NCBI GenBank assembly: GCA_021805275.1 | Contig: JAJZFQ010000218.1 | Location: 1 to 56,253 of the forward strand | DNA from: Pseudomonadota bacterium | GTDB taxonomy: Bacteria; Pseudomonadota; Gammaproteobacteria; Steroidobacterales; Steroidobacteraceae | Length of the DNA stretch: 56,253 nt | Direction of reading: 5' to 3' | In this document: one piece after another, positions 1-56,253 of the stretch | How positions within the stretch are numbered: position 1 is the stretch's first letter | Layout of the letters: the number at the start of each line of letters is the position of its first letter | Notes under the pieces: generated by a model | Told to the model about the DNA's origin: nothing | The model's database searches: none | What the model saw: the letters and a program-made list of their open reading frames with translations, nothing else | Translations under genes and position numbers: made by a program

Positions 1-707
1 CGGTTCACGCCCGGCTCGACATCCGGGCGCTGGCGCGCTTTCCGCGGCTCAGCCGGCCCTCGGGCATCGGGCTGCACGTCGATTGGATGGACCTGCGCGG
101 CCTGCGCGGCCTGCGCGGCCTGCGCGGGGCGCTCGACACGCCCTTCGGCCGCTTCCTCCTGTCGTGGTTCGCATTCGCCTTTGCCGTGGCAGCGTTCTTC
201 TCGTATTTCCCGCTGATGCTGGCGCACAGCTACGGCATCGACCCCCATGCCAGCGCGCTGATCTACGCGGCCGCGGCCGCGGTCGGCATCGCGCTGTACA
301 TCCTCACCGGCCATCTCACCGCACGCTACGGGGCAGGCCGGATCTACCGACTCGGCCTGTGGATGCGCGTCGTTGGCTTCGCGCTGCTGCTCGCACCATT
401 CGTGCCGCAGGTCGGCGGCCGTACCGTGCTCGGAGCCGTCGGCTTCGTGGTGCTGGTCATCGCCTGGCCGCTGCTCAGCGTCGCCGGCACCGATCTGGGC
501 GCCAGTCTGACGCCCTTCAGCGAAGGCGCGGCAGTCGGGCTGCTCAATGCGGCGCTCGCGCTGGCCACCGCGCTCGGCATCGTGTGCAGCGGTCCGCTGG
601 TGGCGCACTGGGGATACGTGTCGATTCCGGTGATGGCGCTCGCCGGCCTACTGATCGCGCTCGTGCTCGGCAGAACCCCCCGCCCGCCCGCCGCTACGAC
701 GCGGTGA
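1..707 (+). CDS. MFS transporter, C-terminal part (5' end outside window)
   Basis: The frame is already open at the window's left edge, so the true start lies upstream. From about position 130 onward the product is a run of hydrophobic segments (roughly five or six membrane helices) separated by short basic loops such as TARYGAGRIYRLG, which resembles the Arg-rich loops of the major facilitator superfamily. I see no substrate-specific motif, so the cargo is unknown. The gene ends in TGA ten bases before the stop of the convergent EthD-like gene. The stretch before the first visible helix carries a 9-bp tandem repeat encoding Leu-Arg-Gly, described separately. MFS is a fold-level call; siderophore, sugar-phosphate or nucleoside permeases are all possible. 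Confidence 0.7.
   Translation, partial: VHARLDIRALARFPRLSRPSGIGLHVDWMDLRGLRGLRGLRGALDTPFGRFLLSWFAFAFAVAAFFSYFPLMLAHSYGIDPHASALIYAAAAAVGIALYILTGHLTARYGAGRIYRLGLWMRVVGFALLLAPFVPQVGGRTVLGAVGFVVLVIAWPLLSVAGTDLGASLTPFSEGAAVGLLNAALALATALGIVCSGPLVAHWGYVSIPVMALAGLLIALVLGRTPRPPAATTR
92..127. repeat. Four perfect 9-bp tandem repeats (cctgcgcgg)
   Basis: Four identical copies of cctgcgcgg run head to tail inside the MFS reading frame and encode LRGLRGLRGLRG just before a membrane helix. The unit length is a multiple of three, so copy-number change would lengthen or shorten a cytoplasmic loop without shifting the frame. Confidence 0.9.
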
Positions 708-716
708 GCGGCCGGC

Positions 717-1034
717 TCAGTGGCCGACCACCACTTCGCTCATCTGGATGAGCGGCGTCAGATCCGTGTAGTTGGCGATATCGGCGAGGATTTCCTGGGC
801 GTGCGGCCCGAATCCCGCCGCGAACGCCTCGGGCGAGTCGCAGAAGATGTGACACATGGCGAGGTAGGTCGCCGGCGTCTGGGCGTCGCCCCCTGCCAGT
901 CCCTTATCCACCGTGTAGTAGCGACACGTCTCACCCATGCGCTGCTTGACGAGCGGCATGTGCCGGTCACGGTAATAGTCGTGGTCGAATCGCGCCCCCG
1001 GCGTGTTCGGATACATCACGCTCACTTTGATCAC
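717..1034 (-). CDS. EthD-domain protein (dimeric alpha/beta barrel)
   Basis: A 105-residue protein with the layout of the EthD family: an opening VIKVSVMYPN strand, a central FDHDYYRDRHMPL motif with the conserved Asp-x-Tyr-Tyr and His-Met-Pro residues, and a closing TDLTPLIQMSEVV strand. EthD proteins are small ferredoxin-fold dimers that often accompany oxidative degradation genes; their chemistry is poorly defined. I chose the GTG at 1034 because a strong GAGGAGAGA ribosome site lies four bases upstream (1038-1046). A longer frame back to 1172 has no family similarity. It is convergent with the MFS gene and followed upstream by a gene-free region, so it is probably monocistronic. Confidence 0.8.
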   Translation of the reverse strand: MIKVSVMYPNTPGARFDHDYYRDRHMPLVKQRMGETCRYYTVDKGLAGGDAQTPATYLAMCHIFCDSPEAFAAGFGPHAQEILADIANYTDLTPLIQMSEVVVGH

Positions 1035-1506
1035 GGGTCTCTCCTCGGGCAATCGTGCGGGATAAGTGCCGCGGCATAGTGCGGCAGCGCGGACACGGCG
1101 ACAACTCGCCTCCGGTGCGCAAGCCCCGCTCCGGCGCGTTCGGCCGCCTTTGTGCCGGATCCAGAACACCACTGGGCGCCCTGCCCCGACTGCCCACCGT
1201 CCGGGCCGGGCAGCGCCGCGCAGGAGAGCCGCTCGTCCATCGCGTCCCTCGCTCCATCGCTCAAATGCGTCCGATCGTCGATGCCGGCAGCAGCCATCGC
1301 TGGCGTGCGCTCGCCGTAACCGTTCTCACCGCGGCAGCGGCACACTTCGATCCGCGACGCACCCGCCTGCAGGCAGGTATTTCCGCGGCATTCGCCGCAG
1401 TTCGCAACACCCCGGGGTTCATTGCGGGCCCCGGTCGAGTTCGTTAAGCTGGCTCGATCACACGCGACGGCGCTCCGTGCGCCCCGTCATCACAAGGGGA
1501 ACTTGA
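1035..1506. other. Gene-free intergenic region
   Basis: About 470 bases between the divergent EthD-like and propeller genes. Open frames here are low-complexity Arg-rich shadows of high GC with no family resemblance. It must hold the two divergent promoters, but I cannot point to convincing -10/-35 boxes. A purine-rich AAGGGGA site sits just before the ATG at 1507. Confidence 0.6.
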
Positions 1507-4500
1507 ATGATCCACGTCGATGCACGCCTCGTCCGCGGCAGATCCCTGATCCTGGCACTGGCGGCGCTCGTAGGCGCACCGCTCGTCGCGCACGCCGCGC
1601 CCCTGCAGGCATTTCTCGGCGGCAAACTTACCTGGCGCAGCATCGGACCGGACATCGGTGGACGTGTCGTCGCAGTGACGGGCGTACCGGGCCAGCAGAA
1701 CCTGTTCTACATGGGCTCGGTGGACGGTGGCGTCTGGAAGAGCACTGATTACGGTATCCGCTGGCATAACATCACCGACGGCAAGTGGACCTCGGCGAGC
1801 GGCAGCGTCGGTGCCATCACCGTCGCCCCCTCGAACGCCAATATCATCTACGTCGGCACCGGCGAGGCGGACATCCGCAACGACATGGTCACCGGCGATG
1901 GCATGTTCAAGTCGGTCGACGGCGGCAAGACCTGGAAGTACACCGGGCTCGCCGACACCCGCACGACCAGCGCGATCGTCGTCAACCCGCACAACCCCGA
2001 CATCGTGTACGTCGCCTCCATGGGACACGTGTTCAAGCCCGACCCGAACCGCGGCGTGTTCAAGTCCACCGACGGCGGCAAGACCTGGCACAAGGTGCTG
2101 TTCGTCAATGACAAGACCGGCGCCATCGACGTAGTAATGGATCCGCGCGATCCGCAGGTGCTGTATGCGGCCATGTGGCAGGCACAGCGCCTGCCGTGGA
2201 AGCTGATCGACGGCGGCCCGGGCAGCGGCCTGTACAAGAGCACCGACGGCGGGGCGCACTGGACGAACATCTCGCGCCGCCCTGGACTGCCGCACGGTCT
2301 GCTCGGCCGCATCGGCGTGTCGGTCGCCGCCAGCGACCCGAACGTCCTCTACGCGATCATCCAGTCGAAGCACGGCGGCGTGTTCCGCTCGAGCGACGCG
2401 GGCAAGACCTGGCAGCACGTCAACGACAACTGGAGCCTGCGCCAGCGCGGCTTTTACTACACCTCGGTGTTCGTCGATCCGACCGATCCGAACACGCTGT
2501 ACGTGCCCAACGTCGACGGCACGTGGGTGTCGCACGACGGCGGCAAAGCGTTCGCGCTGCTGCACATGCGCCACGGCGACAACCACATCGTGTGGATCAA
2601 TCCGCAGCACCCGAAGATCCTGCTGGTCGGCGATGACGGCGGCGCGACGGTGTCCACCGATGGCGGCAAGACGTGGAGCACCGAGCACAACCAGCCGACC
2701 GGCCAGTTCTACCACGTCGCGATCGACCAGGCGTTCCCGTTCAACGTGTACGGCGCGCAGCAGGACGAGGGTTCGTTCGAGGGCCCGAGCGCGATGCCGG
2801 GCGGTGCCATTCCCGTGTCGGCGTGGCATTCGGTGGCGCTCGGGGAGAGCACGTTCGTCGCGCCCAAGCCCTCGAGCCGCTACGTGACCTACGGCGCCGA
2901 CTATTACACGGTGATGGAGAGCTACAACCGGCTCACCGGGATGCGCCGCGACGTGAGCCCCTCGCCGATGTACATGGATGGCGGCGATGCCGCGCGGATG
3001 CAGTACCGCTTCGGGTGGACGCATCCGATCTTCTTCTCGCCGGACGATCCGCAGGACCTGTTCCTCGCCTCCCAGTACGTCATGGTCAGCAAGGACCATG
3101 GCCGCACCTGGAAGGTGATCAGCCCGGATCTGACGCGCAACGACCCGGCGACCGAGGGTCCCACGGGCGGCCCGATCGACCTGGATCAGACCGGCGCGGA
3201 GGTGTTCCCGGACATCTCGGCGCTCGCGGTCTCACGGGTGAACGCGAAGGTGATCTGGGCAGGCTCGCAGGACGGACTGGTGCACGTGACGGCCGACGGC
3301 GGCAAGCACTGGCGCCTGGTCACCCCGCCGCAGCTGAAGGAGTGGGCGAAGATCACCTCGATCGAGCCGTCGCATGTCGCCGCAGGCACCGCCTACCTGA
3401 GCGCCTCGCGCTACATGTGGGACGACTACCACCCCTACGTGTTCAAGACCACGGACTACGGCCGGCACTGGTCGATGCTGACGACCGGCCTGCCCGAGAA
3501 CCAGTACGTGTTCGTGATCAAGCAGGACCCGGACGATGCCTCGCTGCTGTTCCTCGGCACCGGGAACACCGTCTACGTCAGTCTCGACGGCGGCGCGCAC
3601 TGGACGCCGCTCGGGATCAACCTACCGCACGTGCAGGTTCGTGACCTCGCCATCGACACCCGCGAGGGCGAGGTGGTGGCGGCCACGCACGGCCGCTCGT
3701 TCTGGATTCTGGGCAACCTGGCACTGCTCGAGCAGATGTCGCACGCGGCACAGCCGGCGGCCGACGCCGCCTTCCTGTATGCGCCCCAGACGGCGTGGCT
3801 GACGCACGCGTACGGCCAGGACCCCGAGGCCGAGCGGCACGAGTCCGTCGGCACCAACCCGCCATTCGGCGCGACGGTGTTCTTCCATCTGCCGGCCAAC
3901 TACGACGGCAAGAGGCCCGCCAGCCTGACGTTCCTCGACGCTCAGGGCAACCTCATCCAGCACTACAGCCTGCACCTGAAGGTCAAGCAGAAGAAGCAGC
4001 CGGCCACGGTGCGCGACAACCTGCTGCCCTCCCAGGCGAAACAAATCGCCGACCGGAAGAGAACGGCGATGTCCCCCGGCATGAACACGCTGCAGTGGAA
4101 TCTGCGTTACGCCGACGCCACCGACGCGATCGGCTGGGAAAACCCCGAGGTCACCGATGGCCTCGGGGCGAGCTCGCAGGGCCCGCTGGTCAACCCGGGG
4201 CTCTACACGGTCGTGCTGCGCTACGGCGGACACTCGTACCGGCAGACCCTGCGGGTGAAGCTCGATCCGCGGGTGCACACGACCGCGGCGATCCTGAAGC
4301 AACACCTGGCGTTGCAGCTCGCGCTGCACCGCTCGGTGGATGTCCTCGACCGCGACATCAACTCGGCTATCCTGCTGCGCCGTCGCCTGCTCAAGGCGGT
4401 TGCCGCACACAAGGTCGATGCGGCCGCGGCCGCCCCGGTACTCAAGGAAATCCACGACGCCCTGCACGCCGTGGTGCAGCGTCGCCTGCGCTCGAGCGAG

Positions 4501-4683
4501 GGTGACACGGAGCACAACATGAGGCTGCGCAGCTTCCTGGCATTCCTGCAGTCGAGCATCGGGCTGGATTACCGCGCACCGGATCCGGCGCAGATCGCCG
4601 CGTTCAACACGCTGGAAAGCCGCGCGCGCCAGGGAGAAGCGCGACTGCGGGCCGTTACCGCGGCCGGCGAGCAGCTGCTCTGA
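1507..4683 (+). CDS. Secreted VPS10/sortilin-like Asp-box beta-propeller protein
   Basis: A 1058-residue exported protein. Residues 1-30 form a signal peptide ending in AHA. The body carries eleven Asp-box (BNR) motifs of the S/T-x-D-x-G-x-x-W type, from STDYGIRW at residue 79 to SLDGGAHW near 698, as expected for one or two large beta-propellers of the VPS10/sortilin-like family. The motif ATHGRSFWILGNL around residue 722 is typical of bacterial members, which are usually annotated as glycosyl hydrolases although activity has rarely been shown. The last 300 residues are a separate region with a charged helical end (after about 920). It is the only gene on this strand here and ends at a strong palindromic terminator. 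Function in sugar or peptide binding in the periplasm or at the surface is inferred, not shown. Confidence 0.85.
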   Translation: MIHVDARLVRGRSLILALAALVGAPLVAHAAPLQAFLGGKLTWRSIGPDIGGRVVAVTGVPGQQNLFYMGSVDGGVWKSTDYGIRWHNITDGKWTSASGSVGAITVAPSNANIIYVGTGEADIRNDMVTGDGMFKSVDGGKTWKYTGLADTRTTSAIVVNPHNPDIVYVASMGHVFKPDPNRGVFKSTDGGKTWHKVLFVNDKTGAIDVVMDPRDPQVLYAAMWQAQRLPWKLIDGGPGSGLYKSTDGGAHWTNISRRPGLPHGLLGRIGVSVAASDPNVLYAIIQSKHGGVFRSSDAGKTWQHVNDNWSLRQRGFYYTSVFVDPTDPNTLYVPNVDGTWVSHDGGKAFALLHMRHGDNHIVWINPQHPKILLVGDDGGATVSTDGGKTWSTEHNQPTGQFYHVAIDQAFPFNVYGAQQDEGSFEGPSAMPGGAIPVSAWHSVALGESTFVAPKPSSRYVTYGADYYTVMESYNRLTGMRRDVSPSPMYMDGGDAARMQYRFGWTHPIFFSPDDPQDLFLASQYVMVSKDHGRTWKVISPDLTRNDPATEGPTGGPIDLDQTGAEVFPDISALAVSRVNAKVIWAGSQDGLVHVTADGGKHWRLVTPPQLKEWAKITSIEPSHVAAGTAYLSASRYMWDDYHPYVFKTTDYGRHWSMLTTGLPENQYVFVIKQDPDDASLLFLGTGNTVYVSLDGGAHWTPLGINLPHVQVRDLAIDTREGEVVAATHGRSFWILGNLALLEQMSHAAQPAADAAFLYAPQTAWLTHAYGQDPEAERHESVGTNPPFGATVFFHLPANYDGKRPASLTFLDAQGNLIQHYSLHLKVKQKKQPATVRDNLLPSQAKQIADRKRTAMSPGMNTLQWNLRYADATDAIGWENPEVTDGLGASSQGPLVNPGLYTVVLRYGGHSYRQTLRVKLDPRVHTTAAILKQHLALQLALHRSVDVLDRDINSAILLRRRLLKAVAAHKVDAAAAAPVLKEIHDALHAVVQRRLRSSEGDTEHNMRLRSFLAFLQSSIGLDYRAPDPAQIAAFNTLESRARQGEARLRAVTAAGEQLL

Positions 4684-4687
4684 GGCG

Positions 4688-4725
4688 GCGACCGCGTTCG
4701 GCGCCGCGGCGCCGAACGCGGTCGC
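4688..4725. terminator. 38-bp perfect palindrome, bidirectional terminator
   Basis: Two 17-base arms (4688-4704 and 4709-4725) are perfect reverse complements around a CGCG centre, so the whole 38 bases are a palindrome. It lies between the stop codons of two convergent genes and its right end is the first base of the CPBP stop codon. No T-tract follows on either strand, so termination would rely on the very stable GC stem. Confidence 0.75.
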
Positions 4726-5564
4726 TACTGGCGCAACACGCGCCAGCAGACCACCAGACCGTAGACCAGGATCAGGGCGGCGAGCGCCGCCAGGGCGAGG
4801 TGGATTACCTCGCGTGCGAGGCTACCGCTCGGGGCGGCCAGCTCGAGCCAGGCGGAGAAGACGATGAGCCCGTCGAACGCCAGGTGCGTCGCCACGCTCC
4901 AGCGCAGGCCGAAGGCGACACGGATATAGGCCAGACCCACCCCCACCAGAAACTGCGGCAGCGCCAGCACGAGCGTCCACCAGACCGGGGTGTTGGAATA
5001 GACCGCCGCGTGCGCGGCCCCGAAGAGAAGGCACGACGCCCAGAACACCCCGGCACCGTTGCGCCGGAAGAACTCCACTGTGCCCGCGCGCGCGTAGCGG
5101 TAGAGCAGCAGGCTGATCAGCGCTGCCGGCAACAACGCCCAGAAGGCGTAGAAGTAATGCCGGATGGTGCTGATAGCGGACGGGTGCTCGAAATTCAGGC
5201 GCAGCGCGAGGAAGGTGTAGCAGATGAAGAAGGCCAGCCCGACGAAGATCGGCCGCGGGGCGGTGGAGAGAAACGCCCGGTAGCCGAACTCCTCCAGCAC
5301 CGGCGCCAGCAGCACGATCGCCGAGGCCGGCAGCGAGGGGTGCGTGACGAGGTACGTCTGGAAGGTGTCCGGGGCGACCTGCCAGCCGAACCAGTGCGCG
5401 AGCAGCCCGTCGCACTGTCCGCCTGCAAAGCCGAGCAACAGCAGCAGACTCACCCAGCCGAACCATTGCCAAGCGGTGAGTTGCCGCGACGGGCGTGCGG
5501 CGAGCACCGGATGGGCCAGAAAATGCAGCAGCGGCTCGTGTGATCTCGGCGATGCGTCAGTCAT
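4725..5564 (-). CDS. CPBP-family intramembrane glutamic protease (Rce1/Abi-like)
   Basis: A 279-residue polytopic membrane protein with all three CPBP signature motifs: EExxxR at E91-E92-R96 (LEEFGYR), FxxxH at F181-H185 (FGAAH), and a third motif H227-x3-D231 (THLAFD) where Asn or Asp is usual. These residues form the active site of Rce1-type glutamate proteases. About seven or eight hydrophobic segments are visible. Bacterial members process membrane-associated peptides or act in immunity to self-made bacteriocins, but no bacteriocin gene is next to it, so the substrate is unknown. It is monocistronic and convergent with the propeller gene. Confidence 0.85.
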   Translation of the reverse strand: MTDASPRSHEPLLHFLAHPVLAARPSRQLTAWQWFGWVSLLLLLGFAGGQCDGLLAHWFGWQVAPDTFQTYLVTHPSLPASAIVLLAPVLEEFGYRAFLSTAPRPIFVGLAFFICYTFLALRLNFEHPSAISTIRHYFYAFWALLPAALISLLLYRYARAGTVEFFRRNGAGVFWASCLLFGAAHAAVYSNTPVWWTLVLALPQFLVGVGLAYIRVAFGLRWSVATHLAFDGLIVFSAWLELAAPSGSLAREVIHLALAALAALILVYGLVVCWRVLRQ

Positions 5565-5696
5565 GGTCTGATTCCGTCGACCGGTCCTTTCCGCGCAAAC
5601 AACGCCATCCCGATCTTAGCGATCCGCTGCCCGTCCATTCCGCGACGCCCGTCATGTATCACGGCGCGACCGGCCACACAACCGGGCACGCTTTGC

Positions 5697-5723
5697 TGCC
5701 GAGCCGCCGGCGGCGGCTCGGCA
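5697..5723 (-). terminator. Hairpin directly after the LysR-family gene
   Basis: Arms 5697-5708 and 5712-5723 are perfect 12-base reverse complements (tgccgagccgcc and its complement) with a three-base loop, directly abutting the TGA of the LysR-family gene. No clear U-tract follows on the minus strand. Confidence 0.55.
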
Positions 5724-6629
5724 TCATCGGGGAGCATTGCCCCGCGACCCGGGACGCAGCCGCTCGTGCAGAAAGTCGATCAACGCCCTGACCCGGAAGG
5801 GGATGTGGCGGTTGCCAGGCAGCACGGCGTAGATGCCAATCTCCGGGAGCGCGAAGCCGCTCAGGATCGCCCGCAGGGAGCCGTTTTCCAGCGCCTCCTC
5901 GGCGAGAAAGCGCGGCTGACAGGTGATGCCCAGGCCCTCGACGGCCGCCTGCAGCAGCACACTGCCGCTGCTCGCCTGGATGCGCCCGTGCACCGGGACC
6001 TGGATCGTCTCGCCGTTCACGATGAACGTCCAGGACGCGCTGGCGGCCAGCGTGTACGCGAGGCACTCGTGCCGTGTCAGCTCCTCCGGATGAGCCGGTT
6101 CGCCGTGCCGCTCGAGGTAGTCCGGGGATGCGACCACGACGAGTTGCGCGGTGCCGAGGCGGCGGGCCACTTCCAGTTGGCCGAGGCGCTCGGTGATGCG
6201 GATGGCCAGATCGATGCCCTCCTCGACGAGACGGCTGCGCCGGTCCGTGAAATCCAGGTTCAGCGCGATCTCCGGGTACTGCTTGCTGAACGCGAGCAGC
6301 GCCGGGGCGAGGTGGCGCTGGCCGAAGCCTACCGGCAGGCTGAGGCGGATCAGCCCCCGCGGTCGTTGCTGCTGGGCGTCGAGGCCCGTTTCGGCGCTCT
6401 CGACCAGCGCGAGAATTTCCCGGCACTTGTCCCGGTACGCCGCGCCGGCGGAGGTGAGGGCGAGCCGGCGGGTGCTGCGCGCGAGGAGCTTCGCGCCGAG
6501 GCGGCCCTCAAGCGCACTGATCCGCCGGGTGACCACCGAGCGAGCAAGCCCCATTTGCTGGGCGACGAGGGAGAAGCTCCCCTGGTCGGCGACGCGCACG
6601 AACAGGCGCATGGCATCGAGCTGGTCCAT
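5724..6629 (-). CDS. LysR-family transcriptional regulator
   Basis: A 301-residue protein with the standard LysR layout. An N-terminal winged helix-turn-helix (residues 1-60: [20 protein letters not shown] through the [16 protein letters not shown] wing) is followed by a linker helix and a periplasmic-binding-protein-like effector domain (about 90-295). The DNA-binding part most resembles the DsdC/AphT-like branch that opens with MDxLxAMRxFVxV. The target is unknown; it stands alone, with the CDGSH gene starting about 220 bp away in the opposite direction. An inverted repeat overlaps its start codon and may be an autoregulatory site. Confidence 0.92.
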
Positions 6630-6649
6630 TGTTGTCGTTAAAGCAACAA
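6629..6649. promoter_or_regulatory. Inverted repeat over the LysR-gene start (TTGTTG-N9-CAACAA)
   Basis: A perfect 6-base inverted repeat with nine-base spacer begins at the first base of the LysR start codon and extends into the leader. LysR proteins commonly bind dyads near their own promoter, so an autoregulatory role is possible, but position over the start codon is unusual. Confidence 0.3.
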
Positions 6650-6852
6650 AGAATTACTCATTGTCTCCTATTTCACACAGACGCGCTGCGATACAGTCCG
6701 CCGTCCCCCGCCCGCGTGATGCGAGATCGCAGGTAAAACATAGGGTTATGTGCCAGCCTACGGGCAGTGCGGGCACGCCACCGGACGTTCCGGCGGCGAT
6801 CGATTTCACCGCGGCGCAGCCGCCGTCCTGGAAGCCAACGAGGAACGAGACC

Positions 6853-7092
6853 ATGAGCGAAGCGACGATTGCCCAGAAGACCCCCTACGCCGTCGAGGTC
6901 GAGGCGGGCAAGAGCTACTGGTGGTGTGCCTGCGGCCGCAGCAAGAACCAGCCGTTCTGCGACGGCTCCCACAAGGGCACGGGTCTGGGGCCGCTCGAGC
7001 ACAAGCCGCAGAAGAGCGGCACCGCGTACTTCTGCGGCTGCAAGCACACGGCCCACGCGCCGCTGTGCGACGGTGCGCACCAGAAGTTATAA
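6853..7092 (+). CDS. Dual CDGSH iron-sulfur domain protein
   Basis: A 79-residue protein with two CDGSH-type modules. The first has C25-x-C27, then C36-D-G-S-H40; the second has C61-x-C63, then C72-D-G-A-H76, so one Ser is replaced by Ala while the four ligands (three Cys, one His) of each [2Fe-2S] cluster are kept. Bacterial two-domain CDGSH proteins are small soluble electron-transfer or redox-sensing proteins of unknown partner. The ATG at 6853 is preceded by a gaggaacgaga purine-rich ribosome site. It is divergent from the LysR gene and 136 bases before the GFA gene. Confidence 0.9.
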
Positions 7093-7228
7093 CGCCGCCG
7101 GGCAACATCCTGCCGCGCGCACCCGCCTCGAGACTCGCGTCCGGGCAGCGGTGCGCGCGGCGACCGCGATTGACGACTGCCGGTGCCAGACCTATGCTGA
7201 ATTGCATCGGATTGCACGGAGAGTGCGC

Positions 7229-7660
7229 GTGAACGCAACGGTACATCAGGGGCAGTGCTTCTGCGGCCGAGTCCGCTTCCAGCTCAGCGGCGAACCGGTC
7301 GCCATGGGCTACTGTCACTGCGAGTCATGCCGGCACTGGTCCGCAGGCCCCGTCAACGCCTTCTCACTCTGGAAGCCCGAGGCGTTCAAGATCACCGCCG
7401 GCGCCGAGGCGATCGGCAGCTACCACAAGACCGCGCAGAGCCTCCGCAAGTGGTGCAAGGACTGCGGCGGCCACCTGTTCACGGATCATCCCGGCTTTGG
7501 CCTGATCGACGTCTACGCCGCCGTGCTGCCGACACTGGCATTCCGTCCGGCCGTTCACGTGCATTACCAGGAAACGGTCCTGCACATCCACGACGGCCAG
7601 CCGAAGATGAAAGACCTGCCGGCCGAGATGGGCGGCTCGGGCGTGGCGCTGCCCGAATAA
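7229..7660 (+). CDS. GFA-domain (glutathione-dependent formaldehyde-activating-like) zinc protein
   Basis: A 143-residue protein with the cysteine pattern of the GFA/CENP-V family: C10-x-C12 in CFCGRVRF, C29-x-C31-x2-C34 in YCHCESC, and C76-x2-C79 in CKDCG. These bind the structural and catalytic zinc ions. Family members are often annotated as S-(hydroxymethyl)glutathione synthases, but the activity of most is unproven. The GTG at 7229 has a GGAGA site at about 7 bases and starts exactly at the conserved domain; the longer frame upstream overlaps the CDGSH gene and looks like shadow. Confidence 0.85.
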
Positions 7661-7865
7661 CCTGCCGCCCATCCGTCGCCCGCTCGAAGCCGCTCGCTGC
7701 GCCCCCCCGGGGCGCCTGCCCGCGCTCTGCCTGGCCCAACACCCCGCCCTCGCGGCGCGCGTTACAACCCGCAACGCTGATGACTCGAGAGCCCCGATGG
7801 GTTGCGCAACACGCGAGCCGCTCGAGCGGCATCCGCCTCGAGTCTAGAGCGCACCGGAACGCGCC

Positions 7866-8081
7866 TCAGACTCTGAGGAGCGCTGCCGTGTCCCGACGCG
7901 AATCGGCCACGGCAGCGCACGGAACCTGCCTATGCAGCACGGGGGGCACGCGTGCAAATGCGGTGCTGGAAGCGGTCGGCGCCGGATGCGCGATGGCGGC
8001 GGGGGCGAAGGCAAGCGCGGTACCGGCGGCGGTCATGACCACGGCAAGTGCGGCAGCAATCAGTCTCGGCAGCGTATTCAT
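7866..8081 (-). CDS. Small exported protein of unknown function
   Basis: A 71-residue frame starting at an ATG (8081) with a GGGAGA ribosome site. Residues 1-31 look like a signal peptide: basic start MNTLPRL, a hydrophobic Ala/Val core and a possible cleavage site at AIAHP. The mature part would be about 40 residues with one Cys and no recognised motif. It is convergent with the GFA gene and divergent from the ABC operon. The start context argues that it is real, but the lack of any family match keeps confidence moderate. Confidence 0.5.
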   Translation of the reverse strand: MNTLPRLIAAALAVVMTAAGTALAFAPAAIAHPAPTASSTAFARVPPVLHRQVPCAAVADSRRDTAALLRV

Positions 8082-8215
8082 GGCGAAATCTCCCGTGTGA
8101 TGCCCCAAGAACACGCGAGGTCCGGGGAAAGTTGCACGTGCGCACGAGAGCAAACACCTCCGGGCGCGGTGCCGTGCCTTCCCGCTCAGCGCCTGGTGCT
8201 GATATCGTGCCGGCG

Positions 8216-9031
8216 ATGCACGCCCCGCCCGATCCTCACCACGCGTCCGAATCCGGTGCCGAACCCGATCCGGCCGGCGCCGATGTCGTGCTCAGCGTCG
8301 CGGACCTGTACAAGCGCTATGGCGAGACCGTCGCGGTCGATCGAATCTCGTTCGAGGTGCGCCGGCGCGAGGTGCTCGGCCTGCTCGGCCCGAACGGCGC
8401 CGGCAAGACCACCACGATCAACATGATCCTCGGGGTGCTGAGCCCGACCAGCGGCCGCATCCACATCGCGGGCATCGACCTGCAGCGCCATCGGGCCGCC
8501 GCGCTGGCGCAGGCGAACTTCTCGGCCGTCTACGCGCCGCTGCCCGGCAACCTCACCGTCGAGCAGAACCTGAGATTCTTCGGCCTGGTGTACAGCGTGG
8601 CGCGCCTCGGGGAGCGTGTCGAGGCGCTGCTCGAGTCCTTCGATCTGCTGCGCCTGAGAAACACCAAGTGCGGCCTGCTCTCCTCGGGCGAACAGACGCG
8701 GGTCGCGCTCGCCAAGGCAGTGCTCAACCGTCCGCGACTGCTGCTGCTCGATGAGCCAACGGCGTCGCTCGATCCCTCCGCGGCGCAGACGATCCGCGCG
8801 CGCATCCGCGAGCTCGCCATCGAGGGCGGATGCGGCATCCTCTGGACTTCGCACAACATGTATGAAGTCGAAGCGGTCTGCGACCGCGTGCTGTTTCTCT
8901 CCCGGGGGAAGATCCTGCTCGAGGGCGATCCGCGGCGGCTGCCCGGGCAACACGGCGCGGCCACGCTGGAGGAGCTGTTCATCCGCCTGGCGCGCGAGCC
9001 GCTCGGCGATCCAGCGGAGCACGTCGGTTGA
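8216..9031 (+). CDS. ABC transporter ATP-binding protein (ABC-2/NodI type)
   Basis: A 271-residue nucleotide-binding subunit. Walker A GPNGAGKTT is at residues 58-66, the signature LSSGEQTRVALAKA is a variant of LSGGQ with Ser-Ser-Gly-Glu, Walker B plus D-loop is LLLLDEPTASLD, and the switch His lies in TSHNMYEVE. The short C-terminal tail and a permease encoded directly downstream mark it as the ATPase of an ABC-2 exporter of the NodI/DrrA/CcmA-like group. Substrates of such two-gene systems include antibiotics, polysaccharide or lipid; none is indicated here. The ATG at 8216 was chosen because the ATPase fold starts about 25 residues later; a weak ribosome site makes this uncertain. Confidence 0.9.
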   Translation: MHAPPDPHHASESGAEPDPAGADVVLSVADLYKRYGETVAVDRISFEVRRREVLGLLGPNGAGKTTTINMILGVLSPTSGRIHIAGIDLQRHRAAALAQANFSAVYAPLPGNLTVEQNLRFFGLVYSVARLGERVEALLESFDLLRLRNTKCGLLSSGEQTRVALAKAVLNRPRLLLLDEPTASLDPSAAQTIRARIRELAIEGGCGILWTSHNMYEVEAVCDRVLFLSRGKILLEGDPRRLPGQHGAATLEELFIRLAREPLGDPAEHVG

Positions 9032-9831
9032 GAGCCCGCCCCGTTGCCGGCATCCTGCTGCGCCAGTTCTATCTGATCCGCGGCAGCCCGGTCCGCGCGC
9101 TGCCGATGTTCGCCTGGGTGGCGATCGACATCGTCGTGTGGGGCTTCATCACGCGCTATCTCAACTCGATGAGCGATGGCCGGTTCAACTACGTGCCGAG
9201 CCTGCTCGGCGCGGTGCTGCTGTGGGATTTCTTCACCCGGATCATGCAGGGCGTGAGCACCGCGTTCCTCGAGGACGTGTGGTCGAAGAACTTCCTCAAC
9301 CTGTTCGCCACGCCGCTGACGACGCCGCAGTACATCACAGGCCTGGTGATCACCAGCATCGGCACGAGCGCAGTCGGCCTCGCCGTGATGCTGGCGCTGG
9401 CCTCGAGCGTATTCGGCCTGTCGTTCTTCTCGCTCGGGTTGATGTTGATCCCGTTTCTGCTCGTGCTGTTCAGCTTCGGCATCGCGCTCGGCATCCTCGC
9501 GAGCGCGCTGGTGCTGCGGCTGGGGCCAGCCTCGGAATGGCTGATCTGGCCGATGCCCGCGCTGCTCTCGCCGTTCGTCGGGGTGTTCTACCCGTTGTCC
9601 ACCCTGCCGCAGTGGATGCAGGCGGTTGCTCGGGTGCTTCCGCCCTCATACGTGTTCCAGGGCATGCGCACACTGCTTGCCGGTCAGGCGCTCCCGCCGG
9701 GCGATCTTCTCCTCGGCGCCGCGCTAGCGGTCCTCGACATCGTGCTGGCGGGTTATTTCTTCACGCGGGTGTTCCGCTACGCGCTGCGAACGGGACTGCT
9801 GGCGCGCTACAGCGCGGAAAGCGTGTCCTGA
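9028..9831 (+). CDS. ABC-2 type transporter permease
   Basis: A 267-residue membrane protein with six hydrophobic segments and the ABC-2 permease signature near the fifth helix ([16 protein letters not shown] followed by [10 protein letters not shown]). It starts at a TTG (9028) that overlaps the TGA of the ATPase gene (TTGA), implying translational coupling and a 1:1 complex. Together the two form an exporter of NodJ/DrrB type in the inner membrane. No accessory membrane-fusion or outer-membrane component is nearby. Confidence 0.88.
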
Positions 9832-9883
9832 ACCCACCGCGGCCGCTCCGGCCACCGCGCGCCCGCGCCCCGCTGCGCAGCGC

Positions 9884-10339
9884 TCAGGCGAGCGCGCGGT
9901 CCAGCCAGCGGCCAAGTGTCGTTGCATCCACCGCCCCGGAGTGACGGGCGAGCTCGCTCCCGCCGCGGAACAGGATGAGGGTCGGGATACTGCGGATGCC
10001 AAACTGTCCGGCCAGCTGCTGCTGCTCGTCGGTGTTGACCTTCGCCACGCGCAGCGCGGTGGCCCGCTCGGCCGCCGCGCGCTCGAGCACCGGGGCCATC
10101 ATGCGGCACGGCCCGCACCACGGCGCCCAGAAATCCACCAGCACTGGCAGCGTCGCCCGCTGGACGTGCGCGAGGAACCCGGCGGCATCGAGCGCCACCG
10201 GCTCGCCGGCCAGCAGGGGCGCCTTGCAGCGCGGACACTTGGGATGCTCCCCGGCCCGGGCTTCGGGCACGCGGACCAGCGAGTGACATTGCGGGCAGGC
10301 GACCAACAGGCCGCCGGCGGCTTCGGTTGCGGCGTTCAT
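9884..10339 (-). CDS. trxC: Thioredoxin 2 (TrxC) with N-terminal zinc domain
   Basis: A 151-residue cytoplasmic thioredoxin. An N-terminal zinc ribbon with C15-x2-C18 and C35-x2-C38 precedes the thioredoxin fold containing the WCGPC redox motif at 74-78, the cis-Pro segment SIPTL and a C-terminal helix. This architecture is diagnostic of TrxC, which reduces disulfides under oxidative stress and keeps its own zinc site as a redox switch. It is convergent with the ABC permease and divergent from cbpA, about 120 bp away, which fits a small stress-related neighbourhood. Confidence 0.95.
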
Positions 10340-10459
10340 GACGGATCTATGGGGCGCAAGTGGCGCGATTCAAGCAGCCGGGGCTTGGCTTCGCGGCGCG
10401 CCGCCCCCACTCTCGGGGACAGCGTATCGTCAACCTTTTCCGAGAGGGCCGGGTCGCTC

Positions 10460-11428
10460 ATGGAATACCGGGATTACTACAAGATTCTGGCCGTGGCGCG
10501 GACCGCCACGGCCGAAGAGATCAAGAAGTCGTACCGCCGACTGGCGCGTAAGTACCATCCCGACGTCAGCAAGGAGAAGGATGCCGAGAGCAAATTCAAG
10601 GAGGTGAAGGAAGCCTACGAGGTGCTGAAGGACCCCGAGAAGCGCGCAGCCTACGATCAACTGGGCAGCGAGTGGAAGTCCGGCCAGCAGTTCCGCCCAC
10701 CGCCGGACTGGGCGAGCGGCTTTGAGTTCGGCGGCGGCGGCGCCGGCACACGTGGTGCAGGCGGAGCCCATGCCTTCGAAGAGCAGGGCTTCAGCGAGTT
10801 CTTCTCACAGCTGTTTGGCGGCCACAGTCCCTTCGGCGGGGCCGGCCGGCGCCAGAGCACGGGCGGACGCGATCACCACGCGCGGATAGACGTGGAGCTC
10901 GAGGAAGTCTTCGGAGGCGGCACCCGGACCCTCGAGCTGAAGCGGCCCGAGGCGAAGACGGACGGGAGCGTGGAGCTGCGCACCCACACGGTGCGCGTCA
11001 GCATTCCCTCCGGCGTCACCGACGGTCAGCTCATCCGGCTGGCCGGCCAGGGGGAAGCGGCCCCCGGCGGCGGCCGCGCGGGCGACCTGTACCTCGAAGT
11101 GCATGTACGTCCGCACCGCCTCTACCAGCTGGATGGACGGAACGTGACCCTCACGCTGCCCGTGGCACCGTGGGAGGCCGCCCTGGGCGCAAACGTGACC
11201 GTACCGACCCTCGGCGGTCCGGTCGAGATGCAGGTTCCAGCCGGCGCACAATCCGGTCAGAAACTGCGGCTGCGGGGGCGCGGCCTGCCGGGGCAGCCCC
11301 CGGGCGATGCCTACGTGCAGCTGAAGGTGGTCCTGCCGCCCGCCGATTCGCCCGAGGCGCGCACGCTGTACGAGAGCATGCGCACGCAGCTCGTGGGATT
11401 CGATCCGCGCGCCGATCTGCGGAGGTAA
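10460..11428 (+). CDS. cbpA: DnaJ-class curved-DNA-binding co-chaperone CbpA
   Basis: A 322-residue type II J-protein. The J domain (residues 1-70) includes the HPD tripeptide at 33-35 that triggers DnaK ATPase. A Gly/Phe-rich stretch (about 87-120) follows, then two DnaJ C-terminal beta domains with no zinc-finger insert between them, the arrangement of CbpA rather than DnaJ. The ATG at 10460 starts exactly at [10 protein letters not shown], the family start. cbpM follows four bases later, so the pair is an operon in which CbpM would control the J-protein's activity. Confidence 0.95.
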
Positions 11429-11432
11429 CGTC

Positions 11433-11756
11433 GTGAGCGAATGCGTCGAGGTGTACCAGGTGCGCGTGCTCGGCGAGGGCGATTGGATCGCTGCAGCCGA
11501 GGCCTGCCGGCTCTGCCGGATCGAGCTGGAGGTCGTGATGGAGCTCGCCGACCTCGGGTTGCTCAGCCCGCGCGGCGGGGCTCCGCCGGACTGGCAGGTG
11601 CCCGCCGGCGCGCTGCCCCGCCTGGCCCTGGCGGGACGGCTGATCCAGGATTTGGGCGTGAACGTCAGCGGAGCAGTGCTTGCGATCGAACTCCTGGAGC
11701 GCCAGCGGTTGCTGCAGCGGCAGATCGAGCAGCTCGAGCGGCTGACTCAAGACTGA
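11433..11756 (+). CDS. cbpM: Chaperone modulator CbpM (MerR-like)
   Basis: A 107-residue protein resembling CbpM: a MerR-like helix-turn-helix (residues 17-50, with LCRIELEVVMELADLGLL) and a C-terminal coiled helix rich in Leu, Gln and Glu. CbpM binds the J domain of CbpA and blocks its interaction with DnaK. The GTG start at 11433 uses a GGAGG that overlaps the cbpA stop codon, so translation of the two is closely linked. Confidence 0.9.
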   Translation: MSECVEVYQVRVLGEGDWIAAAEACRLCRIELEVVMELADLGLLSPRGGAPPDWQVPAGALPRLALAGRLIQDLGVNVSGAVLAIELLERQRLLQRQIEQLERLTQD

Positions 11757-11788
11757 CGCGCCGCACCCAGGACCGCGCCGCGCGTGCG

Positions 11789-12091
11789 TCAGCCGAAGTG
11801 CAGCAGCCGTCGGCAGACCGTGTTGACCTGACTCCCCGCCACCACGCAGCGCTCGGCGGCCTGACGCCACGCGGCGAAGTGCGGCGCCGCGCGATGCGCC
11901 GCCAGCGCCGTCTCGTCGTCGTACACCTCGTAGAATACGAAGTGAGTCGGCCGCGCCGCGTCCTGGGTCACATCGAAGTAGCGGCACCCCGGCTCATCGG
12001 TGAACGTGCGTTGCGCGTTTTCCCGGATCGCCGCGAGGAACCTCTCCAACTGATCGGCGTGCACCTCGAGGCTGACGATGAGTGCCATCAT
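11789..12091 (-). CDS. Antibiotic biosynthesis monooxygenase (ABM/YgiN-like) protein
   Basis: A 100-residue ferredoxin-fold protein: MMALIVSLEV strand, helix with FLAAIRENAQRTFTDEPGC, then RYFDVTQDAARPTHFVFYEVYDDETALAAH, the typical ABM/YgiN core with a conserved FYEVYxDxxAxxxH segment. Members are small dimers acting as quinol or aromatic oxygenases or as unknown-substrate enzymes. Its start ATG overlaps the TGA of the dehydrogenase gene upstream (ATGA at 12088-12091); a second ATG follows at once. The coupling suggests that both proteins act on the same compound. Confidence 0.85.
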   Translation of the reverse strand: MMALIVSLEVHADQLERFLAAIRENAQRTFTDEPGCRYFDVTQDAARPTHFVFYEVYDDETALAAHRAAPHFAAWRQAAERCVVAGSQVNTVCRRLLHFG

Positions 12092-13164
12092 GGGGTCTGC
12101 GCCCCAATGCGGCCGGCCGCGAGCGTCGCGCCGGTCTCGGTCGCCAGTTGCCTCAGGCTGTCCCACGTGGTCTCCGGCAGATCGATGCCGTGCCGGGCAG
12201 CGCGCGCGCCGTGCAGCGCTTCCAGCTCTCCGGGAAAGAAGATCTCATCGACCCCCGGCGCCCGCGGCACCGCCTTGGTCGCCTCGATCAGCTGCTCGAG
12301 CCGGCGCTCGAACTCAGCGCGCGGCATCATCGACTCGACGTCGATCGTGATCAGCAGGTGACCACAGCCGCTGTGCCGGTCCGGCTCGTAGGGGCCCGCC
12401 ACGTTCGCACCAAACTGGCTGCCCGTCAGGACGCCGGCGAGCACGTCCATCATGAACGAGATCACGTAGCCTTTGTGCCCGGCCATGGGCAGAATCAGCC
12501 CCTTGATGGCTGCCTGCGCGTCCGAGGTTGGCACGCCGTGCGCGTCCGCAGCCCAGGTCGCCGGGATCGGCTCGTTGCGCGCAGCCGCCGCATAGATCTT
12601 GCCGCGCGCCACTGCAGTGTTGGCCATGTCCATGACCGCAACGCCGTGCCGCCCCGCGGGTGCGGCGATGGACCAGGGGTTCGTGCCGAGGGCCTTCACG
12701 CGTCCGCCCCAGGGCGCCATTGCCGGACTCGCATTCGTCGCAAGCAGCGCCACGCAACCCTGCTCGGCGGACCAGCGTGTGAAGTAAGCAGCCGTGCCGA
12801 AATGATTGGAGTTGCGCACCGCCACCGCGCTCACGCCGTGAGCACATGCCCGCTCGACGCCGAGCCGCGTCGCTTCCCGGGCCAGGACCTGGCCGATCCC
12901 CTCGTGACCGTCGAGCACCGCGATCGCGCCCTGATCCACCACCCGCTCGCAGCGCGTGACCGGCGTCATCGCGCCGCTGCGCAGCCGGGCCACGTACCAA
13001 GGCAGCCGCAGCATGCCGTGCGAGGCGTGCCCCCAGCGCTCCGCGGTCACCAGGCTGTCCGCCAGCACGAGTGCCTCGTCGTGCGGCACGCCCATGCTCG
13101 TCAGCACCTCGACGGCGAACTGCAAGAGACTCTCGACCTTGACCCGATGGCGTGTCGATGACAT
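12088..13164 (-). CDS. Ldh-family (malate/L-lactate/ureidoglycolate) NAD(P)-dependent dehydrogenase
   Basis: A 358-residue protein of the Ldh_2 family, which has its own fold unrelated to classical lactate dehydrogenases. Key features are HASHG with H46 and H49, the NSNHFGTAAYF motif with the catalytic H121, the ATNASPAMAPWGG nucleotide-binding segment, GTNPWSIA, and the GHKGYVISFMMDVL helix. Members reduce or oxidise 2-hydroxy acids such as malate, sulfolactate, ureidoglycolate or delta-1-piperideine carboxylate; the sequence alone does not settle which. The ATG at 13164 with a GGAAG site was preferred to longer starts. It is translationally coupled to the ABM gene and divergent from the SDR gene. 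Confidence 0.85.
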   Translation of the reverse strand: MSSTRHRVKVESLLQFAVEVLTSMGVPHDEALVLADSLVTAERWGHASHGMLRLPWYVARLRSGAMTPVTRCERVVDQGAIAVLDGHEGIGQVLAREATRLGVERACAHGVSAVAVRNSNHFGTAAYFTRWSAEQGCVALLATNASPAMAPWGGRVKALGTNPWSIAAPAGRHGVAVMDMANTAVARGKIYAAAARNEPIPATWAADAHGVPTSDAQAAIKGLILPMAGHKGYVISFMMDVLAGVLTGSQFGANVAGPYEPDRHSGCGHLLITIDVESMMPRAEFERRLEQLIEATKAVPRAPGVDEIFFPGELEALHGARAARHGIDLPETTWDSLRQLATETGATLAAGRIGAQTP

Positions 13165-13328
13165 GCACAGACTTCCGTACGTTGGGCCGTTGCCTGCGCG
13201 CGAGACGAAGTCGGTACGGTACTCGCGCAGCGCGCTCATTGCGCCTGGCGCAGCATACCAGCTCTTGTCTGCCGCGAGAGACCGTGTAGGTTTGGCTGTC
13301 TGTCCAGGACCTGCGAGGAGCGCGCGTG

Positions 13329-14033
13329 ATGAAAACGGCCCTTGTGACCGGAGCGAGCCGAGGTCTCGGCGAAGCACTCGTGGTCTGCCTCGCGAACCGG
13401 GGCTACCGGGTGCATGGACTGGTGCGCACGCCGCAAGCCGTCGAGGTGCTGCACGAGCGCTGCGCTGCGGCGATTCCGATCATCGGCGACGTCACCCGTC
13501 CTGAGGTGATCACCGCCATCCGCGACGCGTTGGATCGGTGCGGGGAGGGCTTGAATCTGTTGATCAATAACGCGGGAACCGGCGCATCGATCCGCGCGAT
13601 GCACGAGGGTATCGAGGAGGAGATCGCGGCACACGTGAACGTGCACTGCCTGGGTGCGCTGCGGGTGAGCCGGGCAGCGCTGCCATTCCTGCGGCGGGCC
13701 GAGTCCGCGCTGATCGTGAACGTGAGCTCGCGGTTCGGATCGACCACCCACGCGGCTGCGGGACTGTTCCAGGGGCGCCCGCTCTCGTATGCCTATCCCA
13801 TCGCCAAGGCCGCGCAGAACATGTTGACGCTGCGCATGGCCGAGGAGCTGCGCTCGAGCCACGTGCAGGTCTGCGCCGTGCATCCGGGCCAGGTGCTGAC
13901 CGCCTCGGGCGCCCCGGATGCCACCACCACCCCGGCCGAGGCTGCAGCGAGACTCCTCGAGTGGCTCGAATCTGCGCCCGCCGACCGCCACGGGTGTTAC
14001 GTCGATTTGGATACCGGCCGGCGAGGCTGGTAA
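13329..14033 (+). CDS. Short-chain dehydrogenase/reductase (SDR)
   Basis: A 234-residue classical SDR. TGASRGLG (residues 7-14) binds the cofactor, NNAG follows at 80-83, the catalytic Ser is in NVSSRFG (133-134), and Tyr156-x3-Lys160 completes the active site. The ATG at 13329 lies eight bases after GAGGAG; a GTG three bases earlier is a possible alternative. A GC hairpin follows 13 bases after the stop. The C-sniffer-like length and PGQV segment fit a carbonyl reductase, but the substrate is unknown. Confidence 0.88.
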   Translation: MKTALVTGASRGLGEALVVCLANRGYRVHGLVRTPQAVEVLHERCAAAIPIIGDVTRPEVITAIRDALDRCGEGLNLLINNAGTGASIRAMHEGIEEEIAAHVNVHCLGALRVSRAALPFLRRAESALIVNVSSRFGSTTHAAAGLFQGRPLSYAYPIAKAAQNMLTLRMAEELRSSHVQVCAVHPGQVLTASGAPDATTTPAEAAARLLEWLESAPADRHGCYVDLDTGRRGW

Positions 14034-14046
14034 CGCGGCCGGCCAC

Positions 14047-14067
14047 TGCGCCCCCCGGGGGGGCGCA
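14047..14067 (+). terminator. GC-rich hairpin after the SDR gene
   Basis: Ten-base complementary arms (tgcgcccccc and its complement) face each other almost without spacer, 13 bases after the SDR stop. No U-tract follows. Confidence 0.4.
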
Positions 14068-14196
14068 TCTGAGATCGCGGGCACGGTACGCGCGACGAAC
14101 GGAGCGCGGTGCCGTGGGCACCCAGTGTAAAGTATGGCCAAGGTCGGCAACCGGCGGGAGCGGCCGCCCAGCCGCCAATCTCTCAAGCGGGGTCCC

Positions 14197-15759
14197 ATGA
14201 TGAAGAATGCCATTCTGGTCGCCGTCGCCCTCGGCTGTTGCATCGGCACGGTTCGCGCCGCCGACAAGACACCCGCCCCCGATTTCAAGCCGAGCGCGGT
14301 GAGCACGACCGGATCGGTCACCGTCAACGGCACGCGCATTGCCTACCGGGCCGTCTCCGGCACGCTCGTCGTGCATGCCAAGGGCTGGAACCCCAATGCT
14401 GGGCCGGCGGACAAGGCCAATCCGACCGCCGAAGCGTCGATGTTCTACGTTGCTTACTTCAAGCGCGGCGCGCCCGCCGCCGACCGGCCGATCACTTTTC
14501 TTTTCAACGGCGGCCCCGGCTCCTCCACGATCTGGCTGCACATGGGCGCATTCGGTCCGGTCAGGGTGCTCACCGCCGATCACACCCACACGCCGCCGGC
14601 GCCCTACCAGGTGGTGAACAACCACTACAGCCTCCTCAGCGTCAGCGACCTGGTCTTCGTGGACGCGCCCGGCACCGGTTTCGGCCGCATCGCCGGCCCG
14701 AACGCCGCGCAGTCGTTCTACGGCGTGGACCAGGACATCCACGCCTTCGCGGTGTTCATCCGCCAGTTCCTCTCGCGGTACAACCGGTGGAACTCACCGA
14801 AGTACCTGCTCGGTGAGAGCTACGGCACGATGCGGGCGGCCGGCCTGCCGCTCGCGCTGGAGCGCGAGAGCATCGACCTGAATGGAGTCATGCTGCTGTC
14901 CGACATCCTCGATTGGGACCTGATGCCGGACAACCCGAAGCTCAACCCTTCGGTCGATCTGCCCTACATCGTTGCCCTGCCGAGCTACGCGGCGACCGCC
15001 TGGTACCACCACCGGCTGCCCGGCCCGCCGCAGCACCTGCTGCCATTCCTGAAGAAGGTCGAACACTTCGCCACCACGACCTACACGCTGGCGCTGATGC
15101 AGGGCGACACCCTTGCGGCAGCGCAGCGGCAGGCCATCGCCGAAAAGCTGCACGAGTACACCGGCTTGCCGGTGGACTACCTGCTGAAGTCGGACCTGCG
15201 CATCCAGTACGGCGCATTCCAGAAGGAACTGCTGGCCGGGGATGAGCTCACGACCGGCACGCTCGACACACGCTTCACCGGCCCGACCCTCGATCCGCTC
15301 GGCGAGGTCAGCGAGTACGATCCGCAGAGCGCGGCGATCAGCTCCGCGTATGCCGCGGCCTTCAACACCTACGTGCGCCAGAGGCTGCACTACGGGCTCG
15401 AGCAGCGCTACAAGGTCGGCATCCCGGTGTACAGCAGCTGGGACTACCGGCACCAGCCGCCGGGCGCGAGCCGGCCGTTGATCCAGCTGCCGAACGTGCT
15501 GCCGGACCTGGCCATTGCGATGAAACGCAACCCGGACCTGAAGGTGATGGTCAACGGCGGGTATTTCGACATCTCCACCCCGTTCTACGAGGGCTGGTTC
15601 GAGATGCACCACCTGCAGATTCCGCCGAATCTGCAAGGCAACATCCAGTACGACTACTACCGTTCCGGGCACATGATCTACGTCCATCTGCCCGCGTTGA
15701 AGCAGCTGTACGGCAACCTGGTCCGCTTCATCCGCAGCACGGACAACCTGAAGCAGTAG
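14197..15759 (+). CDS. Secreted S10-family serine carboxypeptidase
   Basis: A 520-residue exported peptidase. Residues 1-21 form a signal peptide (ending VRA-A). The S10 hallmarks are present: FNGGPGSST oxyanion loop at 103-111, GESYGT with nucleophile Ser208, Asp at about 459 (NGGYFDIST) and His at about 493 (SGHMIYVH). Length and order match bacterial S10 members that remove C-terminal residues from peptides in the periplasm or outside. The start ATG has an AAGCGGGG site. It is monocistronic and converges on the orphan secreted protein gene with a hairpin between them. Confidence 0.92.
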   Translation: MMKNAILVAVALGCCIGTVRAADKTPAPDFKPSAVSTTGSVTVNGTRIAYRAVSGTLVVHAKGWNPNAGPADKANPTAEASMFYVAYFKRGAPAADRPITFLFNGGPGSSTIWLHMGAFGPVRVLTADHTHTPPAPYQVVNNHYSLLSVSDLVFVDAPGTGFGRIAGPNAAQSFYGVDQDIHAFAVFIRQFLSRYNRWNSPKYLLGESYGTMRAAGLPLALERESIDLNGVMLLSDILDWDLMPDNPKLNPSVDLPYIVALPSYAATAWYHHRLPGPPQHLLPFLKKVEHFATTTYTLALMQGDTLAAAQRQAIAEKLHEYTGLPVDYLLKSDLRIQYGAFQKELLAGDELTTGTLDTRFTGPTLDPLGEVSEYDPQSAAISSAYAAAFNTYVRQRLHYGLEQRYKVGIPVYSSWDYRHQPPGASRPLIQLPNVLPDLAIAMKRNPDLKVMVNGGYFDISTPFYEGWFEMHHLQIPPNLQGNIQYDYYRSGHMIYVHLPALKQLYGNLVRFIRSTDNLKQ

Positions 15760-15768
15760 CGCACGACG

Positions 15769-15789
15769 CGCCGGCGCGAATCGCCGGCG
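15769..15789. terminator. Hairpin between convergent genes
   Basis: Arms 15769-15776 and 15782-15789 (cgccggcg twice, itself self-complementary) flank a five-base loop, between the S10 peptidase stop and the stop of the orphan secreted protein. It could serve both strands. Confidence 0.45.
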
Positions 15790-15793
15790 ACCC

Positions 15794-18529
15794 TCAGCCG
15801 CCGTGTGCCGGCGGAGCAGCCGGCGCCGCAGCGGGCTTGGCAGAAGCCGGTCCGCTCCCCGGCGCCGCATCCTGTGCGGTCGGCTTCGACGCCGTGCCGG
15901 CGGCATCTGCTGCTGGAGATTTCACGGCCGCCGGCCGCGCCGCCCGGACCGCTGGGACACCCGGTGCGCTGGCCTGACTCGCCGCGGGCGCCCTCGTGGA
16001 TGCCGCAACTGCGCTCGGAGCGCCCGGCGAGGCGCCGGCCGGACTCTCGACAGGCGCCTTTGCGGCCTGGGGGCGCACACGTTCCGTCGCCGGCGGAGGC
16101 GGCAGCTGCCGCTCGGCGACCGAGGCGATGTTGATCACCGCCGGATCGTCCCGCAGCTTCACGTAAAGCCTGCCGTCCTTCGGGTGAGGCACCGGCAGCG
16201 CGTACCCCGGGAAGCCGTCGGGGACCTGCACCGCGTGCCGGAAGGCCGGATCCTGCGCGATGGCCTCGAGCAGGAACAGGTCCGCCCCGGAGAGCTTGCA
16301 GGCGAGCTTTGCTGTCGCCGGACACACCAGCTTGCGCAGCCGCGGCAGGCGCACCAGTGTCGCGAGCGGCTGCCAGGCACCCGAGACGCCGTGATCGATC
16401 ACCCGGAACTGCAGCGGCCCGAAGGCCGACGGCCCGAACGCGCGGGCCGGATCCAGCGTCGCGATGGCGACCGACTGGGTCTCGAGCGTGATGCCGCCGT
16501 TGGTCTGGGTGAGGGTGGTGGAGTACGCACCGTCTGCCGTGGCGACCTCGATCGACTCGCTGCGGTCAAAGGCTGCGGGAGTCTTGGCGCGAACCGAGAA
16601 AGTGAGCTGCGCGTCCTGCGGCACCTCGTTGTTGCCGGGGAGTTGGATATGGGTCGGCGCATGCGATCCGGAGAGGTACACGCCCTTGGCGATCAGCGTC
16701 ACGCCAGGCCGAGGCGCGGCGATCACGCTCTGCAGCGTCAGGACTCGCCCGTCCTTCAGGCTCACCCGGGCCAGCAGGTCCTGACCTGCCGCCAGTTTCG
16801 CCGCGGCCGCTGGATCCTCGGCCGTGACGGTGAGCCGGTCCACGCCCTGTTGTGTTGAGAGTGCCCCGGGGAGGAACCTCACCCCGTCGATCGCGAAGCC
16901 GGCCACCTCATCGAGGCGGCTGCCCGTCAGGACGCCCTGGCTGTCGCCGGCATGCAGCGTGAAACTGTCGAGACCCGCCGGCTCCGAATAACCCTCGAGC
17001 GGCACCGTAGGCGATGCGAACGAGCCGAACTGCTTCACGATGACCGTCAGCGGACCGGGCGGGGTGTTCTTGAGCGGCAGCTTCACTCGCACTTCATTCG
17101 GCTGCACCGCCTTCCAGTCGGTCTCCAGGACGCTGCCGCCTGCATCGCGCACCGTGATGTCCGCGACGCAGTTGACGCTCGGGGCCGTCAGGTGAATCGT
17201 GTCCTCCCGTCCGACGATGACGGCCGCCTCCCCCGGCGTCGCCACCGACCACCCGTTGGTACGCGCATCCTGCAGCTGGAAAGTTGGACCCTCGTAGGGG
17301 ACGAAGCCCCAATCGCCGTGCAGCGTTGCGTGCACGCGGCTGCCGAGATCCGTCGGGCCGATCGGGCGGGTGTCGATCAGGAAGCCTCCCTGCGACGCAT
17401 CCGCCGTGGCGGGCAGCTCGACCGTCCGGCCGTGGCGGCCGACTAGGCGCAGGCGCATGCCGTGTGCATACGCGGTGGAAAAGACGAGCGGCGCCCCTTC
17501 GACGGGCAGCACGAAGGGCGTCTTGCGGATGCAGAGGCTCTGCTGCGGATCGACGGCGTGCAGCGGGGGCAGCTGCGGCGGCTCAACGGCCGGCAGTGCC
17601 GTCACCAGGACCGATTTTGGATCATGGAACGACGGCGGGGTGTTCAGCGTCAGCGCCAGCACCGTTCCGCGCTGGGTGGCGAGCGCGGGGATGTACTGGT
17701 ACTGCGCGGTGGTGAAGGAGCTGAAGATGCGCGCAATGTCGATGATGGAAGCGATGTACGGACTGTAGTAGCCGTAGCTCAGCTGCGGGGTGTAGCTGGC
17801 CTCCATGGCGAGTGCCGTGGCCGGCCCGGAGGTGAGCGCCTCGACGATCGAGGTGCTGTGCCCATCGTTGAGGATGAGCGACTCCCCGCCCTGCATCAGG
17901 CAGGGGGCCTGCAGCTGCCTCATCCGCTGCAGGCACTTCGTCTTCACCTTGATCGCGAGGCTGCGGGCGAGCTTCGGGGCCACCTGCTTGAGGTTCCCCG
18001 AGTCGCTCTCGTCCACGGATTGGATCGCACGCAGGTAGACATTGAGCCGGGAGATGTCGAGGGTCGCCTGGTTCAGATCCTGCGAGGTGCGCACGAAGGC
18101 CCCGGGGCGGCCGCGCACCGCACCGACCAGCGTCTTGAAATCACCGTCGGTCTGCGGCGCGAGAAACACCAACACTTGCTCGGCGCCCACGGGCACCGGG
18201 AGCGTCAGGCCCTTACGGCCGCACGCCTTTGTCCAGATCTCGCAGCGCGCGAACCAGCGCCGGGGTGGAGGGTTGGTGGCGCCGCGCAGGAACGCCACGA
18301 TCAGCAGGTAGTGCTCCGACTGAGTCGCGGGCAGGTCGGCGCGGATCCACAGCCGATCGCCAACCGCGAGGTTCGGGACTTCGGCGATGGGCAGCGTCTC
18401 GTGTCCGCGCGTGACCGTGACCTGCAGATCGGGTCCGGCCAGGTCGAAGGGGGCCACGCCGGCATGCACGGCCGGACACAGGCAGAGGCAGAGCACGGCG
18501 CCGAGCGCCAGCAGTCGGGAGAATCGCAT
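15794..18529 (-). CDS. Large secreted protein of unknown function with Ala/Pro-rich tail
   Basis: A 911-residue protein I cannot place in a family. Residues 1-23 form a signal peptide (MRFSRLLALGAVLCLCLC then AVHA). The next 200 residues are mixed alpha/beta with four Cys in two short clusters; the middle (about 340-790) is beta-rich with repeated short segments such as PGPLTVIVKQFGS and ARVSLKDGRVLTL that suggest Ig-like or other beta-sandwich domains. From about residue 805 the chain becomes a 100-residue Ala/Pro/Ser tail that looks disordered or cell-wall-spanning. No catalytic motif is visible. Codon use matches its neighbours, so it is a native gene. Role unknown; surface or periplasmic location is inferred. 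Confidence 0.8.
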   Translation of the reverse strand: MRFSRLLALGAVLCLCLCPAVHAGVAPFDLAGPDLQVTVTRGHETLPIAEVPNLAVGDRLWIRADLPATQSEHYLLIVAFLRGATNPPPRRWFARCEIWTKACGRKGLTLPVPVGAEQVLVFLAPQTDGDFKTLVGAVRGRPGAFVRTSQDLNQATLDISRLNVYLRAIQSVDESDSGNLKQVAPKLARSLAIKVKTKCLQRMRQLQAPCLMQGGESLILNDGHSTSIVEALTSGPATALAMEASYTPQLSYGYYSPYIASIIDIARIFSSFTTAQYQYIPALATQRGTVLALTLNTPPSFHDPKSVLVTALPAVEPPQLPPLHAVDPQQSLCIRKTPFVLPVEGAPLVFSTAYAHGMRLRLVGRHGRTVELPATADASQGGFLIDTRPIGPTDLGSRVHATLHGDWGFVPYEGPTFQLQDARTNGWSVATPGEAAVIVGREDTIHLTAPSVNCVADITVRDAGGSVLETDWKAVQPNEVRVKLPLKNTPPGPLTVIVKQFGSFASPTVPLEGYSEPAGLDSFTLHAGDSQGVLTGSRLDEVAGFAIDGVRFLPGALSTQQGVDRLTVTAEDPAAAAKLAAGQDLLARVSLKDGRVLTLQSVIAAPRPGVTLIAKGVYLSGSHAPTHIQLPGNNEVPQDAQLTFSVRAKTPAAFDRSESIEVATADGAYSTTLTQTNGGITLETQSVAIATLDPARAFGPSAFGPLQFRVIDHGVSGAWQPLATLVRLPRLRKLVCPATAKLACKLSGADLFLLEAIAQDPAFRHAVQVPDGFPGYALPVPHPKDGRLYVKLRDDPAVINIASVAERQLPPPPATERVRPQAAKAPVESPAGASPGAPSAVAASTRAPAASQASAPGVPAVRAARPAAVKSPAADAAGTASKPTAQDAAPGSGPASAKPAAAPAAPPAHGG

Positions 18530-18553
18530 GCGGCCATTGTACGACCGGTGCGC

Positions 18554-18576
18554 CCGTCGGTCGCAACCGTCGGTCG
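18554..18576. repeat. Direct repeat of ccgtcggtcg upstream of the 911-residue gene
   Basis: Two exact copies of ccgtcggtcg (18554-18563, 18567-18576) lie 25 bases upstream of the start codon at 18529, with a 13-base period. Possibly a tandem regulator site; low-complexity GC repeats also arise by chance here. Confidence 0.4.
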
Positions 18577-18646
18577 GACCTGATGGCCCTCACCGCGACT
18601 CGCTGCGCGGCACGCGGCGGGATTCGGGCGCAATTTGCACAGCCGC

Positions 18647-19342
18647 TCAGCCTCGCGCCGCGATGAACGCCCCCAGGTGGAAGGCGGCCTGCGCCGCCGT
18701 GTAGCGATGTGTCGCCGCCACGGGACACGCAAACCGGGCGAGGCAGCCCTGCGTGCGGCAAGCGACGCGGCGCTCGGACGCGACGTGATCACGGCAGACC
18801 CCGGGCGCGTATCGGCCGCCGGCCAGGGCGCCAGCCGGACAAGCCGCGAGGCACGGCTGCTCGCGGCACGCTGCGCAAGGATCCGGCCAGGCCTTCATTG
18901 CCGGCAGGTCGAGCGCATCCGGCAGCAACAGCGCGCCGCGGTACGCGTGCCACAGGCCGTACTCGGCATGCATGAGCACGCCGAGGGGCGAGGCGTAGAG
19001 ACGCTCGGCGCGCTGGGCCCAGCGTTGGAACGGCCACCAGGGCGGCCCCGTGAACGGATAGACTGCGCCGGCTGCGAACCGATTCGCGAGTTCCCCGACG
19101 ACGCGCCGCGACCAGCGGTCAAGCGCATGCGGCGCCCCGTCGCCGAACTCGGGCGACGCGGCGAACACTGGCCATTGCTCGCGTCCCGTGAATCCGAGCA
19201 GAACGACGGTGCGGGCGGGATGCCCGCTCACCTCGGGCAGCGCATCACCGTCCTCGGGATGGAAGCCCCCGCGACACGCCAGTCCCACCATTGCGGCTTG
19301 TGCGCACAGCCGCGCGTACGTCGCGGTGCCCGCCTCGCTCAC
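18647..19342 (-). CDS. 4Fe-4S cluster protein related to the epoxyqueuosine reductase C-terminal region
   Basis: A 231-residue protein. Residues 130-210 contain two cysteine groups: C156-x2-C159-x4-C164-x3-C168-Pro, and then C183, C195, C200 and C206-Pro. The pattern resembles the ferredoxin-like part of QueG and of reductive-dehalogenase-type proteins, but the corrinoid-binding region of QueG is not evident and the protein is about 100 residues too short. The N-terminal half has no clear motif. The GTG start at 19342 overlaps the TGA of the aldehyde-dehydrogenase-like gene (GTGA), so the two are co-translated. It probably passes electrons, with an unknown partner. Confidence 0.65.
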   Translation of the reverse strand: MSEAGTATYARLCAQAAMVGLACRGGFHPEDGDALPEVSGHPARTVVLLGFTGREQWPVFAASPEFGDGAPHALDRWSRRVVGELANRFAAGAVYPFTGPPWWPFQRWAQRAERLYASPLGVLMHAEYGLWHAYRGALLLPDALDLPAMKAWPDPCAACREQPCLAACPAGALAGGRYAPGVCRDHVASERRVACRTQGCLARFACPVAATHRYTAAQAAFHLGAFIAARG

Positions 19343-20559
19343 CGGCGCGCGCTCCGCGCCTGGTACGGAAACCAGTCCGCGCCGCGCGTCACGACCGGTT
19401 CGATCTGCACGCGGTGCGGCTCGACGTCCACACCGGCCAGCGCGCGCGGCACGTCGCCGGCGAACAGGCTGATCCGCACCGGCGCGGCCGCTGGTCGATC
19501 GGCGATCGCCGCGGCGAGATCGCGTGCCGGGGAGAGAACGATCACCGGGCCGCGGATCCGGTCCTCCGGCGCGCGCTCCTCGCCCGTGCCCTCGATCATC
19601 AGCGTCGGCTGGAAGAAATACCCGGTGAGGCCCCAAGGCTGATAGCGGCGCCCGCCGAGCTTGATCAATGCGCCGCGCCTGAGCACCGCGGCGACCTGCG
19701 CCTCGACTTGCTGCAGCCGCGCGGCACTGGCGAGCGGCCCGAGGTCGCTCCCCGGCTTGACCGCATCGCCGACCTCGAGAAACGCCAACGATTCGTGCAG
19801 GCGGTCCGCGAAGGCGTAGATCCGCGACCGCTCGACATAGACGCGCACGCTTTGCCCGGCGCGCTGGCCGCTGTGATACAGCCGCCGGGCGCTGACCCCG
19901 GCCACGGCCAGGTTCAGATCGGCATCTGGACTGACATAGACGATATCGGTGGCCACCGGCTCATCAGCGGGGCGCACATGCTCGACACCGGCGTCCGGCA
20001 CGAGGACCGGCTCGCCCACCAACACGCTCAATACCCCGTGCGGGAGCGCCGCGCAACATCTCGCCGCGCCGAGGACGCTCAAAGGCGCCTCGGCGGGCAG
20101 CGCGACGATGCAGGTCCCGCCACCGGCCAGCCGCTCCGAGACGATGCGCGACCAATCGAGGAGCGTCCCGTCGGATCGGGGCCACACCATGCTCACAGTC
20201 GGCGCCGACGCCGACGCCGCAGCAATGCGCCAGCAGGCCGCGGCATCCCGCACCCCGTCGAGGGCCTCGGTGATGACCTGACCGCTCTCGCGCGCGTGAA
20301 TGAGGGCGAGCTCGTCCTGGATGGCGAGCAACCGCTCGCCCACCCGAGCGAGCAGCGCGACTCGTTCCTCGGGGCGACGCTGCCGCCACGCGGTCGCGGC
20401 CGCACCAGCGGCGCGCAGGGCTTCGCGCCACTGCGACGCTTCGGCGAGGCCGACCACCCCGAGCGGCCGCAGCGTCGATGGATTGAGGACGACCCGCGTC
20501 TCGCGGGCAGCCGGCGGCACCCACTCGCCGGCGATCATGACTTCTTCGATTTCAGGCAC
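19339..20559 (-). CDS. Aldehyde dehydrogenase superfamily protein lacking catalytic residues
   Basis: A 406-residue homologue of aldehyde dehydrogenases: the N-terminal WVPPAARETRVVLNPST strand, ESGQVITEALDGVRDAA helix, and a C-terminal TGYFFQPTLMI...EDRIRGPVIVL segment are recognisable. Yet the catalytic loop, normally GQxC, reads HSGQRAGQSVRVYV with no Cys, and the ELGGK element with the general base Glu is replaced (VATDIVYV). The cofactor-binding middle is also shortened; the family is usually 470-500 residues. It is therefore probably a pseudoenzyme or has a different chemistry. I chose the GTG at 20559 because a GGAGAC site precedes it; an upstream start at 20577 is possible. It overlaps the Fe-S gene by four bases. 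Confidence 0.75.
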   Translation of the reverse strand: MPEIEEVMIAGEWVPPAARETRVVLNPSTLRPLGVVGLAEASQWREALRAAGAAATAWRQRRPEERVALLARVGERLLAIQDELALIHARESGQVITEALDGVRDAAACWRIAAASASAPTVSMVWPRSDGTLLDWSRIVSERLAGGGTCIVALPAEAPLSVLGAARCCAALPHGVLSVLVGEPVLVPDAGVEHVRPADEPVATDIVYVSPDADLNLAVAGVSARRLYHSGQRAGQSVRVYVERSRIYAFADRLHESLAFLEVGDAVKPGSDLGPLASAARLQQVEAQVAAVLRRGALIKLGGRRYQPWGLTGYFFQPTLMIEGTGEERAPEDRIRGPVIVLSPARDLAAAIADRPAAAPVRISLFAGDVPRALAGVDVEPHRVQIEPVVTRGADWFPYQARSARR

Positions 20560-20813
20560 GCACCGTCTCCGCCTCAACGCCGTCGGTGCGCGGCCCGGTG
20601 CTCCCGGCTCCGCGCAACGGCGCCCTTAGTGTAGGGTACCCGCCGAGACCACCCGGCACGGTCACGACCGGACCCTGCTCAAAAGCGACGCCGGCGCAGT
20701 CGCCCCGGGCAGCCCGTCCGATGCGCAGGGCCCCGGACCACCCAAAAAAACCATTTTGCTCAACGGGTTGCAGCCCGACAGATGCCGCAGACCGGGGTCG
20801 CCGCTGTACAGCG

Positions 20814-22190
20814 CTACTCGGCGGGCGGACTGAGCGGCAGGAACTTGCGCGCGAGCACGATGAGCACCCCGACCGCGATCCAGCTCAGGCCGAGGCGCTG
20901 GGCATTGGCGCTCATGTTGAACATCACGAAGCCGATGACCACGAAACCGATCGCTGGGGCGAGCAGGTGCCGCAGCCAGTCGCGACTCGCCTTGCGCCAC
21001 AGGAAGTGCCGGATCACCGAGACGTGCACGAACAGAAATCCCGTCATCGCACCGAAGCTGACGACGGTAAGCAGCAGCTCGAGGCGATGGGCGAAGAACA
21101 GGATCAGTCCGACGGTCACCCCCGCGACCAGCAGAGTCGAGCGGTCAGGCACCTTTCGGTGCGGATCGACGTGCGCGAACGAGCGCGGCAAGCGCCCGTC
21201 GCGCGCCATGCTGAAGAGCAGCCGGGCGATGGCGGCCTGCGAAGTGAGCGCCGAGGCGATCCCGGCGAGGAACACCCCGGCGATGGACAGCACGCCCTTG
21301 AGCCACGGACCACCGATGACGCCCGCAATCGTATAGAAGGCCGCGTAACTCGGCTTGCCCGGACCGAACGCGCCCCGGTGCAGCACGAACAGCGACGCGA
21401 GGTAACTCTGAGCGATGAACAGTACCGCGGTCACCATGAGGGTCAGCAGCGTCGCCTTGCCGACTAAGGTCACGCCCCCGCGGGTCTCCTCCGCCAGCGT
21501 GGAGATTGCATCGAAGCCCAGGTAGTTGAGCACGCCAATCGAGACCGCGCCGAGCACCACCGCGGGGGCGATGCGACTGCGGTTGTAGAACGGCTCGAGG
21601 GTCAGGTGCGCCCCGGCGGTGCCCCGGGCGAGCGCCACGAGCGCACAGACGAAAAACAACCCCAGCGCCGCCAGCTGCAGCAGCAGCAACCCCCTGTTGG
21701 TCCGGGTAACCGAATCGATGCCGCGCAGGTTGATCACGGTGTTGAAGACGAGCAGGCCGATCGCCCAGACCGCGAGCGGAATCCCCGGGAGGACCGCGTC
21801 GATCGCGACGGCAGCCGCGATGTAGATGAGCGCCGGGGTGAGCAGGTAGTCAAGCACAACTGCCCAGCCGGCGATGAACCCGGCGGTCTCCCCGAGCGTG
21901 CCGCGCGCATAAGCGTAGGCCGAGCCGGCGAGCGGAAACTCCTGCGACATCGCCATGTAGCTCAGCGCCGTGAAGAACATGGCCACGAGCCCGATGAGGT
22001 ACACCAGCGGCACCATGCCGGCGCTGGCGTCGTACATGATGCCGAACGAAGGGAACGGCGCCGTCGGCGCGATGAGCACCAGACCGTAGACGAGCAGATC
22101 CGTCAGCGTGAGTGCTCGCTTCAGCTCCTGTCGATAGCCGAAGTCCGCGACGGTGACGGCAGGGGCGCCCGCGCCTCCTTCGATGCTCAC
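20814..22190 (-). CDS. APC-family amino acid permease
   Basis: A 458-residue inner-membrane transporter with about twelve hydrophobic segments. The opening helix 1 segment IAPTAPFPSFGI, the EFPLAGSAYAYAR motif between helices 2 and 3, and NYLGFDAISTLAEET are characteristic of the amino acid-polyamine-organocation superfamily. It is the last gene of a tight operon: its GTG start at 22190 is one base after the stop of the upstream serine hydrolase. Given its neighbours it most likely imports amino acids released from peptides. Confidence 0.9.
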   Translation of the reverse strand: MSIEGGAGAPAVTVADFGYRQELKRALTLTDLLVYGLVLIAPTAPFPSFGIMYDASAGMVPLVYLIGLVAMFFTALSYMAMSQEFPLAGSAYAYARGTLGETAGFIAGWAVVLDYLLTPALIYIAAAVAIDAVLPGIPLAVWAIGLLVFNTVINLRGIDSVTRTNRGLLLLQLAALGLFFVCALVALARGTAGAHLTLEPFYNRSRIAPAVVLGAVSIGVLNYLGFDAISTLAEETRGGVTLVGKATLLTLMVTAVLFIAQSYLASLFVLHRGAFGPGKPSYAAFYTIAGVIGGPWLKGVLSIAGVFLAGIASALTSQAAIARLLFSMARDGRLPRSFAHVDPHRKVPDRSTLLVAGVTVGLILFFAHRLELLLTVVSFGAMTGFLFVHVSVIRHFLWRKASRDWLRHLLAPAIGFVVIGFVMFNMSANAQRLGLSWIAVGVLIVLARKFLPLSPPAE

Positions 22191-22191
22191 G

Positions 22192-23784
22192 TCAGTGTCC
22201 GGGCACGAAGTGCAGGTCGCGGTAGTCGTAGCTGAAGTCGGTCCATGGGAACACCGGTTTCAAGGCGACGCGCGCGACCCGCCCCTGGCGGACCGTGAAG
22301 GTGAGGTAGGCGTTGGGAATGCCACGCTCGCTCCAGTGCGTCTCGAAGACATCGTTGGCCACATGCTCGAGGGCGCCGTCCATACCGGGTGTCTCGTCGA
22401 GACGGATCGACAGTTTATTCCCCTTGCGGCGCGTGATGGTCATGCGCCCATACCAGGGATCCGCATACGTGCCGGCATACGCCCCGAGGGGCAACGACAG
22501 GTGCCCATTCGGTCGGTACGAGCGCGGCAGGTGCTTCAGGGCGGCCTGTTCCTGGCGGACTTGGCGCTCGTGCTGCTTCACCAGCACCGACACCCAGTCG
22601 TGGGGCGGACGGTCCAGGTAATAATCGAGCAGCTCGTACACCAGCGCCTCGAGGGTCCCGACATCCTCGGAGTTGATACAGATCGAGAAGGCCACGTGCC
22701 GGCCCGGAATGAAATACAGGGCCGCCAGCGCACCCAGCACGCCGCCGTCGTGCTCGATGACCTTGTGCCCGTCGTCGACTTCCACGAACCAGCCGAGCGC
22801 GTAGTCCTGCAGCGTCGGATTGGGCAGCGTGCGCGACGGCGGCCCGAAGGCATCCGCCGGGACGACCATGACCGGACTCCACAGCGCCCGGACCGCCCGC
22901 GCGCTGAGCAGCCGGCGGCCATCGGGCAGCCGTCCGCCGTTCTCCCACATCATCATCCACCTCGCCATGTCCAAGGCGCTGGCGTTGATACCCCCGGCGG
23001 GTGCGGATGCCGGGGAGTCCAGCCAGTGATGCAGGACGCTCAGCGGTCCAACTCCGCGCAGCGGGCCATCGATGCGCGCGTGCAGCGCGACCCCGTTCGG
23101 CGCATGCGGATCGTACTGCGTCGTCACGTCGGTCATGCCGAGCGGATCGAGCAGGTGCTCGCGCACGAACGTGCTCCAGCGCTGAGCGGACACCACGTGC
23201 ACCAGCGAGCCGGCCGCCATGTACAGCACGTTGTCGTAGGCGAAGACCTCGCGAAAGCCTGTTCGCGGCTTGAGGTAACGCAGCGCGTGCACGACGTTCG
23301 CCCGGCTGCGCGTCGAGGCCGGCACGACCAGCAGATCACCCTCGCCGAGCCCGAGTCCGCTGCGGTGGGTGAGCAAGTCCCGCACCGTCATGTGCGCCGT
23401 TGCGTACGGATCGTACATGCGAAACCCCGGCAGGCGCCGCTCGATGCGGCTGCTCCACTTGAGCTTGTGCTCCTGGACCAGGATGGCGAGCGCCGCGGAC
23501 GTGAACGCCTTGGTCTCCGAGCCGATCGGAAAGAGCGTGCGGGAATTGACCGGCGCGCGCGTCCGGATGCTGCGCACGCCGTAACCCTTCGCGACGACCG
23601 TCCGGCCGTCGACCACGATGGCGAGGGAGAGCCCCGGTGTGCCGAAGGCGCGCATCGCGGCGTGCACCATCCGGTCCAGATGCGGCGGCACCGTCCCACG
23701 CGCCATCGCCGGCGCCGCGGCCGCCAGGGCGAGGGCTGCCGCGGCGGCCCGCCCGAAACGCCAATGCCGCCTGCCTCCCGACAT
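22192..23784 (-). CDS. Exported serine hydrolase, beta-lactamase/class C fold, with C-terminal DUF3471-like domain
   Basis: A 530-residue protein with a signal peptide (1-29, ending AMARG). The beta-lactamase-fold motifs are SETK at 89-92 with nucleophile Ser89, YDN at 183-185 and a HDGG element in place of KTG. A C-terminal domain of about 110 residues (GAYAGTYADPWYGRMTI...) resembles DUF3471, common in this group. Such enzymes include D-aminopeptidases, esterases and carboxypeptidases. Its start is six bases after the stop of the second serine hydrolase, and the permease gene follows directly, so all three are one transcript. Acting on peptides with D-residues is inferred from the adjacent epimerase. 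Confidence 0.88.
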   Translation of the reverse strand: MSGGRRHWRFGRAAAAALALAAAAPAMARGTVPPHLDRMVHAAMRAFGTPGLSLAIVVDGRTVVAKGYGVRSIRTRAPVNSRTLFPIGSETKAFTSAALAILVQEHKLKWSSRIERRLPGFRMYDPYATAHMTVRDLLTHRSGLGLGEGDLLVVPASTRSRANVVHALRYLKPRTGFREVFAYDNVLYMAAGSLVHVVSAQRWSTFVREHLLDPLGMTDVTTQYDPHAPNGVALHARIDGPLRGVGPLSVLHHWLDSPASAPAGGINASALDMARWMMMWENGGRLPDGRRLLSARAVRALWSPVMVVPADAFGPPSRTLPNPTLQDYALGWFVEVDDGHKVIEHDGGVLGALAALYFIPGRHVAFSICINSEDVGTLEALVYELLDYYLDRPPHDWVSVLVKQHERQVRQEQAALKHLPRSYRPNGHLSLPLGAYAGTYADPWYGRMTITRRKGNKLSIRLDETPGMDGALEHVANDVFETHWSERGIPNAYLTFTVRQGRVARVALKPVFPWTDFSYDYRDLHFVPGH

Positions 23785-23790
23785 GGGTGC

Positions 23791-25809
23791 TCAGTACCGC
23801 AGGCTGAAGTTGACCAGGTGAAACGCGAAGATCAGCCAGAGCCCGTAAAGACCGCACAGCCCGAGCAACAACTCCCCGCCGCGCACCAGCCAGCCGCCCG
23901 GACCGCGCCACAGGCGCAACGCCGCCTCGGCGACGATCGCGAGCGCACCGGGGATTCCGAGCACCGACAACGCGTAGGCCCCGAGCATCGGTCCGTTGAG
24001 ACTCCAGTGGTTGCCGAGCAGCAGCATGACCACGCCGATCCAGCCGCCCAAGACGGCGAGCAGCACCAGAGCGCCGAGCCGCGAGGCGAGACGCAGCCGC
24101 CGCTGCAGCGCCGGGAGCACGAGCACCGTGCCGAAGCGGCGCCGCGCGATCCATCCGCCCAGCCAGATCGCAAGCGTCAGCAGCAGCACGAGACAAAATC
24201 CGCCGAGCATGACCTTGAGATCCGCGAGCTTCTTCCAGCCGTGGACGCGCTGGAAGACGAACACCGGCGGATAGGCATCCGTAATCCAGTAGCGGATCTG
24301 TCCGGCCCGGTCGGTGACAAACCTCAGGTGCGACTGGCCGCCAACCTCGCGGTACGACAGCGGGCCGACCTCCCGCCACTTCATCGGTGCGCCGCTCAGG
24401 TGCGTGAGCATGCCAACCTCGATGCGACCGTCCGGCAAGGCAATGACGGGCGTCTCGGTGATCGCGCTCAGCATGCTCAGCGCCGAGGCGATCCGCCGCG
24501 ACGAGGTGTACCAGCCGGCGACGCGCGCCGCATCCTTCTGCGCCTCGCTGCGGGCGACCGTCGGCTCCTTCGGCGGCTGGTACGGGAAGTAGCGGTCCAG
24601 GAAGGCGTGAAAGATCGCCACCCGCACGTTGTCCGCCGCGCCGTTGTTGCCGACGCTGTTCAGCGCGATGAAGAAGCCCACGTCCTTGCCGAGCAACAGG
24701 TGCAGGTCGGAGTGAAACCAGTTGGTGTCACCGCCGTGCCCGATGATAGTGAGGCCGTTGCGGTTCTCCTGGTAGAACCCGAGATCGAACCCGTTCATGC
24801 CCGGCGCCATACGCGACTGGGGCGAGTGCATCAAGGCGAGCGTCTGGGGATTGAGGATGGGAGCACCGCCGTCGGAGCCCTCACCGAGCTGCGCGATCAT
24901 GAAGCGCGCCATGTCGGTGGCCGTCGCCGCGACGGACCCGGCGGGCCAGACCTCGATGTACTCGAATTTCTTAGCCTTGCCCGAGGCGGTGGCGTAGCCC
25001 TGCGAGACGTCCGCCATCAGCGCCGGCGGCGGGGGCTGGCGGAAGGTGGTGTGCTGCATGCCGAGCGGCTGGAAGATGTGCTGCTCGATGTACCGGTCGA
25101 ACGGTTCGCCCGAGAGCCGCTGCACGATGTAGCCGGCGAGCGTCGCGCCATAGTTGGAATAGGCGGTGATCTCGCCCGGCGGGAAGATCCGCGCCGGCCG
25201 GTGCCGGATGAGATAGGTGCGCAGCGGCAGCAGCTGGTTCGCCGACTTCATCATCAGCTGCGAGATGGTGTCCTCGAACCCCGGGGTGTGGGTCATGAGG
25301 TCGCGCATGGTGATGGGTCGGCCGAACTTCGGCGGAATCCGGAAATCGAGATAGCGGTTGACGTTCTGGTTCAGGTCGAGCCGCCCCGCCTGCACCTGCT
25401 GCATCACCGCCGTCCAGGTGAACAGCTTGGAGATGGAGCCGATGCGGAACAGGGTCTGGTTCGGGATGACCGGCGCGCGGGTCTTGACGTTCGAGAAGCC
25501 GTAGCCGTGAGCGAACAGCAGCTTGCCGTCGGAGACGACCGCCACGACGGCGCCCGCGATGTTGGCACGCCGGATCGCGTAGGGGACGATGCCGTCGAAG
25601 AACGCGGCGGCATCCGCCTGCGTGAGCGGGCGACCCGGCGCCGCGGCGCTCCCCGCGCCTGCCGGCGCAGCAGGCGCAGTCGAGACGGGCTGTGCCGCGG
25701 CGCGGGGAGCAGAGGGAGTGGCGGCACCCATCGCCGAGCCGGCCACCATCAGGCAGGCCAGCGCGAGCGGTGCTCCGCGGCCACCGCGGATACGGAAGGA
25801 CATGGTCAT
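23791..25809 (-). CDS. Exported serine hydrolase (beta-lactamase fold) with C-terminal membrane domain
   Basis: A 672-residue protein. An N-terminal signal segment (1-30) is followed by an Ala/Pro linker, then the hydrolase fold with SISK at 125-128 (nucleophile Ser125), YSN at 217-219 and HGG near 370. The last 130 residues form about four membrane helices, so the hydrolase would be tethered to the inner membrane facing the periplasm. This layout matches penicillin-binding-protein-related peptidases and esterases with a transmembrane tail. The start ATG (25809) overlaps the stop of the epimerase gene (ATGA). It differs clearly from the adjacent serine hydrolase, so the two are not a recent duplication. 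Confidence 0.88.
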   Translation of the reverse strand: MTMSFRIRGGRGAPLALACLMVAGSAMGAATPSAPRAAAQPVSTAPAAPAGAGSAAAPGRPLTQADAAAFFDGIVPYAIRRANIAGAVVAVVSDGKLLFAHGYGFSNVKTRAPVIPNQTLFRIGSISKLFTWTAVMQQVQAGRLDLNQNVNRYLDFRIPPKFGRPITMRDLMTHTPGFEDTISQLMMKSANQLLPLRTYLIRHRPARIFPPGEITAYSNYGATLAGYIVQRLSGEPFDRYIEQHIFQPLGMQHTTFRQPPPPALMADVSQGYATASGKAKKFEYIEVWPAGSVAATATDMARFMIAQLGEGSDGGAPILNPQTLALMHSPQSRMAPGMNGFDLGFYQENRNGLTIIGHGGDTNWFHSDLHLLLGKDVGFFIALNSVGNNGAADNVRVAIFHAFLDRYFPYQPPKEPTVARSEAQKDAARVAGWYTSSRRIASALSMLSAITETPVIALPDGRIEVGMLTHLSGAPMKWREVGPLSYREVGGQSHLRFVTDRAGQIRYWITDAYPPVFVFQRVHGWKKLADLKVMLGGFCLVLLLTLAIWLGGWIARRRFGTVLVLPALQRRLRLASRLGALVLLAVLGGWIGVVMLLLGNHWSLNGPMLGAYALSVLGIPGALAIVAEAALRLWRGPGGWLVRGGELLLGLCGLYGLWLIFAFHLVNFSLRY

Positions 25810-26816
25810 GCGGTCACCTTCTTGGATTGGCTCGGGAGGGGGAAGCCCCAATCGGGCGGACAGGCGACTGTGCCGTCGCGGTACACCGCCGCAGGCTCCC
25901 GGTCGTTGGTCAGAAACGTCGGCGCATCGAGATCCACGATCTCGCACAGCGCCCCGACCACGCAGGCTGGCGCAATGGCGAGCGCCGTGCCCTGCATGCA
26001 GCCCACCATCGGGCGCATTCCCAGGCGGCGGACCTCGCGCGCCATATCCAGGGCTTCCGTCAGGCCGCCGCACTTGTCGAGCTTGATGTTGATGACCTGG
26101 TAGATCCCCTGCACGCGGGCGATGTCGAGCAGCGACTGAACGCTCTCGTCCGCAGCCAGCGGCAGCGGCGAATCGAGCCCGCGCAAGTCCTCGTCGCACC
26201 CGACCGCAAGGGGCTGCTCGATGAGCTGCACGTCGAGCTCGACCAGCACCGGCAGCAGTGCCTCGAGGCTGCGGCGCGTCAGTCCCTGGTTGGCGTCGAT
26301 CCCGATCCACACATCCGGCTTGGCGGCCCGCACCGCCCGCAGGCGCGCCTCGTCGTCCTGGCCGGTCAACTTGATCTTCAGCCGCCGTGCCGAAGTGTAG
26401 GCCGCGGCGGTCGCGGCCATCTCCTCGGGGCTGCCCGCGCCCACCGTGTAGGTGGTCTCGAGCGGCCGCAGTCTCTCCAGGCCCGCGGACCGAAACGCCG
26501 GCACGCCGCCCAGCTTCGCCTCCAGGTCCCACAGCGCGCAGTCGAGCGCGCAACGCGCCCCGCCCGGCGGCAGCAGCGCGCGCAGTCCCTGGCGCGTCAG
26601 GCCGGCTTCGATCACCGGGCGCACTTGCTCGATCTGTTGCGTCATGCTCGAGACCGTCTCGCCGTGATAGTACACGCCGGCCGCCTCGCCGCGGCCGCGG
26701 ACGCCCGCTCGCGACAGCTCCGCGACGATGACCTCGCAGTCCGTGAAGGTGTAGCCGGAGATCCGGAAGGGGCTGCGGGTCGGCCAGCGCTCACCGGTGA
26801 TCTTCATCGTCAGCAT
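25806..26816 (-). CDS. Dipeptide (L-Ala-D/L-Glu type) epimerase, enolase superfamily
   Basis: A 336-residue enzyme of the muconate-lactonizing/enolase superfamily. Visible active-site elements are K147-x-K149 (LKIKLTG), metal ligands D174 (GIDANQG), E200 (LIEQPL) and D223 (AADES), and the opposing lysine motif NIKLDKCGG at 243-251. These define dipeptide epimerases, which invert one residue of a dipeptide; the original member recycles the murein dipeptide L-Ala-D-Glu. The exact dipeptide cannot be read from sequence. ATG at 26816 has an AGGA site; an in-frame ATG three codons later is possible. The gene is flanked by the TonB receptor and the membrane serine hydrolase. Confidence 0.88.
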   Translation of the reverse strand: MLTMKITGERWPTRSPFRISGYTFTDCEVIVAELSRAGVRGRGEAAGVYYHGETVSSMTQQIEQVRPVIEAGLTRQGLRALLPPGGARCALDCALWDLEAKLGGVPAFRSAGLERLRPLETTYTVGAGSPEEMAATAAAYTSARRLKIKLTGQDDEARLRAVRAAKPDVWIGIDANQGLTRRSLEALLPVLVELDVQLIEQPLAVGCDEDLRGLDSPLPLAADESVQSLLDIARVQGIYQVINIKLDKCGGLTEALDMAREVRRLGMRPMVGCMQGTALAIAPACVVGALCEIVDLDAPTFLTNDREPAAVYRDGTVACPPDWGFPLPSQSKKVTA

Positions 26817-26830
26817 GGCGTCGGTCCTGT

Positions 26831-28984
26831 TCAGAGCTTGCCGGTGATCGTCAGGCCGATCATCCGCGGCGGTGTGACGTCGCCCACCGGCGCGGCCTGT
26901 GTGACCGCAGCCCCTCCCTGATCGATCTCGATGATCGATCGCCTGTTGGTCAGGTTGCGGGCGTAAATCTCGAGCGTCCACCGGCCACGCGTCACGCCCG
27001 TCTCCAGGTCGAATTCGCTGTCGCTCGGCAGGTTGGCCTGGCCGAGCGCCGGGTTGAACCCCGACTCCCGGCGACCCGTGTAGCGCCAGTCGGCGCCGAG
27101 GGATGCCGAAAGATCTCCGCGCTGGTAGTACGTGTAGTTTCCCGACGCCGAGCCGCTCCAGCGCGGGATGTACGGCAGCTGCGCGCCGGCGCGCGCACCG
27201 ACCAGGATCGGATCGGTGCTCGAGGTGAGCTGCGCATCGGTATAGGCTCCGCCCACCCGCACGGTCAGCCGCTCGAGTGGGATCCACGCGGCCTGCCATT
27301 CGAAGCCCTTGCTGCGGGCGCTGCCGCCGTTACCGTTGACACCGAAGTTGTCAACGACCGTCTCCAGCTGAATTCCCTTCCAGTCGATGTCGAACAGATC
27401 CGCATCGAGCGACAGGCGGCCCTCGAGGAGTCGCGACTTCACCCCGAGCTCGTAGTTGACCAGCGTGTCGGAACGGAACGTCGCCGGTACGTTGGGCGGC
27501 GGGTTCGGGGGCAGCACGTTCGGACCGCCGGGCTGGTATCCCTTCGCAACGCGCGCGTAGACCATGGTATGGGCGGTGGGGTGCCAGTGCGGCGCCACGG
27601 AGTAGGTGAACACGCCCTCCGAGGAGCGGCCCTGCGCCGCGGCCAGGCCAAACTCGAGGGCGTCTTGGCGGTTGTGCGCCCACCGCCCGCCGACGCTCAG
27701 GTCGAACGCCTTGGAGAAGTGATAGGTGAGGTTGCCGAACCCGGCCACCTCGAGGTACCTGGAGTTCAGCTGCACGAAGCCCACCGGGGCGCTGCTCAGC
27801 GTGGGGATGAGCGCCTGGTGGAGGTTCGCCGTCTCGTGCGTGTAGAAGAATCCGGCCAGCCAGTCGAGCCGGTGCGTGCCGACCGAGGCCAGACGCAACT
27901 CCTCGGAGAGCTTGTGTTCGCCGAGCACGGCTCGCTCGAGCGTACCGAACAGCGCCGTGGCGTCCTCGATCTGATCGCCCGAGTATGTCCCGTAACTCGT
28001 CGCCGAGGTGAGCGCGCCCCAGCCGAGGTTCCAGTTCACCGTGGCGCTGTAGAGTCGGTTGCGCACCGTCGAGGTCTCCGAGACCGCCCGTCCCTGGGCG
28101 AGCGGCCCGTAGAGCGGCCTCAGGCTGATCCGCAAGCCGGAGGCAGTGGCCGTGGAGGGAACGGTGGTCAGATCGACGCCGTTGGTCCCGCCGAGGTTCA
28201 TGTCCTGCAGGTACGCCGTCAGGCGGACCGTCACCGCCTCCGGATGGCCCCAGAGCAGCGAGGCGCGCCCGCCCTTCTCGCCCGAGCCGTTGACGTGGCG
28301 CACGTTGCGGGTGGGATCGTTGATGAATCCGGCGTGCTTCCACCGGTAGCCATCGACGCGCAACGCCATGTCCGAGGTCAGGGGAAGATTGACCATGCCC
28401 CGGGTGGACCAGCCGAACCCGCCGCCGGCAGTCTCGTCCATGCCCGCCTGGACCTCGTCGTCGAACGCCTTAGGATCTGGCGGATTGGTGACGAAGCGGA
28501 TCAGTCCGCCGAGGGTATTGGCGCCATAGAGCGTGCCCTGCGGTCCGCGCAACACCTCGATCCGCTTCATGTCGAAGGTATCGATGTTCGGCGTCATGAT
28601 CAGGCCGTCGGCGAGCGCGCTCGAGGAGCCGTACGGGCTCTCATCGAGGTAGGTGCCGATCGTGGCGCCGACCCCCTCGGTGTTGATGCCGCGCAGCACC
28701 AGGGTGGTGTGCGCCGGGTCGGAAGCCACCATGACCATGCCGGGAACGGTCTGGACGTAGTCCGCGAAATTCACCTCGTGCATGCGTGCGAGCTGCGCCC
28801 CGCTGACGACCGTGATACTCATCGGCACGTTGCGCAGCGGCTCCGGGCGCTTCGTGGCCGTCACCACGATGGGTGCCAGGCGAACGGCCGATGCCGTGTC
28901 CGCCCGCACCGCCGTCGCACCGCCCAGGCCGATTGCGCACGCCAACAGGCCGGCCATCCCGTCTCGCCAGGTCATCGTTCTCAT
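26831..28984 (-). CDS. TonB-dependent outer-membrane receptor
   Basis: A 717-residue receptor. Residues 1-28 are a signal peptide; the plug domain follows with APIVVTATKRPEPLRNVPMS (a TonB-box-like and plug start) and the VLRGPQGTLYGANTLGGLIRF segment typical of the plug-barrel hinge. The rest is a beta-barrel with alternating aromatic strands, ending in PPRMIGLTITGKL. It belongs to the large sugar/peptide/unknown-substrate group rather than obvious siderophore receptors. The start ATG has GGGAGA seven bases upstream. It is the first gene of the operon with the epimerase, serine hydrolases and permease, so the imported substrate is probably a peptide. Confidence 0.93.
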   Translation of the reverse strand: MRTMTWRDGMAGLLACAIGLGGATAVRADTASAVRLAPIVVTATKRPEPLRNVPMSITVVSGAQLARMHEVNFADYVQTVPGMVMVASDPAHTTLVLRGINTEGVGATIGTYLDESPYGSSSALADGLIMTPNIDTFDMKRIEVLRGPQGTLYGANTLGGLIRFVTNPPDPKAFDDEVQAGMDETAGGGFGWSTRGMVNLPLTSDMALRVDGYRWKHAGFINDPTRNVRHVNGSGEKGGRASLLWGHPEAVTVRLTAYLQDMNLGGTNGVDLTTVPSTATASGLRISLRPLYGPLAQGRAVSETSTVRNRLYSATVNWNLGWGALTSATSYGTYSGDQIEDATALFGTLERAVLGEHKLSEELRLASVGTHRLDWLAGFFYTHETANLHQALIPTLSSAPVGFVQLNSRYLEVAGFGNLTYHFSKAFDLSVGGRWAHNRQDALEFGLAAAQGRSSEGVFTYSVAPHWHPTAHTMVYARVAKGYQPGGPNVLPPNPPPNVPATFRSDTLVNYELGVKSRLLEGRLSLDADLFDIDWKGIQLETVVDNFGVNGNGGSARSKGFEWQAAWIPLERLTVRVGGAYTDAQLTSSTDPILVGARAGAQLPYIPRWSGSASGNYTYYQRGDLSASLGADWRYTGRRESGFNPALGQANLPSDSEFDLETGVTRGRWTLEIYARNLTNRRSIIEIDQGGAAVTQAAPVGDVTPPRMIGLTITGKL

Positions 28985-29198
28985 GATCTTCTCCCAGAAG
29001 AGAGCCCCCCGGCGCGAATGGTAGATAGATTGCATAGAAAATACAAATTGATATATTTATACCATCACGCGCCGCCCCGCGCTCCGGCGGCATCTCCCGA
29101 CGCGTGCCGCAGGACGGCACGCCGATCAGGGGATATGCTGCTCGCCGGGCGTGAGGACGGGCGCGGCTTGAGGCACGGGCTGGGGGGTTACTGAGGTC

Positions 29199-30050
29199 AT
29201 GCTTTCGTTAGAGACCGTCATCAAGAAGAGCTGGAAGCAGCTCACGATCTCGGAGCGCCGGCTCGCCACCTTCGTGCTGCAACACCTGGAGGAGCTGCCG
29301 TTCGAAACGGCCGCCTCGATTGCTGGACGCGTCGGGGTGAGCCCCATGACCGTGGGGCGATTCATCCGTAAGCTCGGTTACCGGGACCTGCGCGGGATCA
29401 AGACCGCGCTGCGGGCCGGCTCGGCCGAAAGCGGCATTCTCTCGCGCCAAATCACCCGCAAGCTGTTCGACAACGCGCCGCTCGAGAGCAAGGTCAAGGC
29501 GCTGAGCGGCGTGCACCGCCTGCCCTCGTGCGCGGAGTGGCCCGGCATCGTCTCGCTGCTCTCGACCGCCCGCCACGTGCACGTGGCCAGCTTCCAACTC
29601 GGCCGCTTCATCGGTCTGGGGTTCGCCTCCGCCCTGCAGACCATCCGCCCCCACTGTCACTTCGCCGACGGCAGCGACGGGGGCTACATCGAGGCACTGC
29701 TGGATTCGGATTCGAAGTGCTGCATCGTGCTGATCGACTTCAGGCGCTACTCCAGCCACTTCCGGCTGCTCGCCGAGGAGGCGTCGGCCCGCAAAATCCC
29801 CGTGGTCATCATCACGGACGTCTATTGCCACTGGGCGCGCGAGCTCACCGATCACGTGCTATTGCTCGAGACCGATTTCGATGCGTCCTGGGAGCGCATC
29901 GGTGTCGCCCAGTCGCTGCTCGAACTGCTGCTGGTCGACGTGGCGAAGCAATGCAAGGGTCGCGCGCAGCGCTACGAGGCCATCCATCAGCTGCGCGAGA
30001 AGTTCGTCGGCTTCGAGAAGATCAATGAGAGCGATGCCGAGGAGGCCTGA
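29199..30050 (+). CDS. RpiR/MurR-family transcriptional regulator (HTH + SIS)
   Basis: A 283-residue regulator. Residues 1-77 form the HTH_6 domain (SWKQLTISERRLATFVLQ; SIAGRVGVSPMTVGRFIRKLGY). From about 120 to 260 lies a SIS domain that in this family binds phosphorylated sugars. MurR, the best-known member, senses MurNAc-6-phosphate. The gene is divergent from the TonB receptor operon (215 bp apart) and precedes the FAD oxidoreductase, so it probably controls both. The actual ligand is unknown: the SIS domain here has few of the conserved Ser/Thr residues I would expect for phosphosugar binding. Confidence 0.9.
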   Translation: MLSLETVIKKSWKQLTISERRLATFVLQHLEELPFETAASIAGRVGVSPMTVGRFIRKLGYRDLRGIKTALRAGSAESGILSRQITRKLFDNAPLESKVKALSGVHRLPSCAEWPGIVSLLSTARHVHVASFQLGRFIGLGFASALQTIRPHCHFADGSDGGYIEALLDSDSKCCIVLIDFRRYSSHFRLLAEEASARKIPVVIITDVYCHWARELTDHVLLLETDFDASWERIGVAQSLLELLLVDVAKQCKGRAQRYEAIHQLREKFVGFEKINESDAEEA

Positions 30051-30146
30051 GCTGCCGTCGGAGCGCGCGCCCCAGACCGGGGTGACCCGCGCTGCGCGCT
30101 CGGGCGCGGCACGCGAGGTACCGAGTCCGCCCCGGGAGTCCCTCAG

Positions 30147-31289
30147 GTGAGCGTTGAGACCGTGGACATCGTCATCGTGGGCGCAGGCATTGCCGGGACA
30201 TCGGCGGCGGCTGAGCTGGCACGCACGCACCGCGTCGTGCTGCTGGAAGGCGAGGACGCCATCGGCTATCACTCGACGGGCCGCTCGGCGGCCCTCTTCT
30301 CGGAGACCTACGGCAACGAGCCGGTGCGCGCCTTGTCACGGGCGAGCCGCCCGTTCCTCGCCGGACCGCCCGATGGCTTCAGCGCCGCGCCTCTCATCCA
30401 ACCGCGCGGCGTGCTGCACGCCGCGGGCGCGGGACAGGCGTCGGCGGTGGATGCGTTCCTCCGCCAGAACGACGTGCGTGACAAGGTCCGCCGCGTCGGC
30501 CCCGAGGAAGCCCTCGCCCTCTGCCCGGTCCTGCGGCCGCAAAGCGCAGCCGCCGGGGGGCTCTACGAGGCCGAGGCGGCGGACATCGACGTCCACGGAC
30601 TGCACCAGGGGTTCCTCAGGCAGTTCCGCGAGCGCAGCGGTCGCCTGCTCAGCAGCGCGAAGGTGACGGCGCTGTGGCACGACGGCACCGCGTGGCAGGT
30701 GACGAGCACCGCGGGCCACTGCCGGGCTCGCATCCTCGTGAACGCCGCCGGCGCCTGGGCCGACCCTGTTGCCCAGCTGGCCGGCCTCGCCCCGCTCGGC
30801 ATTCAGCCGTACCGCCGGACGATCGCGCTGGCGGAAGTGGCGGGGCCGGCGATCGAGCGCGAGTGGCCGATGGCGCTCGACGTGCAGGAATCGTATTACT
30901 TCAAGCCGGACGCCGGCCTGCTGCTGCTGTCACCGGCAGACGAGACGCCCGTCGACCCCTGTGATGCCCAGCCGCTCGACCTAGACGTCGCGATCGCGGT
31001 GGATCGGGTCGAGACAGCCACCCGGTGGACGATCCAGAGGATCCGCCGCGCCTGGGCGGGGCTGCGCTCCTTCGCACCCGACCGCTCGCTGGTCGTCGGC
31101 TTCGATCCCCAGGCGCCGGGGTTCTTCTGGCTTGCCGGCCAGGGCGGGTACGGCATCCAGACCTCCCCGGCCGCCGCCGCACTCGCGGCGGCTCTGGTGC
31201 GCGGCGAGGCGTTGCCACCCGAACTCGCGGGGTTCGATCCGGGCTGGGTGTCCCCTGCTAGATTCGCGGGACGTCCGGCGGCGACCTGA
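30147..31289 (+). CDS. FAD-dependent D-amino acid dehydrogenase-like oxidoreductase (DauA/DadA type)
   Basis: A 380-residue flavoprotein of the DAO family. The dinucleotide-binding motif GAGIAG is at residues 12-17, followed by the acidic strand end VVLLEGE and the YHSTGRSAALFSETYGN segment closely resembling D-arginine dehydrogenase DauA. The C-terminal GFFWLAGQGGYGIQTSPAAA closes the FAD site. DauA-like enzymes oxidise D-amino acids to imino acids and pass electrons to the respiratory chain. It lies 96 bases after the regulator gene on the same strand. Together with the epimerase it suggests use of D-residues. Oxidation of other amines is possible. Confidence 0.85.
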   Translation: MSVETVDIVIVGAGIAGTSAAAELARTHRVVLLEGEDAIGYHSTGRSAALFSETYGNEPVRALSRASRPFLAGPPDGFSAAPLIQPRGVLHAAGAGQASAVDAFLRQNDVRDKVRRVGPEEALALCPVLRPQSAAAGGLYEAEAADIDVHGLHQGFLRQFRERSGRLLSSAKVTALWHDGTAWQVTSTAGHCRARILVNAAGAWADPVAQLAGLAPLGIQPYRRTIALAEVAGPAIEREWPMALDVQESYYFKPDAGLLLLSPADETPVDPCDAQPLDLDVAIAVDRVETATRWTIQRIRRAWAGLRSFAPDRSLVVGFDPQAPGFFWLAGQGGYGIQTSPAAAALAAALVRGEALPPELAGFDPGWVSPARFAGRPAAT

Positions 31290-31349
31290 CCGGTCTGGTG
31301 AGCGGCGTCTAGCGCGCGCGGCAGCCGAACCTCTCGCCCCCGGGGACTC

Positions 31350-32405
31350 TCAGGACTGGTTGTGCGTCGAGCGCCGCCGCGACGGACGGCGCTGCGCCGC
31401 GCCCGGCGCGGCGCCAGCCTGGCGATCCATCTCCCCGCGCAGCTGCGCCGTGGCGCCCGCCGACAGGGCCCCGAGCCGCGCCTCGATCATCTCGGTCGAG
31501 GGCTTCGATCCGCGCACGTGCGTCTCGAGCGCCTGGCGCATCGCGCGCAGGTGCTCCGGTGTGGTTCCGCAGCATCCGCCGATGATCCGCGCGCCTGCAT
31601 CGAGCGCGAGGCGGGCGTACTCGGCCATCAGCTCGGGCGTCCCATTGAACCGGATCGCCCCGTCGACGTACTGGGGGATTCCGCAGTTAGCCTTCGCGAC
31701 AAGGACCGCCGAGGGGTCGGCAGCCGCGGCGAGATTGATGATCGAGGCCACCATCTCCGCGGCACCCACGCCGCAGTTGCTCCCGCAGGCGGCCAGGTGA
31801 TTCTTCCGGGCAAGACCGGCGAGCTCGGCGGGCGTGATACCCATCATCGTCCGGCCGTTGGTGTCGAAGCTCAGCGTCGTGACGACGGGCAGGCCGGTGC
31901 GGCGCGCCCCTTCGATCGCCGCCTCGGCTTCCTCGGCCGAGGACATCGTCTCGATCCACAGGATATCCGCACCGCCCCGGGCGAGCGCAGCCGCCTGCTC
32001 CGCGAAGGACTCCCGGGCTTCGGCCACCGAGAGTGGCCCGAGCGGCTCGAGGATTTCCCCGGTGGGTCCCATGCTGCCGCCGACGAGCACCACCCGTCCC
32101 GCCCGGTCCGCCTCGGCGCGCGCGAGCCGCGCCGCCGCCTCGTTCAGCTCCGCGACCCGGCCCTCGGCCTTGTGCAGCTTCAGGCGATGACGGGTGCCGC
32201 CGAAGCTGTTGGTCAGGATGATGTCGGCGCCCGCCTCGACGAAGCTGCGCTGCAGCTCGCTGATCCTCTGCGGGTGCTCGGTGTTCCAGAGTTCGGGGGC
32301 CTCCCCGCTCGTCAACCCGCGCGCGAACAGGTTGCTGCCCATCGCTCCGTCGGCGAGCAGCCAGGGTCGTTGCGCAAGCTGCGGTGTCAATCGGTCGGTG
32401 GTCAT
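31350..32405 (-). CDS. Homocysteine S-methyltransferase (betaine-homocysteine methyltransferase-like)
   Basis: A 351-residue TIM-barrel enzyme. The zinc ligands are C211 (GSNCGVG) and C278-C279 (GGCCGTTPEH), and the N-terminal DGAMGSNL and NSFGGTRHRL segments match the Hcy-binding site. The family transfers a methyl group from betaine, S-methylmethionine or another donor to homocysteine to form methionine. Bacterial BmtB-type enzymes of this length are common; the donor is not shown by sequence. The last 20 residues are basic and Ser-rich and look like an extension. It converges on the flavoprotein gene and stands alone. Confidence 0.88.
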   Translation of the reverse strand: MTTDRLTPQLAQRPWLLADGAMGSNLFARGLTSGEAPELWNTEHPQRISELQRSFVEAGADIILTNSFGGTRHRLKLHKAEGRVAELNEAAARLARAEADRAGRVVLVGGSMGPTGEILEPLGPLSVAEARESFAEQAAALARGGADILWIETMSSAEEAEAAIEGARRTGLPVVTTLSFDTNGRTMMGITPAELAGLARKNHLAACGSNCGVGAAEMVASIINLAAAADPSAVLVAKANCGIPQYVDGAIRFNGTPELMAEYARLALDAGARIIGGCCGTTPEHLRAMRQALETHVRGSKPSTEMIEARLGALSAGATAQLRGEMDRQAGAAPGAAQRRPSRRRSTHNQS

Positions 32406-32705
32406 CGTCGGTCCTGCGTCTCCTGGTGCGGATCAAGCTTAGCACGTCATCCGCGCTGCTTCTCCCTCGGCGGCCCGAGACGGGCAGCGCTCGATCCGCA
32501 CGCGAATCACGGCAGCGCCAGAGTCCCCAACGGAACCGGATGGACGTTGAATCGGCGCAACGTGGGTCACGGTTTGCGATTACGCCTCGCTGCCCTCAGA
32601 CACTGATCTGCCAGCCGCGCGACCCGGCCGCACACCGCCGCGGGGTCTGATCTGCGCACCAACTCACCGCCCGGATCCGCAGCACATCAACGTGTCCGGT
32701 CGGCT
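32406..32705. other. Gene-free intergenic region
   Basis: Three hundred bases between two minus-strand genes. I see no open frame with codon-like composition and no clear hairpin. It should carry the promoter of the methyltransferase gene. Confidence 0.5.
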
Positions 32706-33596
32706 TCAAGCCGCTCGTGGTGCGCCGCCCGCGGATGATCGAACGGTTCGCGCCGAGCGCAGCATGACCGCGGCGGCATAAGTCACCACCGCGGCCACCA
32801 TCCATCGCAGCGCGTGCAGGGGAAGACTCTTCACGATGAACAGCGCGATCAGGACCCCCGCAACGCCGCCGAGACTGAGCCCGAGCGCAGGTCCCCACGC
32901 GAACCGTCCGGAGCGCAGGAACCTGATTCCGGCCACCGGCACCAGGATGCTGCCGGAGGCCATCATGATCGGAAAGGCGGTGATGGGATTCATTCCGAGC
33001 ACGGATAGCACCACCATGCTCGGGGCGTACCACCCGATGCCGATGGTACCGAGCGCGCCGAAAGCGAAGTTCGCGGTCACCGCCGCCACGAAGCGCCAGC
33101 CCGAGAGACTGCGCGCGATACCACCGAGTGGGAATGCGCCGAGATTGCTCACGACAAAGAATGCGGCGGCTATCAGCAGCGCGGCGCCCATGACGAGCTG
33201 GATCGAACGTCGCTCCATGCGGCTCACCACCCCAGCGCCGCTCCAGGCGCCCGCGGTGGCGCTCGCGACCATGGCCAGTAGCAGCTTCGGGTCAACGGTG
33301 ATTGCGGTCACGAAGAAAACCGTCTCGGGGATCCCGGCGGCGACGCCACCGACGGTGAGCGTTCCCGGGATAAGTTCGTCGCTCGGTCGGCCGCGGAACT
33401 TGTAAAGCGCGGTGGTGGTTGCGTAACAACCTATCCCGAGGGCGTCGCCGAATAATGTGAGAAACCCGATGCCCACGTCCGATAGCGTCGGTCGCTCGCG
33501 CCGGCCGGGATCACGCGCCAGCAGCAGCCATTGCGCGGCAAACACCGTGCAGGTAACGCCCAGTACCGCAAACAGGGCGATCCTCGTCGCACTCAT
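32706..33596 (-). CDS. TauE/SafE-like (TSUP) membrane permease
   Basis: A 296-residue protein with about eight hydrophobic segments in two halves, each containing the Gly-rich start typical of the TSUP family (GIGFLTLFGDALGIGCYATTTALYKF in the first half, FAFGALGTIGIGWYAPSMVVLSVLGM in the second). TSUP proteins move sulfite, taurine, sulfoacetate or other small anions across the inner membrane. The start ATG at 33596 is preceded by AGGGCTA. It is isolated, so no substrate can be argued from context. Confidence 0.8.
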   Translation of the reverse strand: MSATRIALFAVLGVTCTVFAAQWLLLARDPGRRERPTLSDVGIGFLTLFGDALGIGCYATTTALYKFRGRPSDELIPGTLTVGGVAAGIPETVFFVTAITVDPKLLLAMVASATAGAWSGAGVVSRMERRSIQLVMGAALLIAAAFFVVSNLGAFPLGGIARSLSGWRFVAAVTANFAFGALGTIGIGWYAPSMVVLSVLGMNPITAFPIMMASGSILVPVAGIRFLRSGRFAWGPALGLSLGGVAGVLIALFIVKSLPLHALRWMVAAVVTYAAAVMLRSARTVRSSAGGAPRAA

Positions 33597-34182
33597 AAAC
33601 GGTAGCCCTGCGTGGCCGGACGGAAGGCCCTTACGGACCCGTGGATCCTTCAGGGTGCTGATGGCTGATCGTCTCTCGCGCGGCACGTGCGGTCAATCGC
33701 CTTTCGCAGCCGTGCGCTCACGAACCAGCATCCACCACTGACCACGGTCGACGTCGAGGCGGCACGAAGCAGCAATGGAAGAACCTGAACGGAATGCGCT
33801 GCGACCCGGGTGCCTGGGCGAGCTGTCGATCCAACCGGTGCGGTCCGACCTTCAGCGGGGGGGATGCTGGTGCCCGCCGCGCACGCCAGGCATGCTCAGG
33901 CCGGCTCCCCGTCCGGCACCCCGATCGCCGCCGCGCTTAGCGCCCGCCACGCGGGATCACCGGGACCGCCCATGACGATAAAGTGGCCGGCGAAGGTGCC
34001 TGCTCCCCGACCGACGCACCACCACCGTGCGGCTGGTGCTCCTGGCGGACTACTCCGAGGACTGAGCGCTGCGGCAGTGCGGTCGCGACGCAGCCCGCCG
34101 CGGTAGACATGCGCAGGTACAGAAGGGGAACACCGCGCGCGACGCCGATGAGGTCCATCCATCACGGTCGACACAACTGAAC
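33597..34182. other. Gene-free region
   Basis: About 590 bases without a convincing gene. Short frames (for example 33896-34174 on the minus strand) are GC-driven and show no family resemblance. GC is high on the left and lower near the fusA terminator. Confidence 0.5.
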
Positions 34183-34216
34183 TGCACCGATCGGATTGAG
34201 AATTCCGATCGGTGCA
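34183..34216 (-). terminator. Rho-independent terminator of fusA
   Basis: Arms 34183-34195 and 34204-34216 form a perfect 13-bp stem (tgcaccgatcgga) with an eight-base AT-rich loop, 45 bases after the fusA stop. On the minus strand it is followed by a mildly T-rich stretch (GTTCAGTTGTG). Confidence 0.7.
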
Positions 34217-34260
34217 ACAGATCCGTCGTGGCAGGCGCCGCTGCGGCGCAGCCGCCGTCC

Positions 34261-36417
34261 TCAGGCGTTGGCGGCTGCCTTCGCCTCGATCACTGCAGCG
34301 ATCACCTCGTCCGCCACATTCTTCGGCACCGGCTCGTAGTGCGAGAACTCCATGGTGTACGAGGCGCGACCGCTGGTCATCGAGCGCAGCTGGCCGATGT
34401 ATCCGAACATCTCCGACAGCGGCACGATGGCCACGACCGCGATGTTGGCGCCGCGTTCGAGCTGATCCTGGATCATGCCGCGGCGACGGTTCAGGTCACC
34501 GATGACGTCGCCCAGATAGTCGCCCGCCGTCACGGTCTCAACCTTCATCACCGGCTCGAGCAGAATGGGGGCTGCCTTGCGCATCGCCTCGCGGAAGCAC
34601 GCCTTGGCCGCGATTTCGAACGTCAACGCATTCGAATCGACGTCATGGTAGCTCCCGTCCGTCAGCGTGGCGCGAAAATCCACGGTCGGAAAGTGCGCCA
34701 GCACGCCATCTTCCTTCTGGATCTTGAGCCCCTTCTCAACCGACGGAACGTACTCACGCGGCACAGATCCGCCCGAGGTGGCATCAACAAATTCGAAACC
34801 CTTGCTGCGCTCGAGCGGCTCGAACGTGATCCATACTTCGGCGAACTGACCGGAGCCGCCGGTCTGCTTCTTGTGCACGTACTGCTCGTCGATCTTGCGC
34901 GTGATGGTCTCGCGATAGGCGACCTGTGGCTCGCCCATGGTGCCCTCGACGTTGAATTCAGTGCGCATGCGATCGAGCGTCACCTCGAGGTGCAGCTCGC
35001 CCATGCCGCGCAGAATTGTCTGACCCGTTTCGCGGTCCGTTTCCAGGTGCAGCGAGGGATCGGCGCGAACCATCTTCGCGAGCGCGGCGCTGAATTTCTC
35101 CTGATCGCCCTTCACCTTCGGCTGCACGGACACGCTGATCACGGGATCCGGGAAGCGCATGCGCTCGAGGATCACTGGATTGGCAGAATCACAGAGCGTG
35201 TCGCCGGTCTCCGTTTCCTGCATGGAAACGAGCGCAATGATGTCGCCGGCGCGCGCCTCATCGATCGCGTTCGCCTCCTTGGCAAACATCTCGACCATAC
35301 GGCCGATCTTCTCGCGCTTGCCGCGCGTGGTGTTCTGTACGGAGGCGCCCCGCGTGAGCACGCCCGAGTACACGCGCACGAAGGTCAGTGCGCCGTACGC
35401 ATCGTTGATCACCTTGAACGCGAGGCCGCTGAAGGGCTCATCATCCGAACACTTCCGCTCGCCGACGACGTTGCCGTCCTCGTCCAACGTCTTGATCGCC
35501 GGAACGTCCGTGGGGGCCGGCATGTAGTCGACAACGGCATCCAGCACCTGCTGCACACCCTTGTTCTTGTACGAAGAGCCACACAGCACCGGGGTGAACG
35601 CACCGGTCACCGTGCCTTTACGCAGGCAGGCGCGCAGCACGTCCGCCGACGGCGCGTGGCCGTCCTCGAGGTACTTGTGCATCGCGTCGTCGTCCATCTC
35701 GAGGCAGGTATCGACGAGCTCCGTACGATACTTCTCGACGTCCGCGAGGATCTTGCGGTCCGTCGGCACGTGGATGTCGAGTTTGTCGGCGAGATCCGGC
35801 GTCACCTCCAAGGTCTTCCACTCGGCATCCTTGTCGTCCGATTCCCACACCAGCGCCTTCATCTCGACGAGATCGATCATGCCTTTGAAGTTGTCTTCAG
35901 AGCCAATCGGGATCTGCACCGGCAGCGGGCGCGCGCCGAGGCGCTTCTTGATCATGTCCACACAGCGCGTAAAGCTGGCGCCGCTGCGATCCATCTTGTT
36001 GACGTAGCAGACGCGCGGCACGCCATAGTTGTCGGCGAGGCGCCAGTTGGTCTCGGACTGCGGCTCCACGCCGGCGACGCCATCGAACACCACCACGGCG
36101 CCGTCCAGCACGCGCAGCGAGCGGTTCACCTCGATGGTGAAGTCGACGTGCCCCGGGGTATCGATCAGGTTGATCTTCTTGCCGCGCCAGAAGCAGGAGA
36201 CCGCGGCGCTCTGAATCGTGATGCCACGCTTCTGTTCCTGCTCCAGATAGTCCGTCGTCGTCGACGTCTTCAGATCCTTCGTATCATGGATATCGATGAT
36301 CGTGTGCTTGCGCCCGGTGTAATACAGGATGCGCTCTGTCGTCGTCGTTTTACCGGCATCGACATGGGCGATGATGCCGATGTTGCGGATATCAGAAAGC
36401 GCGGTTGTACGGGCCAT
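34261..36417 (-). CDS. fusA: Translation elongation factor G (paralogous type)
   Basis: A 718-residue translational GTPase. G1 is AHVDAGKTT at 17-25, G3 DTPGH at 86-90 and G4 NKMD at 140-143; domains II to V follow in order, ending in [20 protein letters not shown], the conserved domain IV/V region that contacts the decoding site. It drives translocation on the ribosome. The switch I loop between residues 44 and 59 (HD, then a Thr-rich insert, then EQEQ) is about five residues longer than in the standard factor and lacks the usual Gly-Ala-Ala-Thr-Met-Asp stretch. It is not next to rpsL, rpsG or tuf, so it is likely a second EF-G. A promoter-like TTGAAT/TAGGAT pair lies 170 bp upstream. Confidence 0.93.
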
Positions 36418-36865
36418 GGCAAGTTTCCGGTTCGAATTTGCGGTTTACACTGTCAAGCAGCCGGGCGGGCATGCCGGCCCCGCTCATGTATCCAAAATGA
36501 TCTGCGCTGGAGAACTCAGCGCCCTCCTCGAGCCCATGCCTGGTGCTGCCAAATCCGGGTCTCGAGGGCAGAAGGGGCCGGCATCCTATAGAAATTGCAG
36601 CGGAAATTCAATTGGGGTCATACCGACTGTGTGAAGGATCGATGCCGAACAGGGACGGTACGTTGTCGCTGGCCGTCGGCATTCGGCCCAGCCGCCCACT
36701 CTGCCTATTTAAGCCATAAAAAACAGCGGCTTATGTAACTCTGACCGAAACCGCCCCCCACCCCGAGGACGGTGACGCAGCGGGGACGTGGCAGCGCCGA
36801 CCGTCACCTGCGCGCTACAGCGCAGCTCGGTGCACGTCCCAGGCACGCTCCTGCGCCAGCGAATC
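36418..36865. other. Intergenic region upstream of fusA
   Basis: About 450 bases between two minus-strand genes. It contains the candidate fusA promoter near 36600 and, near 36710-36733, a weak six-base inverted repeat around an A-rich loop. No coding sequence is apparent. Confidence 0.55.
36583..36611 (-). promoter_or_regulatory. Candidate sigma-70 promoter of fusA
   Basis: On the minus strand TTGAAT (36606-36611) and TAGGAT (36583-36588) are separated by 17 bases in an unusually AT-rich patch, giving a leader of roughly 160 bases before the fusA ATG. Confidence 0.35.
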
Positions 36866-37297
36866 CTACTCATCGGCGCCGCGCCGCAACGCCTTGATGG
36901 TGCTGCGCCTGCCCTTGGCATCCAGCCGGCGCCGCCGCGAGCCCTTCGTCGGCTTCGTTGCGATGCGCTTCTTTTGCACCACGGCGGCGGCTCGGACGAG
37001 GTCCTGCAATCGCCCGAGCGCCGCGGCGCGATTTCGCTCCTGGGTGCGATGTTCCTGCGCCTTGATGATCAGCAAGCCTTCCTTGGTGATCCGTTGATCG
37101 GACAGGCGCAGGAGCCGCGCCTTGTAGGCCGCAGGCAGCGATGAGGCGGGGATGTCAAATCGTAGGTGAATCGCGCTGGAGTTCTTGTTCACCGACTGTC
37201 CTCCGGCGCTTTGGGCGCGCACGGCGGTCAGCTCGATTTCCGCCAACGGGATCCCGATGTGAGCGGATATCTCCAGAACATTACTGCTGTGGTGCAT
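36866..37297 (-). CDS. arfB: Alternative ribosome-rescue peptidyl-tRNA hydrolase ArfB (YaeJ)
   Basis: A 143-residue protein with the release-factor GGQ motif at 32-34 (AGGQSVNKNSSAIHLRFDI) and a basic C-terminal tail (KKRIATKPTKGSRRRR through KALRRGADE) that enters the empty mRNA channel. This is the layout of ArfB, which frees ribosomes stalled on messages without a stop codon. The ATG at 37297 starts just before the conserved strand; the purine-rich TAGGA directly precedes it, which is close. It is monocistronic, upstream of and in line with the EF-G gene. Confidence 0.92.
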   Translation of the reverse strand: MHHSSNVLEISAHIGIPLAEIELTAVRAQSAGGQSVNKNSSAIHLRFDIPASSLPAAYKARLLRLSDQRITKEGLLIIKAQEHRTQERNRAAALGRLQDLVRAAAVVQKKRIATKPTKGSRRRRLDAKGRRSTIKALRRGADE

Positions 37298-37836
37298 TCC
37301 TACAATTCTACGGCGTTGAAGCAACGACTGCACTTCACCTTGCGGTATTGACTGCCAAGCAGGACCCTCAGCTCACCGGCGCTCCCTGCGAGCATTCACG
37401 GCATTCCTTCCTGCTCAGGTGCCGGGCGTCACACGGCCGCAAGGAGTTGGGAAGATTCAAGCAGCGCCGCCGTAAACACGAATATCGCACTCGGTGCGCG
37501 CCAAAGCGCACAATCGGCGCTCGGCTGGGCAGGGCATGCCCGGAAAATAATGCTGGAATCGGTGCTGAGGTCGCGCACCGCAACGTCAAGCGCAACCATA
37601 AATCAACAGCGCGCAGGCGAACGCATCGCCGTCAGACCGATCCACCGGGAGCGCTGCGGGCTGCGACGTCCTCGCCGGGTCGGCTAAAGCGCCATGATAT
37701 GAGCGCAGCCGACCGACAGCTTCGAAGGGGTCGATTGCCGCAGCCACCCGGCAACGGTTCTTTCATACCTCCGAGCGGGTCCGTCGGTTCACGGACCCCA
37801 CTCAGCTCGACGCATTTCCGACATACCGGTCCACTG
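37298..37836. other. Gene-free region between arfB and arsC
   Basis: About 540 bases. Frames here are Arg/Ser/Pro-rich with no recognisable domain. The only structure seen is a hairpin at 37777-37798. It may mark the left border of the arsenic cluster. Confidence 0.5.
37777..37798 (-). terminator. Hairpin downstream of arsC
   Basis: Eight-base arms gggtccgt (37777-37784) and acggaccc (37791-37798) with a six-base loop, 39 bases after the arsC stop on the minus strand. No U-tract; moderate support. Confidence 0.4.
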
Positions 37837-38313
37837 TCAGACGCTCTTTCCACCTTCATCAATAACGCGCTCGCCGTCTTCCTTGGCAAAGGATCTCACC
37901 TGGGGCAAGGGCAGAATATCCAGAACAGCCTCTGAGGGGCGGCACAGTTTCACGCCCCACGGCGTCGCGACTATAGGCCGGTTGATCAGAATCGGATGCC
38001 TCAGCATTGCATCGATGAGCTGCTCATCGCTCAGATCGGGCGACGCCAGCCCGAGCTCCGCGTAAGGTGTTCCCTTTTCCCGAAGAATGGCGCGCGGACT
38101 GCTGTTCATCCTGGCCAGCAGTGCAATCAGTACAGGACGAGTCGGTGGCGTTTTGAGATATTCGATGATCGTAGGCTCGATACCAGCGTTCCGGATGAGC
38201 CCGAGCGTGTTGCGTGAGGTTGCGCAAGCAGGGTTGTGGTAGATCGTCACGGGTACAGTCGCCGGCTGCGCCGATTCGAGGCTCGATTCAGTCAAGCTGT
38301 GATTGTCAGTCAT
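37837..38313 (-). CDS. arsC: Glutaredoxin-dependent arsenate reductase ArsC
   Basis: A 158-residue protein of the ArsC/Spx fold. The catalytic Cys30 sits in YHNPACATSRNTL, and the downstream LLARMNSSPRAILREKGTPYAELGL and HPILINRPIVATPWGVKLCRPSE segments carry the arginines that bind arsenate. It reduces arsenate to arsenite with glutathione and glutaredoxin, after which arsenite is exported. It is the last gene of the leftward arm, 23 bases after the broken arsC. The N-terminal 20 residues are an extension; the start at 38313 is an ATG, and shorter starts are possible. Confidence 0.92.
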   Translation of the reverse strand: MTDNHSLTESSLESAQPATVPVTIYHNPACATSRNTLGLIRNAGIEPTIIEYLKTPPTRPVLIALLARMNSSPRAILREKGTPYAELGLASPDLSDEQLIDAMLRHPILINRPIVATPWGVKLCRPSEAVLDILPLPQVRSFAKEDGERVIDEGGKSV

Positions 38314-38336
38314 TCCAGGTCTTCCTCGGTCTCACC

Positions 38337-38826
38337 TCAACGCTGGCCGATCTCTCCGACGCGCTCGCGCAGCGATGTGCGATCGAGACTGGCGATTGGC
38401 CAGCACATGAAAAGATCGATCCGCCGCTCCAAGATCCTGAATGTCTCCTCGACGGCCGGCTCGATCGTGCGCGCAGCGCCTTGAACAGCCGCCGGATCGT
38501 CCCCCGGTGTCCAGTCACGGGCTGGCCGGGCCAGAGCGGAACAATTCGCCGGCCGCTCGGTTGCAGACCGTGAATGCGAAATCGAGCCGTGGGTCGGCGG
38601 TTGCGGAAGCCTCCTCCCAGCTCTTGCCGTGCAAACCGCTCCCGGCCATGTCACAGCGCTGCCGCAGGTCAAGAGCACTTGAATCCACATGACCGGCGGG
38701 ATGACTGCCGGCGCTGCAAGCGTGAGATCCGCCCCGACCGCGGTTCTCCAGATACGCTCCGGCAAGGATACTCCGCGCGGAATTTCCGCTGCATGGCAAC
38801 AGGACGCTGTACGCGGAGTCGGGCAT
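38337..38826 (-). pseudogene. Broken LMW-phosphatase-type arsenate reductase
   Basis: Two different frames on the minus strand together give one LMW-type arsenate reductase. From 38826 the first frame shows the catalytic loop CSGNSARS, then CSAGSHPAGHV and RLDFAFTVCNRAAGE; it hits a stop at 38515. The second frame carries on from about 38560 with PGDDPAAVQG and RILERRIDLFMCWPIASLDR to a stop at 38337, the usual family C-terminus. A frameshift near 38560 joins them. The gap after AYLENRG may be another small loss. It lies between arsR and arsC, as an old operon member superseded by the two other arsenate reductases. Confidence 0.75.
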
Positions 38827-38865
38827 GACCCATGAGGCGCAGCGCGCAGCTTGGCCCAGAATGAG

Positions 38866-39234
38866 CTATGCGCGCCGCTTTTGCTTCCTCGCATCCGCCG
38901 CCACGGTTGCAGCGCTCAGTGGTTGGCAATCGGGCCCGCACGCCTCCTCGGCGAGAGAACAGCAATTCTCGGTCAAAAAACCCACCACCGTCTGCATGCG
39001 CTCGAGGTGAGCGCGATAGTGCAAGTTGCGTCCCTCCCGGCGACTTGTGACAAGACCGACATTGACCAGCTCTCTGAGATGAAATGACAGGGTCGGCGCT
39101 GGGACGCCGAGCCGTCGGGTGAGCTCTGTGGGCGTGTAGCCGGCCGGACCGCGCTTCACCAGCAGTCGAAATATCGCCAAGCGTGCCTCAGAGGCAAGTG
39201 CGCTGAGCGCGGAGATGGCGTCTTTTGATTTCAT
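38866..39234 (-). CDS. arsR: ArsR-family arsenite-responsive repressor
   Basis: A 122-residue winged-helix repressor. The helix-turn-helix is around 36-58 (TELTRRLGVPAPTLSFHLREL) and the wing at 61-74. Arsenite would bind the C-terminal cysteines C91-C92 with C99 (and perhaps C103), a position like that in the Acidithiobacillus ferrooxidans ArsR rather than the helix site of the E. coli plasmid protein. It starts the leftward arm of the ars cluster; a TTTG-N9-CAAA dyad at 39236-39252 lies right before the ATG and may be the operator. Divergent from arsI across 1 kb. Confidence 0.9.
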   Translation of the reverse strand: MKSKDAISALSALASEARLAIFRLLVKRGPAGYTPTELTRRLGVPAPTLSFHLRELVNVGLVTSRREGRNLHYRAHLERMQTVVGFLTENCCSLAEEACGPDCQPLSAATVAADARKQKRRA

Positions 39235-40239
39235 GTTTGCAAGGATATCAAAGGATGGGCACCCGGCAACCCGGCGATGTGCGGTCGGACCGGATGCTGT
39301 CCATCGTGCGCTGGCGCATCCCGGCGGATGCGAGCCGCTGCATCGAATGACCCCCGGGAAGCAGATCCACCCATCGCCAGAGACTGCCCGGCCGGGACAC
39401 TGGAAAGTCTTCTTAAGCGGCTCAGGCGCTCGGCGGCCAGTGTGCTGAAAGGCGCCGAGCGCATCGCCCCGGACTCGCCGTTACATGGCTCGTCGCACAC
39501 CACGGGCGAACAGTGCCTTCATCTTGGCCGGCTCGAGGGCGGTGGTGAGTCCGTCCTGCCGATTGCCTGAGGGAGCTTCCGTGACTTGCAACGTCACATC
39601 CTGACACCGGCGGGCCAACGAATCGATGCGCCCTTTTTCGCGTCCGCGGGTCGCGGGCGAGTCCCGTATTCACGCTGCGCGCCAGCCTCGCGGACATACA
39701 GTCCCGTACCGTCTTCTGTGGCATGGGCACCTGTCTAAAAATAGCGAGGTGGATCGTGGCGCCATGCAGCGGCCTGATCACCTGCGGAACGATCGAGACG
39801 ATCTCAGGTGCAATCAGAAATACAGACTTCGCGGACCCGCCAACGGTCATGTCGTCGAGGACCTCGACCGTGGCTTTTGCGGGGTTGGAGACCGCCAGGA
39901 GACCTCAGAAATGCTCGCTGGCGCGGGGAGCACTGGGCGTGCGAGCCTCGATGCCGGCTGCCGTCCCTCCGCACGGCGATCGGATTCATAAGGAAGATCG
40001 CTCATCGCGGCCGCTGGACGTCGTAGGAAGCGCTGCGAGGTCCGAACCGCACGCCGCATTCGTGCATTCATTTCACTTCGATAGTCTTGAAAGCATCAAA
40101 TTAAATAGGGTATCCTGTTGTGCGGCACCGGAATCGCTGCCCTACGGGGTGTGTGCGTATCGAAGTGCCGGAAACCCGGGCACAGCGTGAACGCTCGCCG
40201 TGCGAGCCGGCAAGCGACCGGTTAGAGGAGGAACGTCGA
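39235..40239. other. One-kilobase region without an intact gene in the ars cluster
   Basis: Short frames occur on both strands (for example 39422-39850 minus and 39723-40190 plus) but none has a start with ribosome site, a domain or even codon usage. The region ends in an AT-rich promoter before arsI. It may be the remains of deleted arsenic genes, but I recognise no relic. Confidence 0.5.
40087..40116 (+). promoter_or_regulatory. Candidate promoter of arsI-acr3-arsC
   Basis: TTGAAA (40087-40092) and TATCCT (40111-40116) are 18 bases apart in an AT-rich patch, about 120 bases before arsI. The -35 region contains a TTGA-N5-TCAA dyad (40087-40099) that an ArsR protein could bind. Confidence 0.45.
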
Positions 40240-40668
40240 ATGAAACGACTGCATGTTCACGTCGGCGTCGAGAGCCTGGCGGCGTCGGTCTGCTTCTACT
40301 CCGCGCTCTTCGGGACCGAGCCCACCGTGCTCAAGGCCGACTACGCCAAATGGATGCTGCAGGACCCGCGGATGAACTTTGCGATCAGCCAGCGCGGGGC
40401 GGCCCCAGGCATAGAGCACCTGGGCATTGAGGTCGAGAATCACTCGGAGCTGCAGGAGGTGTATGCCCGCTTGAGGCGCGCTGCACGGCCAGTAGTCGAG
40501 GAAGGCCCTACCGCGTGCTGCTACGCCGAGAGCGAGAAGAGCTGGATCGCGGACCCCCAGGGCGTGCTCTGGGAGACGTTCCTGACAAGCACTGAGAGCA
40601 CCGTGTACGGCCACGATACGATCCGGCCGTCAACGACGGCCAATTCAGCGTGCTGCGCACCGGTTTAA
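40240..40668 (+). CDS. arsI: ArsI-type C-As lyase (VOC/glyoxalase fold dioxygenase)
   Basis: A 142-residue VOC protein. Likely Fe(II) ligands are H5, H60 (IEHLGIEV) and E112 (GVLWETF); the vicinal pair C93-C94 in TACCYAESEKSW is the trivalent organoarsenical-binding site that marks ArsI. The enzyme uses oxygen to split the C-As bond of methylarsenite and aromatic arsenicals. A short tail adds another CC pair (138-139). The start has a strong GAGGAGG site. It is the first gene of the rightward arm, before acr3. Confidence 0.88.
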   Translation: MKRLHVHVGVESLAASVCFYSALFGTEPTVLKADYAKWMLQDPRMNFAISQRGAAPGIEHLGIEVENHSELQEVYARLRRAARPVVEEGPTACCYAESEKSWIADPQGVLWETFLTSTESTVYGHDTIRPSTTANSACCAPV

Positions 40669-40723
40669 AGCCCGAGCGCCGGCGGCGGCCGGTGTGACCC
40701 ATGCATGCCGTAGGAGAGCTCAA

Positions 40724-41815
40724 TTGTCACGGTTCGAACGCTATCTGACGCTTTGGGTGGCTCTGTGCATCGCCGCGGGCATTGCCCTGGGCAAGCTAAT
40801 GCCCAGGCTCTTTCACATCATTGCGTCGGCGCAAGTGGCCCAGGTGAATCTGCCGGTCGCAATACTCATCTGGCTGATGATCGTGCCGATGCTGGTCAAG
40901 ATCGACTTCGGCGAGCTGCAACGGGTGAAGGATCACTGGCGCGGGATCGGGGTGACGCTGTTTGTAAATTGGGCAGTCAAGCCGTTCTCGATGGCGCTGC
41001 TCGGGTGGATCTTTATCGGGCACCTGTTCCGCTCCGCCCTGCCGGCCGGGCAGATCGACTCGTATATCGCCGGGCTCGTCATTCTTTCTGCCGCACCCTG
41101 TACGGCAATGGTATTCGTCTGGAGTCAGCTCTCGAACGGCGAACCACACTTCACCCTTTCGCAAGTTGCGCTGAACGACCTGCTGATGATCTTCACCTTT
41201 GCGCCGATCGTTGCACTGCTCCTCGGTCTCGCGGCCATCACGGTGCCGTGGCAGACGCTGCTGCTGTCGGTCGCTCTTTATATCGTCATCCCGGTCGTGA
41301 TCGCTCAAGCCGTCCGGCGCCACCTGCTGGCTCGAGGTGGCGAGCAAGCTCTTCGCCGCCTCCTTATAGTCCTGCAACCGGTGACCCTGGTTGCATTGCT
41401 CGCGACACTGGTGGTGCTGTTCGCGTTTCAAGGCAAGCAGATCGTCGCCCAGCCGCTGGTGATCGTTCTGCTGGCCATCCCCATCCTCATCCAGGTCTAT
41501 TTCAATGCCGGACTGGCCTATCTCCTCAATCGGGCCCTGGGAGAAGCACATTGCGTCGCCGCGCCCTCCGCCCTGATCGGCGCAAGCAATTTCTTCGAGC
41601 TCGCAGTGGCGACAGCGATCAGCGTCTTCGGTATCGGTTCGGGGGCCGCCCTCGCAACGGTCGTGGGCGTGCTGGTCGAGGTTCCGGTGATGCTCTCGGT
41701 GGTTCGGATCGTCAACCGCACCAAGGGCTGGTACGAACGCAGCGGTGCACTGCCGTGCGCTGCCCCCGGACCCGCCGGCCCGAACGAACCGCCCCGCGGA
41801 CCGGAGCGGGCATGA
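40724..41815 (+). CDS. acr3: ACR3-family arsenite efflux permease
   Basis: A 363-residue membrane protein with about ten hydrophobic segments. The [30 protein letters not shown] (conserved Cys) and [21 protein letters not shown] segments are hallmarks of ACR3 arsenite/proton antiporters. I chose the TTG at 40724 because TAGGAGAG sits just upstream and the conserved start [15 protein letters not shown] follows; a GTG at 40694 is the alternative. It exports the arsenite made by the ArsC enzymes. Its TGA overlaps the arsC start (ATGA). Confidence 0.93.
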
Positions 41816-42252
41816 TCCGGCGAATTCTCTTTCTGTGCGTCGCCAACTCCGCCCGCAGCCAGATGGCCGAAGGTCTTGCGCGGAACCTCCTCGGCAATCG
41901 CGTCGACGTGCTGAGCGCCGGCTCGCAACCCACGAGGGTCAACCCGTACGCCATTGAGGCGATGCGGGAGGTCGGCATCGATATCTCCGGTCACCGGTCG
42001 AAGTCGGTGGACGGGATTGACACCGCGACGCTCGATCTGGTCGTCACGCTCTGCGCCGATGAGGTCTGCCCGGTTCTTCCCGGTGGAACCCGCCGGCTGC
42101 ACTGGCCGATCCCGGACCCCGCCTCGTCAGATCCGGCCCTTTCTGCCGAGGAATTGCGCCAGAGATTCCGCGGCGCCCGCGACCAGATTCGCGCTCGCAT
42201 GGACATCCTGGCGACGCTGCTCGATCTACCCACAGGCCCGCAATCCAGGTAA
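41812..42252 (+). CDS. arsC: Thioredoxin-type (LMW phosphatase fold) arsenate reductase
   Basis: A 146-residue enzyme with the P-loop CVANSARS (Cys9 to Arg15) and the redox cysteines C81 and C86 ([13 protein letters not shown]) that shuttle the disulfide to thioredoxin. DPASSDP and the C-terminal helix match the family. The start overlaps the acr3 stop by four bases. The reading frame continues after its TAA into a VOC domain, which is described as a separate entry. Confidence 0.9.
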
Positions 42253-42675
42253 TTTCACGCCAGCATCGGAGTCGCGCAAATACCGCGCAGCATTCGATTG
42301 TATTCCCGGCTGCGCGCGGCCTGGCCGAAGGAGTGGGCGGATCGATCTGCCACATTCGTCCGCGACGATCTTCATCTCAACTTCGTTCTGCTCGTCTCTG
42401 ATGGCAAGCCGTTGCATCACCACACCGCCTATCATCTCGGCATCGATGTCGGGGACAAACGGTCCGTGATCGGCCTCTTTCATCGGGCCCGCCACTTCGG
42501 TGCGTCTGTCGTAAAGCCGCCGCGGACGACCTGGAGGGGATCCCCGCTGCATCAGCTGTGGCACGAAGGCCCGGACGGCAATCCCGTCGAGATCTACGCC
42601 CGGCTGACGGGCGAGCAGTTCGCCGACCTGCCGCAGGACCAAGAACTTGCTCCTCTCGCGCGAAACACCGTCTAA
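42253..42675 (+). pseudogene. VOC/glyoxalase domain, in frame after the arsC stop, without own start codon
   Basis: Directly after the arsC TAA (42250-42252) the same frame reads a full VOC-like domain: FHASIGVAQIPRSIRLYSRL, FVRDDLHLNFVLLV, HTAYHLGIDV, KPPRTTWRGSPLHQLW and GPDGNPVEIYARLTGEQ, ending at 42675. The conserved N-terminal strand begins at the codon after the stop, so any initiation codon (first usable: TTG at 42298) would cut off the first strand. The simplest reading is an arsC-VOC fusion split by a nonsense mutation, or a gene whose start has been lost. The domain itself has no other frameshift. Stop-codon readthrough or a non-standard start cannot be excluded. Confidence 0.65.
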
Positions 42676-42838
42676 TCGCAGGGGCGAATGCGGCAATAGC
42701 GCATCACCGCCTGCCGCCACGACGCACGCGGCAGCGAAGCTCCGCGCAAGGCGACCCGGTTGCATCTGGATACACATCCCAAGAGACGTCCGGAAGCCTG
42801 CAATCCCGCGGAACTGCGTCCTCGCGTCCGTCTCCGCC

Positions 42839-43225
42839 CTATGCGTCAGTCAGGTAGCGGTACTGCTCTTCGCTGAGCGGCACCACGCTCAGCCGTCCCT
42901 GACGCACCAGCGGAGAGTCGCGGAAGAGAGCGCTTGCCTTGATCTGCGCGAGCGGCACCGCCCTCAGCAAACGCTTGGCCACTTTGATTTTTACCGTCGG
43001 CGCTTCCCCCGGTGACCCCTGGACTGACCTCACGCTCGCAGTGCCCACTGCACTACGCACGTCCGCCGTCTCGTAGATCACGAGTTTGTCGCCGGCCTTC
43101 ATTCCACGTAGAAATTTCACTGCTGCGGGATTGGCAACGTCATCCCAAATCGTCTCTCCGTCGCGCGTGAGATCTGCAAATGAATAGTCAGAGGGTTCCG
43201 TTTTAAGCAGATAGTGACCGTGCAC
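42839..43225 (-). CDS. EVE-domain protein
   Basis: A 128-residue protein of the EVE/PUA-like fold. The opening HYLLKTEPSDYSFADLTRDG, the WDDVANPAAVKFLRGMKAGD segment and the VIYETAD strand are characteristic. EVE domains bind modified bases in DNA or RNA and often accompany restriction or stress genes. The GTG at 43225 has an AGGAGA site four bases before it. It is convergent with the ars arm and stands alone, so the target base is unknown. Confidence 0.9.
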   Translation of the reverse strand: MHGHYLLKTEPSDYSFADLTRDGETIWDDVANPAAVKFLRGMKAGDKLVIYETADVRSAVGTASVRSVQGSPGEAPTVKIKVAKRLLRAVPLAQIKASALFRDSPLVRQGRLSVVPLSEEQYRYLTDA

Positions 43226-43418
43226 GTTATCTCCTGCCTCGGGTCTAAAGTGATGGGATCTGATGCATGAATGGATCCGGGCCCGAATCGCCGCGGCCGC
43301 CGGTACTGAGTTCACTCCCGAGCACGCTTCGCCGTCGCCGGGCCGGACGCGAACGGGCGCCGGCAGATCCGATGCTTGCGCACGCCGCCCGCCAGCGTCA
43401 CGGCCGCGGTCCGACGGA

Positions 43419-43748
43419 TCATGACTGTGTAGGGGAATTCCCGCCGTGGAACCGCCCAAAGGTCCGCGCGGAAAACAGGCCCATCATCAGGATCCCCGCA
43501 CCGGTTGCGACAACCTGATCCGCGGTGTGAAGATCGAAATTGCCGACGCGTGCAATGAGAAGGTACGCGAGGACGAAATTGGCAAATCCCCAAAGAACGT
43601 TGGTGGTCGAAGAGGAAAGGCCCTTACCGGGCGGCTTGGCAAATGGACTCTGGAAAGCTCGACCCATCATTCCACTGACGAAGTGCGGGACGGCATTGGC
43701 GAGGACGGCGCCGCCGAGCAGGTAGGACGTGTCGTGAAGCCAGTTCAA
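43419..43748 (-). CDS. Small conserved membrane protein
   Basis: A 109-residue protein with three likely membrane segments (around 8-28, 48-66 and 78-97) and a short hydrophilic loop KPPGKGLSSSTTN. The start is a TTG with AAGGAG nine bases upstream, which supports it being a gene. I do not recognise a named function; similar short membrane proteins occur in proteobacteria. Confidence 0.6.
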   Translation of the reverse strand: MNWLHDTSYLLGGAVLANAVPHFVSGMMGRAFQSPFAKPPGKGLSSSTTNVLWGFANFVLAYLLIARVGNFDLHTADQVVATGAGILMMGLFSARTFGRFHGGNSPTQS

Positions 43749-44021
43749 GATTGCGCGCTCCTTTCCAGCAGGTCATTGATTCTCTGCGTCGTAGGGGTTT
43801 CAGCGATTCGCGGATTGAGATGTGCGGGTGGTGCGGACGTGTCCCTGCATGGCAATCGCAGTATCCGTCTCGAGGATGACGTGCCAACCGCGCTCATGAA
43901 CGTGGGGGCGAGATGACCTGGATGCCAAGGCTGGTGGAGGCATCGACGATCACGGCCGATGCCACCGCAGCGGATCGTTGGACAACTTCTAGGTCACGGG
44001 TCATGAGGGCACTTCGCGCGT

Positions 44022-44400
44022 GGGGAGTGTCTGATTTTGTGTTTGAGGCGATTTTAGCAACTCCTGCCACAACAGGCGGCCATGGTGAACACGAGCATCG
44101 CGGCCTGAGCAGTCTACTGCCATGCGAATGTTCTTGTGAATCGGTCTCCGTAGGCGATGGCGAATTGGCTCATCGCCACGCTCCATTCCTTGGCCGATCG
44201 GCTCCAGTCGGCCGTGATGTTCCTCAGTGCCAGCCAGATCAGCTGGGTCGCCGCGCCATCGCTCGGGAAATGGCCACGAGTCTTGATGCTCTTGCGCAGT
44301 CGAGCATGCACGCTCTCGATGGCGTTCGTCGTGCAAATCAAGCGGCGCACTGCCGGAGCGCAGGCGAAGAACGGTATAAACCTGTCTCCGAAGTACCCTA
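44022..44400 (-). mobile_element. Remnant of an IS256-family insertion sequence
   Basis: The minus strand of 44114-44400 encodes the C-terminal part of an IS256-type (mutator) transposase, including the family pattern LICTTNAIESVHARLRKSIK followed by TRGHFPSDGAATQLIWLALRN. The catalytic N-terminal three-quarters are missing. The sequence from 44022 (ggggagtgtctgattttgtg) resembles the IS terminal repeat at the 3' end; no partner repeat is seen on the other side, where the element stops abruptly at the end of the mannitol-dehydrogenase-like gene. It cannot transpose by itself. The 270 bases left of it (43749-44021) hold no gene that I can support. Confidence 0.8.
44114..44400 (-). pseudogene. 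IS256-family transposase, C-terminal fragment
   Basis: About 95 residues remain, starting near LGYFGDRFIPFFACAPAVRR and ending FTRTFAWQ before a TAG at 44114. The third acidic catalytic residue lies in TNAIES; the other two Asp and all of the DNA-binding region are gone, so no active protein can be made. Confidence 0.8.
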
Positions 44401-45813
44401 ACCTAGCAGCAGCCCGCCTCCATCGTGCGCGAGTCGCCTGTGGGCCTGCTCTATTGCCGAGCGCAGCCGCGGATCGCCCGCACACGGTCCCCACACATTG
44501 GCAACGTTGCATAAGGTCGCTATCGGATCCGCCGTCTCGGCCAGCGACCGTGCCATGGCGGGCGACAAACCTCCGTCCTCGTGCATCCAGATTTTCTCGC
44601 CCCGCTGCCATTGCCGCAGAAATCGGAGGTACAACGCCGGCGCTAGCGCCACACCTTCGATTCGTTCGCCAGCCCGAAGTCGCTCACAGATCGTCGGTAC
44701 AATGAATTGCTTCAGCTTCGCGAAACTATCTTGCGCCACTCGCTGAAGCGTATCCCCAAGGGCGGCATTGCTGAAACGTGAAAGTACAGTCTTTTGGTAT
44801 TCATGCAGGTCGACGGGGCTCGGCTCAAGACACTGGATCACATCCTGCTGGTATGCCGCGACCCAGCTGCAAATTTGCCGGTCACGCACCGCCCTATGAA
44901 CCTTCGTGTATCCCAATAGAGCCCCTGCCCATGCAATCACGCTGTGACTGCCATTTAAGATGCGAATCTTCGCATCCTCAAACGGCTCTACCCGATCGAC
45001 CAGCTGTACGCCGACATGCTCCCAGTCCGGTCGTCCACTACAGAACCGATCCTCGATCACCCACTGCGAAAACGACTCACTCGTCACCGGCGCCATATCA
45101 ATGACTCCGGTTGCGGCGCGTACACGTTCACGCAATTCTACCGTGGGCCGAGGCGTAATTCTATCGACCACCGAATTCGGATTTACCGTATGGGATCGCA
45201 CCCACCTAAGAAGCTCGGAATTCCCGCTACGCTCGATGAACTGTAGCAATCCGCTGCGTGATAGAGCGCCGTTATGGCGCATATTGTCGCAACACAGTAA
45301 CGTAACTGCCCCAGAGTTCCGTCGGTAACGTTCGGCCAAAATCAAAGCAAGCGCGCCGTAAATTGTGCACCCGCCTCTACCGCTGTGTGCCGTCTTTAGA
45401 TCCGCCTGAATATCCGGATGTGACTCTTCAAGAACGCCTTGCGCGTCGAGACAATATCCCGCTTCAGTCACAGTGAAGGAAATGATTTGTGTCGTTGGAT
45501 CAGCCCCGATCCGCACGAGTGAATCCAGCGACGACTGCCACGAAACCACCCGCCGAATCGACGCGATCCGGGTGTACTGCAAATCTCCAACAGGCGTCAC
45601 CGTTTCCAGCGTGAACTGCCCGTGTTGGCGCTGCAGGGCATTCTCCGTCTCCGCCATGTCTGCCCGGATATTTCCGCTGGCGAGCACCCAGCGCTCGTCT
45701 CCATTGTCGTGAAGCAACTGAAGATACGCCGCTTGATGCGCTCGATGGAATGCTCCGAGGCCTAGATGCAGGATCACCGAATGGTCATGCAGCGGCATAT
45801 TTGTCGTTTTCAA
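44398..45813 (-). CDS. Mannitol dehydrogenase-family polyol or hexuronate oxidoreductase
   Basis: A 471-residue NAD(P)-dependent enzyme of the polyol-specific long-chain dehydrogenase family. The cofactor loop GLGAFHRAHQ is at 18-27 and the active site K282-x4-N287-x2-H290 (AKIRILNGSHSVI). Relatives act on mannitol, arabinitol, fructuronate or tagaturonate; which one is not clear. It starts at a TTG (45813) overlapping the esterase stop, or at an ATG five codons on. The C-terminus ends abruptly (GGGLLLG) with its TAG in sequence shared with the IS256 remnant, so the last residues may be replaced. Lower GC than the left half of the window. Confidence 0.88.
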   Translation of the reverse strand: MKTTNMPLHDHSVILHLGLGAFHRAHQAAYLQLLHDNGDERWVLASGNIRADMAETENALQRQHGQFTLETVTPVGDLQYTRIASIRRVVSWQSSLDSLVRIGADPTTQIISFTVTEAGYCLDAQGVLEESHPDIQADLKTAHSGRGGCTIYGALALILAERYRRNSGAVTLLCCDNMRHNGALSRSGLLQFIERSGNSELLRWVRSHTVNPNSVVDRITPRPTVELRERVRAATGVIDMAPVTSESFSQWVIEDRFCSGRPDWEHVGVQLVDRVEPFEDAKIRILNGSHSVIAWAGALLGYTKVHRAVRDRQICSWVAAYQQDVIQCLEPSPVDLHEYQKTVLSRFSNAALGDTLQRVAQDSFAKLKQFIVPTICERLRAGERIEGVALAPALYLRFLRQWQRGEKIWMHEDGGLSPAMARSLAETADPIATLCNVANVWGPCAGDPRLRSAIEQAHRRLAHDGGGLLLG

Positions 45814-46745
45814 CTAGACAGGGCCCGGCGTACAACTTCGCCCGCGTATGCCACTGCCTCCCTGCCCTGATCGAAGTGGCTTCCCAGACTGAAGAACGCA
45901 TGGAGCATCCCGTCGTAACGTCTCAGCTCGACCTTAATCCCAGCATCACGCAACCGCTCTGCATACCGCTCACCTTCGTCGCGCAGCGGATCGCATTCCG
46001 CCGTAATTACCAGCGCCGGGGGAAGTCCCGCGAGGCTTTCGGCGCGCAACGGAGACGCAAGCGGGTTACGTCCTGCATCCGGGTCCGACAGGTAATGGTG
46101 CCAATGTGAAATCATTGCCTCGCGCGTCAGCAAATATCCGTCGGCAAATTGCTGATAAGACTGCGTCTCGAATGCGTAGTCCGTCACCGGATAGACCAAT
46201 AGCTGAAATGCCAATTGAGGCCCTCGCTCGGTACGCGCAAGTTGCGTCACCGCTGCGGCCAGATTTCCACCCGCACTATCTCCACCAATTGCCACTCGCG
46301 TCGAGTCCCAGCCGAAGTCTGCGCCATGATCAACCACCCACTGCAACGCGGAGTAGCAATCACGCGGAGCAGCAGGAAATTTATGTTCGGGCGCCAATCG
46401 ATATTCGATCGAAACGATGACACATCCTGATGCGAGCATCAGATCTCGACACAGCGGATCATGTGATACCAGATCACCCGCAATCCACCCCCCGCCGTGC
46501 AGAAAGAGCAGCACCGGGAGCTCGAGAGAGGAAACAGGCTGGTACACTCTCGCTTGCATCGCCTGCCCATCGCCCCCCGGAATCGTCAGCTCGCGCACCT
46601 TGGCGGGCGCGATATCTCGTCCCCCTCCACCCAGCAGAGCGCGCAGCGAATCACGCGCCTCTGCGACGCCCAGCGGCCGCTGTGTTCCGCCAGTTTCGGC
46701 GGAAATTCGGTCTATAAATTTCTTGGCCTGAGGATGTAATGGCAC
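45810..46745 (-). CDS. HSL-type alpha/beta hydrolase (esterase/lipase)
   Basis: A 311-residue enzyme of the hormone-sensitive lipase family: oxyanion motif HGGG at 83-86, nucleophile Ser157 in GGDSAGG, the catalytic Asp in ECDPLRDEG and His in GMLHAFFSL. It splits short-chain esters, probably in the cytoplasm because no signal peptide is visible. The GTG at 46745 with AGAGAGG upstream starts at the conserved PLHPQAKKF; an earlier start at 46805 is weaker. It overlaps the dehydrogenase gene, so product ester alcohol and dehydrogenase substrate may be linked. Confidence 0.9.
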   Translation of the reverse strand: MPLHPQAKKFIDRISAETGGTQRPLGVAEARDSLRALLGGGGRDIAPAKVRELTIPGGDGQAMQARVYQPVSSLELPVLLFLHGGGWIAGDLVSHDPLCRDLMLASGCVIVSIEYRLAPEHKFPAAPRDCYSALQWVVDHGADFGWDSTRVAIGGDSAGGNLAAAVTQLARTERGPQLAFQLLVYPVTDYAFETQSYQQFADGYLLTREAMISHWHHYLSDPDAGRNPLASPLRAESLAGLPPALVITAECDPLRDEGERYAERLRDAGIKVELRRYDGMLHAFFSLGSHFDQGREAVAYAGEVVRRALSS

Positions 46746-46877
46746 TTGAAACCTCTCTAACGCCCTTCGCTTATGCACCAACAGCCGCGTGGACATTCCG
46801 CGCAACAGGCATTAGATCGACTGACAACCGCCTTGGGCCATCAAGTGTCTGCGGCATCGCAGCTACGTGAGGTCCGG

Positions 46878-47969
46878 TCAACGAGACTTCACGGCTTGTC
46901 GCCCGCGCAGATTACATGCGAATCCAGCTTTCGATGTCGGCTTCGTTGGGGTCGTCAGAAAATCGCGCAATGTATCTGCCCACAGATCACTGTCTGCGCC
47001 TGAAGCAAGATGCCCTTTGGCGCTCTCGAGTTCCACATACCGCCACTTGACTCCTGCTGCGTCAAGCAGAGGACTCAGAGCGTCTATCAGTTTTGGAGTG
47101 AACATCTCATCGCTGCGTGACAGAACATAGAGCAATGGTGCGCGCATCCGCTGGAGCTCTCCGCGCACATCAAATTCCTCGACCGCACGCGCCAGAATTA
47201 CCAATGATCCCGGATCAAATGCCTCCGCCCACTCGGCTGCAATCCGGTTAAGTTCACGCATCCTTTCATTTTCGTCGCGAAAGCGACTCCGCAACTCCGC
47301 TTCAATTCCATACCGCTCAAGCGTCTGCAGCCGAAGCCGGGTTAGCCACGGCGCCAGCGCTCCCTTTTTATAGAGACCGTTCTGCCATCTAGGCTCTTGC
47401 GCAAGGCTCTGCAGGAGCCCCTGCGCATCTACCACACCTTCCGGGCAATAAGGCGCCCCTACAGCCGCAATAACGCGACCCACGCGTTCTGGATAGCGCG
47501 TAGCCCAGAGGAACGCCTGCATTGCACCGAGAGACGGTCCCGCCACAGCCGCCAACTGATGGATCCCAAGGGAATCAATCAGCCGGCACTGAGCATCGAC
47601 GACATCACCCAGCGTGATATGCGGAAACTCCATGCCATATGGACGGCCGGTGCTCGGATTAATCGAGGCAGGTCCCGTGGAACCGTAGCTCGAGCCCAGC
47701 ATATTCGGACAGATCGCGAAGAACCGCTCGGTGTCGATTGCCCGCCCTGGTCCAATGAGCCCGCTCCAAGAGCCTTCCGCGGCATTGGATCCCGGAAACA
47801 GCATTCCAGGACCTGTCGTGTACCCATGCAACACAAGCACTGCATTCGATCGCTCCTCGTTTAAGCTACCGAGCGTCGCGTACGCAGTCGTCACGAGCGG
47901 CAGTACTTCCCCACTCTCAAGTGCGACGTTGCGAACCTCATGTTGCTGCAGGCTGCCTTTCGCGAGCAT
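46878..47969 (-). CDS. MetX-fold alpha/beta hydrolase or acyltransferase
   Basis: A 363-residue protein resembling homoserine O-acetyltransferase. The nucleophile Ser146 is in GPSLGAMQA, the stretch CPNMLGSSYGSTGPASINP is typical of MetX, and the acid and base are in SRSDEMFTP and KGHLASGAD. Several MetX-fold proteins in catabolic loci act as hydrolases rather than methionine enzymes, and no methionine gene is near. It begins nine bases after the TonB receptor stop. Role in removing an acyl group is an inference. Confidence 0.85.
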   Translation of the reverse strand: MLAKGSLQQHEVRNVALESGEVLPLVTTAYATLGSLNEERSNAVLVLHGYTTGPGMLFPGSNAAEGSWSGLIGPGRAIDTERFFAICPNMLGSSYGSTGPASINPSTGRPYGMEFPHITLGDVVDAQCRLIDSLGIHQLAAVAGPSLGAMQAFLWATRYPERVGRVIAAVGAPYCPEGVVDAQGLLQSLAQEPRWQNGLYKKGALAPWLTRLRLQTLERYGIEAELRSRFRDENERMRELNRIAAEWAEAFDPGSLVILARAVEEFDVRGELQRMRAPLLYVLSRSDEMFTPKLIDALSPLLDAAGVKWRYVELESAKGHLASGADSDLWADTLRDFLTTPTKPTSKAGFACNLRGRQAVKSR

Positions 47970-47978
47970 CGGCGTGCC

Positions 47979-50252
47979 TCAGAATCGATACGATGCCTCT
48001 CCGCCAATCGTCCGGGGCGGAATGATTCCTTCAACAAATGGGTTGCCGAGCGGATTGAGCACGGGAAGCGCCAGCCCTACATTGTTGATGAAATTAATTC
48101 CTCGTGAATTTCCAACGTTCTTTACATACAACATCAATCGCAGGCGATGCACATCGACGCCAACGTGAATATTTACTGTCGTATATGAAGGGACGGACAC
48201 TTTGTTCGATGGGAGATCGGCGGGATTTGGCGGCTGATGCTCCGTAAAATTCGACACGCGCTCCCCGATGTAATTCCAGGAAACACCCATGAAGGGGCGC
48301 AATCCGCCTGACACCACAAAACGATAATCCGCTACGAGCGAACCGGTCCACTTTGGCGAAAACGGCATGCGATCCCCATTCAAACCACCCGCCGCTGGCG
48401 CAGCTGAGGTCAGTCGTGAATTTGTGTACGCCCCGGTTGCTCGCACGGACAAGCCCCGAAGCGGCTCTATGAGCACCGTCGCATCGGCTCCGTCACTTCG
48501 CGCAGTGCCGCCATTTACAAAGTATTGGTACGAGCCCGCAGCCGTAGTAGTGCTGGTCTGGATCTGTACATCATTCCAATTGGTATCAAACAGCGCTGCT
48601 TCAACAGACCCCAATCCGTGAGCAAAATTGGACTTGAGACCTAGTTCATAACTCGTTACCGAAGACGGGTTGAAGGATTGCTTTCCACCGGCGACAACCC
48701 CTGGAGGCAGGGCGCTGGGGCCACCCGGTTGAAATCCGGTCGCGACTCGTCCGTATACTTCAGTGTGTTTTGAGGGCATGTAGCGCAGACTTGCCATGTA
48801 CGTGAGCTTGTTCTGCGCAACCTGCTGATTGAGAATAACTGGAACCGGCGAGAGCAGTGAAGTCTGGTAGTTCTGCGCGTAATTCTCTGTGTAATGCGTA
48901 TACCGCAAACCAAATTGAATTTGAAGCTTCGAGGTTATATCGTAACTGGCATTCGCAAACGGAGAATATTCGTCGTAAGTCGTGACGATCGCAGCATTTG
49001 CCACCGGTCCGAGCAACAGAAACGGCTGCAGATTCGGAGTAGTAAACGGATCTAGGGGGGGCAGCCGGTTGCCGCTAGCCTCGTGTGTGTAATACATGCC
49101 CAGCATGTAGTGAAGCGTATCGTGGAGGGCGGCCGCGTTCGCCCGAAGTTCCTCCGACCATCGTTTCGTATCGACGATCTGAAGGGTGCGAACCCCTAGA
49201 TTTGGAATCCCCAACAGTAGTGAAAACAGCGGCCCGAATGTTGCCGTCTGATCGACATTCGTATGAGCACTTATGGTCTGATAAGTCGTCGATGAAAGAA
49301 GCGCCCATCCCCCCACGCTTCCTTTTATGGTCGCGTTGTACACATCGAATGCGACGCGCTGCGTTTCTGGTATGTATGTGCCCCGGGTCAAGTCCCCTGT
49401 CACGGGCGTGAGCGATGGAGCGGTCACCTCCTGTGCGTTTATGCCGTTTGCTGAGAATCTCTGGGTAAGTCCCCAGACGTAGGCAGACCAGTCGTTATCG
49501 ATGCGCCATTTCCATGCGAGCCTCGCCACAGTCAGATTTGAGCTATTGACATCGTGCTGACCCGTAATTGGATCCGAGATAAAGCCCGGATCGTTACGTC
49601 GATAGACGCTCGCACGCACCGCGTTGTCCGAATTAATCGGAGCATTAAGTGCCATTCGAGCACTCCAGCCCGCTCCTCCCCCGTCGATCGCATCACCCCC
49701 GACGCCGACAGAACCGCCGAATGCCTTCGGATCCGGTTGGACGGTAACGAATCGCACCAAGCCGCCAATGGTTCCCGCACCGTACAAGGTGCCCTGCGGA
49801 CCTTCCAAGACCTCGATCTGCTTGACCTCAGAGGGCGGCAAATCCGGTGTAAGAATGCCACCGGTTGCGTAGGCTGTAACTGAACCGACCGGTGCGTCAT
49901 CTATGTAGAAGCCGGTCGAAGGCGTCGCCTGGGAGATGCCGGTACTCATGCCGCGCAGAACGACGGAACTGTAGCCCGGCGTCAATGCGGTCACTGACAT
50001 TCCGGGCACCTGCGCCGCGTAATCGGCGAAGCTGTTCATCCCATTTGCCGACAGAGATCGTCCGTTTAGCGCGACGACAGTCATCGGAACTTTTACGGCC
50101 GGTTGCGCAACCTTTTGCGCGGTCACTATGATCGCGGTAAGCATCTGCGGCTGATTCGGGCTGTTATTGCTATTGAATCGCGCAGGCGCTGCGCAGACGT
50201 TGCCGATTTGAGCGGCCGCAAGCAGCGGCGCAAGATATGAAATGTATTTCAC
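47979..50252 (-). CDS. TonB-dependent outer-membrane receptor
   Basis: A 757-residue receptor: signal peptide (1-24), plug with LTAIIVTAQKVAQPAVKVPM and the VLEGPQGTLYGAGTIGGLVRF hinge, then a barrel ending ...TIGGEASYRF with the terminal Phe used for outer-membrane assembly. The GTG at 50252 has GGAGGGGG seven bases upstream. It is distantly like the other receptor in the window (same group, different barrel). It is the first gene of the leftward hydrolase operon and is preceded by a palindromic operator, so it probably imports the substrate. Confidence 0.93.
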   Translation of the reverse strand: MKYISYLAPLLAAAQIGNVCAAPARFNSNNSPNQPQMLTAIIVTAQKVAQPAVKVPMTVVALNGRSLSANGMNSFADYAAQVPGMSVTALTPGYSSVVLRGMSTGISQATPSTGFYIDDAPVGSVTAYATGGILTPDLPPSEVKQIEVLEGPQGTLYGAGTIGGLVRFVTVQPDPKAFGGSVGVGGDAIDGGGAGWSARMALNAPINSDNAVRASVYRRNDPGFISDPITGQHDVNSSNLTVARLAWKWRIDNDWSAYVWGLTQRFSANGINAQEVTAPSLTPVTGDLTRGTYIPETQRVAFDVYNATIKGSVGGWALLSSTTYQTISAHTNVDQTATFGPLFSLLLGIPNLGVRTLQIVDTKRWSEELRANAAALHDTLHYMLGMYYTHEASGNRLPPLDPFTTPNLQPFLLLGPVANAAIVTTYDEYSPFANASYDITSKLQIQFGLRYTHYTENYAQNYQTSLLSPVPVILNQQVAQNKLTYMASLRYMPSKHTEVYGRVATGFQPGGPSALPPGVVAGGKQSFNPSSVTSYELGLKSNFAHGLGSVEAALFDTNWNDVQIQTSTTTAAGSYQYFVNGGTARSDGADATVLIEPLRGLSVRATGAYTNSRLTSAAPAAGGLNGDRMPFSPKWTGSLVADYRFVVSGGLRPFMGVSWNYIGERVSNFTEHQPPNPADLPSNKVSVPSYTTVNIHVGVDVHRLRLMLYVKNVGNSRGINFINNVGLALPVLNPLGNPFVEGIIPPRTIGGEASYRF

Positions 50253-50275
50253 CGAACCCCCTCCGAAGCGCATCA

Positions 50276-50297
50276 CTTTGATACGGCGGTATCAAAG
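50276..50297. promoter_or_regulatory. Palindromic operator upstream of the TonB receptor
   Basis: ctttgatac (50276-50284) and gtatcaaag (50289-50297) are perfect nine-base reverse complements around GGCG, 24 bases before the receptor start and just downstream of the FAD oxidase stop (50317). The AT-rich arms suit a repressor site; I found no second perfect copy. Confidence 0.55.
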
Positions 50298-50316
50298 CAC
50301 CCAACTCAATGAACCA

Positions 50317-51702
50317 TCAATCGCCGAAAATTTTTCCCGGATTCAGAATTCCGCGCGGATCCCACGCACTCTTGATGCGCTGCATCAGACTGATCACGTC
50401 TAATCCGCTCTCACTTAACAGTTGACTCTTTTTGCCGAGACCGATGCCGTGTTCACCCGTGCACGTGCCTCCGACCGAGTGCGCATGCTGGATCATCTCA
50501 GCGTAAACTCTGTGCACAGCCTCAGTTTCCAGAGGCTTATCTCGCATCGTCATGAAGATGACGTGAAAATTTCCATCGCCCACGTGACCCAGAATCGGCG
50601 CGATTAATCCTTCGCGGTCGATTGCGGCTCTTGCCCGGCTCACGGCGTCCGCAAGAGCAGACACCGGCACGCACACATCCGCGATGACGCTTTCGCAGCC
50701 CGGCCGCAATGCGAGTGCGGCGTAGTAGGCCATGTGTCTGGCGCGCCATAGCTGCGTACGCTGTTCTGGATGTGTGGCCCATTGGAAGTCAAGCCCGCCG
50801 TGCTCGGCCGCGACTGACTTCGCAATGGCTGTCTGCTCCTCGATGACGGATGGACTCCCGTGAAATTCGAGAAACAATGTCGGTAATTCAGGCAGGCTGA
50901 GGTGTGAATAGCGATTACTTGCGCGTACTTGATGCTCGTCGAGAAATTCGATACGGGCGATCGCCAAACCCGATAGGCTTAACTGGGTCACTGCGCTTAC
51001 CGCTGCAGACAGGTTGGGAAATGCGCAACTTGCCGCAGCCACGGCGATCGGAACTGGGTAGAGACGCAGCGTCAGCTCCGTGATGATGCCGAGCGTCCCT
51101 TCGGAACCGATCACCAGACGGACCAGATCGAACCCTGCTGAAGACTTTCGGGCCCGAGTACCCGCGCGAATGAGTTGTCCATCAGCCAATACGATTTCCA
51201 ACGCAAGCACGTTGTGCCACATCGAGCCGTACAGCATGGTTGTAGTGCCCGATGCCCGAGTAGAAGCCATGCCACCGAGTGTTGCATTGGCACCGGGATC
51301 GACTGGAAAGAACAGCCCAGTATCTTTCAGCTGAGCATTGAGGTCTTCGCGTGTCAAACCCGGCTGCACGACACAGTCGGCATCCTCGGCGTGTATCGCG
51401 AGAATCGCGTTCATGCGCGACATATCCACGCAGATGCCGCCGTGAGGCGCACTCACGTGCCCCTCGACCGACGTGCCGGCCCCGAACGGCACTATCGGCA
51501 CGCGATGCTGGTTGCAAAGTGCGGCAATGGCGCGGACTTCGTCCTTGTTTTCAGGCCAAGCAACTGCGTCTGGCGCGAGGTGCGTGGCGCGACCTTCGCC
51601 GCGCGCATGCTGATCGCGCACTGCGGCCTGGGTGCTGATGCGGTTACCGAGTAACCGCTCAAGTGCAGCCACAACAAAATTCAGTGCTGCAGGGTCGTTC
51701 AC
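50317..51702 (-). CDS. FAD-linked oxidase (GlcD/D-lactate dehydrogenase-like)
   Basis: A 461-residue flavoenzyme of the vanillyl-alcohol-oxidase fold. The FAD pyrophosphate loop is PFGAGTSVEG at 72-81, with DPGANATLGGMASTRASGTTTMLYG next; the C-terminal HVGDGNFH and TGEHGIGLGKK motifs plus DPRGILNPGKIF are those of glycolate or D-2-hydroxyacid dehydrogenases. It oxidises a 2-hydroxy acid and passes electrons to the respiratory chain. The GTG start overlaps the regulator stop (GTGA at 51699-51702). Confidence 0.9.
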   Translation of the reverse strand: MNDPAALNFVVAALERLLGNRISTQAAVRDQHARGEGRATHLAPDAVAWPENKDEVRAIAALCNQHRVPIVPFGAGTSVEGHVSAPHGGICVDMSRMNAILAIHAEDADCVVQPGLTREDLNAQLKDTGLFFPVDPGANATLGGMASTRASGTTTMLYGSMWHNVLALEIVLADGQLIRAGTRARKSSAGFDLVRLVIGSEGTLGIITELTLRLYPVPIAVAAASCAFPNLSAAVSAVTQLSLSGLAIARIEFLDEHQVRASNRYSHLSLPELPTLFLEFHGSPSVIEEQTAIAKSVAAEHGGLDFQWATHPEQRTQLWRARHMAYYAALALRPGCESVIADVCVPVSALADAVSRARAAIDREGLIAPILGHVGDGNFHVIFMTMRDKPLETEAVHRVYAEMIQHAHSVGGTCTGEHGIGLGKKSQLLSESGLDVISLMQRIKSAWDPRGILNPGKIFGD

Positions 51703-52490
51703 GTCTTGATCCGCAGTACGGCTGAGGATGAAGGCGCTTCACCCTGCTGCGGGCCATGTCCCTCCTGTCGAGCCACATGCACTAAGGCCAGATCGAAGTG
51801 ACAGGACATCGCCGATGCGGCGCCCAGCGGGTCACCGGCGCAGATTCGCTCAACCACTGCCTCGTGAGCGTCTATGACTCGCGTGAGCTCAGTCGCGCTG
51901 CGACTATCATGAAGATGCATGCGGGAGGACTCCTCAACCGGGGCTCGTAATGCGCCCAGGAGGAGGCTATTCAGAGGATTGCCGCTTGCCTCGGCGATGA
52001 CATTGTGAATTGCCATATCGCTCGCGACTCGGCGAGCGTGGTCGGCGCCGGCCGAGCGCATCTGTGCCGCCAGTTCGCGCAGCAGCCGACGTTGCGCATC
52101 AGTTGCATAGCGCGCCGCGAGCTGAGAAGTCTGGATCTCCAGTGCTCGGCGAGTCTCGAGCACATGCCCGAGCGTCACCTGCGAGGTGGTCAGCGCGTAG
52201 TCGAAAAACTGCGTGAGAACCTGCGCGTCAATGACGCGCAGCCGCGGGCGACGTCCACTCTCGATCTCAAGAATGCCCAGCGCCGCCAGCGCTCGATACG
52301 CCTCGCGCACGCTGCCCCGGCTGATCTGAAGTTCGCGCCCAATCTGCAGTTCGCTTGGCACGACACTGCCGGGAAGCAGACGCTCCCGGCGCAAGAGTTC
52401 CAGGAGGTGGCGCACGACCTTCGCCGAGAGCTGGGAACCCTGAATCGGTGCCAAGGTGGTCACTGGCGTAGGGCGCGACATGAGAGTCAT
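51699..52490 (-). CDS. GntR-family regulator with FCD ligand domain
   Basis: A 263-residue regulator: winged helix at about 24-88 (VVPSELQIGRELQISRGSVREAYRALAALG) and an FCD all-helical domain with the metal-binding Asp and His residues (VASDMAIHN, IDAHEAVVE, MSCHFDLA). FCD regulators respond to 2-hydroxy acids, uronates or similar carboxylates (LldR, UxuR and GlcC types), which fits the neighbouring oxidase. It probably controls both arms of the island through repeats at 52521-52608. A second in-frame ATG at 52481 is possible. Confidence 0.92.
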   Translation of the reverse strand: MTLMSRPTPVTTLAPIQGSQLSAKVVRHLLELLRRERLLPGSVVPSELQIGRELQISRGSVREAYRALAALGILEIESGRRPRLRVIDAQVLTQFFDYALTTSQVTLGHVLETRRALEIQTSQLAARYATDAQRRLLRELAAQMRSAGADHARRVASDMAIHNVIAEASGNPLNSLLLGALRAPVEESSRMHLHDSRSATELTRVIDAHEAVVERICAGDPLGAASAMSCHFDLALVHVARQEGHGPQQGEAPSSSAVLRIKT

Positions 52491-52520
52491 GGACAGCCAC
52501 GGTAGCCCTAGATCACCTAC

Positions 52521-52608
52521 TTGTCAAACAGGTTGGACAGGTTTAGGGTGTGACTTGAGGGCTTAGGCGCTTTATAGCCTCCATTTCAGTTGTACATATT
52601 GGACAGGC
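52521..52608. promoter_or_regulatory. Candidate GntR operators in the divergent promoter region
   Basis: 52521-52540 is an imperfect palindrome TTGTCAAAC-AG-GTTGGACAG (7 of 9 positions pair). The half-site ttggacagg recurs at 52599-52607, 66 bases on, right before the plus-strand hydrolase gene. TTGTC/GACAA-like halves are usual for FCD regulators. Confidence 0.5.
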
Positions 52609-52629
52609 TGGACTTCGCGGAGACTCCTT

Positions 52630-53394
52630 ATGACGGAACCTGGGCAATCCATTCGGCCCGGACTGATCTTGCTGCACGGTGCAACGTTGAATGGTCGAAT
52701 GTGGGATCCGGTGCGTCGGATGCTCGACCCGCGCTGGCAGGTGATCACGCCGGATCTGCCCGGGCACGGAACTCGGCACGGTGAGCAATACTCGCTCGCG
52801 AGCGCCGCAGACGCAGTTCTCGCCGCAACCCAGATCGCAGGCAACGGCCCGATCGTGCTGGCAGGAGACTCGCTCGGCGGATACAGCGCGATGGCGGCCG
52901 CATCGCAAGTCCCTTCAGCACGCCTGAAGGGATTGATCCTCGGTGGTTGCACCGTGAACTTCGTTTCGGGCGCGCTGCGCGCCTTGCGCTGGCGCGGACG
53001 GCTCGGCGGATGGACCGCCAAACTGTGCGGAGAGCAGCGCTTCGTGCGCGGCCACGTAACCAAGCTCCTCAGCAGCATGGGTTATGGCCAGCAGGACATT
53101 GACGCGCTGATTCAGGGTGGCATCCACATCGATGCCTTCGCGCAAGCAGTCAAGGCGCTCGCGAACGTCGACTTTCTACCCCGGCTGGCTGCAATCGGAC
53201 AACCCATACTCTTTTTCAACGGCCTCCGAGATAAGTCCGCAATGGCCCAGGAAGCCGAATTCGTGGCGGCCGCGCGCAACGCAGAGTGTCAGCATTTCGA
53301 CTGTGAGCATGGGGCATCGCTGCGTAAAGCACACGAATTTGCCGCGATGACCGATCGATTCATCGCACGTGTCTGCGGAACACCCGAACGATGA
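52630..53394 (+). CDS. Alpha/beta hydrolase
   Basis: A 254-residue hydrolase with LLHGATLNGRMWDP oxyanion region, DLPGHG, nucleophile Ser81 in AGDSLGGYS, and a probable catalytic His in CEHGASLRKAHEF. It has no signal peptide. The shape matches proline iminopeptidase/carboxylesterase-like proteins. It is the first gene of the rightward arm and overlaps the esterase gene by four bases. Confidence 0.85.
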   Translation: MTEPGQSIRPGLILLHGATLNGRMWDPVRRMLDPRWQVITPDLPGHGTRHGEQYSLASAADAVLAATQIAGNGPIVLAGDSLGGYSAMAAASQVPSARLKGLILGGCTVNFVSGALRALRWRGRLGGWTAKLCGEQRFVRGHVTKLLSSMGYGQQDIDALIQGGIHIDAFAQAVKALANVDFLPRLAAIGQPILFFNGLRDKSAMAQEAEFVAAARNAECQHFDCEHGASLRKAHEFAAMTDRFIARVCGTPER

Positions 53395-54323
53395 GCGACA
53401 CGACGCCCGCGAACGTTGCCGCAGATTTGACGAACGAATTGCGTCGGGTCATGCCCGGCATTCCCGACGAAGACCTGCCGCGATTTCTTGCTGCCGTGAC
53501 GACACCTGGCCCCTATTCTCCGGCAGCCGAAGCGACAGTGTGTGATGACGTGCCCCGGGGGCGACTACTGGAGCGGCGCTTTGTTAGCCGTTCCGTGTTT
53601 CCGGGCGTCGAACGCGACGTACGCGTTTACATTCCTCCCAGCACCCGCCCCGATGCCCTCCATGCCCTGATGGTATTCCAAGATGGCTCACGGTACCTCG
53701 GGCCGGAAGTCGGGATAGCCGGTGTTTTCGACAACTTGATCGCCGCAATGGATATACCGCCGACTGTAGGGCTTTTCGTTGAGCCGGGTGAGACGGGGCC
53801 AGGTCTTCCGATCTACGGCGGCGCCGGAAACCGAAGCATCGAGTACGACTCCCTCGGTGATGCGTACTCTCGCTTCCTGATCAACGAGCTGATCCCTGAG
53901 ACGACCAGCGGGATCGCAATCCCCGACAACCCACAATGCAGAGCCATTGTTGGACTCAGCTCCGGCGGTATTTGCGCGTTCAATGCCGCCTGGGAGCGAC
54001 CCGATTACTTCGGCAAAGTCATCAGCCACTGCGGCAGCTTCGTCGATATTCGCGGTGCCCACGTACTGCCCGCAAATGTACGCCGCCAACCCCGCAAACG
54101 ACTGCGTATCTTTCTGCAGACTGGTGAACACGACCTTGATATTCTGTTCGGCTCCTGGCTGCTGGGCAATCGCGCACTCGCCTCGGCACTCGAATACCGC
54201 GGCTATGATTACAAGCTCATCGTCGGTCAAGGCGGCCACTCACTCGCGCACGGCGGGGCAATCATCTCCGAGACACTCCGCTGGCTGTGGCGCGATTGGA
54301 AGGACAGCAGGAGTATCGCGTGA
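53391..54323 (+). CDS. Enterochelin esterase-like (Fes/esterase D type) hydrolase
   Basis: A 310-residue protein. The RDVRVYIPPSTRPDALHALMVFQDGS segment, nucleophile Ser190 in GLSSGG, and the C-terminal QGGHSLAHGG with the catalytic His match the esterase/Fes superfamily, which includes feruloyl esterases, glucuronoyl esterases and enterobactin esterase. No signal peptide is seen, so it works in the cytoplasm. It starts in the stop of the preceding hydrolase (ATGA) and ends in the start of the transporter (GTGA), so three proteins are made as a unit. Confidence 0.85.
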   Translation: MSDTTPANVAADLTNELRRVMPGIPDEDLPRFLAAVTTPGPYSPAAEATVCDDVPRGRLLERRFVSRSVFPGVERDVRVYIPPSTRPDALHALMVFQDGSRYLGPEVGIAGVFDNLIAAMDIPPTVGLFVEPGETGPGLPIYGGAGNRSIEYDSLGDAYSRFLINELIPETTSGIAIPDNPQCRAIVGLSSGGICAFNAAWERPDYFGKVISHCGSFVDIRGAHVLPANVRRQPRKRLRIFLQTGEHDLDILFGSWLLGNRALASALEYRGYDYKLIVGQGGHSLAHGGAIISETLRWLWRDWKDSRSIA

Positions 54324-55837
54324 GCAGCGCGCCAGCGCGCGGCGAGTTGCCGTCGACTGCCACACCACCCATCGCTGCCTCCGCAACAACTACGCACACA
54401 TTTCGCATCGGCGCTCCCTTCAAGTCCGGATACGGGATCGGACAGATCGTCGAAAGCATATCCACGGTCACGCTCAATACGTTTCTGTTCTTCTACCTGA
54501 CAAACGTATGCGGACTTTCCGGAGCCCTAACCGGCATTGCGCTGTTCGTCGCACTCGCTGTCGATGCCGTCGCGGACCCTGTTATAGGATCGATCTCGGA
54601 CAACCTGCGCACTCGGTGGGGACGCCGGATCCCTGCCATGGCCATCAGCCTCGTGCCCCTCGCACTAGCCTTGGGCCTACTCTTTTCCATACCACCCGTA
54701 TCTGGATGGCCGCTCTTCTTTCGCGTCCTGACAACCGTCATTGCGCTGCGCATCTCCATGTCGGCCTTCATCGTCCCGTACCTTGGCCTCGGCGCGGAAC
54801 TGTCGCCTGACTATGACGACCGCTCCAGCATCGTTGCGTTCCGGGTGATATTCGGCATGCTCGGCATGCTCATTCCGCTGCAACTCGGATTTGGCATCTT
54901 TTTAAGGGGCCACGAGGGCCTCCTCGACCGCACGGCGTACGCGCACTTCGGCTGGGTGTTGGCCGGCTCACTCTGGATAGCCGGAATGGTCGCGACCTGC
55001 GCTTCGGCAACGCGTCCTCCCAATTTACTCGCCACCCACCCGGCACCGGAACATGTGACACGGCGCCTAATCGGCGAGGTACACGAAGTGTTCCGCAACC
55101 CCTCATTTCGCATGCTCTTCGGCGGTGTGCTTCTGTTCTTTGTGGGCCAAGGGCTGACCAATGCGCTAGGACTCGACGCGAATCGCTTCTTTTGGTCACT
55201 CAGCGTCCCCCAGATCAAGACCGTGTCGTTGAGTCTGGTCGGCGGCCTTGCTCTCGGTCTGCCGTTCGGCTTCGCGCTCATCGGCCGGCTTGAGAAACGC
55301 ACCACCGTGCTAGGAGGAATAGCGATCTTTGCGTTGGCACAAGGTCTACCGGCGCTCATGAAGATAATCGGGCTCATCCCGAGCGACATTACTATCGAAT
55401 TCATTGTCCTCGTCAGCTCTTCCGTCGTAGCTGGCGTTGCAGCAACGCTGGTTACCATTGCGTTCCAGTCAGCCATGGCTGACGCTGTCGACGAACATGA
55501 GCAACTGTTCTTCGCACGGCGCGAAGGTCTCTACTTCGCGAGCCTCAGCTTTGCGTTCAAGGCAGCAACCGGGATTGGATCCATGCTCGCGGGATTTGTG
55601 CTGGAGGCAGTCCGCTTCCCAAGCTCGAAACTCGCGAAAGCACCGATCGAAGCCCTGCACATCGCCGCATCCGCCCTGCATGGAATCGGCCTCGCTTATG
55701 GGCCTGCCGCAGCCGTCATTACACTAACGTCGCTTCTATTCTTTTCTCGCTATCGCATAGATCGTGCAGCGCATGCAGCCATAAGCGCCGAGTTGGGTGA
55801 ACGCCGCGTTAGCCACGGGTACAAGAATGTTCCCTAA
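54320..55837 (+). CDS. GPH-family (MelB-like) sugar-cation symporter
   Basis: A 505-residue membrane protein with about twelve hydrophobic segments. The GYGIGQIVESISTVTLNTFLFF start, VDAVADPVIGSISDNLRTRWGRRIP loop and YLGLGAELSPDYDDRS segment are those of the glycoside-pentoside-hexuronide symporter family (MFS_2). Family members carry melibiose, glucuronides, xylosides or related sugars with sodium or protons. The GTG at 54320 has an AGGAG site. It is the last gene of the rightward arm. Confidence 0.9.
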   Translation: MSSAPARGELPSTATPPIAASATTTHTFRIGAPFKSGYGIGQIVESISTVTLNTFLFFYLTNVCGLSGALTGIALFVALAVDAVADPVIGSISDNLRTRWGRRIPAMAISLVPLALALGLLFSIPPVSGWPLFFRVLTTVIALRISMSAFIVPYLGLGAELSPDYDDRSSIVAFRVIFGMLGMLIPLQLGFGIFLRGHEGLLDRTAYAHFGWVLAGSLWIAGMVATCASATRPPNLLATHPAPEHVTRRLIGEVHEVFRNPSFRMLFGGVLLFFVGQGLTNALGLDANRFFWSLSVPQIKTVSLSLVGGLALGLPFGFALIGRLEKRTTVLGGIAIFALAQGLPALMKIIGLIPSDITIEFIVLVSSSVVAGVAATLVTIAFQSAMADAVDEHEQLFFARREGLYFASLSFAFKAATGIGSMLAGFVLEAVRFPSSKLAKAPIEALHIAASALHGIGLAYGPAAAVITLTSLLFFSRYRIDRAAHAAISAELGERRVSHGYKNVP

Positions 55838-56253
55838 GCCAACCTCATTCCAACACGACTTTCAACCGCTTGCGAGCTACCCGCAGATTTACCGATCAGG
55901 TGCAAATTTGAACTACCGCTTGCAGATCCGATGCGCGCGCCGGATACTCGCAAAAGCCCCTCGTATCGCTTCACGTAATTCTGTCACCAAGCGCCTCGTC
56001 TGAGATGTGACCGAAATTGTGCCTCTGGACGTCATTTTCATCGCTTGCATTCCACAAAGCGGGGGGCAGCTTGGCGTCGCAGGAAGGCGATGCGATCGAG
56101 CGCCGCCGGTAACATTCCGGGTGAAGCAACGCTCACGCCGAGTAACAATCGTGGCGAGGCAATTCGGGGGCGCTCGTCAAGCATTACTGCGAGAACGTCT
56201 TTGGTATTGGCCGCCCGACAGTGAAGGCAAAGTCGTGGATTTCAGTCTTGACA
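55838..56253. other. Right edge of window, no gene supported
   Basis: No domain is recognisable. The minus strand is open from about 56243 to a TGA at 56038 (with ATG at 56184) and reads PRLLLGVSVASPGMLPAALD, which could be the end of a gene but has no ribosome site or known motif. Confidence 0.4.

Follow-up and report, generated by a model that had tools for sequence, protein, structure and literature searches.

Do the nine genes crowded together at 44398..55837 of this DNA act on one compound, and if so, on what kind of compound? We analysed the window, by which we mean the whole stretch of 56,253 nt, and compared its genes with related loci in other genomes.

Layout of the island

All nine open reading frames are present across this span and lie in two divergent arms, as a sequence-only reading had claimed. 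The left arm is encoded on the reverse strand. It consists, in order of coordinates, of DalD (44398..45813, 471 aa), a polyol dehydrogenase of the D-arabinitol 4-dehydrogenase type recognised by Pfam Mannitol_dh and Mannitol_dh_C, NCBIfam NF043014 and a tree; HSL (45810..46805, 331 aa), a hormone-sensitive-lipase-type esterase of the LipP1 family (Abhydrolase_3, NF058653, GDSAG motif at 175); a MetX-like hydrolase (46878..47969, 363 aa, Abhydrolase_1); a TonB-dependent outer-membrane receptor (47979..50276, 765 aa, Plug PF07715 and TonB barrel PF00593); an LDHD-type FAD D-2-hydroxyacid dehydrogenase (50317..51702, 461 aa, FAD_binding_4 and FAD-oxidase_C); and an FCD/GntR transcriptional regulator, a putative repressor (51699..52490, 263 aa, GntR PF00392 and FCD PF07729). 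The forward arm encodes an Abhydrolase_6 esterase (52630..53394, 254 aa, PF12697, GDSLGG at 79), the PF00756 esterase EstD with a Fes/CE1-like fold (53391..54323, 310 aa, GLSSGG at 188 and H283) and a GPH/MFS_2 symporter (54287..55837, 516 aa, PF13347). The four alpha/beta hydrolases do belong to four subfamilies (Abhydrolase_3, Abhydrolase_1, Abhydrolase_6 and Esterase PF00756), as had been proposed. From left to right the intergenic gaps are -4, 72, 9, 40, -4, 139 (the divergent region), -4 and -37 bp. The symporter may start slightly downstream of its called start. A Mutator/IS256-type transposase fragment (44114..44611, reverse strand, PF00872, 41.6 bits) marks the island edge and overlaps the 3' end of DalD.

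Recurrence of the gene set

Orthologues of the island genes are clustered elsewhere, in nine of the 80 loci retrieved, so the idea of a conserved neighbourhood withstood this comparison. A core of six genes (oxidase, FCD, TonB, MetX-like, Abhydrolase_6 and EstD) is clustered in 9/9 of these Burkholderiales genomes, which span four named genera and include several soil and plant bacteria; a tenth island was found in the genome G272. Recurrence in nine other genomes, together with the operator common to the divergent regions (see below), means that the predicted nine-gene set is no chance assembly.

The presence of the remaining members varies. DalD lies inside the cluster in seven of the nine genomes and is unlinked to the island in G004 and G008, where neither copy has an operator site of at least 12/14. 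HSL gave no tblastn match in six of the nine islands. HSL-type and EstD domains share one open frame in three islands (L008, L009 and L010), with both domains confirmed by a domain scan in L010 and L009. Inside the islands L012 and L014 lie genes for an Lrp-like regulator and for a 2-oxoacid:ferredoxin oxidoreductase; the oxidoreductase gene is restricted to these 2/10 islands.

Searches with EstD found 4/392 positive genomes in a family sample, three of them known before, and one each in a class sample (1/369) and an order sample (1/399), in both cases the centre genome itself. The island was absent from the seven plasmid records inspected, which were 2/57 with an EstD match, 2/162 with a MetX-like match and 3/1014 with an oxidase match. 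One of the two inspected MetX-like plasmid matches is a true MetX. Among the 72 loci of the wider MetX-like group, the commonest partner family occurs in only 13 loci and is called TctC from one scanned member.

A predicted common operator and the FCD regulator

The palindrome AACCTGT-N3-ACAGGTT, derived from k-mers common to the divergent regions and scored over 14 palindrome positions, occurs in all ten divergent intergenic regions compared (the window and nine other islands). This predicted operator is new here. The window's own sites match it at 12/14 positions only. Operator 1, AACCTGTTTGACAAGTA (52518..52534, reverse strand, 12/14), contains a TTGACA -35-like hexamer at 52522-52527, and Operator 2, AACAGGTTGGACAGGTT (52527..52543, 12/14 in the operator scan), overlaps it. 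A weak -10-like hexamer, TACCGT (52499..52504, reverse strand, 3/6 matches), lies 17 bp from the -35-like hexamer, and a -10-like hexamer follows the operator's TTGACA by 17-18 bp in 10/10 regions. In all four Massilia/Telluria islands the operator is flanked by DalD on one side and, on the other, by EstD or by the TetR gene that precedes EstD. It also precedes an unlinked HSL homologue in G004, whose island is without HSL.

No site of at least 12/14 was found in 78 control loci (1,234,230 bases). Allowing one mismatch at most, ten genomes yielded 20 distinct sites, of which 16 fall in islands, two before the unlinked HSL and two within other genes; the reversed pattern gave five. These data suggest that the island is apparently one predicted regulon under one operator. 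They also bear on the concern that the hydrolases might act on unrelated substrates, which the proposal survived at the level of sequence, as the common operator ties the hydrolases, including the unlinked HSL, to the dehydrogenase and the oxidase.

It is very unlikely that the island is a loose neighbourhood whose two arms serve separate substrates. In favour of this reading, the arms are divergent, the presence of HSL, GPH and DalD is variable, and the FCD arm of L011, the island of G004, lacks an operator of its own (nothing above 9/14 before it, and two sites before Abhydrolase_6). Against this, the operator is common to both arms and to distant members, and the HSL-EstD fusions unite domains that lie in opposite arms of the window.

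The FCD regulator presumably binds AACCTGT-N3-ACAGGTT and may act as a repressor. It scored below the curated cut-offs for LldR (70.1 vs 311), GlcC (47.5 vs 301) and NanR (103.6 vs 260). The LldR/FadR-type operator, TNGTNNNACNA, was rejected as a candidate. The window has two matches to it, neither in the island span, and other loci have none in their regulatory stretches; the five matches in L011 are distant.

The proposed polyol half

The dehydrogenase had been described as acting on a polyol or a uronate. DalD grouped with an annotated dalD of K. pneumoniae and apart from UxuB (an 11-row clade, support 100/99, in a 14-row tree), which agrees with the polyol part of that description and lends no support to the uronate part. 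Its predicted place is with the D-arabinitol 4-dehydrogenases. A fructuronate reductase reading was dropped on a missed curated cut-off. The polyol half would probably be D-arabinitol. DalD of the window barely passed NF043014 (603.0 bits, cut-off 600); copies from two other islands scored 612.9 and 629.9, and the L008 copy, taken with its long start, fell just under at 597.4. Since the island scores are near the cut-off and an off-island copy reaches 750.1 bits, the island DalD may act on another polyol. A tree with the island copies as one clade was not rejected (AU p 0.205), and we therefore do not claim independent recruitment of DalD. A Pfam scan revealed no xylulokinase among the nine island genes.

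The proposed acid half

The oxidase had been labelled GlcD-like. This label was not upheld, for the protein misses the GlcD equivalog TIGR00387 (329.8 bits, cut-off 567.9), on which a glycolate oxidase reading was dropped, and its pocket resembles that of LDHD. The nearest solved structure is mammalian LDHD (8jdc, 465.8 bits over residues 11-458), and the gene is predicted to encode an LDHD-type D-2-hydroxyacid dehydrogenase. Subsite A is kept in the window, where R322, H373, H380, E417 and H418 correspond to LDHD Arg347, His398, His405, Glu442 and His443, and the LDHD-like active-site motifs are kept in 10/10 islands. Subsite B differs. Counted along the alignment of the oxidase to LDHD, the window and 10/10 islands have Tyr for Trp351 and Ile or Val for Ser365. 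The acid half may be a hydrophobic D-2-hydroxy acid.

In the available parts of PMC5749799 and PMC11905612, yeasts and yeast-like fungi make arabitol and mannitol esters, and the fatty-acid-type polyol esters bear several acetyl groups. Such a fungal polyol lipid (a liamocin or an acetylated polyol fatty-acid ester) could be the substrate, with the four esterases stripping acetyl and 3-hydroxyacyl groups, DalD taking arabitol and the flavoenzyme handling a side product. Several esterases and DalD suit these compounds, but we consider the idea unlikely. The acids described in the same parts are 3-hydroxy or 3,5-dihydroxy acids, mouse LDHD does not oxidise 3-hydroxybutyrate according to the accessible part of its description, and acyl-CoA ligase or beta-oxidation genes were not recognised among the island genes scanned (part of the neighbours).

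The MetX-like hydrolase retains the triad S146-D287-H320 together with Thr51, Arg213 and Tyr220. In MetX, Arg and Tyr would clamp a carboxylate and Asp an amino group. This Asp follows the catalytic His (GHDxFL motif) and is Leu321 in the window; it is absent in 72 of 73 aligned MetX-like sequences and present in one. The available part of the source says of these MetX residues only that they surround the active site and assist acetyl-CoA and homoserine binding. The hydrolase misses TIGR01392 (211.9 bits, cut-off 500), and on this ground a homoserine acetyltransferase reading was dropped; judged by sequence, the group is unlikely to make O-acetylhomoserine. Some sources label the group homoserine O-acetyltransferase.

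Esterases and transport proteins

HSL passed the LipP1 family model NF058653 (371.2 bits, cut-off 350). EstD missed the enterochelin esterase model PRK10439 (47.6 bits, cut-off 222). Its best fold match by Z is Fes (27.4), and the structural comparison could not tell Fes and feruloyl esterases apart. The symporter passed Pfam MFS_2 (219.5 vs 27) and missed GPH TIGR00792 (129 bits, cut-off 231.35).

Two other readings turn on EstD. If EstD is a feruloyl or CE1-type esterase, the island could serve plant-wall or phenolic esters with an aromatic acid half, for example an aryl-lactate ester, which we find distinctly unlikely. The least probable reading, and a highly improbable one, is xenosiderophore use, in which the TonB receptor and a Fes-like esterase import and open an ester siderophore. 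The top Z of Fes and the weak siderophore-receptor scores of the TonB receptor favour it, but EstD misses the enterochelin esterase equivalog, the receptor lies under the TonB-siderophore cut-off (119.6 vs 223.5), FCD is not an iron regulator, and DalD and the LDHD-type enzyme would be left without a role.

Proposed pathway

We favour, with a probability of roughly 0.54, TonB-dependent import and cytoplasmic cleavage, by an FCD-repressed regulon, of an ester that joins a D-arabinitol-like polyol to a hydrophobic D-2-hydroxy acid. The intact ester would enter through the TonB receptor and then an inner-membrane MFS/GPH carrier. Cytoplasmic HSL, EstD and Abhydrolase_6 esterases would release the D-arabinitol-like polyol, which DalD would oxidise, presumably to D-xylulose. 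The MetX-like hydrolase, with its Arg and Tyr but without Asp in the pocket, would strip an acyl group off the acid half, and the LDHD-type flavoenzyme would convert the freed hydrophobic D-2-hydroxy acid to the 2-oxo acid. The FCD regulator would keep its own catabolic regulon repressed by occupying AACCTGT-N3-ACAGGTT at the divergent promoters, and a breakdown product would take it off the DNA. The gene set and its conservation, the common operator, the assignment to families and the residues of the active sites are read in sequence, whereas binding of this operator by FCD, the direction of regulation, the order of the steps, their cytoplasmic location and the identity of polyol and acid are inferred. 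Of the original idea that an ester is imported, cleaved and oxidised in both halves, the polyol ester version fits best, and the uronate and GlcD parts find no support.

A more specific version is possible but doubtful. In it, the island would be a dedicated, horizontally spread regulon for esters of D-arabinitol, or a close polyol, with hydrophobic D-2-hydroxy acids, and the MetX-derived hydrolase would have switched from amino-acid to hydroxy-acid binding through the loss of one Asp. We found no publication describing an ester of arabinitol with a 2-hydroxy acid; if the proposal is true, the ester class would be one without a match in the literature found. A vague esterase cluster becomes a predicted regulon that offers a testable operator and, in the pentitol and the D-2-hydroxy acid, two chemical handles, so that induction may be used to search for its natural substrate.

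Comparison with known systems

No publication describing a cluster of this make-up was found. Locus L001 of the K. pneumoniae plasmid pKSB1_9A_2 has adjoining genes for a MetX-like protein (41%), a TctC receptor and an LDHD-like protein (49%). An insertion sequence separates these from an alpha/beta hydrolase gene and an MFS gene. The locus has no match to the window's TonB receptor, DalD, FCD or EstD. The Klebsiella dal operon encodes a D-arabinitol 4-dehydrogenase from the same clade as the window's DalD, whereas the dal neighbourhood in L122 includes xylB together with ABC-transporter genes and a sugar-binding regulator, and an esterase is absent from the stretch examined. With MetX and the esterase E22 the MetX-like hydrolase shares the sequence family, the triad and the tunnel Thr, Arg and Tyr; unlike MetX, it lies under the MetX cut-off and has lost the Asp after the catalytic His. 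EstD resembles Fes and CE1 feruloyl esterases in fold, but the identity is about 20%, the Fes cut-off is missed, and Fes chains have 379-395 aa whereas EstD has 310 aa. Finally, compared with mammalian LDHD as described in the available part of PMC10589216, Trp351 and Ser365 are substituted in the window and ten islands, whereas the subsite A residues Arg347, His398, His405, Glu442 and His443 are all matched in the oxidase.

Gene content and conservation of the island

Nine genes lie in two divergent arms across window positions 44398-55837. The left arm, on the minus strand, encodes in order of transcription an FCD/GntR regulator (FCD), an LDHD-type oxidase, a TonB receptor, a MetX-like hydrolase, a hormone-sensitive-lipase-type esterase (HSL) and a polyol dehydrogenase of the D-arabinitol 4-dehydrogenase type (DalD), and the right arm encodes Abhydrolase_6, the PF00756 esterase EstD and a GPH symporter. 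Genes overlap at four junctions, by 4 bp at three and by 37 bp at one. The gene set and its divergent arms are as the sequence-only reading had described them. Judged by eye, the N-terminus of the TonB receptor alone resembles a signal peptide, so ester hydrolysis would probably be cytoplasmic.

We scanned the MetX-like protein alignment against genome contigs, retained the best 80 of at least 539 relatives, and compared all nine window proteins with 87 loci by tblastn. The island was found in nine loci (L008-L015 and L024), from Rubrivivax, two Burkholderiales, Scleromatobacter, three Massilia and two Pelomonas, with identities to the window proteins of 68-70% for the oxidase, 64-76% for FCD, 51-59% for the MetX-like hydrolase and 41-52% for the TonB receptor. 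L011 holds only part of the Abhydrolase_6 gene, at its edge; the adjoining L119 covers residues 10-248 of 254. EstD is present in all nine genomes (E < 1e-95), just beyond the locus edge and adjoining DalD in G005 and G007. DalD is in the cluster in seven of the nine, the best copy in G004 and G008 being on a different contig; that of Pelomonas aquatica falls into two tblastn pieces (L024 9929-11176) and may be broken or misassembled. An MFS family replaces GPH in 7/9 islands (PF07690 in one scanned member). A tenth island (G272) was found among 392 genomes of the Massilia family; the island is rare, occurring in 4/392, 1/369 and 1/399 genomes. In the oxidase tree, the proteins of the window and the ten islands group with ten others in a single clade (98/96), with four plasmid homologues outside.

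The island has a common operator

Comparison of ten divergent regions (the window, L008, L009, L010, L012-L015, L024 and L092) revealed a common 9-mer, TGTTTGACA, which forms the core of the palindrome AACCTGT-N3-ACAGGTT. The 56-kb window has just one overlapping pair of sites that match it at 12/14 positions, 52518-52534 and 52527-52543, and no other such site; shuffled windows had a mean of 0.05 (20 shuffles). No site of at least 12/14 occurred in 78 control loci (1,234,230 bases), where 25 sites scored 11. Sites independent of consensus building were found between DalD and EstD, or EstD's preceding TetR gene, in L013/L095, L092, L094 and L096 (scores 12-14), and before FCD in L014. The TetR-type regulator gene sits between DalD and EstD and adjoins the operator in three Massilia/Telluria islands (L094 1578-2273, L096 9019-9639, L092 17618-18256; one copy scanned).

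Genome-wide, 20 distinct sites with at most one mismatch were found in 10 genomes, 16 of them in islands; the reversed pattern gave five. Two lie inside frames scoring as SecY and M61 peptidase, and two precede an HSL homologue (56-57% to window HSL) in G004, a genome in which tblastn gave no HSL match within the island. The neighbour divergent from this HSL gene is GH15/trehalase-like, and the next gene encodes a lipoxygenase (L117 8765-12850). Two observations count against a single regulon. The eleventh divergent set, that of L011, has two sites before Abhydrolase_6 but none above 9/14 before the FCD arm, and the off-island DalD copies (L097, L098) have no site of at least 12, although they double as a negative control. 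Conservation and the common operator support the earlier idea of one ester-degrading island.

By construction, all ten regions have a -35-like hexamer, since the shared 9-mer contains TTGACA. The -10-like hexamer downstream of it, at a distance of 17-18 bp (16-18 permitted), matches on average at 3.4 of 6 positions, versus 2.28 at control offsets. This arrangement fits a repressor, and FCD, from its position, would be the protein that binds the operator. The window FCD promoter is tentative because the predicted hexamer is only a few bases upstream of the annotated FCD start.

Origin of the island

Window G+C is about 0.68 to 34 kb, 0.62-0.63 at 34-44 kb and 0.55-0.62 in the island, which suggests that the last 20 kb (34000-56253) was acquired. 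A mutator/IS256-type transposase fragment (44114-44611, minus strand) overlaps the island's left end. Of the 10 other islands measured, 7 show no drop in base content of more than 0.01 relative to their flanks. These data fit gain of the island from elsewhere by the window's organism. An arsenic-like set adjoins it at 37837-42252, with two different ArsC-type domains (ArsC family and LMWPc), an SBF-family carrier and a glyoxalase-family frame.

The probable substrate and known arabitol esters

We infer the island's substrate, in both its halves, and the direction of regulation. An Lrp/AsnC-like regulator (the L012 copy is 42% identical to an annotated member) and a gene of the 2-oxoacid:ferredoxin oxidoreductase type (as scanned in L012) lie within the L012 and L014 islands, and a Variovorax oxidase homologue (L007) likewise adjoins such a pair. 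On a K. pneumoniae plasmid (L001 11977-15373), MetX-like (41%), TctC receptor and LDHD-like (49%) genes lie side by side without the remaining island genes; insertion sequences flank this trio. The pair and the trio fit an acyl ester that releases a 2-hydroxy acid for conversion to a 2-oxo acid, the pair, present in two of ten islands, being a weak pointer to the acid. In the wide MetX-like group lacking the conserved Asp (L016-L087), which is probably not homoserine acetyltransferase, a TctC-type family is nearby in 13/72 loci.

A literature search for a described cluster of like composition found none. The arabitol esters described in PMC5749799 are polyols esterified with 3-hydroxy fatty acids and frequently acetylated; those in PMC11905612 are liamocins, with 3,5-dihydroxydecanoate as the acid. 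These compounds match DalD and the esterases but do not match the island oxidase.
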